A stretch of 40,000 bases of DNA from Nitzschia sp. pyKryTriq1 (taxonomy: Eukaryota; Bacillariophyta; Bacillariophyceae; Bacillariales; Bacillariaceae), in assembly GCA_956465555.1 (NCBI GenBank), contig OY101126.1:1-40000 (forward strand). Direction: 5' to 3'. The position numbers and the translations under genes were made by a program. The notes under the pieces are model-generated. The model did not search any database and was not told the DNA's origin. It was given only the letters and a program-made list of their open reading frames with translations. This document shows positions 1 to 40,000 of the stretch, piece after piece. Positions within the stretch are counted from its first letter, which is position 1, and every line of letters begins with the position of its first letter.

Positions 1-830
1 ACCCCAACCCCAACCCCAACCCCAACCCCAACCCCAACCCCAACCCCAACCCCAACCCCAACCCCAACCCCAACCCCAACCCCAACCCCAACCCCAACCC
101 CAACCCCAACCCCAACCCCAACCCCAACCCCAACCCCAACCCCAACCCCAACCCCAACCCCAACCCCAACCCCAACCCCAACCCCAACCCCAACCCCAAC
201 CCCAACCCCAACCCCAACCCCAACCCCAACCCCAACCCCAACCCCAACCCCAACCCCAACCCCAACCCCAACCCCAACCCCAACCCCAACCCCAACCCCA
301 ACCCCAACCCCAACCCCAACCCCAACCCCAACCCCAACCCCAACCCCAACCCCAACCCCAACCCCAACCCCAACCCCAACCCCAACCCCAACCCCAACCC
401 CAACCCCAACCCCAACCCCAACCCCAACCCCAACCCCAACCCCAACCCCAACCCCAACCCCAACCCCAACCCCAACCCCAACCCCAACCCCAACCCCAAC
501 CCCAACCCCAACCCCAACCCCAACCCCAACCCCAACCCCAACCCCAACCCCAACCCCAACCCCAACCCCAACCCCAACCCCAACCCCAACCCCAACCCCA
601 ACCCCAACCCCAACCCCAACCCCAACCCCAACCCCAACCCCAACCCCAACCCCAACCCCAACCCCAACCCCAACCCCAACCCCAACCCCAACCCCAACCC
701 CAACCCCAACCCCAACCCCAACCCCAACCCCAACCCCAACCCCAACCCCAACCCCAACCCCAACCCCAACCCCAACCCCAACCCCAACCCCAACCCCAAC
801 CCCAACCCCAACCCCAACCCTTAACCCCAA
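1..830. repeat. Telomere, (CCCCAA)n C-strand array
   Basis: About 136 uninterrupted copies of the 6-bp unit CCCCAA run from base 1 to 820, followed by one degenerate unit (CCCTTAACCCCAA) ending near 830. The C-rich strand reads 5' to 3' from the end, as expected at the left terminus of a linear chromosome; the G-strand is TTGGGG. The homogeneity points to telomerase addition rather than an old interstitial array. TTGGGG is best known from Tetrahymena, whereas TTAGGG is the unit usually reported for diatoms. Confidence 0.97.
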
Positions 831-1115
831 CGTAAGTTAACTTACCTAAGTACTTAGTTAACCTATTAAGTACTATTAACTATTAGTATTATTAATATTA
901 GTATTAGTATTAACATAACTTAACTTACTTAAGTACCTATTAACTTACCTAAGTACCTAGTTAACCTATTAAGTACTATTAACTAATAGTATTATTAATA
1001 TTAGTATTAGTATTAACATAACTTAACTTACTTAACTACCTATTAACCTATTAAGTACCTATTAACTAATAGTATTAGTAATATTAGTATTAGTATTAAC
1101 ATAAGTTAACTTACC
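831..1115. repeat. AT-rich subtelomeric tandem repeat
   Basis: Three degenerate copies of a roughly 80-105 bp unit follow the telomere. Each combines TTAACTTAC, CTAAGTAC, AACCTATTAAGTA and AGTATTAGTATTAACATAA blocks. The landmark TATTAACATA recurs at 908, 1011 and 1094, giving periods of 103 and 83 bp. The sequence is built from short TTAA, GTAC and TAGTATTA pieces and has no open reading frame of note. It is probably telomere-adjacent satellite DNA. Confidence 0.85.
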
Positions 1116-1130
1116 TACCTTGAAAAAAGT

Positions 1131-1389
1131 ACACACACAGACACACACACAGACACACACACAGACACACACACACAGACACACACACAGACACACACAC
1201 ACAGACACACACACAGACACACACACAGACACAGACACAGACACACACACAGACACACACACAGACACACACACAGACACACACACAGACACACACACAG
1301 ACACACACACAGACACACACACAGACACACACACAGACACACACACAGACACACACACAGACACACACACAGACACACACACTGACACA
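1131..1389. repeat. 12-bp minisatellite AGACACACACAC
   Basis: A CA-rich array with an AG every 12 bases for most of its length, with occasional 8-, 10- or 14-base spacings near 1160-1235. Because 12 is a multiple of 3 the array is open in several frames on both strands, which creates spurious Thr-His-Thr-Asp or Cys-Val-Ser-Val reading frames. I see no reason to call it coding. Confidence 0.9.
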
Positions 1390-1684
1390 AAAAAAGCAAA
1401 ATGCAAAATATATTGCCTCTCGAACCTCTGACCTCCCTGTTGAAATACATTATGACTACTAGTACTGATACCACTGTCACTATAATAATACTACTACAAC
1501 TACTATTCATACTGGTCTACGTTATTGTCATAGGCACTCCTCATCTAGTACGATGTGTACTGAACTAATGCTATTACGTCTTCTGCTACTACTGTTACTA
1601 GTAGTAGTGCTACTACTAGTGCTGTTACTAGTAGTACTGCTACTACTAGTACTACTAATAGTGTTACTACTACTACTTTTACTA

Positions 1685-1909
1685 CTTACTACTGACGAAT
1701 TTCTAGAGGAGAAATATTTTCCTGTAGCCACTAAGTCGACAAAAATAAACACAGTAATATTCGAACTGCTACTTCCAGCTACTAGCTGCCGGCACTCTTA
1801 CTGCTCTACTACCAGTAGTACTACTGGTACTGCTGCCGCTACTGTATTAGTTGTACTCCCACTACTAGTTGTACTGCTACTACTACTACCTATACTGCAA
1901 ATACTACTA
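1685..1909. repeat. 225-bp direct repeat, copy 1
   Basis: This segment is identical base for base to 2144-2368 (offset 459). It contains a non-triplet core around 1690-1790 followed by ACTACTAGT-type triplet sequence. Perfect identity over 225 bp implies a recent duplication or gene conversion in the subtelomere. Confidence 0.95.
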
Positions 1910-1940
1910 TACCTTGTTGCTAACTCACTAATCCTACTTA

Positions 1941-2001
1941 CCCTTGTTCCTAATCCCACTTGCCCTTGTTCCTAATTCCACTTGCCCATGTTCCTATTCC
2001 C
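1941..2001. repeat. 22-bp tandem repeat CCCTTGTTCCTAAT..CACTTG
   Basis: Two full copies (1941-1962 and 1963-1984) and a partial third (1985-2001) of a unit that begins CCC(T/A)TGTTCCTA and ends in CCACTTG. The array leads directly into the 65-bp repeat that ends in telomere-like CCCAACCCCAACCC. Confidence 0.8.
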
Positions 2002-2064
2002 ATTTTTCCATGTTTCCTTTTTCCAATTTCCGACTTCCGACTTCCAATTACCCAACCCCAACCC
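2000..2064. repeat. 65-bp direct repeat with telomere-like end, copy 1
   Basis: Identical to 2807-2871. It is pyrimidine-rich (TTTTTCCATGTTTCC, CGACTTCCGACTTCC) and terminates in CCCAACCCCAACCC, which matches the telomere unit. Such degenerate telomere-like blocks are common inside subtelomeres. Confidence 0.93.
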
Positions 2065-2143
2065 CGAACTTCAATGAGAGATCGAGGTTGTATATGCCTT
2101 GCCATGTCATCGATACAAAGTTCTTTCTGATGATGTCATCATT

Positions 2144-2368
2144 CTTACTACTGACGAATTTCTAGAGGAGAAATATTTTCCTGTAGCCACTAAGTCGACA
2201 AAAATAAACACAGTAATATTCGAACTGCTACTTCCAGCTACTAGCTGCCGGCACTCTTACTGCTCTACTACCAGTAGTACTACTGGTACTGCTGCCGCTA
2301 CTGTATTAGTTGTACTCCCACTACTAGTTGTACTGCTACTACTACTACCTATACTGCAAATACTACTA
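2144..2368. repeat. 225-bp direct repeat, copy 2
   Basis: Exact copy of 1685-1909. The flanks differ: copy 1 continues TACCTTGTTGC, copy 2 continues CTTGCGCTGGC, so the duplicated unit has sharp ends. Confidence 0.95.
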
Positions 2369-2394
2369 CTTGCGCTGGCTGTACTATAGTTATT

Positions 2395-2738
2395 CTACTT
2401 AGTTACTCCCAACATCATGGCGGTGATTGTGTTGTTGTTGGATACCTTTCCTTTGGAGGTACAGTGCCGGACTGCCGCTCCGTTCCATGTAATAACAACA
2501 CCATGCCTCAAACGGATCAACACTCCTTGTTTCCCGTAGGCTATTACATTTGGTAATACAAAGTACTTTTGAGCCATGTCCCCAATTGTCTCTTCCACCC
2601 ACATGCCGTAGGAGATCGATTTATCATTGATATCAAAGTGACTCGAGTTGTAAAAATCTCTAGTCACCATCATAGTTGACCCTGGGCTTTCGGTGCACGC
2701 CGGGCAGGAGGGCCGATTGGGAGTATTTTGTTGAGCAG
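2395..2738 (-). pseudogene. Exon-like remnant of an unidentified protein gene
   Basis: On the minus strand an acceptor-like ATATTTCAG is followed at 2738 by an open, compositionally normal frame of about 113 residues ending in TAG at 2395-2397. The peptide has ordinary amino-acid use (for example YGMWVEETIGDM, VIAYGKQGVLIRLRHGV, WNGAAVRHCTS), unlike the low-complexity frames around it. The only in-frame ATGs are internal (pair at 2668-2673). No upstream exon is visible: the next sequence upstream is the 65-bp subtelomeric repeat. I do not recognise the family with certainty. It is probably the 3' exon of a gene broken or captured by subtelomeric rearrangement. A complete short gene starting at 2673 is the alternative. 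Confidence 0.35.
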
Positions 2739-3352
2739 CTGAAATATTGCACGCCAATGTTTTCTCCGTTCTTTTTCGTCGGCAAGAGAGAGAGAGATCG
2801 CGTCCTCCATTTTTCCATGTTTCCTTTTTCCAATTTCCGACTTCCGACTTCCAATTACCCAACCCCAACCCTCATAGGGGAAGCGGGGGCGCAGAACCCG
2901 CCAGGAAACCGTGCCTCCCCCTACCAATCCGCTGGCCGCAACTCCAGTGCTGCTGGTACACTTTTAACGTAAAGGCTACTGAGGACCGCGTGTTTTAGAT
3001 ACTTTTTATACATGTACGTTGTTATTTATGCTCCGCGTGGTCGATTTTTCGGCAAATACATTAGGCGCATGCATGATGCATGATAAAAGAAAGATCAACA
3101 CGACAACGACCGACCGACCATGACGTCGCTGGTCGATCTTGTTTTGTTCCTCTATTTCGCGACGGACGCCATGACGATGACACACAATCGTCCCAAAAAT
3201 GTCAATCACCTCTCATGGCATCACGTACTCGTACAGAAGACCATAGGCATCATTCGAGTGCTCGACACACTACCGGCACTGACTGTACCAACTTTGATCC
3301 ATTCCACGCAACAGCAGCCGCAGTGCCTACGCACACGTCCTCGTCGACAACG
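2739..3352. other. Region between the gene remnant and the first intact gene
   Basis: Holds the second 65-bp repeat and unique sequence. The frame of the downstream gene stays open upstream to 3080, but the extra N-terminus (His/Thr/Ser-rich, no signal) looks like 5' untranslated sequence. No other gene is supported. Confidence 0.5.
2807..2871. repeat. 65-bp direct repeat with telomere-like end, copy 2
   Basis: Exact copy of 2000-2064, again ending in CCCAACCCCAACCC. Beyond 2871 the two copies diverge. Confidence 0.93.
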
Positions 3353-4084
3353 ATGAATCGCCGTTGGGTGCAGTTTATCTCGTTCACGAGCTTGCTTCTG
3401 ACGACGATGATGAGCCATGTGTATAGCTATTCTCTCGTTTTCAGAACGACAAATCATTTTCGGGTCAGAGATACATCGCACGTTTCCTCTAAAAGTACTA
3501 CAAAGTTCAATATGCTTGAGGGTGGAGTATCATACTTGCTTCCAAAGTACTCGTACGCGTCACCATCGTCGTCGGCGACGACTACGACGAATACAAGTCG
3601 TCGAAGAAGAATGGCGTCATCGGATTTTGACTTTCCATCCGCCATGCCCGAGAAACCTCAATTGACTATGGAACAAAGGATGGAGCAAAGTGCTGATGAT
3701 TTCATTGAACGAATGGATTCCGCACTTGGACCGGGCGTCGAAGCACCTCCCGAGCTCGAAACGCTACGACAACTTCGTGCTACTAAAGAGGACGCGACAC
3801 CCCAAGAATTGGCCCTCGTCATTTATCAACTAATGATTGAACGGGGTATGCGATACGATGAAGCACCGGAAACGGGCATTTTGACTCCGACCGAATTCAA
3901 TATTCCCGAAAACTTGGAGGTGAAGGAAGTCCAAGAAGAATTTGGGCATTTGTATCGCTACGGCATGATGTTGATGGATCGAGGATTGTTGACGGCCGAT
4001 CAAGTTAAAGAAACAGTATTGGAACGACTCATCAAACGAACGGGACTGTCGCCGGAAGAATTTGATACTTGGTTGGGGTACTAG
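3353..4084 (+). CDS. Unknown protein with N-terminal secretory or plastid targeting sequence
   Basis: A 243-residue single-exon frame. The ATG at 3353 is chosen because it places a basic N-terminus (MNRR) before a hydrophobic stretch (residues about 6-26), a plausible signal peptide ending near VYSYS with LVF after it. That resembles the ASA-F type cleavage site of diatom plastid precursors, with Leu at +1. An ATG at 3080 is in frame but adds an unstructured Ser/Thr/His-rich tail that would bury the signal. Residues 40-90 are Ser/Thr/Arg-rich and transit-peptide-like. The mature part (about 95-243) is acidic and predicted helical (MEQRMEQSADDFIERMDSAL; QELALVIYQLMIERGMRY; LMDRGLLTADQVKETVLERL). 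I recognise no enzyme family. The gene converges on its downstream neighbour with 269 bp between stops; the stop region reads TACTAGTAG. Plastid location is inferred only from the presequence. Confidence 0.75.
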   Translation: MNRRWVQFISFTSLLLTTMMSHVYSYSLVFRTTNHFRVRDTSHVSSKSTTKFNMLEGGVSYLLPKYSYASPSSSATTTTNTSRRRRMASSDFDFPSAMPEKPQLTMEQRMEQSADDFIERMDSALGPGVEAPPELETLRQLRATKEDATPQELALVIYQLMIERGMRYDEAPETGILTPTEFNIPENLEVKEVQEEFGHLYRYGMMLMDRGLLTADQVKETVLERLIKRTGLSPEEFDTWLGY

Positions 4085-4353
4085 TAGACCAGCGGATTTT
4101 ATTTGATCACTGGTGGTGTCAGACGAGGCGCAGTGTTGGTTGATGGAGTGCCGACTTGCCGAATCGTTCAATGTTATCTCAGACGATCAACGACTCGCTA
4201 GAAAATATTGATTTTGAGTTCATTATTAGTCATACTACTTTATGTTTCTAGTAGTCTGGTATAGAGCGGTGCGGATGGAGGGGTGATCCATAGTATTCCT
4301 ACTTACTACACGGCAGACCAAGGAGACGTAGATAATAGGTCAGCAATATTTAA

Positions 4354-6825
4354 CTAGTATGGTTCAAAGAGATGAAACGGAAAGGATTCCAGGATGGATT
4401 CGGAGAAACGCTTCCTAGTTTCCTCCGACAATGCCGGACGATAGGATTTCGGATCCAAAATCTTTTCCCAAGATTGTTCTGGCTGCTGTTGCTGTTGTTG
4501 CTGGTCGACATTTTCTTGATGCTGGTCGTGGTGGTCGTGGACGGAAGACAAATAGTCTTGGTATTTGAATTTGCCTTCAGTCTTTTTCGTTTTGGAGTTT
4601 GGTATTTGAAACCATAGAGTCGGAATGCCCATGGCATCGGCAACTACCAAACCATGAAGCGACGAAGACGCCACAAAATCGCATTTGTTGGTTTGAATGC
4701 TCTCCAAGACGTTCCTCCAAGGTTGATCGGGACGAATAGTAACCACTCCTTCACCAGGCAGCAGGGAATCATCGATCACCAGCATGTTTGAATTGACATC
4801 GTGGTAGTGGGGTATAAAGCAAAATTGCGGTGATGTGTTCTGCTTGGGTTGCGTCTCGCTACTTCGTTTCCCAAGAAACTCGTCAGGGAATAGAAATGGT
4901 ATTAAGAACCCTGGATCGCCGTGGCGGACTGGATCGGCATCCCTCAAAAAGCCTCTACTGCGTAGTAACGTCTCGCTTTTAGGACCCCGTACCAACCCGT
5001 GGATAGTCAGATTGGATAGTGTTTTCGTCTTTGGTTGACGTGCCAATTGAGCCGCATTGACTCCCGTACCCCAAATTCTATCCCCCGATTGAACCATATG
5101 AAAGACGCTCCCGACAGTCCAAAGACAAGTTCCAGGTGTCTTGTCGACTCTTCGATCGTAGACTGGTAGTTTCAAAGTTGTTGTTGCTGGACAGCCGAAT
5201 TTCTGCTCCAGAATGCGTTGGACAACTACAGGACCGAGCTCATCGCCAAAGTTCGCGCCGTTATTTCCTACGAAGTGACAAAGCGCCATGTTGGAGTCCT
5301 TGAACCGAACATTACAGGCCGATTGTTGTACCTGTTGTGGTTGTGGTTGTAATCGTTGCCGACGTTGTTTCTTTTGTTTGTATTGCCCGAGGCGATCGAT
5401 AAAGCGTGTCATGGAGGCATCAAAGTCCGAATCGCCATGCGTCTCCCAGGTAATGTTTTGATTCGTCGTCGGAAGATGTTCTCTGTAGATATTGTACAAT
5501 TCCTGATGCATCAAAAAGGGGAGCTGATACGCGACGATAATGGGTAGGCTTCCAGTCAACTTTTTCTTTTGTAGAAAGTATTCCATGTTTCGAAAGGGAG
5601 ACAATAGCGGAAGGATGCCGTCGCACTGCATAGATAATTCTTGAAAGAATGATTCGAACAACTCTGAACGACCGTCACCATTTCGTTGTTGCTTTTTTCG
5701 CTCTGCCAAGTACGATGAATGATTCTTGCTGGTTGAAAGCAAAGGATCCGATCCAAAATGGTGAATCATGACATCATTCGTCGTACGCTGTTCAAGGAAG
5801 CGTTCCAGAAGATCCGCACTCTTTCTTTTTCCGCTCCCAACTACGCACAAATTGATCATCATCGTCGCTGAGTGGTCATCGTCGTGATTGTCCGACGGTA
5901 TTCTTGTAGATATTGTCGTGTTGGTCTCTTTTATAATAGCACCCTTGGCGTCTGAATACGAGACGGCATCCTCCCGTATTGATGGTGGTGATGATGATGA
6001 AGCTGGCGGCGATGGCGTCGGCGGAAAGCGAGTCGGTAAAAAGTATTGCGAATGATGAGGGGACAACCACACAGCCCGAGGATGATGCTGAAACGCGTCG
6101 CAACTTTCATGAAAGATACATGTCGTCTTTATTTGCGTTGTCAAGACGTGTTCGAATGTCTTCCAGCAATAGCACGAAGCTTCAATCGTCGCGGCGTAGT
6201 AGTCACTGCTGGTCGTCGTTGTCGTGTGACTCCTCGTGCTTCCATAGACTCTTCCAAAGCGTCTCGCTACATGATCATGATCATCATCGTGGTGTTCCAC
6301 CAACGTATCTTGCAAGTGCTTCTGAAAGTAGTCGATCCATGATCCAGAGATGCCTCCCGTCGTGACAAAATAGTCAAAGACCAATGATGAAGTATTGCAG
6401 TGTTGGCGTTGTACTATTCCGAGATGGTCGTTTTCGGTCACATTCTGGCCCAGCCCCAAATATCGTAGAGGAATTTGAGCGGCGATAGATTCCAGAATTT
6501 CACTATGCGGTGCTTTGTCGTTGTCGAACCGTGTGTTTCGTACCGCAATTCGACAAGGCGGTAATGCTCGTACTAGAGATTCTGTTGTAATAGTAGTAGT
6601 CATGATGCTGCTCCTGCTTCTACTCCTGGATATTGATGATGCGGATAGAGAAAACAAATCGTCGCTTTCGCCATGGGGAGATGGTCGAACGACCAATGGC
6701 GCGAAACCAAGAATTTCTTCCAAAGGCGATGAGCCACCAAGAATTCTTGAGCTAGCGATGATACCGTACACTGACAGCACTCCTACCACGGCCAAGGTTG
6801 CTTTGATAAGCAAAACGGTCATCAT
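4354..6825 (-). CDS. Polysaccharide pyruvyl transferase-domain glycoprotein-type enzyme, Golgi type II
   Basis: A single-exon frame of 823 residues. The first ATG is at 6825-6823; the open frame reaches slightly further up only through a GTG. Residues 1-25 form a hydrophobic signal-anchor (MMTVLLIKATLAVVGVLSVY), suggesting a type II protein of the ER or Golgi. The C-terminal part (about 505-745) carries hallmarks of the polysaccharide pyruvyl transferase family (PF04230): an NFGDELGPVVVQRIL start, a VRGPKSE..L stretch, GDPGFLIP, and the SSSLHGLVVADAMGIPT motif. Known members transfer pyruvate ketals, or sugars, to glycans; the substrate here cannot be told. The long N-terminal half (26-500) holds conserved-looking patches (EASCYCWKTFEH, VWLSPHHSQYF, NLCVVGSGKRKSADLL) and may be a second glycosyltransferase-like domain. 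That is inference. The tail is His/Gln-rich. Divergent from the gene at 7706. Confidence 0.8.
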   Translation of the reverse strand: MMTVLLIKATLAVVGVLSVYGIIASSRILGGSSPLEEILGFAPLVVRPSPHGESDDLFSLSASSISRSRSRSSIMTTTITTESLVRALPPCRIAVRNTRFDNDKAPHSEILESIAAQIPLRYLGLGQNVTENDHLGIVQRQHCNTSSLVFDYFVTTGGISGSWIDYFQKHLQDTLVEHHDDDHDHVARRFGRVYGSTRSHTTTTTSSDYYAATIEASCYCWKTFEHVLTTQIKTTCIFHESCDAFQHHPRAVWLSPHHSQYFLPTRFPPTPSPPASSSSPPSIREDAVSYSDAKGAIIKETNTTISTRIPSDNHDDDHSATMMINLCVVGSGKRKSADLLERFLEQRTTNDVMIHHFGSDPLLSTSKNHSSYLAERKKQQRNGDGRSELFESFFQELSMQCDGILPLLSPFRNMEYFLQKKKLTGSLPIIVAYQLPFLMHQELYNIYREHLPTTNQNITWETHGDSDFDASMTRFIDRLGQYKQKKQRRQRLQPQPQQVQQSACNVRFKDSNMALCHFVGNNGANFGDELGPVVVQRILEQKFGCPATTTLKLPVYDRRVDKTPGTCLWTVGSVFHMVQSGDRIWGTGVNAAQLARQPKTKTLSNLTIHGLVRGPKSETLLRSRGFLRDADPVRHGDPGFLIPFLFPDEFLGKRSSETQPKQNTSPQFCFIPHYHDVNSNMLVIDDSLLPGEGVVTIRPDQPWRNVLESIQTNKCDFVASSSLHGLVVADAMGIPTLWFQIPNSKTKKTEGKFKYQDYLSSVHDHHDQHQENVDQQQQQQQPEQSWEKILDPKSYRPALSEETRKRFSESILESFPFHLFEPY

Positions 6826-7705
6826 AACCACCTTACTATTCTCTTATCTTATCGTTATGCTTCGATGACCTACGAGTATGACTGAATGGTCGGAGGTGAT
6901 GATGATTGATGACGATGTTGTTGTTGTTGTTGTTGTTGCTGCTGCTGTTATTATTTTGTTGTGTCCTTTTTGCGGGCCATTCATTCGATACTCTTCGGAG
7001 AATTCATTGGCATTCTTACTGTCATGCACCTAAGCCTGCAGTTCTTTTCGGACAATATCATCTGGGCATTATGATGAATGAAGGAGGGGAGAGCTCGCGT
7101 CCCTTTTTTACGATGTCCACCCCGCCCGCCCGCCCGCCTGCCCGTAAACGGAAAAGTTCGGTATCGACATGCTCACCCCTTTGTAGAAGTTTCTTTTCGG
7201 ACTACGTGCTTTTGTATCTATCTGAGTCAGGGGTTAGAGTCATTGTAGACACATTGGGACATCCCAAATTTGTCGAACCCCTCATCCGTTCAGAGAGGGA
7301 TCGCACACACAACATCATCACCATCATCATCTCAACGTTCTGTACGTGTAAACGTTATGCCCTTTTGCCTATTACCGGTATGATGAATGATCAATGTATT
7401 CTTCTTTCTCGAGGACGCATCATCAGTCTCGATGCTCTGTCGTGTATTGTTGTTATCGTATATTGATTTATTGCGTTGCAGAGTCCCTTTGTTGCAATAC
7501 ACACTCTACTCCGCTTTCCTTTGGAATACTTACTGATCGATCATTGTTGTGCTACTAGTTAGCAGTACTACTATTACTACTAGTAGAGAGCAACTGCGGC
7601 GACCAGAAGAATCAATCTGAAGAGTTGTCGTCGTCGACGTCGATCCGCATCGACTACGCACCACGTGTATTACTATTATTAGCACGATCCATCGTCATTA
7701 AAATT
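6826..7705. other. Divergent intergenic region, probable shared promoter
   Basis: 880 bp between the starts of two divergent genes. It contains a GTT/GCT triplet run (6917-6950), a short CCCGCC tandem (7122-7145) and CTAG palindromes at 7555-7588 (ACTACTAGTTAG, TACTACTAGTAG). The reading frame of the downstream gene is open from 7625 but only with TTG starts. No gene is supported here. Confidence 0.5.
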
Positions 7706-10408
7706 ATGCTTGGTCGCCTTCGAGACCTGGCTCCTGGCGTTGGAGTGGTGACGACGAAGACGGCTCCATCGTCGTCGTCTTCTGCAGATGACCTTTTCAG
7801 TATGAATATTGCACCGGCGGGAGAGGAGAGCGAGAGCTCAAACACCACCATGGAAGAAACCGCATTACCGGCGGACAAGAATGATGATGATTCGACCAAA
7901 GAGTCGCCATCGGCTGCTGCTACTAGTGCGGATGGCGCCGATAGTAGTAGTGGTAGAACTACAAATCATGAGAACCTGACCACCGAAACTACTACTTCCC
8001 ATCACCAAACGAATCAACACAACAAGCCAAAACTATTTTCTCGATGGCTCCAGCCGGCGACTTTGAGCGAGGATAAGCAGGATGGTGGTGAGAAGGGAAA
8101 CGTCGAGGGTAATACAGTATCGGCTGCTGACGAAAAAGACTCGGACTCGAAGAACGATGATTCGTCACAAACACAGAAAGAAGCATCCGACCAAGCGTCG
8201 GACGAAAAGGAGGACAAGCAAGTAGAGACCGGGGCGGACGAAAATAACAATGTCACAAACGAAAAGGCACAGTCTCAAAGTATATGGACGCGATTTCGTC
8301 CGGTTATCAAGGCAGCAGCAGCGCTTTCCGAAGACAAAAAAGTTTCAAATACGGATACGATGACTGGGACGGAAGCAGTATCGGAAGTGACTACTAGTAG
8401 TATTAGTAGTACAAGTGGAAATGAAGCAAACAATGATGAGGGGGGTAATCACAACATGGTATCGATGCTGTCAAGATTCCGGAAAACGGCCTCGAAAGTA
8501 ATCGAAGAATCAGCTGCCAAAATCGCCGAAGCGAGTCAGTCAGAGGATGCTGCCGATGCAAGTAAAAAGGAGAAGACCCCTGAGGAATTAGAAGAGGAAG
8601 AAATCAATATGAAGATTCAAGAAGTGATATTGAATGATCCCAAGATATCGGGTCTAAATGCCCAGATTCTTCAAGTACAGTCTGAACTCGACTCTATCAA
8701 AGCCACTGTAAAGCACGCGGAAAAACAACGGCGGCAAGAGATTGCTACACTTCGGCAACACGTCAATGGAAAGTCGCGAGAGCTATGGTTCAACACACAA
8801 AAGATGAGACGCTTCAATGGTTTGAACGAATACAAGGAGGTGATTGCGAAATGTACGCTTCCAGAACATGATTCCGAGCCCGCTACTATCAACGCCGAAG
8901 CCAAGTTGGTCCGTTGCCAGCATCAGAGTGGAATACTAGATCATCAAATGACAATTGTTCATGAATTTCAGGAGGGCATGATTGACTATCTCTATACCAC
9001 GGCTCTACCCGGAATCAAAGCCGAGCAACAACTTGCTGCGGAGGTAGGACAAGCACAAGTCGATAAGATGATAAAATCGGAGCAATTCATGGTGCAACTT
9101 TTCGAAGAATGTTTGGGGCTACAACGAAAGATCATGGCGAAGTACAAGCTACGGGAGCTTGAGCATTCACGGGGACTCAGCCACGAGCATACGCATACGG
9201 AACAGCAAGTGGAGCATTTGAAGGTCATGGCGGGAGAGATCCCCGTGATGGAACGCGACCCGGAGCTGAGGGATAGTGCCAAGAAGCGGCTCGAAGAACG
9301 ACACAAGCTCCTCGAAATGCGTGGCGACCGAAGACGATCTCGAGATGAGGAACTTCTCAAGGCGGCACTTGAGGTTCAAGACGAAGAGAAAACAGCACTC
9401 GAAAAGGCGAATGAGCAGATAGCCAGCTTTTCGAGCCATTCTGTAGATCTACTACTTCAAGACGAGGAAGACGATGAAGCGCAAGAAGAACACAAGGGGA
9501 TAGAGGAGACAGCCATAGAGTTAAAAAGAGAAGAACCCACGTCCTCGAGTGACGGCTCTCAAGGAGAATTCGGTGATGAATCGGAGGTGGGAGGGCAGGA
9601 TAGCGTACCACAAGCAGCGATGAGAGGTCGAAAAGAGGAAGTGGTCGCTGCGACGATAGAGGAAGACAAGATACCGGAACCACCCGGGGGAAAGGAGCCA
9701 GCAGAGCAGTCTCAAAAGATTCCGCCACCGCCTGCAAGCCCTCGGATATCTACGGCCAACTTGGCTCGTCTGCGTGCCCGTAGAGCCGCACGTCAGAATG
9801 GGGAAGAGACCAGTGAGCATAGCCAGAGTGAAGGAGGCGAAGACAATCTGGAGCCCGTAAGTCCACTGTCGACAAGCGGCCGACGGATGCTCGGCGGCAG
9901 TCGTCATCGCCCGACTGGTGCTGGTAGTCGTTCAGAGTTGCTGGAGCGGGCGAGGTCCGCGAGACTGAACAATGGCCCAGTGAAAGCCAGAGCATCCGAT
10001 CAGGAGGCTACTACTACTACACGCGTGAGACCGTCTCTAGGTAGCAAGGCCATGTCTTCCCGAGAGTTTGCAAGTCGAAGAGTATCAGCAACTCGACCCA
10101 GTCGCGGATTGGGCAGTTCAGAGCATCGAGCATCTACAAGATTATCGGGCACCTCGGACCACAATGCTCGAGCACGACCCAGCGCCACTGCCACACCATC
10201 GGAGGACCGGCAAGCTCGTATGGAAAGGCTAGCAAGTCGGCGACGTGTTATGGATACGTCGGCGCACAAGTCGCCAAGAACAACAGAGGGAAAACGACCG
10301 ACTCTGTCGGCTGAACGGCGAGCTCAACTTAGAAGTGGTCTGAGCAACCGAAATGTCACCAACGGGAGTACGGCAAAGCCAAGCGACTCCCAAGAGAGCC
10401 ACAACTAA
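7706..10408 (+). CDS. Large disordered / coiled-coil protein of unknown function
   Basis: A 900-residue intact frame starting with the first in-frame ATG (MLGRLRDLAPG). Residues 1-290 are acidic and Ser/Thr/Asp-rich, with recurring short modules ending in SRW or MLSRFRK (for example KLFSRWLQPATLSEDK, IWTRFRPVIKAAAALSEDK, VSMLSRFRKTASKVIEESA) spaced about 75 residues apart, a degenerate internal repeat. Residues about 290-540 form the only ordered-looking part: alpha-helical, with coiled-coil patterns (ILQVQSELDSIKATVKHAEK) and a conserved-looking GLNEYKEVIAKC, LYTTALPGIKAEQQLAAEVG, FMVQLFEECLGLQRKIMAKY series. Residues 540-900 are charged then Arg/Ser-rich (ANLARLRARRAARQNG and similar), suggesting interaction with nucleic acid, microtubules or membranes. 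No catalytic motif and no signal peptide. I do not recognise the family. Converges on the tropomodulin-like gene with 140 bp between them. Confidence 0.75.
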   Translation: MLGRLRDLAPGVGVVTTKTAPSSSSSADDLFSMNIAPAGEESESSNTTMEETALPADKNDDDSTKESPSAAATSADGADSSSGRTTNHENLTTETTTSHHQTNQHNKPKLFSRWLQPATLSEDKQDGGEKGNVEGNTVSAADEKDSDSKNDDSSQTQKEASDQASDEKEDKQVETGADENNNVTNEKAQSQSIWTRFRPVIKAAAALSEDKKVSNTDTMTGTEAVSEVTTSSISSTSGNEANNDEGGNHNMVSMLSRFRKTASKVIEESAAKIAEASQSEDAADASKKEKTPEELEEEEINMKIQEVILNDPKISGLNAQILQVQSELDSIKATVKHAEKQRRQEIATLRQHVNGKSRELWFNTQKMRRFNGLNEYKEVIAKCTLPEHDSEPATINAEAKLVRCQHQSGILDHQMTIVHEFQEGMIDYLYTTALPGIKAEQQLAAEVGQAQVDKMIKSEQFMVQLFEECLGLQRKIMAKYKLRELEHSRGLSHEHTHTEQQVEHLKVMAGEIPVMERDPELRDSAKKRLEERHKLLEMRGDRRRSRDEELLKAALEVQDEEKTALEKANEQIASFSSHSVDLLLQDEEDDEAQEEHKGIEETAIELKREEPTSSSDGSQGEFGDESEVGGQDSVPQAAMRGRKEEVVAATIEEDKIPEPPGGKEPAEQSQKIPPPPASPRISTANLARLRARRAARQNGEETSEHSQSEGGEDNLEPVSPLSTSGRRMLGGSRHRPTGAGSRSELLERARSARLNNGPVKARASDQEATTTTRVRPSLGSKAMSSREFASRRVSATRPSRGLGSSEHRASTRLSGTSDHNARARPSATATPSEDRQARMERLASRRRVMDTSAHKSPRTTEGKRPTLSAERRAQLRSGLSNRNVTNGSTAKPSDSQESHN

Positions 10409-10548
10409 TATGAAATCGGACTCATATTACTACTACTAGCTAGTAGATTTATTACGATATAAGTAGTAGTGGGATAGGATAATAAATGGGGACAGCACTC
10501 TAAATATAGGAGGTAGTTGTAGCGCAGATCGAGTGTTTGCGTCGGTCT

Positions 10549-12228
10549 CTATCCCTTGCGAGCGGCAGCACGGAGTTTTCGTTGATGCTCACGATTTTCG
10601 TTGAGCTTTCTATCGATTTGCATTTTTGCCATTTGATTTCGAAGGTCAATACCAAGTTTTGTCAGGGTCGTGTTTGGAGCCAACAACGACGGCAATGCTT
10701 CTTCATCAGAGCTTGATGTCGTCTTGGACTGGTGCCGTACTTGGAACTCGACGACCGAGTTGTTTTGTCCCAGTCCTTGAAGAAGAGACTTCACCCCAGC
10801 TCCAGAGAAGGCGTTGGAATCGATGACCACCTTTTCAAGTGTCGTGTTTTGGGCGAGAGCGTTGCCAAATGCTTCAGCAAAGTCATCGTCGAGTTTAAGT
10901 TTCTGCATAGATATGGTCTTGACTGTCTTGTTCGTTGCGAACGCTGCCCCGGTCTTGGTTCGTTCGGCAGGATTGAGGCCGAGGTACTTGATGTTGCCAA
11001 CGATATCGACATCGGTAATACTCGGATCATTCGCCGCGATCTTGTCAAAGTACTGTTCCATTTCATTTCTCTTCCGCTCTGTGGCAGTGCCGGTCTTCTC
11101 GGCATGTTTACGACGAGCTTGTCTCAGGTTATCAATGTTCGCTGCCACTGTATTATTGATTTGTTGTCGCTCGAGACCTCCACGGACACGGAGACTTACT
11201 ACAACGACACTAGGGCTTTGAATGATCGCAGCACCCAAAGCTTCTTCGGCATTCTGAGTGATCGGCTTGGCTTGGTTCTCCAATTTGATGCAAAGGAGTG
11301 AACGCCATGTGTTTGGGTCCGCAATGGCCTTGGAAAGACCAATGATACCTTCTTGCTGCAACAGGTTGCTCTCCATATTGATAACCTGTAGATTTGGAAG
11401 GCCCTTCTTTGCAATGCACTGGTCGGCGAGGATCGCTGGAAACTCGTCCGGTAGCAGGCAGTTCGCCATTTGCAGTGCCGTAATGTCTTTTGACTTGGGA
11501 TGCTTCAAGATGGCGGCCACGAACATGGTGCAAATATTACGACGCTCGGAATCCTTTCGATCGAAACGCTTGAATAGCTTGTTTTGTCCTCCAAAGTCAA
11601 AGGTGAGACTCTTGAATTTCTTGTTTTCAATCAAGTACTTGCCAATGAACTCGTCGTCCAAAAAGGATCCATTGGCAGTAAAGTTACCACCGACGAGCCC
11701 TTCGAGTGCGCCCTTGATGCCATTTTTATCTCCTTGCTCGTGTTTCTTGGGTGGAGCGGTGGCTCGTTTGGGTGGACTCTGAACAGCGGCGGCCTCTTCG
11801 GCTTTAAGTAGGTCAAACTGAATCGACAACTGGTAGAGATGCTCCCAATCCTGGTTCTTTTCGATAGTCGAGGCCGGAACTACTTTGCTGGCTTGTTCCT
11901 TTTCTTCTTTAGTGGATTCCCTTCGCTGGCTTTGATTCGTCGCTCGAATATCAATGGGCTTCTTCTTGATGGGGGTAGACTCGGGCGTCACCACGTTTAT
12001 TTGGTTGATGCGACCGACGCTCAATTTCTTGGGCGTAATCTTGATTTTACTTGGGGTGCTCGTACTACACGTTCTGTTACTGCTCGCAGCAGGCGATTTC
12101 AGCTTTGAAGACGATGCTACTCTTACTCTGGAGGAAGGACTCACCACCGCAATCGGCTTCTTTTTCGGTGTTGTGTCTTGAGTAGCCGCCTTGGTAAAGG
12201 CAGCCATACGAGATTTCAGAGAGGGCAT
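10549..12228 (-). CDS. Tropomodulin-like leucine-rich-repeat protein
   Basis: 559 residues starting at the ATG 12228-12226 (MPSLKSRMAAFTK); no in-frame ATG lies upstream. Residues 1-120 are basic, Ser/Thr/Pro/Lys-rich and disordered. From about 125 to 545 the protein is built of helix-strand units with RNase-inhibitor-type LRR spacing (ITALQMANCLLPDEFPAIL, LQVINMESNLLQQEGIIGL, VKTISMQKLKLDDDFAEAF, LEKVVIDSNAFSGAGVKSL). The FGNALAQNTTLEKVVIDSN pattern and final N.TLTKLGIDLRNQMAKMQIDRKL helix resemble the C-terminal LRR cap of tropomodulins and leiomodins. Tropomodulins cap actin pointed ends; whether this protein binds actin is inferred from the fold only. An insertion of charged helix (about 352-385, LRQARRKHAEKTGTATERKR) interrupts the LRR series. 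No signal peptide, so a cytosolic role is likely. Confidence 0.7.
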   Translation of the reverse strand: MPSLKSRMAAFTKAATQDTTPKKKPIAVVSPSSRVRVASSSKLKSPAASSNRTCSTSTPSKIKITPKKLSVGRINQINVVTPESTPIKKKPIDIRATNQSQRRESTKEEKEQASKVVPASTIEKNQDWEHLYQLSIQFDLLKAEEAAAVQSPPKRATAPPKKHEQGDKNGIKGALEGLVGGNFTANGSFLDDEFIGKYLIENKKFKSLTFDFGGQNKLFKRFDRKDSERRNICTMFVAAILKHPKSKDITALQMANCLLPDEFPAILADQCIAKKGLPNLQVINMESNLLQQEGIIGLSKAIADPNTWRSLLCIKLENQAKPITQNAEEALGAAIIQSPSVVVVSLRVRGGLERQQINNTVAANIDNLRQARRKHAEKTGTATERKRNEMEQYFDKIAANDPSITDVDIVGNIKYLGLNPAERTKTGAAFATNKTVKTISMQKLKLDDDFAEAFGNALAQNTTLEKVVIDSNAFSGAGVKSLLQGLGQNNSVVEFQVRHQSKTTSSSDEEALPSLLAPNTTLTKLGIDLRNQMAKMQIDRKLNENREHQRKLRAAARKG

Positions 12229-12607
12229 GGTCAATGAATGAGGTAACGATCGTATTGGACTGCTTCTGGAGTGCTAGTTGTGGTCATGGAAGGACAACGA
12301 CAAACCAAGATACTTTCTTGGCGGGAAAGTCCTCATGACGTGCATGCATGCGATCGTACTGATGGGCACATCGCGGTTGATGATCGTTGATGTAGAATGA
12401 CTTCGGCGTAGACCATAGTGGAATGAGTACGTACCACGATGGATAACGGATGACGTGACCGTGATGATTTATGCCTGGCGGAGGCCCAATGGATTTGTTA
12501 ACGATCATCATCGTCTCATCCGTTGGAACGAATGATCGAAGAAGTCAAAATAAAAAGAGAATCAGCTCGGATCGAAGATTCAGTAGCAATAAGATGCGAC
12601 ATTCCAA
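12229..12607. other. Intergenic region between LRR gene and protease gene
   Basis: 379 bp separating the start of the LRR gene from the 3' end of the protease gene. Unique sequence, mixed composition, with GATGATCG and CATGCATGCGATCG short palindromes near 12340-12380. It should contain the LRR gene promoter and the protease 3' untranslated region. No gene is seen. Confidence 0.5.
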
Positions 12608-14828
12608 TTACAATAGAATTACAGGCAATGCCGCTACAACAAGAAAGAAGAAGCCAAAGATGTGGGTATCGGCAGCGGCGGACTGAGGAGTCGGGCGCAA
12701 CGTGGGAGTTCTCGTTGGTGACCTTGTTGGCGGAGATGGAGCAAGAGTCGGACGAGTGGGCGCAGGATTCGTGGAAGGCGGAGTGATGGTAGGCTCCGCA
12801 CTAGCTACGGCGGCCGTAGGGGACATGGTAGAGATGGGAGGGGCATTGGGAGCTCTCGTTCCAGCTTCCGTCGGTGGGCACGTGATACCGATAGCGCATG
12901 GAACAAAGAATGTTGTAGTTTCATTCAGTCCGAAATCGCCCGAGCCACTTGCCAAGACTTCGTAGCCAAACTCTTCTCCCAAGAAGACTTCGTAGCTTCC
13001 ACCATTCGCAAAACCGTCTCCCTTTAGATCTGAAATGACAAACATGTAGCTTTGGCCACCTTCGACCGATACTTGGTCATTGGCCACCTCGTCGTCCCGC
13101 GTGTACGCTCCGATTGGAACAGCTACCCGGAATCGCGCGTAGTTTATATCTGCAATGAACCAACCAGTATGCTGTGGCTGGTCATCGAAAATGATCTTGA
13201 TGTAAACTGTCACCTTGGAAGACGTAGGAGCCGGAGATGACGTGGGGTATGGTGAGAAAGTTCCGATGATGGCACCCACTGGACGTGCCGTCGTCTCATC
13301 TCCACGCCCGTCGTCCGGAATAGGAACTCCTTCTACAGGTGATGGAGTGAGGGTGGGTACAAATGAAGGCATATTGCTTTTGGATGGCTTGGGACTCATG
13401 GATGGAGCGACCGTCGGGGAGGATGGCGCGATAGTAGTCTCGGTCGTGGGAATCGCCGGTGCAGCAGAAGTTGGAGGCGTCGTCGTCGTTTCAGAAACAG
13501 GAGCCGCTGATGGGACACCCGTTGGTGCTACGGGAGCTATCGCTGGAGGGCTGGTGGGGGCCGCTACTGGTGGAGAGGTAGGATCGGTACCGGGACATCC
13601 GAAATCGGCCGGCGGGTAATCCGAGGAAGCGCAAACCGTAGAGACGATCCAATCTCTATGATAACTGACACGTTGGTTGATTTGTGGCAGATACTGATTT
13701 GTGCAACCTCCCGATGCGCTGGAAAAGGAGAGTGATGGCTCATGAGATTATTGTTCGATAGTTTCGTGCGACGATGACAATCATCGTTTCGTCCGTCGGA
13801 AGTCTGACACAAGAAGGCGGTCGTGGTACTTACCCGCTGATAACACCCACGAGTAAATCTGTTCTAGGATTGACTCCTTCCCGAATGACGGGCCCCCCCG
13901 AATCGCCATTACAAGTGGCGCCCACTGGGTCGTTCGTGCACAGCCAGTCGGGACCAACACTTGTATTTTCAGGACTGTTGCCAAACTTATTCCCTGTTAC
14001 AGGATCACTCGCTACCGCACAGTCGTTGAAAGAAATGTATTGAGTAGTAGCCATCTTCAATTCATCCGAGGGAGTAAGTGGTGGTGGAGTCGTTGTCGAT
14101 CCCCAGCCTAAAATCTTGAGTTCGGTCCCCGTTTCCGACGGAAAATCCGCGTCGAAATTGAGTTGAATCGGCTGGAGAACGCCACCGGTCCCTTCGATTT
14201 TCAAGATAGCCAGGTCATTGTACGGAATATACGCTCCCTCTACGCGTTCATAGTCTGGATGAAAAGTCTGCTCACTGACTGTATAGGCTGGGTCCCGCTC
14301 TTCTCGAAGTATCGTTCCGATGTAAACTGTTCCGAGATCAGCAGCTCTATGACGAAATTGAAGTTTGTAGTAGGCATCAAATAATAAGCACATGTAAAGG
14401 AAAGAGAAGAACCACAACTAATCGACACAATCATAGCGAACTCACCCAGCAGTCCAACAATGCGCGTTTGTCAAGACGATATCGGGTGCCTGCAAAGACA
14501 AAGCGGTAGCAACGGAGCGAGAAACGACAACGTGAGTTTTGGGTCTTTGGGGATGAGCAGCAATGATGCTTCGTTTCAGTCTACCGGTAGTGTAGCTTCA
14601 GCGACTCACAATCAAAGAGCCACCACAAGATTCTGTAAAACCATTGTAGACATATCGAGCAATCCATGTATATCTGCCGCTTGGTGCAGCTTCGCCATTG
14701 ATAATTCGAGGCTGGGCCCCCACTTCGTCGGGATCTCGCGCCGTCGTTGGGTACGGCTGAATCAAACTCGTGCTCTGTGCCCCAACGGCGAGCAAAAGCC
14801 AACAGAGAGCAGCTTGCTTCCAACACAT
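12608..14828 (-). CDS. Secreted S1-family serine protease with C-terminal accessory domain and tail anchor
   Basis: Four exons on the minus strand: 14828-14610, 14489-14446, 14346-13834, 13718-12608. Introns are 120, 99 and 115 bp with GTGAGT, GTGAGT and GTAAGT donors and TTTGCAG, CATAG and TTTTCCAG acceptors. The joined frame gives 628 residues. Residues 1-20 are a signal peptide. The activation site is R41/IING, and the triad is His83 (LTNAHC), Asp132 (PYNDLAILK) and Ser237 (CNGDSGGP). The residue in the S1-pocket position (chymotrypsin 189) is Ala231, not Asp, so trypsin-like cleavage after Lys/Arg is not expected. After the protease domain (to about 285) come a Pro/Thr/Ser linker, a beta-rich domain (SSKVTVYIKIIFDDQP to DFGLNETTTFF) of unknown function, a second Pro/Thr linker, and a C-terminal hydrophobic tail (HIFGFFFLVVAALPVILL) that may signal GPI anchoring. 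Likely a cell-surface or wall-associated protease. Confidence 0.88.
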
Positions 14829-17111
14829 TGTCGATCGTGAACGTTTAGGGAATTCTTTGATGGTGAAAGAGAAGTGGCCTCCCAACTACTAGTAGTGCAA
14901 ATGTATCAAGATCGAAGCAAGAAAAAGTGAAGGTGGTATGGTGTGACATTCGAAAATGTACGATCGATGACCGATGATGTTGTGCCCAAAAATTTGGCTC
15001 GAGATTTGTGGCGGGAAAAATCTCGCTATCATAAACAAAGCTACAAGTATGAAGAAAAAATAAATACAACACACCTGCCGGCTCTCGCCTACACACATAC
15101 CAGTGAAATACCAATGCACGTGCTTTAACGATATTACTTGCTACGTCTCAATCGAGGCCGCGACGAGCGAACACAAAAGATGTCTAAATATTTTTTATCA
15201 GGAAATGTATTTAGCGCATCTGTAGTTAGAATTATTTCGGCGTTGGAACGAAAAAACAACCAAGACATCAATCAATCACCACCACGAACGACTACACTTC
15301 CACATGCCATTCCTTTCCATCCAAGCCAAAGCGACACGATGCATACTCCTTTCCCTCTACAAAAGTTCTACGACTAGTTAGTAGCTAGTATTAGAGCAGA
15401 TACGCACCCTCGAATTACAACATAGCCTCTCCGCTGCTTGCTCGTCGGTATAGGCTTTCGCGATACTTCTAGAGTGCTACAGGGGGGCAGGGGGGAGCGA
15501 GACGAAAGGCCAAGATGTAGAACTGACGATATCAGTGAACGTTACCGAAAACGCCGACCAAGCCGAGACTTTATGGCAGCACTCGAGAAATGTGAAATGG
15601 ATTTATCGTTTTGAAGAATCTTTCTACTAGGCCACTTCAGGACGTGAGGAAAATAAGTCATCTGGCGAGGAAGGCTACATCTAGAGCTATCGGAATGGAA
15701 GAACTCGGCTCGGATATTGAATCAAAAAGTTCGAGTATAGTTTTCATTTCAGGTTTGTCGGGCGCGGTACTCCAATAACATCAGGATCGGCGGCCGGACA
15801 TGAACAAAAATCACAACAGCCATACGGCAACAAACGTTCCAACAACCACGCCCACGGACGATCGTATGACGATGACGATGACGATAACGATGACGAAGGA
15901 GCATTGAACAAACAATGCAACAAACAGTGGATACGATAAGATACGATTTGATACGATCTTTGATCGGCGAACGAATTGAAATGAACGCTATAATCTACCA
16001 ACGATGACAAAAAGAGAAGACAGTTCAGCTACATCCATGCTATCGGAACCCAAACACAGCTTGCCCTTTTCACAAAACCAATCTCCAAGCTGCTACTGCT
16101 CCATTGCACGATCAGAGTACCGAAGAGTTTCGGATCGAATTTAGCTTTACGCTTCAGGCCTCAACAGTATCTGGCAAGTGAATAGGCTAGTAGGAGTAGG
16201 AGCATCATCTGTGGACGAAACTCTAAGTGGTAATGGCGTGAATCCGGTCGAGCCAGTCTCAGAGATACATGGTATTCTTGCTACAGCTGTACTTGGAGCT
16301 TCACCAGTCCATCCTTTTTATTGGCGGCTAATACTGCAGGAAGGAGGCATGGGGATCTACGAATCGTTTCGATCTTCACCGAGGAAACTCGCGAGCAGAG
16401 ATTTGACCGCTTTGTCCAAGCTTAATCTCTGTCGGCCCTATTTCTGGTGATTCGGAAGACAAATTCGTGCCGACCAGTGGACTCGCGCAGCTCGGCGACC
16501 AGCTCTAGCTAGTTTGTGGCAGGTAGCGTCAAAGGCAATATGAATGATCTTACGCGGACGAACGGTGATACTGGAATGGATGGTTTCGCGATCGCTCTAG
16601 AAAACGAATCAAGGGTTCAATGCGATGAATACTCGTGCCTCAGCAATTGATCGTGCAAGGCCCGAGGAGAATAGTACGCCATGTATTGAGAGAGATAATG
16701 CTACATTGAAAACCATCGCAGTTGCAGAACTCGGCTCGGATTTTGGAACAAGACGTGCAAGAAGAAGGGCAAGTACAACAACGGGACGAGCTTCAAGCAA
16801 CAGTAGGAACAGTAGTAGCTTGGAATTCTGCCACGCAGTCGTCGACGAAGCAATACGAAAGGGGGGCGCTTTCTGCCAATCATCCCCTCTTGTGCACCCA
16901 AAAACCATCCTCCTCCATGATCATCATCATCATTGCTATATTGAATGATAGGATTTGTGGTGTTCACATTCAGTATTATTATTATTCATATATATAGTAC
17001 CTTCTTTCTTTACTAATAGTATTATCAGTCACTCCTCCTCCTCTTGACTTCAACAGCGTGTCGTCCACGAATAACACCAGCACGTACTACTAGTAATAAT
17101 GTATGTGCTCC
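14829..17111. other. 2.3-kb region without a supported gene
   Basis: Upstream of the protease start and downstream of the repeat-protein stop. It contains G-runs at 15483-15496 (GGGGGGCAGGGGGG) and a GATGAC run at 15868-15897. A 16-bp match, AGAACTCGGCTCGGAT, occurs at 15700-15715 and 16726-16741, both followed by A/T-rich sequence and a GAA-CAA or GAATCAA block. Between 15700 and 16870 the composition is near coding level, but every frame is interrupted within about 90 codons and I could not join exons into a sensible protein. It may hold a decayed gene or a non-coding transcript. No tRNA-like cloverleaf was found. Confidence 0.4.
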
Positions 17112-18902
17112 TCAAGTAGGACAACCCGAGCTGCTCCCAGCCACTACGTTGCCAGCGGCCAAGCTCCAAGGATTCCAGCCAATAACGTTGCCATGGGTGG
17201 TGCCGTCGCTGGCTCGATAAATCGAAGAGATGTTGCCATTCTTATGACCTACCGAAAGATGATGGATAGTTCCACCACCACGCAACTGACCAATCCTCCA
17301 GTTGCCGATTTGAAGAAAGCCGCTGTCGCTCATAAAGGCGCACGTCGGGACACCGATATCAGGAAAGTTGATCCAGTCATTCCATGACGGAACATTTCCG
17401 TGGATCGATCCATCCGATCGGTAGATCCTCGCAACGTTCCCATCCTTGTGGCCGACCGACAAGTGGCCCTGGTCCAAGCGGGCAGAAATCCTCCAGTTTC
17501 CAATCTGGACCGCAAGATTACCGAAGATTGCGCCTTGTTTGGGTGTGTTGGCTGGGAGAGATCGCTCCCAAGCATTGTAACTATCCAGGTTCGAACCGGC
17601 AATACCGTTTGTTTGAAAGATAATCGGCTCGAAACTTCCGTTACCAGCATCGTCTGCCTTGGAGCTGATGGACAAGTGATCCCTGTACATGTCGGCAAGT
17701 TTCCATGGACCGATGGTAAGCTCGAATGAGGCAGGACAACCCGAGCTGCTACCAGCCACTACGTTGCCAGTGGCCAAGCTCCAAGGATTCCAGCCAATAA
17801 CGTTGCCATGGGTGGTGCCGTCACTGGCTCGATAAATCGAAGCGATATTGCCATTCATGTGACCTACCGAAAGATGATCGATGGTTCCACCACCACGCAA
17901 CTGGCCAATCCTCCAGTTGCCGATTTGAAGAAAGCCGCTGTCGCTCAAAAAGGCGCACGTCGGGACACCGATATCAGGAAAGTTGATCCAGTCATTCCAT
18001 GCCGGAACATTTCCGTGGATCGATCCATCCGATCGGTAGATCCTCGCAACGTTCCCATCCTTGTGGCCGACCGACAAGTGGCCCAGGTCCAAGCGGGTGG
18101 AAATCCTCCAGCTTCCAATCTGGACCGCAAGGTTGCCGAAGACAGGGCCTTCGCTCGATTTGGTGGGAGCGTTGGTCCAAGCATTGTACTTGTGGTTCTC
18201 TGCGTTCGCAGTGGTAGTGCCGTTCGAAACAAAGGTGATCGGCTCGGTAAAACGGTTACTTCCATTGTCTTCCTTGGAACCAATCGCCAAATAATTGTAT
18301 CCACCAACCACGAATTCGGCCAGTTTCCATGATGGACCAATCGTCAGTTCGTTTGCATAGCTGGGGTTTGGGGTTGGGTTTGGGGTTGGGTTTCGGGTTG
18401 GGGTTGGGTTTGGACGCGTGTATGACCAACAGGGAAACGTGTCATCATCGCGATAACTGTAGTAACATGGGTTCTGTAGGTTTCTAGATGTATCACTGTC
18501 GGCTCCATCTTCTTTTTCATTCTCCATGATGAGTCCTTCGACCGCGTCGGTATCGGTGTTCTCCTTGTCTCGAAGGCGCAACAGCACAAGTTCTTGTTCT
18601 CGTAGTCCCCTCCAGTTCTTCTGCTGCTTGTTCTTCTTCTGCTTGGTCATTCCTTCTTCGTCCTCGTCTCCTTGTTCCACAAACAGGACGAGTGGTACAG
18701 GTTCTTGGAGAGCGGTAGGCGCCTCCTCATCAAGAGCAAAGGAAGAAGAAGCAGAAGCAGAAGTTCCACGCAGAAGATTCGGCTGATCAACAACGACAGC
18801 AGCAGACTGCTCATCCTGCTTGGGGGTGACAGATTCGGTGTCTCCGAGGAGGACCGCGGCCAAAGCGAAGAACGGCAACTTGAATCGCAATGCTACTTTC
18901 AT
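17112..18902 (-). CDS. Secreted protein with two tandem 205-residue WRI / HLSVGHK repeats
   Basis: A single-exon frame of 596 residues with an ATG at 18902. Residues 1-24 are a signal peptide (KLPFFALAAVLLG). Residues 25-160 are a charged Gln/Glu/Lys-rich propeptide-like region ending in a RNLQ site followed by a Cys-containing stretch, similar to processed wall proteins of diatoms (inference). Residues about 164-180 are a Pro-Thr-Asn linker encoded by telomere-like DNA. The rest is two nearly identical units (about 185-390 and 391-595). Within each unit a shorter motif recurs three times: IG.W[RK][IL]A/G..[..]HLS[VI]G/SHK..GN...IYR..DG..HGNV..WN.W. Trp, Gly and His are strongly conserved, so the fold is probably all-beta, perhaps carbohydrate-binding or structural. 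I know no named family for it. The DNA of the units is almost identical, so the duplication is recent. Confidence 0.85.
   Translation of the reverse strand: MKVALRFKLPFFALAAVLLGDTESVTPKQDEQSAAVVVDQPNLLRGTSASASSSFALDEEAPTALQEPVPLVLFVEQGDEDEEGMTKQKKNKQQKNWRGLREQELVLLRLRDKENTDTDAVEGLIMENEKEDGADSDTSRNLQNPCYYSYRDDDTFPCWSYTRPNPTPTRNPTPNPTPNPSYANELTIGPSWKLAEFVVGGYNYLAIGSKEDNGSNRFTEPITFVSNGTTTANAENHKYNAWTNAPTKSSEGPVFGNLAVQIGSWRISTRLDLGHLSVGHKDGNVARIYRSDGSIHGNVPAWNDWINFPDIGVPTCAFLSDSGFLQIGNWRIGQLRGGGTIDHLSVGHMNGNIASIYRASDGTTHGNVIGWNPWSLATGNVVAGSSSGCPASFELTIGPWKLADMYRDHLSISSKADDAGNGSFEPIIFQTNGIAGSNLDSYNAWERSLPANTPKQGAIFGNLAVQIGNWRISARLDQGHLSVGHKDGNVARIYRSDGSIHGNVPSWNDWINFPDIGVPTCAFMSDSGFLQIGNWRIGQLRGGGTIHHLSVGHKNGNISSIYRASDGTTHGNVIGWNPWSLAAGNVVAGSSSGCPT
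17118..18347. repeat. 615-bp tandem duplication inside the secreted repeat-protein gene
   Basis: Two units, about 17118-17732 and 17733-18347, align at a constant offset of 615 bp (205 codons). Long stretches match exactly, for example CCAAGCTCCAAGGATTCC and GATCGGTAGATCCTCGC. Differences are mostly single bases. The far end of the second unit has drifted more and carries one extra codon. Confidence 0.9.
18363..18413. repeat. Telomere-like GGGGTTT/GGGTTT tract inside coding sequence
   Basis: A 51-bp run of GGGGTT and GGGTTT units on the plus strand, that is AACCCC/AAACCC on the coding strand. It is read as alternating Asn-Pro and Thr-Pro, forming the linker between propeptide and repeats of the secreted protein. 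Only one unit (TTTCGGGTT) departs from the pattern. Confidence 0.9.
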
Positions 18903-20179
18903 GATGTTATGATGATGTTGACGATGATGTTATGATGATGATGATCCTGGCGAGTAGTAGTCACGATATCGAAAATCATCAGCAGCAGTTATTTTTGTTC
19001 TTACTTCATCATAGAGTCAACAATCTACAAAGATAAACAACAAGAACAAAACCAAATAGTGGTACTCTACCTTCTCGTTGATTCTTCCCGTTGGTTTTGT
19101 TCGACGAAAATCAATAATTATGATGATGATGATGATGATGATGATCGGAAAATAAGCAATGCGATTTCTCGTTTTGTGTGCTTTGATGTTGAGCACGCAC
19201 TTTTAGTTTCTTGTGGTTGTTGCTTTTCTATCCTCGCAGCCAGCAAAGCGAAGCGTGAAGGTGGTGGAAGCAGCATGCATGCTGCATGCAGCTTCATGTA
19301 CTCGAACAGTACAGTAGTTCACGTACTACTAAGAAGATGCAGAAGCAGGTCTCCTCCTTCCTCCTTCTTGATGATTGGATGCCATGCCAGCAGATGGCCC
19401 CGCCGACGAGCCGCCCGCCGAAAACATATCTTTCCGACTTTTGTTGGATTTGGCAACTCCAAATGTCGAAAGTCACAGATAGACAGACAGTAGCGTCAGC
19501 TGTGTCAGTGTCAGCTTGGTTCTGTGTTCCTCCTCTGCTGTACTGTTGGTGTGTTTGTCTGGTGGTGGTTTTGGCGGCCGTCCTCGTGTGGCTGTGTGAG
19601 TGCTTTTTGTTGTTGTCACCCGCTACTACATCTGCTCATGATTCTTTCCACGAAGAATGCTTTTGTTTGTGTTAGCATGGATCGCAAACAAGAAGAACAG
19701 CATCATATAATATCATCTCGCTTCGTCCTTCCTCGCCGGCCGTGTGCTCCTTTTGTGGATATTGTAGTAGACTATTACAATAGATCGCGGCAGGATAAGA
19801 GGAGCGAGGATGAGAAGAATCGTCGTCACCAGAAGGCGAACACGAATAGTTTAGGTGCTTCGAACAATAATTATAGGCGAATGTCGCCAGCTCGATTCTA
19901 CTTCGACGTCATCCGTGGTGCTTCCTTCGCTCCGTGCGACCTCCTCCAAACAGGGTCCGTCCGTCCGCCTCTACCAATAATCATCATCCCCGTATCTTCG
20001 TCGCTCCGTGGATGAACGCACATGCCCCCCACGTACCGATATCCTCCCCCATCGATCTTGTCCATTCTATCGGTGTACTGTTTCATCAATATCATCATCA
20101 TCATCATCATCGTCAACAACATCGACCACAATCCTTTCACACCCGTACTATACATCTTTCCCATCGTATAAGAATAACG
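18903..20179. other. Divergent intergenic region upstream of two genes
   Basis: 1.28 kb between the secreted repeat-protein gene and the DUF3054-like gene, which are divergent. It contains ATGATG triplet runs (18901-18945, 19119-19146, 20091-20112) and a palindromic CATGCATGCTGCATGCAG cluster at 19275-19292. Frames open between 19059 and 20015 have low-complexity or frameshift-like composition and are not called. It should contain both promoters. Confidence 0.45.
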
Positions 20180-21229
20180 ATGATGATGATGATGATGATG
20201 ATGGTATTGATGATGATTCGACGACGACTAATGTTATCTTCAAAGCCAGCATCGCTCCAGGCCTGCAAGATGTGGATTGTGATGCTGCTGCTGGTCTTGC
20301 TGTTATTCTTGGCGCCGACGGAACACAATCGTCATCGGGATGATCATACTGAATTCGGATCCTGCTCGACTACTACTACTGCTAGTAGTAGTACTACTAC
20401 CACTTGTAGTGTTAGCGTCGGCGTCGCGTCTTTCCTTGGTGTTTCTGCCCTCGGCACTCAAAAGATAGGTCGTTATTATTCTTACTCCACAAGAAGAAGT
20501 GCCTCTTCATTCAGTGGCAATCGCAACCGCGACCGCAACCGCAAGAACCCACTCTTGTCATCATCCACAGCATCATTAGCACTTACCACGCCTCTGCTCA
20601 CAGAAAACTCGATCAACAACAGGCAGCAGCAGAATATGGCAATACAACAACAACAACAACAACAACGCCAAGGACAAGCTGGACGAGGACAGGCTAGTAG
20701 TACCTCCACCATTCTATTTGCCACCAACAAGGCGAACAACAACTACAATGAAGATGACGGGGATGAAGATGGTGATGACGATTATGAGCAGTCGTCCTCC
20801 TCCTCTAGTATTCCTTCCTCACCATTGGATCGACCCGTCTTGGCAATCCTTGATACCATTATGCTCCTTGTCTTTGCGGCTGTCGGCAAGGCGTCGCATA
20901 GCTCGGTCGATGGATATGGATTGCTCGATGTACTACTGGCCGTTGCCCAAACGGCAGCACCATTTCTCTTGAGTTGGTTCTTGGTAGCACCACTCTTGGG
21001 TGGTTATACGCCCATGGCAACGAGTGCGGATTGGAAACAATCGACGATTGCAACTACCAAAGCATGGATCGTCGCAGTACCACTGGGATGTCTCTTGAGA
21101 GGAATTGTCAAGGGATACATGCCTCCTCTACCCTTTGTCATTGTCACTTTGATTGCCACGTTCGTCCTCTTGGTCGGTGGAAGACTGTTGTATACTACGG
21201 CGGCTGAATTATATGTCGAGCTATTTTGA
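20180..21229 (+). CDS. DUF3054-like integral membrane protein with N-terminal targeting extension
   Basis: 349 residues if started at the ATG run at 20180 (eight Met codons followed by VLMMIRRRL). The frame is open to 19934, and an ATG at 20012 is also possible, so the start is uncertain. The hydrophobic segment MWIVMLLLVLLLFLA (about residues 30-44) looks like a signal anchor or signal peptide. Residues 45-215 are Thr/Ser, Asn/Arg and Gln tracts plus an acidic NEDDGDEDGDDDYE stretch. From about 218 to 345 lies a four-helix membrane domain (VLAILDTIMLLVFAAVGKASH, FLLSWFLVAPLLGGY, WIVAVPLGCLLRGIVKG, PFVIVTLIATFVLLVGGRLLY) whose order and motifs match the DUF3054 family of bacteria and cyanobacteria. 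Function of that family is unknown. A presequence on a cyanobacterial-type domain suggests a plastid membrane, which is inferred. Convergent with the gene ending at 21896. Confidence 0.75.
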   Translation: MMMMMMMMVLMMIRRRLMLSSKPASLQACKMWIVMLLLVLLLFLAPTEHNRHRDDHTEFGSCSTTTTASSSTTTTCSVSVGVASFLGVSALGTQKIGRYYSYSTRRSASSFSGNRNRDRNRKNPLLSSSTASLALTTPLLTENSINNRQQQNMAIQQQQQQQRQGQAGRGQASSTSTILFATNKANNNYNEDDGDEDGDDDYEQSSSSSSIPSSPLDRPVLAILDTIMLLVFAAVGKASHSSVDGYGLLDVLLAVAQTAAPFLLSWFLVAPLLGGYTPMATSADWKQSTIATTKAWIVAVPLGCLLRGIVKGYMPPLPFVIVTLIATFVLLVGGRLLYTTAAELYVELF

Positions 21230-21895
21230 GAGAAGCCAAGTAGTACTAGAGCAGAGCACTTCGTCGCCTTCAGGCCGAGCTAGTTAGTAGAATTCCAACC
21301 GAAAGCGTCAATCTACAGTAGTAATGTACTGTAATAAGCAGCCCACGTTACTATATGGAAAATGTCCGTACAGCAACAACAAGTTGTGTGCTCTGCTACT
21401 CTAGCAGAGAAGAGAAGAGCAGGAGGACATGCAACAACAACAAGCAACATGACATCATGGCGTCGCTCTTGCTGTTTTGATTCGGAATCATCAAGGATGG
21501 CTTGTTCTTCCCGCATAAATTACCAATCCATCCCAACGCAACGAATCATCTTAAACAACAACGACACGATGTTGGACGGGAGAAGAAGAATCAATCAATC
21601 AATCATATTACATATTACATCTCGATTCAATCGATCGGGCGGAAGTAGTAGGACTGCTGCATCGAAAGAAACTGGGCAGGCGCGGCTTCACGTCAAGTTC
21701 ATCTACTATCTACTTCTTCTTTATGATGGAATGAAGAATCCACAGTACGTATGATGCTCATCTTGTCTTGTTATTATGACTGAAATGATATTATTTATTG
21801 TTACACTAGTTTTATAACGACAAACGACGGCAATGTCGGCGCGTTTCTTCCAGGTACGATGCACTGAAATGATATTATTTATTGTTACACTAGTT
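21230..21895. other. Convergent intergenic region with duplicated gene end
   Basis: 666 bp between two convergent stops. CTAG-type sequence (GTAGTACTAGAGC, CTAGTTAGTAG) follows the plus-strand stop at once. The right part is one copy of an 84-bp tandem duplication of the neighbouring gene's 3' end. No independent gene is seen. Confidence 0.5.
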
Positions 21896-21946
21896 TTATA
21901 ACGACAAACGACGGCAATGTCGGCGCGTTTCTTCCAGGTACGATGC
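21779..21946. repeat. 84-bp tandem duplication covering the 3' end of a gene
   Basis: Units 21779-21862 and 21863-21946 are identical. On the minus strand the right unit holds the last codons of the gene (ETRRHCRRLSL), its TAA stop at 21896-21898 and the first 3' untranslated bases. The left unit repeats all of that downstream of the stop, where it is not translated. Confidence 0.93.
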
Positions 21947-23020
21947 AATTTCTTTGTAATCCTCTTCCCCCCTTCTTTCGGCCTCACGTCTCGGGTGCAT
22001 GGTTTGGATTTGAGACTGGAAGCAAAGACCTTCATCATCATAGTGTCCCAACCTACGCTGCACTTCCTGTTCTGCCAAGACAGCGTCCCAATTATCAAGA
22101 CGAGAGTACGAAACATTGCAATCCTTTGAAAAATGTTCCAAGCCTCGTAAGCAATCTTCCTGCTCGTCCCCAGCCGCATGATTCTCCTTCTTTCTCTTAT
22201 CGGAGACCATATTCCGGAGGGACTTTTTCTTCATCTTCTTGGTACTATTACTATGGTGCGTGTTGTTGCTGGTGGTGGTGTCGTCGGTACAAAAAGTCAG
22301 TCCTCGCTCCTTTTCTTCCTCGGCTCGCCGTACTAGTTCCAAAGACCGTCGACGGATCGCTTTGTATTCTGGTTCTTGAAACCAGAGTCGCTCGGGCTTG
22401 TGCGCAAGTGATCTCACTGGCGGTACAGGCTTGACACGAACTTTTTCGTCAAAGGTGATGGAAGCTCGTCGGACCACCGGCTCATCGCGACCCGGTAACT
22501 TGACTAAAATCTCGCGGCCACTGAGTGACGATCTTCGTGATGTGGTGCTGTTGCAGCCTTCCCCATACGATGACGTTGTTTTCAACGAGCTTCGTCTACA
22601 TGATTTGACCTCTCGAAGTGACGTAGAGGCAATCAAACGAGGCCGCTCTGACGACTTGACACAGCTTCCAGCATGGTTTGAAACGTCGAGATCGTCCTCC
22701 GACGATGAATCTTCGGCCGGCGCATCGGGAAAGAAATTGAGATCCGAATCGGAGCATGTGAATTCTGGTGGTCGGGACGAACGGTAGCGTCTTCTCTCGC
22801 CACGTTGGAACTTGCTCTTGTATTTCTTCTTTGTAGCAATATCGGGATATGCATCTCCATACCCATACTCTGGTTCTGCTGCAGGCGTGTTTATCTTCTT
22901 GTTTTCTTCATCAACCTCTGTACTACTGAGATTGTTCATTACCGAAATGGGGACGAGGTCGTCTTCGTTTTCAAAAGAGAACGATGATTCATCAACTGTA
23001 TTGTCTCGATTAGGAATCAT
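21896..23020 (-). CDS. YGYGD / RGLE / EQ family protein, member 1
   Basis: 374 residues from the ATG at 23020, single exon. Motifs in order: YGYGDAYPD (52-60); RRSS sites (142-145, 162-165); LPGRDEPVVRRASITFDE (175-192) followed by a VRVKPVPPV strand; LWFQEPEYKAIRRRS (212-226) leading into a charged helix; CLRGLE (290-295); WDAVLAEQEVQ (311-321); a helix rich in Arg/Glu (344-367); and a C-terminal RRLSL (370-374). The same order occurs in the genes at 30681-32150 and, as two modules, at 33909-36758. No enzyme motif, membrane segment or signal peptide is present, so it is probably cytosolic or nuclear. Five RRxS motifs suggest basophilic-kinase (PKA- or CaMK-like) phosphorylation. The function is unknown to me. 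Its 3' end is tandemly duplicated. Confidence 0.82.
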   Translation of the reverse strand: MIPNRDNTVDESSFSFENEDDLVPISVMNNLSSTEVDEENKKINTPAAEPEYGYGDAYPDIATKKKYKSKFQRGERRRYRSSRPPEFTCSDSDLNFFPDAPAEDSSSEDDLDVSNHAGSCVKSSERPRLIASTSLREVKSCRRSSLKTTSSYGEGCNSTTSRRSSLSGREILVKLPGRDEPVVRRASITFDEKVRVKPVPPVRSLAHKPERLWFQEPEYKAIRRRSLELVRRAEEEKERGLTFCTDDTTTSNNTHHSNSTKKMKKKSLRNMVSDKRKKENHAAGDEQEDCLRGLEHFSKDCNVSYSRLDNWDAVLAEQEVQRRLGHYDDEGLCFQSQIQTMHPRREAERRGEEDYKEIASYLEETRRHCRRLSL

Positions 23021-23229
23021 GTTTGCCTACTCGGTTTGGACTTTAAAGGAATCAATATTGTGAGGAGAGAGAAAGAGAGCCAACGAGAACATTCGATGAA
23101 GCGATGATGATAGATGAATTATTGCAGAAATCGGGGTCGACGATCCCTGGATCGCCTTGCGAACGCGAACCGAATTTCGAAAGGCACATATCTAATCGAC
23201 GACCAATGCAAAATCACACATTATTATAT

Positions 23230-23265
23230 AGAGGTTGTGCCAGTTCTAGAGGTTGTGCCAGTTCT
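23230..23265. repeat. 18-bp exact tandem repeat
   Basis: Two adjacent identical copies of AGAGGTTGTGCCAGTTCT. Confidence 0.95.
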
Positions 23266-23994
23266 CCAGAAGCCTCGGAACACCATCTGTTCTTTTTTTT
23301 ACTAGCGAACCTGACAAAGAAGTGAGTTTACGACTATTAGTAGTACTACTGGAGCGCATAAGCCTTTTTATGAGACTTCTACTACGTTAGATTTAGGAGG
23401 GGAGACGACGACCGAATAAGGCTTATTTCTTGAATCGAAGTGCTATCATGAGAACGCTGTTTGGGACGATAATAATATGGATTGTTGTTGCAAAAATATA
23501 AAACCATACTACTACGAAGTAAAAGCTCATTGGGACTACTGGAATGACGGAGAGCATAGTACCGGTATATGATGATTCGACGAGTCTACTACTACTAGTA
23601 GCTCTACTAAGCTAAAGCAGCGAAAAAGTGCACTCTTTTCACCCGTCAGCCGGGATCATCCTCAGCGCTATCTGCACTTCTACGGAGACGATGGAACCTA
23701 GTCCTGTGCGTGCAGCCTTCGTCTAGTTCGCTTGCCTATGCATTAGTAGTAGTAGTGCTACTAGAGAGTGCTGAATCATGTCCTTCGATCTACTACTAGC
23801 AATAGCTACTACTACAATGTAGTAGTACTAGAGCTGCGACCAGTCGAAGAGAGAAACAAGAAGACCATCGAACTAATATCAACGGTGGCTTGTTGTTCTG
23901 TTGATTTCTTAGTAGAAGTATCATCATGCATGACGATGATGCTCAATAACTATTACGCGCATCACCCTGCATGCTACTACTACTAGTAGTAGCG

Positions 23995-24040
23995 AGAATG
24001 TCTATTTCTCTACTAGATAGAGTAGAGATATAGACATTCT
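23995..24040. other. Near-perfect hairpin, 20-bp arms, 6-nt loop
   Basis: Left arm 23995-24014 (AGAATGTCTATTTCTCTACT) and right arm 24021-24040 (AGTAGAGATATAGACATTCT) are inverted repeats with one mismatch in 20, separated by AGATAG. It lies in intergenic DNA about 970 bp upstream of the family-member-1 start and 400 bp past the RING stop. It could be a stem-loop in an untranslated region, a small-RNA precursor or a MITE remnant; the sequence alone does not decide. Confidence 0.85.
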
Positions 24041-24335
24041 GGAAAGATACCGAAAATTTAGGGGTACTACTAGCTTCTAGCTAGACGTTACTTCCCAAAC
24101 TCCCGGTACCATGGAGAGGGAGAGTTCAGATCGGTCGATTTACGATGTTGCTTTAGTAGAATCGCACAGTTGTGGAAAGTATGTCTATACTACTAGCTGG
24201 TAGTTGTTTTTGGAGTGTGTGTTTCGTTTCATTTCATTTCGTTTCGTTTCTTTGTTATAAGTAATACAAGGAAGCGGATTGCTGTTCCATGGCCAAAATG
24301 GCTGACAGTTCAGCCACAAGCTCTTCTGCTGTCAC

Positions 24336-24337
24336 GG

Positions 24338-24373
<36 letters not shown>

Positions 24374-24411
24374 CGGTGGCGGCGGTGGCGGTGGCGGTGG
24401 CGGTGGCGGAA
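24336..24411. repeat. CGG/GGTGGC triplet repeat
   Basis: About 25 triplets of GGC and GGT. On the minus strand they read GCC/ACC, giving poly-Ala and Ala-Thr in the frame that would extend the RING protein. It begins immediately beside the 25-bp duplication at the RING stop. Confidence 0.9.
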
Positions 24412-24412
24412 G

Positions 24413-24462
24413 AAGGATTTGACGAATGATAATGATCAAGGATTTGACGAATGATAATGATC
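24413..24462. repeat. 25-bp tandem duplication at the RING gene stop codon
   Basis: Exact units 24413-24437 and 24438-24462. The right unit is inside the coding sequence and the junction between units creates the TGA stop at 24436-24438. Since 25 is not a multiple of 3, the duplication shifts the frame. Confidence 0.95.
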
Positions 24463-26834
24463 TTCCTCATCGTAATCATCATCGTCGTCCAGCATCTCAG
24501 TTGTCATCATTGGATCCAAATGAACCAAATCATGGTCGCTGGCCCAATCCAGGGCCTTTAAAATATCCTCTTGATCATTTTGATCATTATCATCATTGTC
24601 GTCGTCGTCAGTGGCATCGACCGGTTGAAAGACCAATTCGATCGATGCCTCACTATTAGCTCTACGCTTGGTCATCGTCCTTCGTGTTTGTCGTTTGTCT
24701 TCTTCTTCTTCTTCTTGTGGATTTTCCAAATCTTTTCCTTCCTCTTCCCCCATAACAATTATACTCAAATCCTCTTGCAAAAAGGTTTGATCTGGACTGC
24801 CGTCGTTACTGCTGCGCTTGGTTTTTTTGTTTTTGTTTTTGTTGTTCTTGGAAGACGAGGAAGAACAAGAAGAGGAAGAGTTTCTTGTTTCGACAGTTTC
24901 TTGTGTTTCGGATCGATGCATCTGATACCGCGAAAGAAATCCTCGGAGCATCGTCGACATTGGTACTGTCGGCCTTGAAAGATGATTATTCGTCGTGGTA
25001 GTGCCGATCATGCTGGAGGATGATGATGATTCGCCTTCGTCGCAAGCATCCTTGACTTGCTTGGTGTGATTAGTAGAAGAAGTGGTAGTAGTAGTAGTCA
25101 GGGTCGATCCTCCTTGTTCTCCCTGATGGTGTCTTCGTCTCTTGTGTGGGATGGTTCGTTTTCCACTACTACTACTTTTCAAAGACGACTTTTTGGACAA
25201 TGAAGAGTCAACGAGACCAAATCCATAAAGAGTCACCAACCCTTCTTGGATGCAATAGTAAGATGTTGTGGTACGAGTCGCTCGTTCCTTGGCATAGGAA
25301 TTCAAGAGTTCATTCGAGACACGTTTGCTGCGAGTACCGGCAGAGGAAGAAGAAGAGGGCGTCGATGCTGATGCCGATGCTGATACTGATGATGTTGGCG
25401 AAGAAGTAGAGGTAGTAGAACCGTCGGCTACTTGGAGTTCCTGATCTTGCTCTTGCTCTTGTGCTTCTGCTTCTGCTTCTGCTTCTGCTTCTGCTTCTGC
25501 TTCTGCTTCTTGTGTTAGTCCTCTCTCCAGTACTTGAGCGGTTACTAGAGGTCGATCGACGGGAAGTACCACCTTTCGACAGCACGGACAAGCGACCCGC
25601 CGCAACAACCATTCTCGTATACACGAGTGGTGAAAGACATGTCCGCACTCGATATTGGTCGACCAGGATATCTTATCTCCCACACCAAAGGCTTCTAAAC
25701 AAATGGCACAACCCGGCTTGTCAATACTATTCAAAGAAGTATCGTCATCATCATCATCATCATCAACATCTGCTTCTTCTTCTTGATTTTGCTTTTCCTC
25801 CAATTCTGCGGATGATGTTGTGGACGATGGTGATAGTTGATTTTCTTCATCCGCCGCCGCCAAAGACGACGACTTGTCGCTACTACTAGTAGTAGTAGTA
25901 GTAGTAGTTGTAGTAGCAGCAGCAGCAGTCGTCGTCGTGTTCGAATCACTCTTTGGAATCGTGTTCATCATGGCAAAAGGGTCATCGTTGTTACTGGGTT
26001 GCTCTTGCTTGGCCGATTGTTTTTCGTCATCACTGTCGGGTCCAGCAGGGGCGAGCTTCTCCAGCAAAATGGCTGCCGTCAAGGTCAAGAAGGATGATTT
26101 ACTATTAGTAGTAGATGATGAGTAGGATGATGATGATGATGATGATTTTTTGGGAAGTGACAATATTAACGTCGAGTGGTGCTGGTTGGTAGGACCGGAC
26201 GATGAAGTGGAGGAGGATTGCTTCACATTTCGACAATATCGGTGCCGAATACAGTCGCAGACGGCATCGTGTGGTTGCACTCTCTATTGTTGTACGAGTA
26301 AAAGTAAGAGAACGAGCAAGAGAACAAGCAAAAGGATGAGGATGCTGTGAGCTAGCATAGTCCAATCTGCTGGGAATCGGATCGTGTCGGGTCCTTCCTT
26401 CCTTCCTTCGCACAGTATTTCTACTAGCTAGCTGCTACTAGCTAGAGCGTACGTACCTTTGTAATCAGCCATCCATCAATGGTGGCATATCGTCGATCAA
26501 TTTTAGCTTGTGGGACGGGCATTCTTCGTTTGATCATGTGAATCAATGGTGGAATAGTCACAAACATTAAAATAAGACAAAGCATGGCAATCAAGGCAAT
26601 CAAAATGGAAACGACGGCCATGTTTTGTTGCTGATGTTGTGTTTGTTGTTGATGTTGATGTTGGGCTTGACCAATTCCAGGATGAATCCATTCTTGTGGA
26701 TCAAAAAGGTCGGGTAGAATCGTATCCGAAGTATTAGTATTGGTCGTGTTGTCGTCGTTCCATGTTGGCGTCGTTGTCGTCATCAAAGTAGGTGCCAGAG
26801 TCGATAGGTCATGATCGTCAGCGTTTGACGTCAT
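24436..26834 (-). CDS. Membrane-anchored RING-H2 E3 ubiquitin ligase
   Basis: Two exons: 26834-26457 (126 codons, ATG at 26834) and 26283-24436. The 173-bp intron has donor AAAG/GTACGT and acceptor CAATAG/AGA. The joined protein has 741 residues. Residues 1-70 are Thr/Asp/Gln-rich and probably luminal. One transmembrane helix spans 72-95 (MAVVSILIALIAMLCLILMF). Next comes a conserved-looking juxtamembrane segment, RRYATIDGWLITK, spliced to RVQPHDAVCDC. The RING-H2 finger occupies about 318-361: C-A-I-C, then C-G-H and H-H-S-C, then C-P-C-C, an intact zinc-ligand set. The rest is Ser/Thr, acidic, Ala-Glu and Gln tracts. Such proteins transfer ubiquitin from an E2 to membrane or cytosolic substrates; the substrate is unknown. 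The exon 2 frame has no early ATG of its own, which supports the splice. The C-terminus appears truncated by a 25-bp duplication. Confidence 0.85.
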
Positions 26835-28075
26835 GATGTTGTGGTTGCTGGTCGTCCTATATGGTGTTGTTGAATATAGAATCCACCACGACGCCCACTA
26901 CTGCAGCCGCAGAAACCAGCCACAGAACCCCTTCCAAGTGTGTGTCGGATGGGAGAAATTCCGACTTTTTGTTTCTTCTTCCTTTTCTTCTTGTTCTCCT
27001 TTCGGCGCACACTCGATTCGTCCTCTCCGTACAGACAGTGGCTGCCAGTAATAGTACAATCAATCCACTGCTGCTAGCTGCTGGAATGGAGGCTGTCGTG
27101 GTGTAAGCAAGGTCGAAGCAGAAGTAAATGTTATTGTTGTGAAGGGAGGAAGAAAAAAAGAAAGAAGGTAGGCCCAAACACTGGAAGCCACCAATATCAT
27201 GATGATCATCGCATCAGCATCATCTATCTTTTCCTGCATCCGCGCGCACAAAACACATCTTCTTTTCTCGCTTCGTTCGCTCGTGTAGAAGAAGGCGGGA
27301 AACCGGTCCGCCTTTCATGTGGACGATACGCGTGCCCGCCGAATTTCCCCTGCTGACATTGTCGGATGGAGTGGTCGGCGTGTTTATGCAAGCCTACAAT
27401 CATGGATATAACATGTTGGGGTGCGCCCAAAATAAATACACGATCCAACCCGGGACCCTCCTTCTCAACGCTCGCAACGGAAAATGGAGTTGTCGCCTTG
27501 CGTGCGTGCGCGTTGCGACTCTTGTCCCGTGCGTGATGATGGTGTTTCGCAAGTCCCGTGTCACGCATACCAGTACGTTCTCTGGTAAGCAATAAAAACC
27601 GCGAGGGAATCACGCGATGGAAAAATACGTGCAGTGCATTTGTAGTACGCGAAGACAATCTTCCAACGCGTAAAATACTACTGTACACAAAAACCACGAG
27701 AAATTGACCCTCCACTACTCTAGTAGAGAGCTACCGGTAGACCTTGTCTACAATTGGAAGGTAGAGAAAACCCAATGCATACTACATTTATAGAATATGC
27801 CCGTTGTTTCCATCTGACAGTGTAGGCGGCAGTAGAGATTTTTTCCATATATACCATACATCTATGCAATAGGAAACATCCATGCAATAAGTCCATACAA
27901 TAGATCAATGATTATCATTAATGGTTGATATTGAACAATATAGATGCTACTTTGTGCCCTTGCAGTGGTGTAACGAGCCGCCAACAGCTAAGACAGCATC
28001 GGTCGGATTAGTCAATACATTGACGGACGACGTCCAAACGTTAAACACAGGGGGCCATTTTGCTCTGCCCTCCTT

Positions 28076-28354
28076 TCAAACCCCTCCCCCCAATGTAGTC
28101 GAAGACCTGCGGGCTGACGTACGGACGTAGGTAAAGACGGGGGGAACATTATCGGGGATTCTCTCCTTTGGTTCCCTAGAATTGATGACGTGCATCGACG
28201 TCCTATCAGACGCCTGAGACATGTCGTAGACGTCCGATAAATCTAGTTTCAGACATCGGAACTCCGTTCTAGTCGGATTCCATTCCGACGAGCTCCAGAA
28301 TGATGAAGTCTTCCTTCGGGGGATGAAGACAAAACAACAGACGTGGTCCGACAT
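28076..28354 (-). pseudogene. Possible retroelement relic (protease-like stretch)
   Basis: A 92-codon minus-strand frame followed by sequence with scattered stops down to about 27921. It contains SDRTSMHVINSREPK followed by RIPDNVPPV, loosely like the D-x-G-A-S-x-H-V-x-N segment around the aspartic protease of Ty1/copia-type polyproteins, but with Arg-Thr where Gly-Ala would be. No long terminal repeats, reverse transcriptase or integrase motifs are visible nearby. This is a weak call from one motif. Confidence 0.2.
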
Positions 28355-29928
28355 ATCGATGAATTAGTTGCAGTTTACTTTTTACCCCTTAGTTTGTTTC
28401 AATTGCGAGGTCACTATTTTGCCTTGGGACTGATAGTTGCTGGAATCAGCGAATCAAGCCTGAAACATTGTCATGTCGCAAAACAAGTCTCAGGTCTCTC
28501 CGTGAGACATCGCAAACGTCGTCATCATCAAAAGCAGAAAGATGACAGTGAGTGACGCACGCACGAAGGAAGATGGTTTTGACCATGACGTGAGTTGTCG
28601 CAAGTCTCTCTACTACCGGTACTGTTACAGTAAAAGCAGGAACATTGATCAGGTGTTATGCTATTCATACACGGAAGTGCAAGATACTTAGGTTCGGTAT
28701 TCGGTATGCTAGAGTACTGTACTAGTAGTTGTTGTTCGAGCAGATACAAGTACTTCAGAAATGAGATGACGGGATCATGAGATGAGATGCGAGATGACGA
28801 CGACGACAAATAATGAAGTCGAAGCGGTGGCCATACTGAATAATGCTTGATAGGCCAGATCGATACGTTACAACAAGATATCCATCGAGACAAGTCAAGC
28901 CAGGCAGGTTGTTACCCTACGTACTACTACTACTACTACTACTACTCTTTCTTCGTGGTCGTAAATAAGGCTACAGTTATCATCGTTCGAGAATGCAACA
29001 CGGCTTGTACCGTCTACCGGTACCGGTATATACCGCCTACTGGTATTACACCTGATACGAGTTGGCCACAACCTTGACTATGTTATCATGAGACGAAAGA
29101 CAACAAACGCTCAATGAATAAATGAATATCTGCGGCGCTGCTGTTGCTGTTGCTCGACCATCACGCAAGTGGAAAAGGGAAGAAGAAGACGACGAAGAAG
29201 AAGAAGAAGAAAGTGCGGCCAACCATCCGTTCTTCTTGATCGATGCTGCCTCGATCGAGGACGTTCTACATGACGTGATACTATATCGACCGAGATACTA
29301 CTTGTACGATCATGTAACATGAGATTTTACGTGATGGTATTTTATGTGGTGCAAAGTGATGAGATGTGATGTGACCTTGCGCCGGCTCTACGGGTCGCGC
29401 TCTCAAGGACGATCCTACCTGATCGGTACGATCTCGCAAGCAAGGATCAGAAACAACAAGTGGCATCAGAAGCACCAACAGCACCTACAGTAGTAGTAGA
29501 GTAGTAGTACAACAACAACAACAGCGTCGCAGCTGGAACGAAGCCGATCATACCGAGTGATGCTGCTGCTGCTGCAAGAAGTCGTTCAAGCAAATACACT
29601 AGCGAGTCCGTCAAGGTAGCAGCTAAATTAGACAGTGCACTTTTTCGCTGCTTTACGATACTAGAGTAGTAGTAGTAGTAGAGCTGCTCGAAGTCAAATC
29701 GAATCAAATTATGATGACAACAATAATAATAATGATAACACTACGTGTGGTGGTGCTAGTTGAATGAACAATCAATCCTTCTCCGAACCTGATGTCGTCA
29801 TCTCCTCCGACGTTGGTGGGAGTGAGTGGTGAGGGCGTGCTTCAAGCAAGCAACCCTCGTCGTCAACTAGTAGTCTACCACCACCATACTACAGCAGACA
29901 GTACTACTGACTGTACCACCGAGGATGA

Positions 29929-29961
<33 letters not shown>

Positions 29962-30064
29962 AGACGTCGTGTGTACTACTTTTACTTCTGGAACCGAGCG
30001 GGGAGATCGACCGGTAGTACGATGTGGTCATCTTCTTCTTCTTCTCTTCCGTACAACGAAGGAG

Positions 30065-30325
30065 CAATAATGGTTTATAATACCGAGAGTAAATAAGTCT
30101 ATTTTTATACCGCTGTCACGCCACGCTATGCGACGGTTGACCCGCGGTCCGGGCTCCCGAAGGAGCGAGGTACCTTATCGTTATTTACTCACAATTTTTG
30201 TTTGTACTTTTTGTTTGTTTGTTTCCTGGGGGAATTATTATTCGGTGTTTCTGGAGGTTTGGGGGTTATTTGATGTTTCTGTGGTTTCTGTGGGGGGAGG
30301 CCCCCTTCAATAATGGTTTATAATA
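30065..30325. mobile_element. Candidate 225-bp insertion flanked by 18-bp direct repeats
   Basis: CAATAATGGTTTATAATA occurs at 30065-30082 and again at 30308-30325, enclosing 225 bp. Inside are a hairpin with CGAA loop on the plus strand (GCTCC/GGAGC near 30152-30165; TTCG loop on the minus strand), a GACC/GGTC hairpin beside it, a TTTG repeat (30198-30221) and a terminal GGGGG-AGG-CCCCC inverted repeat. The direct repeats look like a target-site duplication of the length made by LINE-type retrotransposition, so a SINE-like element is possible. No box A/B promoter or poly-A tail was found. Confidence 0.4.
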
Positions 30326-30680
30326 AGTTACTCGTGTGCTGGAATGCGGACTGTGTACCATGTATCTATGTGTGTATATGTGTATGTGTGCATGTATATA
30401 AATATGTACTAGTAGTTATGTGTTTCAAAATGGTGTGCTCGTAAGAACAAAACTGGTAATAAGAAGCAAGAATGTGTTCGTGAAACAGAAGAACAATAAT
30501 GACAATGAAGACAATGATGATGGTGATGGTGGTGGGGGTGGTGGAACATGAAGATTTGTGGTGGTGGTTGTTCTAGTACGGCTGCTGCTTCTGCTGCTGC
30601 CGCCAGTGCAGAAGTACTTGTTGACTAGTACTGCTTGTTTTCGTCGTTGGTTCGTTGGTTGGTTGGTTGGTTGGCTGGTT

Positions 30681-32150
30681 TTACATGGACACGCGACGAG
30701 ACATCATCGTCATCATCATCATGCTGCGACGAGTCTCTTCGAGGTATTCGGCCACATCTTGTGCATCTTGTTCTCCACGAAGTGCGGCCTCGCGTTTCGA
30801 GCCCATGGATTTGACCATGTAGTCGTACGCTAGACCTTCCTCATTATAAAAGAACGAAGTGCCGCCGCCGCCGCCGCCGCTGCCGCGTTGAATATCTTGT
30901 TGATCCAAAACGGAATCCCATGCCTTTAATCGTGCTAGCTTGAATCGAGCATGATTGTGTTTCATCAACTTTTCCAATCCGCGAAGACAAAAGTTGCTGT
31001 TGTTGCTGTTGTTGTTGTTGGTGCTGGTCTTTGTTTTCTTCGTTTCCTCTTCTTTTTGCGTATTCTTGTTCTTGTTCTTTTGGTGATGATGATGAGGAGA
31101 AAAGATGGTGCGACGTTGTTTTTCGTTTCGACGTTCTCCTCGTCGTAGTTCTAGTAGTTCCTGTAGTTCCTGTTCTTGTTCGGCACGTCTCACTAATTCC
31201 ATCGACTCTCGACGCATCGCCTTGTAGTCCTCCTTTTGAAACCATAGCTGCTGCTGGAAGGCTGCTCGATCACCACCACCACCACCACCACCACCACTAC
31301 AACCATTATCATTATCATTATCATCCATCATCCTCATGAGATCTTGTACCGGTGCCACCATTTTGATCGTGACGGATTCATGAAAGGTCAACGAGGCACG
31401 ACGAGTCACTGGAGTCGATTGACCGGGAAGCATGACTTGAAATTCACGGATTCCACATTGAATCGAGGCGCGACGAGGAGTAGTAGTAGTAGTAGTACTA
31501 CGACGGCCTCCAACAATATCATCGTCATACGAAGAAGCAGTAGAAGTGGTGGTGGTGGCTTTCATGGAACTTCGACGAGGAGTGGTTGTTGTACTAGCAG
31601 CAGCAGCAGCAGCAGCAGCAGTAGTGCTGCTGGGGGTGGTGGTGGTGCTGCTGCTGGAGGTGCAGCTCTTTTTCCTGCGCATGGGAGCGACCGCCGTACT
31701 ACTACCTGTAGTAGTAGTAACGTTGGGAACGGCAGCAGCATCATTCTTGTAGCCATAGTAGTGCTCTGTAACTGCTGCTACGGATGCCTCGTCCTCCTGG
31801 GCGTTGTTGTTCTTGTTGGAAGCGACATCTGGCGCCCCATCTCCGTAGCCATACTCGTCCTCCTGGGCGTTGTTGTTCTTGTTGGAAGCGACATCTGGCG
31901 CCCCATCTCCGTAGCCATACAGATCTTTCAAGAAATCAGCAGCAGCAGCAGCAGCAGCATCATGATGATCATCCTCGCTGGTGCTGCTGCTGCTGCTGCT
32001 GCTGGCGGTGGTGGGGGTGGCGGTGGGGATGGTTCTATGGCCGATGCAGTACTTCTTTCGGCCAAACCTTGTCGCTACGGTGGCTGGCGAAGCTGGCTCA
32101 TCCAAGTGATGCTGCTGAAACTGATTAGTTCTTGATAGTACTCGTACCAT
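30681..32150 (-). CDS. YGYGD / RGLE / EQ family protein, member 2
   Basis: 489 residues from the ATG at 32150 to the TAA at 30681-30683, single exon. It is a clear paralogue of the gene at 21896-23020, with the same motifs in order: YGYGDGAPD twice (78-86, 100-108) in a duplicated 22-residue unit; RRSS and RRAS sites (192-195, 226-229); LPGQSTPVTRRASLTFHE (241-258); LWFQKEDYKAMRRES (302-316); CLRGLE (388-393); WDSVLDQQDIQ (411-421); a helix with REAALRGEQDAQDVAEYLEETRR (453-475); and a C-terminal RRVSM. Between motifs are Ser, Thr, Ala, Gly, Asn and His homopolymers missing from member 1. No signal peptide or membrane helix, so probably cytosolic or nuclear. Function unknown. Divergent from family member 3, with 1.76 kb between their starts. 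Confidence 0.82.
   Translation of the reverse strand: MVRVLSRTNQFQQHHLDEPASPATVATRFGRKKYCIGHRTIPTATPTTASSSSSSSTSEDDHHDAAAAAAADFLKDLYGYGDGAPDVASNKNNNAQEDEYGYGDGAPDVASNKNNNAQEDEASVAAVTEHYYGYKNDAAAVPNVTTTTGSSTAVAPMRRKKSCTSSSSTTTTPSSTTAAAAAAAASTTTTPRRSSMKATTTTSTASSYDDDIVGGRRSTTTTTTPRRASIQCGIREFQVMLPGQSTPVTRRASLTFHESVTIKMVAPVQDLMRMMDDNDNDNGCSGGGGGGGGDRAAFQQQLWFQKEDYKAMRRESMELVRRAEQEQELQELLELRRGERRNEKQRRTIFSPHHHHQKNKNKNTQKEEETKKTKTSTNNNNSNNSNFCLRGLEKLMKHNHARFKLARLKAWDSVLDQQDIQRGSGGGGGGTSFFYNEEGLAYDYMVKSMGSKREAALRGEQDAQDVAEYLEETRRSMMMMTMMSRRVSM
31788..31919. repeat. 66-bp in-frame tandem duplication
   Basis: Units 31788-31853 and 31854-31919 are identical and encode two 22-residue copies of the segment containing YGYGDGAPD and an Asn/Asp/Glu tail. 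A third degenerate trace (YYGY) lies just downstream in the protein. The duplicate preserves the reading frame. Confidence 0.95.
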
Positions 32151-33908
32151 GATGCTGATGATGGTGATGGTGATTGATGCTTTGCGTTGTTGTTGTTCTT
32201 GCGGTATGTAGTAGTGTGTGGTGCTAAAGTTCTTTGCGTTCCGTCTTGCGTTATTTGTTTAATATGACAAGAGAGAGAGAGCGAGAGAGAGAGAGTGGAA
32301 GATAAAAAGTCTCATTCTGACGACAGAGACAACAAGAAAACCAACAAGAGCATCGAACTATAACTCAGCATCATCGAAGAAAGAACAAAGAGAGCCCCGG
32401 CCGATCGATCGCGACCTTCGCCTTGCGCCTTATTTTATTATTGTTATGTTATTGTTTCGCGCTCGGTTCCCGCCATGTTCACAGAACTTTGGCGTTTGTC
32501 TTTTTGTGCCCCCTTCGCTTTTCTCCTCGAGTTCTACTACCGGTACGTACCGGGTACCGGTACAGTACCAGTACAGGTACTCTGGTAGCTACTCTACTTC
32601 GTGGAGTACCGGTAGAGAGTTCTGCACGGTCCGTCCCCAGACTGGTGACTGGTGACTGTTACTGTACGTTCGTACTTGTGCAGCACAGCTTGCTGGCAGA
32701 ATCGTCAATCATTCATCACCAGTCATCTATCCATGGATGCATGAATGACTGCATGAATGACTGCTTGTCAATTAAAAAGCGGTCCACAGATAGCGCGTTT
32801 CTGAAGTAGTAGCGCACGTGTGTCATGATGTTCCCCACGTACAATCATCATCTATTCATTCGTTTCTGTCAGATTATTTTTGTCAACGTCAGTCATCATC
32901 TACCGTTAGTATCGACCATCATCATCATAATATTTTTTTATCCATCCTTCCTCGCTACAGCAGTACTTGCACTAGCTCCGGCCCCATCCAAGCAAGGCAA
33001 GCGAAGTATCTACAGAACTACTACTTGTACAAGTTCGGTTTCTGATCCTCGCCTTCCGGGCGCTGGCGTTGAAGTCTCGAATTCTCCGGGCCCTGGCGTT
33101 GAAGTCTCGAATTCTCCCTTCGCCTACTTCCTTCGAACTCTTATTATTGTATATGCCTGACATTTTCAAGTATAAAATGTCACCAATCCGAACTCTTGAA
33201 CATTTTTTTTATATAATATTCGTTACGCACGCACCGACCAAATAGTGCCTCCTCCGTCCAGAGAGAGAGGATTCAAAAGATTGAATACTACTTGGGCCTG
33301 ATGAGGCTTATAAGGGCTTAATCGTAAAGAAGTTTCCGGAAGGAAGAGTATGTGAATTCTGGTTCTTCATCAGGGGGAGGGGGGGGGGAGAATGTCTTTG
33401 ATAATGACAGTGGAAGTCGTACGTGCAAACTATACTACAATAACGGAACAAATAATAATAATTATGATGATTCTTCTTGAAGTGCGTAAAGCGCCATGAT
33501 CGATGATCGAGGGCCATCTGCTGCCACTGTGTGCGTGGCGAATTTAACCCAATCAATAATCATCCATCAAAGTCCCATCCTTTTATCCCATCAATCAAAA
33601 TCATCCATCCAAATAAGCAAGGGATCATGGCGAAGCGGCATTGATAAAAAGAAACCCACAAGAAAGAGAATTTCTACCACGCAAAAGCTTCACGTTCGTA
33701 TACAGTAGTTCCACTTTCTCTCTCGCAGCTCTCTTCGTTCCGCATTTTCTGTTGATATATGCTACTTCATTACTCTATTACTCTACTACTCTATACTCTT
33801 CTCTAAAAAGAAAGCGCCGCAAACAAACGAAAAGAGCAACCCCAACTGTCTTCTATCAGCAGCATAGGGGCAGCAGTAGCATAGGACGAGGAGCAGCACC
33901 ACCACAAT
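32151..33908. other. Divergent 1.76-kb region between family members 2 and 3
   Basis: Shared upstream region of two related genes. It contains a GA run (32270-32296), dense GTAC/ACCGGT palindromes (32536-32615), GACTGGTGACTGGTGACTG (32639-32657), ATGAATGACTGC tandem units (32741-32764), a 30-bp tandem repeat, and a poly-G stretch (33373-33388). A 111-codon frame at 32825-33160 has a hydrophobic N-terminus but runs through the 30-bp repeat and is not called. Confidence 0.45.
33055..33114. repeat. 30-bp tandem repeat
   Basis: Units 33055-33084 and 33085-33114 share TCCGGG, CTGGCGTTGAAGTCTCGA and ATTC, with one base difference (GCGCTGG against GCCCTGG). Confidence 0.92.
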
Positions 33909-36758
33909 ATGCCTCCTTCTTTCAGCAGTACACGTACCGGCAGCATTATGGAAGAAGACATGATGCTGTGTAATAGCAGTAGCAGTAGCAGTACTGGTAT
34001 TACCACTACTACTACTAGTACCATTATCAATGCTATGAATCCCCAATGCCCGCCGCAACAGGAACAGGAACAGGAACAGGAACAGGGAGGACACCAGGAA
34101 CAAGAAGAAATAAGTCCAGCATCAGCAGGCCGAACAACAACTCCAAGTCCAGGAGGAGAAAGAGGACCAGATGATGATCAAGGCAGTAGTAGGGGCGACG
34201 AACATTCCGCTCCAGCGCATCAAGCAGCAGCAGCAGCAGGAGCAGCAGCCGAAGCCTCGTCACTCTCATCTTCCAAGAATGATCATATTACTGGAAACCA
34301 GACGAAGGAGAAGACTTCTACAGGTGGTAATAATACTACTAGTACCGGTGGAACAAGACAAAGACGAAGACAAAGTCGACAACAACAACGTCGGAGACCG
34401 GCCGTGCATTGGGGTGTGGCCAAGTTATATCCCATTACTCCCCTATCCGAATTTGCTCCCAGTCGGATACGAGATACATGGTTTCAACCCTCGGAATATG
34501 CCGAAATATCCAATGAAAATAACAAAATGATTGAATGGATCAGCAGCAGCAAGCACAACAACCACAACAACAACAACAACAGTTACAGCAACCACAATGT
34601 TGGAAGCAGTAATGGCAATGGCGAGGATGGTACCGGCGGTACAACTACTCTGGAAGAATCATCATCATCGCCGCCAGCTTCATCATCTCCTACGTCATCA
34701 TCTCCAACTTTATCATCTACTGATACGAATACTGCTGATACTACTAATGCTACGACTACTACAAGAGGATTGGAACACATGACACGAGAAGAAATTACAC
34801 GACGAAAACAGTTGCGGGATGAGGCTGTAGATGCGGTATTGGACGAACAAGATCGACAGTACGAACAAGAACAACGGGCGACTCCGGAAATGGAAAAGGT
34901 GGCATCCGTCTATGCTCCCATTTCCTTACGGGCCTACCAGATTGCCGTACGATTCGGAAAGCAAGATGAACTTGCCGCGCAAGCCATTTATCAACATCAT
35001 CATGATGATCATCATCATCATCATCATGATGAGAATAACAAGAACAACAAGAACAAGAACAACAAGAATGGTAGTGGTGGTGGTGGTAGCCTTCGAGCGC
35101 GAGGACGTCAACAACAACAACGACAACAATCCCACCATCACCAGCACCACCACCAACAACCACAACCACAGAGGATCCAACAAGTTCGCTTTTCTCCACA
35201 GGTTCACGTCCAAACGGGCTTGCCCTTGAACGAATATACTGCGGATGAAATGACTCGTTCATGGTATCACAATGACGATATTCAAGGCTTCAAGATCAAA
35301 AGCAAACAACTCATCAAGACACTTCTCTCGTTACAATCATCAACATCATCATCATCATCCAAAATGATAACAACCACTCCCATTCTTTTGGATGAAAGTG
35401 CCCGAGAAGAAGGTCAGGAGCAGCAGCAGCAACAGCAGCAGCAACAGCAAGGTAGTTCCTTTTGTATTCGAGGCTTGGAACCCTATCTCATCACTTCCAA
35501 AGTCGGTACGCGCAAACAGAATGTCAACAAGACATGGAATGCCGTACTCGATGAACAAGATCGGCAAGACCAACTATTGGGTAGAAGGAACAGCGGCGAC
35601 GGCGACGGCGCAAGTGGAGAAGGGGGACGAAGCGACACTGCAAATGCTGCAAGCAGAAGTACTACTACTAGTAGTACCATGGCGGCTCTGACGGCCCATC
35701 TGGCCCAAGCCTCACGGGAGAGTTCCTTGGAATGTTCCAAGGTCGCCCAACGACTGGCCAAACAAGATGAACGGTTTGTCCGACGATATTTACAAAAGGA
35801 AGTCCAACAATGGAACATCAAGTTTAATAGGTCTTGTGTTGTGGTGCGGCCCAAGAACAAGAAAGAACATTCCAGCAGAGCAGCATCACTTTCACAAGAA
35901 CAAGAACAACAGCAACAGCAGCAACAACAGACAAGACGGGGAAGCAACAGCAATCCTCCTCTCACTTCTACTACTACTAGTAGTACTCGACTCGATTACC
36001 GTCGCGATTCTTTGTCAGTGGCCGGAAGGGGCAAATCTTGTTCTGCCGCAGCTGCAGTTACTAATAGCAACGCCAAACGCGGTGGTGGCAACGATAGCGA
36101 TGACCAAGACGAAGAAAATGACTATGACTATGAAGATGATAAGGTCCCCGCTTGCATTACTACCACCATCGAACTACAAGAACAACGTCAAGACCACCAA
36201 GATACGAAGACTAACAAAAAGACCTCGTCCTCGTCTTGCAAATTGTCTGCCCCCGCCTCTCCTCATCCACTAAAAACACCATCGTCGTCGTGCAACAACG
36301 ACATCATGATTATCAAAGACTCGATCCGAGGACACCACCACAAGCACCACCACGACCACCACCAGCAGCAGCAAACAGCAGTAAGTTCTTTTTCTCACGC
36401 GAGCAGCACCAAACTCCTATTGGCCTCGCTGTCTTCGTTGGATGAACAGGATGTTGTTGATGTTGATGTTGATGGTGGTTTGGAAGTGGAAACGCCACGA
36501 CGCATCGCTCCCACTACTCCCAGCACCACCGCTTCGGAATCATCCTCCACGACTGCTGCTGCTGCTGCTGCTGCTGGAGAAGGATCATCAGTGTTGTTCT
36601 TGTCCTCGAGTGAGAAAGATGAAGGCGACGATAATGACGACGCTGATGACGACGAGAATGACGACGAAGAGGATTCATCGTCGGGAGCCTTTCAAATGCT
36701 CAAGACCATGGCGACGGATACCGCAAAGCATGCCGTTCGTGGAAACACTAACTACTAG
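33909..36758 (+). CDS. RGLE / EQ family protein, member 3, with two tandem modules
   Basis: 949 residues, ATG at 33909, stop TAG at 36756. It carries two copies of the motif set seen in the genes at 21896 and 30681. Module A: VHWGVAKLYPITPLSEF (about 165), WFQPSEY (about 191), TRGLEHM (about 285), AVDAVLDEQDRQ (about 306), and a helix ending in RFGKQDELAAQAIY (about 345). Module B: VRFSPQVHVQTGLPLNEYTADE (about 425), WYHNDDI (about 452), CIRGLE (about 518), WNAVLDEQDRQ (about 542), and RLAKQDERFVRRYL (about 615). A long disordered tail follows, with Gln, Ser/Thr, His and Asp/Glu tracts and RRxS sites (YRRDSL, TRRGS). It lacks the YGYGD and LPG..RRAS parts. No signal peptide or catalytic motif. 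Function unknown. The homopolymers make it much longer than its relatives. Confidence 0.82.
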   Translation: MPPSFSSTRTGSIMEEDMMLCNSSSSSSTGITTTTTSTIINAMNPQCPPQQEQEQEQEQGGHQEQEEISPASAGRTTTPSPGGERGPDDDQGSSRGDEHSAPAHQAAAAAGAAAEASSLSSSKNDHITGNQTKEKTSTGGNNTTSTGGTRQRRRQSRQQQRRRPAVHWGVAKLYPITPLSEFAPSRIRDTWFQPSEYAEISNENNKMIEWISSSKHNNHNNNNNSYSNHNVGSSNGNGEDGTGGTTTLEESSSSPPASSSPTSSSPTLSSTDTNTADTTNATTTTRGLEHMTREEITRRKQLRDEAVDAVLDEQDRQYEQEQRATPEMEKVASVYAPISLRAYQIAVRFGKQDELAAQAIYQHHHDDHHHHHHDENNKNNKNKNNKNGSGGGGSLRARGRQQQQRQQSHHHQHHHQQPQPQRIQQVRFSPQVHVQTGLPLNEYTADEMTRSWYHNDDIQGFKIKSKQLIKTLLSLQSSTSSSSSKMITTTPILLDESAREEGQEQQQQQQQQQQGSSFCIRGLEPYLITSKVGTRKQNVNKTWNAVLDEQDRQDQLLGRRNSGDGDGASGEGGRSDTANAASRSTTTSSTMAALTAHLAQASRESSLECSKVAQRLAKQDERFVRRYLQKEVQQWNIKFNRSCVVVRPKNKKEHSSRAASLSQEQEQQQQQQQQTRRGSNSNPPLTSTTTSSTRLDYRRDSLSVAGRGKSCSAAAAVTNSNAKRGGGNDSDDQDEENDYDYEDDKVPACITTTIELQEQRQDHQDTKTNKKTSSSSCKLSAPASPHPLKTPSSSCNNDIMIIKDSIRGHHHKHHHDHHQQQQTAVSSFSHASSTKLLLASLSSLDEQDVVDVDVDGGLEVETPRRIAPTTPSTTASESSSTTAAAAAAAGEGSSVLFLSSSEKDEGDDNDDADDDENDDEEDSSSGAFQMLKTMATDTAKHAVRGNTNY

Positions 36759-37621
36759 TAGCTAGTAGAATAGAGAGACCTGCTACTAGTAGCTCTACGA
36801 ATAAAGTAGTAGTACGAGTACTCCCACCTCTACTAGTAGTAGTAGCAGTAGGTATCTACTAGAAGAGTAGTAGTAGCATACTCGTACACTCCTACCAGCT
36901 CTCTACTAGTAGTAGAGCTAGTAGCAGAGAGAGGTCGCTCCTTTTCTTGTACAGTACTGCAGGATCTCGATCCTCGAACAATGATGATGATCACGATGAT
37001 CATTTTGGACTCAAGAACGCTAGTAGAGATGCTGCCTGAATATGTTCCTACGAAGAGCTTCTATCAATAATTTCCAGTAAGGAGGCATGATTGTTGGTGG
37101 GGGATGATTGAATATCCATCTACTACTACTCTAGCTAGCTAGCTAGCTAGCTATTAGATGTAGTACCACTCCAGCCAGGAAGAGTCATCATCGTCGGGTA
37201 GTATCCGGTAATAGCTAGTACATGTAAATCAAATGAAATCAAGAAATCGGACGGGATCACTCTCATCAGGACGAATGATCATGCTGTCGTTGTTTTTTCT
37301 TGTTGTTATTGTGACCCGATCATCGTCCATCATGATTGAAATATATATAGTAATGTGTAGTATTAGCAACTTGCCATGTGCATTGTCCTCATTTACTCCT
37401 CCTCCTCCTCGTAGCTAGTAGTAGTAGTAGTAGCGGATCGTCGTGCAAAAAATACTGGTCATCCTCACCATACTACTGGTGAGGAGTATAGTACAAGCGT
37501 AGAAGTACCGACGCCATCACTGCTGCCGGCAGCACGACCAGCGCCATCACTGCCGGCAGCACGACCAGCACCACGACCGCTCGTCTGCTGCTACTACTAC
37601 TACTAGTAGAGACTACTACTA
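36759..37621. other. Convergent intergenic region packed with CTAG palindromes
   Basis: Begins inside the stop context CTACTAGTAGCTAGTAG. From 36759 to 36935 nearly all sequence is CTA/TAG triplets with CTAG centres, able to fold back at many registers. Also present are (CTAG)n at 37131-37153, a 9-bp-stem hairpin TCCTCACCA/TGGTGAGGA at 37462-37485, a 14-bp perfect palindrome TGCTGCCGGCAGCA at 37521-37534, and two GCCATCAC..CAGCACGACCAGC units (37513-37569). No gene is seen. Confidence 0.55.
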
Positions 37622-38570
37622 TTAGTCAAAGTAGACAAGATTCTCCATCATTTCACGAAAGGAGTCGCCCAATTTGGGTTTTCCCTCGGCCGTTGGATGG
37701 AAGAGTGTCGTTGTGGGCGACGTCCCCATGTCCTTTTCTTGATCTTTTGCGGGTTCTTCTTCTTCTTCTTCAGCAGGAGTCGCCGTTGGTTGTACAACCA
37801 CGGGAATCTTCTCGCTAGGCTTGTGAAACTTTCCGTCTTCGCTTCGGTTCCAAGGCCACTATTACGTAGTACAAGTACAAGTACAAGTAGTACGAACAAG
37901 GAACAAGGATAGAAAAGAACAACAGGCAGGGTAGTGAGCAAAGAGATGATGCTGCTGTTACCATCCATGATCCACAAGCAATTCCTAACACTAGTAGTAC
38001 TGGACTTACCGCTCGATCATCCTTGGCACATTCCACGGTAATATCCCACGAACTGAGCAATCCACGAAAATTCTTGGTCTCGGGATCAATGACAATCGCA
38101 TGATGATTTTGATTATGTTCCAGAATCTTGGCCGCTTCATCCCGGCTCATGTGTTCCGTGCAAGTCGCAAGAAGATCTTCCGTCGTCATGATTTCTTTCA
38201 CGGGACGATCCAATAGCAGACCTGCATTGTACGCCTTGACGAGATCTGTTTTAGTTACAATGCCCACTGAAAAAAGAAGAAGAAATGGTAATAGAAGAAG
38301 TATATTAGAAGAAGACGATGACGAAGACGAAGAAAAGAAAGTCATATATTGACATCATTCGCAACCGAGGAGGCGAAAGAAATAAAGATAGAAAGAAAGA
38401 AAGAAAGAACGTGTTACGTACGTACCTGGAATCGGATAGGTACCCAACGCAAGAATGACCACGGCTCCGACTTTGTGTTTGAGCATGAGATCCATGACAT
38501 GACGGATCGTATCCGAAGGTCTGGCCGAAATGACCTGGTCGGCTGGTTTCATAAATCCTCCTACTCTCAT
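37622..38570 (-). CDS. Tandem CBS-domain protein
   Basis: Three exons: 38570-38426, 38266-38010, 37858-37622. Introns of 159 and 151 bp have GTACGT and GTAAGT donors and TTTTTTCAG and AATAG acceptors. The joined protein has 212 residues and ends YFD-TAA. Two CBS motifs form one Bateman module: residues 5-57 (VISARPSDTIRHVMDLML...GAVVIL...GIVTKTDLV) and about 69-125 (PVKEIM, EHMSRDEAAKILEHNQNHHAIVID, FRGLLSSWDITVEC). Such pairs bind adenine nucleotides or S-adenosylmethionine and regulate partners. The spacing between the first strand and GIVTKTDL is typical once intron 1 is removed, which supports the model. The C-terminal 80 residues are acidic, Pro-rich and disordered. No signal peptide is evident (MRVGGFMKPADQV), so cytosolic or mitochondrial, unresolved. 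Stand-alone regulator; the partner is unknown. Confidence 0.88.
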
Positions 38571-39576
38571 GATTGATTGATGGATTGCTTCTTGCTTGAG
38601 TGCTTGCTTGAGTGCTTGCTTGAGTGCTTGCTTGCTGGATGATCTTGTTATTGATTGATATGTGTTACTTGTTGCGTCGACTGCTGAGAGGAGTGTGGCG
38701 TCGTCTCTTCTTCTTGAGGTTTGGGGATTTATTTGTAAACGCTATTATACGATTGCTGAGGGATGTGATGTTGTTGTGATGTTATGATGTCGTCGTTTGA
38801 CACACTTGTGTCATCATCATCTTCACCGACCGCGAACCGCAAAACCAGCGCCGCTGCCGGGTATCCTACAAATGGTAGTCTACTCTAGTAGTAGTAGTAG
38901 TAGATGAGCGAGAATAAGAAGCCTCCCCGCCGTCGACGACGACTCTTCCGTACTACCTCCCCATGAACTACTACTGCTAGCTACTCTACTCTACACGCTA
39001 GCTAGTAGAGTAGTAGAGAGCCAGTAGAGTACTCTACTAGCTACTAGTAGTAGTAGAGAGCCAGTAACCGAGCGACGAATTCGATCGTGATGATGAAGTT
39101 TGTTCGCAACAACAATAGCATTCTCATATCTTGACATTGTGTTCGCATAATAAAAATATCTTCAATCTTCATACCGACCGTACCGACTATCGACCTTCGA
39201 AGAATCATCATCATCATCATCACCTTCTCATACCTGGTATCGTGATGATTGATGATGATGCGACGATCCGATGGACTCCTCTAAGAAAGAATGAGGGGGG
39301 GGGGCGGGTGGAATTTGCAATGCCTGTATCTTCTTTTGCGAAAAATAAAGGAAATTCCTCGGAATTTACGTATGTACTGTAGCACGCAGAACATTCGTCT
39401 TTCTTTTTTTTGCAGAAGAATAATATTATTATGTACCAAAACTTCTTCGTGCGTGCATGCGTGCGTGCGTGTGTTTTCCATACAGTAGACTAAATAATAC
39501 TTCACGTACTGTATTTTGTTCGAAGTAGTAGAAACTTTGAAACAACACAACATGGCGATCATGATCATCATGACTC
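38571..39576. other. Divergent intergenic region
   Basis: 1 kb between the CBS gene and the partial gene at 39577. It holds a 12-bp tandem repeat next to the CBS start, a (TAG)n run at 38886-38902, and a 75-bp cluster of interleaved inverted repeats at 38985-39066 (CTAGCTACTCTACT against AGTAGAGTAGTAGAGAGCC; the block AGAGAGCCAGTA occurs twice, at 39016 and 39055). No gene is seen. Confidence 0.5.
38590..38635. repeat. 12-bp tandem repeat TGCTTGCTTGAG
   Basis: About four units of TGCTTGCTTGAG immediately upstream of the CBS gene start, in its probable 5' untranslated region or promoter. Confidence 0.9.
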
Positions 39577-40000
39577 ATGATGGCGAAAGACAGTATCATC
39601 ATCAATCAAAAGAAAAAGAACCAAACGACGACTACGACGACGACAAAGGAGCCTGCCCAGACGACGACTTCAAAGGCGGCGAAGATCATCATGGCACGGC
39701 AAGAAAATGCTGCTGCTACTACTACTACTAGTAGCAAATTAACAACCACAACCACAACCACAACTACCATCGATGATGACAATGATGATAATAATGTTGA
39801 TGAGGAGGAGGAGGATTCTTCTTCTGCGGTAGTAGTAGCAGTATTTCAGGGGGGAACGTCGTCGTCACCGTACGAAGATGCAGAGAACCATGCCGAGGTG
39901 GGAGAACCTTTGTGGGAAGAATTTCAAGCCTTGCTGACGCCCGCTCCAGCCCCATCACCATCACCCGGCGACGACGATGACAAGGAAGAAGAAGACGAGT
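39577..40000 (+). CDS. Partial acidic low-complexity protein, cut by window end
   Basis: An open frame begins at the ATG pair 39577-39582, after an in-frame TGA at 39571-39573, and runs without a stop to the last base (141 codons). The N-terminus is Lys/Thr/Gln-rich (MMAKDSIIINQKKKNQ, poly-Thr). It is followed by an Asp/Asn/Glu stretch, the more complex segment VVVAVFQGGTSSSPYED and GEPLWEEFQALLTPAPAPSP, then another acidic run. The GEPLWEEFQALL segment looks like an amphipathic helix and is the best sign of real coding. No family is recognised and the 3' part lies outside the window. The minus strand of this stretch has only short frames. Confidence 0.55.
   Translation, partial: MMAKDSIIINQKKKNQTTTTTTTKEPAQTTTSKAAKIIMARQENAAATTTTSSKLTTTTTTTTTIDDDNDDNNVDEEEEDSSSAVVVAVFQGGTSSSPYEDAENHAEVGEPLWEEFQALLTPAPAPSPSPGDDDDKEEEDE

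Follow-up and report, generated by a model that had tools for sequence, protein, structure and literature searches.

The described systems closest to the genes analysed here are regulators of protein phosphatase 1 (PP1). KNL1 (CASC5; PDB 6czo) contains RRVSFADTIKV, which aligns with the consensus of the diatom family, krkrVsFservevr, both at the x position (Ser) and at the hydrophobic pair; the likeness spans only about 19 residues, however, and the other common PP1 motif, the optional SILK ([GS]IL[KR]), is not enriched upstream in the diatom family (1/115 members vs. a shuffle mean of 0.46). PPP1R15A and PPP1R15B (GADD34 and CReP; 4xpn, 4v0u-4v0x) carry KVRFSEKVTV, with the same V.F...V.V spacing as the family. 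A segment of NIPP1 (3v4y) matches our peptide profile (E 0.35) but is not matched by the whole-domain profile. PMC5874294 and PMC5005033 describe Ser/Thr at x as an Aurora B site whose phosphorylation lowers PP1 affinity, and the x-Ser of KNL1 appears in PMC5874294 as such a switch site. Ki-67 and RepoMan, as presented in PMC5005033, have RVSF/RVTF with a kinase-controlled x residue, such as we propose for the family, although neither was matched by the peptide profile.

The three genes considered here lie in a 40,000-nucleotide stretch of Nitzschia sp. DNA (the window) and are part of an unnamed diatom 'RGLE family' of well over a hundred proteins. The ORFs are present where the initial annotation had placed them, with P0002 and P0003 on the minus strand:

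21896..23020, minus strand: P0002, 374 aa, intron-free ORF, type-A RGLE-family protein
22841..22867, minus strand: P0002, N-terminal YGYGDAYPD motif of the type-A subfamily
22433..22471, minus strand: P0002, RRASITFDEKVRV, RVxF-like position (I-T-F) with a PKA-type RRxS site before it; no K/R at -1/-2
22355..22387, minus strand: P0002, LWFQEPEYKAI, start of the first predicted helix
22136..22153, minus strand: P0002, CLRGLE
22058..22090, minus strand: P0002, WDAVLAEQEVQ, within the second predicted helix
21899..21991, minus strand: P0002, C-terminal charged helix ending in RRLSL
30681..32150, minus strand: P0003, 489 aa, type-A RGLE-family protein, sister of P0002
31827..31919, minus strand: P0003, two tandem copies of YGYGDGAPD
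31365..31403, minus strand: P0003, RRASLTFHESVTI, RVxF-like position (L-T-F) with an RRxS site; no K/R at -1/-2
31215..31247, minus strand: P0003, LWFQKEDYKAM
30972..30989, minus strand: P0003, CLRGLE
30888..30920, minus strand: P0003, WDSVLDQQDIQ
30684..30797, minus strand: P0003, C-terminal charged stretch ending in RRVSM
33909..36758, plus strand: P0001, 949 aa, two RGLE modules amid low-complexity sequence
34389..35006, plus strand: P0001 module 1, with PAVHW, TWFQPSEYAEI, TRGLE, VDAVLDEQDRQ and a C-terminal stretch
35166..35801, plus strand: P0001 module 2, with QQVRFSPQVHV, SWYHNDDIQGF, CIRGLE, WNAVLDEQDRQ and a C-terminal stretch

The RGLE module in the window and across the genome

P0002 and P0003 align over 247 columns with 86 identical residues (35%; 115 bits, E 9e-33), and both contain YGYGD..PD and LPG...PV.RRAS.TF, as originally noted. 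In pairwise comparison, the similarity of P0001 to P0002 and P0003 is limited to the surroundings of RGLE and VLDEQ (best E 0.002 and 4e-4). When the P0001 rows are left out of alignment A1, a profile of the remaining 19 rows finds both P0001 modules at 120.3 bits, compared to 8.9 for the best of 2000 shuffles, and one made from the 17 non-window rows finds P0002 at 106.6 bits (best shuffle 10.3) and P0003 at 77.3 bits (best shuffle 11.8). With scores so far above shuffles, the proposal of one ordered multi-motif module common to the three proteins, and carried twice by P0001, stands. The V.F...V.V element had been attributed to all modules, but its form in P0001 module 1, PAVHWGVAKL, is weak, and the profile aligns to this module only from model position 12 onward.

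A six-frame search and an iterated profile identified 131 open frames with the RGLE domain in the 40.65 Mb genome (same assembly as the window), a count that is a lower bound; the members number at least 125. The genome also gives 8 silicon-transporter matches, in keeping with a diatom. Their genes are scattered across the genome, which contradicts the initial view of a module belonging to three neighbouring genes within 15 kb. The ordered domain is common to the 131 frames at low identity; motifs are conserved and linkers variable. Each member has a short N-terminal putative docking peptide followed by the C-terminal RGLE domain, which is probably helical and about 100 residues long; its elements are, in order, W[YF]..EE, C.RGLE, AVL.EQ..Q and finally a helix in which one A and one D are nearly invariant. 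A single AlphaFold prediction on four window modules gave three helices (pLDDT 79-88 for two blocks, 54-67 for the middle) at a poor pTM of 0.19, and at this low confidence the V.F segment forms neither strand nor helix.

In the family tree, P0003 is nearest to P0002 (support 0.949) and not to its head-to-head neighbour P0001; the local duplicates are thus the genes at 21.9 and 30.7 kb, instead of those at 30.7 and 33.9 kb as first suggested. The two P0001 modules are placed at other points of the tree, where support is low to moderate. Nine members, including P0002 and P0003, form a single 'type-A' clade (support 0.852).

Our searches of Pfam, NCBIfam and PDB found no match that covers the module, in agreement with the earlier statement that no named domain has this pattern. 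None of the three window proteins exceeded a curated cut-off in Pfam or NCBIfam; their only Pfam match at E<=1, DUF3885, fell below it (E 0.018). The 21 A1 rows matched 19 Pfam families at E<=1, one row each except for CENP-N in two, with a best E of 0.0075 (DAB2P_C). When 122 of the 128 non-window frames were compared with Pfam at E<=0.01 (six short or weak pieces excluded; several long frames are cut at the ends of the retrieved regions, and the search covers sequence within those regions), five families were matched by one member each, the best being FAM47 (4.9e-5), and no PP1-regulator family was among them. Neither whole P0002 nor the whole-domain profile had a PDB match at E<=10. A virus or prokaryote origin was considered and set aside, as single-protein queries, which reach close relatives only, returned no relatives from viral and prokaryotic contig collections. 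A literature search on RGLE in diatoms, with preprints and most subscription journals outside its range, found nothing; by title, no relevant work was found on RVxF or PP1 regulatory subunits in diatoms (Phaeodactylum, T. pseudonana), nor among the papers listed for RGLE in Thalassiosira, and the topic of expanded or diatom-specific families led to a genome paper only. Within the databases and literature searched, the RGLE domain and family are undescribed.

An RVxF-like peptide ahead of the domain

A strict RVxF motif, defined as [RK]x0-1[VI]{FIMYDP}[FW] at the conserved V.F...V.V place, occurs in 72/113 aligned members (the three window ORFs excluded) vs. 0.26% in shuffles at that place, and 41 members fail it; as the members are related, these peptides cannot be counted as 113 separate events. 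Outside the domain, the same ORFs hold three strict motifs in 11,018 residues. V or I (93%) and F or W (99%) fill the motif positions of nearly all aligned members, and x belongs to the disfavoured set FIMYDP in only 5/113. K/R density reaches 53% at -1/-2, compared to 18% at -5 to -12, with acidic residues at 1-2% at -1/-2. Counting V as 0, a hydrophobic residue is present at +6 in 55% and at +8 in 68% of members, while the exact F...[VIL].[VIL] spacing is found in only 34/113. In its sequence preferences, the putative docking peptide resembles RVxF plus hydrophobic pair, a PP1-groove binder. The original suggestion of a 'scaffold with linear motifs' comes close to our conclusion because the first motif is RVxF-like at the family level. 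None of the four window copies is strict (RRASITF, RRASLTF, RRRPAVHW, RIQQVRF), because K/R is missing at -1 or -2, and in P0003 an L also replaces the expected V or I.

When a profile of 108 unique peptides was compared with 177,635 PDB sequences, seven of the nine matches at E<=10 were PP1 regulators (4xpn, 6czo, 4v0v, 4v0x, 4v0w, 4v0u, 3v4y), or four of six by gene (GADD34, KNL1, PPP1R15B and NIPP1); 2m0a and 8j07 are unrelated. The best E was 0.032, and no single match is significant. PP1 chains are recorded in 4xpn, 3v4y, 4v0u, 4v0v, 4v0w and 4v0x, and 6czo is a KNL1 structure that presumably also contains PP1. A hand-picked subset of 46 peptides placed KNL1 first and GADD34 second of three matches. 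In controls, PP1 regulators were absent from the matches of the 46 peptides reversed (0/2) and of 60 23-mers from the RGLE region (0/3); a single member peptide matched nothing. With the profile extended to 52 positions, GADD34 (4xpn) was the sole PP1 regulator left (rank 12/21, E 0.84), aligned on the motif alone, and nothing past the motif therefore points to common descent with known PP1 regulators; homology to PPP1R15 (GADD34/CReP) was rejected on this basis. The genome encodes a PP1 with an intact groove: L131 is identical to 1s70_A at 244/310 positions, including 10/10 of the residues that we take to form the RVxF groove.

Proposed function and competing explanations

We favor, at a probability of about 0.55, an explanation in which an undescribed helical RGLE domain sits behind a PP1-docking peptide and most members recruit PP1, probably under a phospho-switch. 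Recruitment would occur through the N-terminal RVxF-like peptide, while the destination of PP1 would be set by the RGLE domain together with the variable linkers. A basophilic kinase could release PP1 by phosphorylating x, in the way that Aurora B acts on KNL1, Ki-67 and RepoMan; we propose this because x is Ser/Thr in 62/113 members, 46 of these with K/R two or three residues earlier. P0002 and P0003 have an RRAS site directly before the motif and lack the usual basic residue; they may bind PP1 weakly, in one phosphorylation state only, or not at all. A broader proposal, for which we claim somewhat less than even odds, is that these proteins constitute a lineage-expanded superfamily in diatoms, with well over a hundred members that target PP1 and descend from one ancestor, with an RVxF(S/T) peptide fused to the RGLE domain and about half of them kinase-switchable.

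The V.F...V.V stretch could instead form the opening strand of the RGLE fold and pack in that fold's own hydrophobic core, with its RVxF likeness due to chance and the protein serving as a general protein-protein scaffold. Conservation of the stretch equals that of the remaining domain, many members have a similar spacing between it and the W[YF]..EE helix, the window copies are without the basic residues that PP1 prefers, and the PDB E-values are individually weak. Yet a core strand has no need to favor K/R and bar acids at -1/-2, or to restrict one place nearly always to F or W and the other to V, I or L. Seven PP1 regulators among nine PDB matches are hard to obtain by chance, the low-confidence model has no strand there, and the V.F of P0003 is separated from the helix by an insert that is acidic and poly-G; we consider this explanation unlikely. 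Far less probable still, to the point of being nearly negligible, is that the ORFs are open frames in low-complexity DNA and not proteins: the window is rich in simple repeats and has long frames on the opposite strand too, but 131 frames hold an ordered domain at low identity, motifs stay while linkers change, and the profile scores far above shuffles argue strongly against it.

Docking may also be narrower than we favor, with only the main branch binding PP1, type A and P0001 having lost docking, and the RRAS/RRSSMK sites and YGYGD repeats used otherwise. That none of the four window copies is strict points in this direction, as does the single type-A clade, in which all seven members outside the window are likewise not strict. 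The motif [RK]S[ISAVT][LMI][KR] is enriched upstream (11/115 members vs. a shuffle mean of 1.0 and maximum of 5), with 8/11 occurrences in type A. Nonetheless, type A keeps [VILM].F in 9/9 members and exact F...V.[VI] in 4/9 (L009, L010, P0002, P0003), and in 8/9 its basic residues stand one step further out. We give such a restriction somewhat less than even odds. It is compatible with our favored explanation, and the alternative uses might include kinase substrates or phospho-reader sites.

Possible significance for PP1 regulation

Very large gene families without an assigned function are difficult to tackle. Our proposal gives well over a hundred genes at once a defined biochemical partner, PP1, and a defined switch, namely phosphorylation at x of RVxF or at the RRxS site before it. 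If binding is confirmed, these proteins would represent a very large set of PP1 helpers. A single domain family would then supply a large share of PP1 holoenzymes, as opposed to unrelated regulators with only a short motif in common, and PP1 regulation in Nitzschia sp. would rest largely on one expanded domain family.

A shared module in three neighbouring proteins

All three open reading frames (ORFs) proposed in the initial annotation are present at the coordinates given there (P0001, P0002 and P0003 below), among the following neighbours:

4357-6831, minus strand, polysaccharide pyruvyl transferase (Pfam)
13833-14417, minus strand, trypsin (Pfam)
17112-18902, minus strand, protein in which a long internal repeat occurs twice (HLSVGHKDGNVARIYRSDGSIHGNVP...)
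19934-21226, plus strand, DUF3054 (Pfam)
21896-23020, minus strand, P0002
24439-26280, minus strand, RING-H2 finger protein within extended low-complexity sequence, located between P0002 and P0003
30681-32150, minus strand, P0003
33909-36758, plus strand, P0001
37818-38354, minus strand, CBS (Pfam)

The repeat protein at 17112-18902 has no Pfam match at E<=0.001. Pairwise alignment marks P0002 and P0003 as clear paralogues (86/247 residues identical, 115 bits, E 9e-33); by the same measure P0001 is far more distant from both than they are from each other, with best E-values of 0.002 (P0002) and 4e-4 (P0003). The module said to be shared by the three proteins was recovered with profiles that excluded the tested protein's own rows, scoring 120.3 bits for P0001, in which both proposed copies were found, 106.6 for P0002 and 77.3 for P0003. 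The top scores among 2000 shuffles of each were 8.9, 10.3 and 11.8, respectively, with 1,486 to 1,737 of each 2000 reported by the program. The motifs also correspond to no named domain, as had been supposed: searches by sequence and by whole-domain profile gave no recurring match in Pfam, NCBIfam or PDB. Three single-protein queries of viral contigs and one of prokaryote genomes yielded no relatives; similar hypothetical proteins are presumably present in other diatoms.

The RGLE family in the genome

By profile similarity, the window module is part of a genome-wide family, here termed RGLE, whose proteins carry a V.F (RVxF-like) peptide and a C-terminal C.RGLE domain. The genome assembly comprises 20 contigs (40,651,789 bases), with the window at C12:1-40000, and is taken to be that of a diatom, as eight silicon-transporter matches exceed the Pfam cut-off. 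Searching it at E<=10 yielded 33 matches with P0002 and 125 with one more distant family member. A six-codon pattern encoding C.RGLE was found 129 times, and the reversed pattern 65 times. An iterated profile, applied to 120 fetched regions plus the window, detected the domain in 131 open frames on 118 of these 121 sequences, and not in three fetched loci (L026, L126, L128). Each of the frame pairs in L057, L114 and L076 probably represents fragments of a single gene, and two matches score weakly, at 27 and 16 bits; we therefore put the family at an estimated minimum of 125 genes, pseudogenes and intact genes counted together. Two more queries gave candidate places beyond this set (e.g., C3:163485, C3:161621, C11:1026918, C6:2788227, C1:4687424, C17:158203), which makes the count a minimum.

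Domain anatomy was derived from the 115 of 131 frames with one near-complete domain; the 16 omitted include all three window ORFs, in which linkers split the match. A basic or Ser-rich lead precedes V/I-x-F/W (V or I 93%, F or W 99% in the family alignment) and hydrophobic residues at +6 and +8 from V. These are followed by [DE][YFLM][ST]..E, W[YF]..[ED][ED] (W in 90% of aligned members), a helix, G, C.RGLE (R 96, G 99, L 85, E 88%) and an R/K-rich stretch, then by A-V-L-x-E-Q-x-x-Q (V 90, Q 95, Q 89%), G..D, I-A..Y..S, A (98%) and D (96%). AlphaFold, run on the four window modules, predicted three helices (residues 43-65, 132-150 and 162-200 in the P0002 stretch) but no regular structure at V.F, with a pTM of only 0.19.

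Family members are generally clustered along the genome: 28 neighbouring pairs lie <=15 kb apart vs 6.2 expected (maximum 17 in 2000 random placements), and 24 remain if the same-gene pairs (three) and a pair that includes a 27-bit match are excluded. Motif-region peptides are identical between L070 (C1:4491500) and L080 (C3:3356000), and between L063 (C1:4622100) and L062 (C3:3479400). The two loci share order and strand on both contigs, at a spacing of ~131 kb on C1 and ~123 kb on C3, suggesting that a segment of >120 kb was recently duplicated.

In a FastTree phylogeny (119 domains, 132 profile columns, the P0003 row lacking the first 25), P0002 and P0003 are joined with support of 0.949. 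The two P0001 modules group neither with these nor with each other, and support for their positions is low to moderate. Local duplication was thus of the 21.9 and 30.7 kb genes, instead of the 30.7 and 33.9 kb genes as first proposed. P0002, P0003 and seven loci (L009-L015) form a type-A clade (nine members, support 0.852; 0.957 when L015 is dropped); RR.S immediately precedes [VIL].F in 8/9 members (the exception is L014), and YGYGD repeats occur in several. Just downstream of the P0002 stop, a 21-codon stretch (21815-21877, minus strand) is 81% identical to the P0002 C-terminus (E 0.087) and may be a short tandem copy of the gene end.

A telomere-like (CCCCAA)n array, equivalent to TTGGGG, opens the window (1-819), and the gene cluster is therefore probably subtelomeric. 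Among the matches listed, the TTGGGG pattern also closes contig C2 and opens C3, with small breaks in the latter. Reported telomere repeats are TTAGGG in T. pseudonana and P. tricornutum, and Nitzschia inconspicua has a mixed TTAGGGTTGGGG (PMC8329260); the array seen here, almost uniformly TTGGGG, seems to be yet another variant.

An RVxF-like peptide and protein phosphatase 1

The RVxF motif of protein phosphatase 1 (PP1) partners is given as [K/R][K/R][V/I]{P}[F/W] (PMC5874294). This doubled-basic form occupies the V.F place in 37/113 members, [KR]x0-1[VI]{P}[FW] in 74, and a stricter form that also bars F, I, M, Y and D at x in 72; the strict form arises in shuffled member peptides at 0.26% (V.F place) or 5.4% (anywhere). 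At -1/-2, 53% of residues are K/R, compared with 18% at -5 to -12, and acids drop to 1-2%. Although the members are kin, so that these percentages are not tallies of independent events, the positional preferences match the RVxF motif.

The least biased of the motif tests is a profile of all usable 23-residue peptides (111/115 members, 108 unique; two have gaps in the motif and two are too short), searched against 177,635 PDB sequences. Seven of the nine sequences at E<=10 (4/6 by gene) are PP1 regulators, with no single E-value significant: GADD34 (4xpn, E 0.032), KNL1/CASC5 (6czo, 0.078), PPP1R15B (four constructs, 0.18-0.54) and NIPP1 (3v4y, 0.35), alongside the unrelated 2m0a (0.16) and 8j07 (2.2). 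A hand-picked 46-peptide profile retrieved KNL1, GADD34 and one unrelated flagellar protein; the same peptides reversed gave two PDB matches and 60 peptides around RGLE gave three, all unrelated. With a 52-position profile (47 hand-picked members) only GADD34 stays, over the motif, at rank 12/21. This loss of signal beyond the motif is what convergence on a short motif, and not homology, would produce.

The PP1-type N-terminal family exceeds its cut-off at three places in the genome. One locus, L131, encodes PP1 (244/310 residues identical to 1s70_A), and 10/10 RVxF-groove residues, at what we take to be their positions, are unchanged. The V.F peptide would dock PP1, which the RGLE domain and linkers would then position. 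Type-A members have a kemptide-like site, resembling RRAS or RRTS, ahead of V.F. Ser or Thr occupies x in 62/113 members, 46 of these with K/R two or three residues earlier; a basophilic kinase acting there could release PP1, as in KNL1, RepoMan and Ki-67. Kinase-controlled release at x is described for KNL1 Ser-60 and RepoMan (PMC5874294), and phosphomimetic Ki-67 Ser-507 or RepoMan Thr-394 binds ~25-30-fold more weakly (PMC5005033). We infer such a kinase switch for the RGLE family. PP1 docking is a weaker claim for the window copies than for the family, because none of the four (RRASITF, RRASLTF, PAVHW, QQVRF) has the strict motif. The window proteins are classed not as PP1 regulators, but as members of an undescribed domain family, the majority of which carries an RVxF-like motif.
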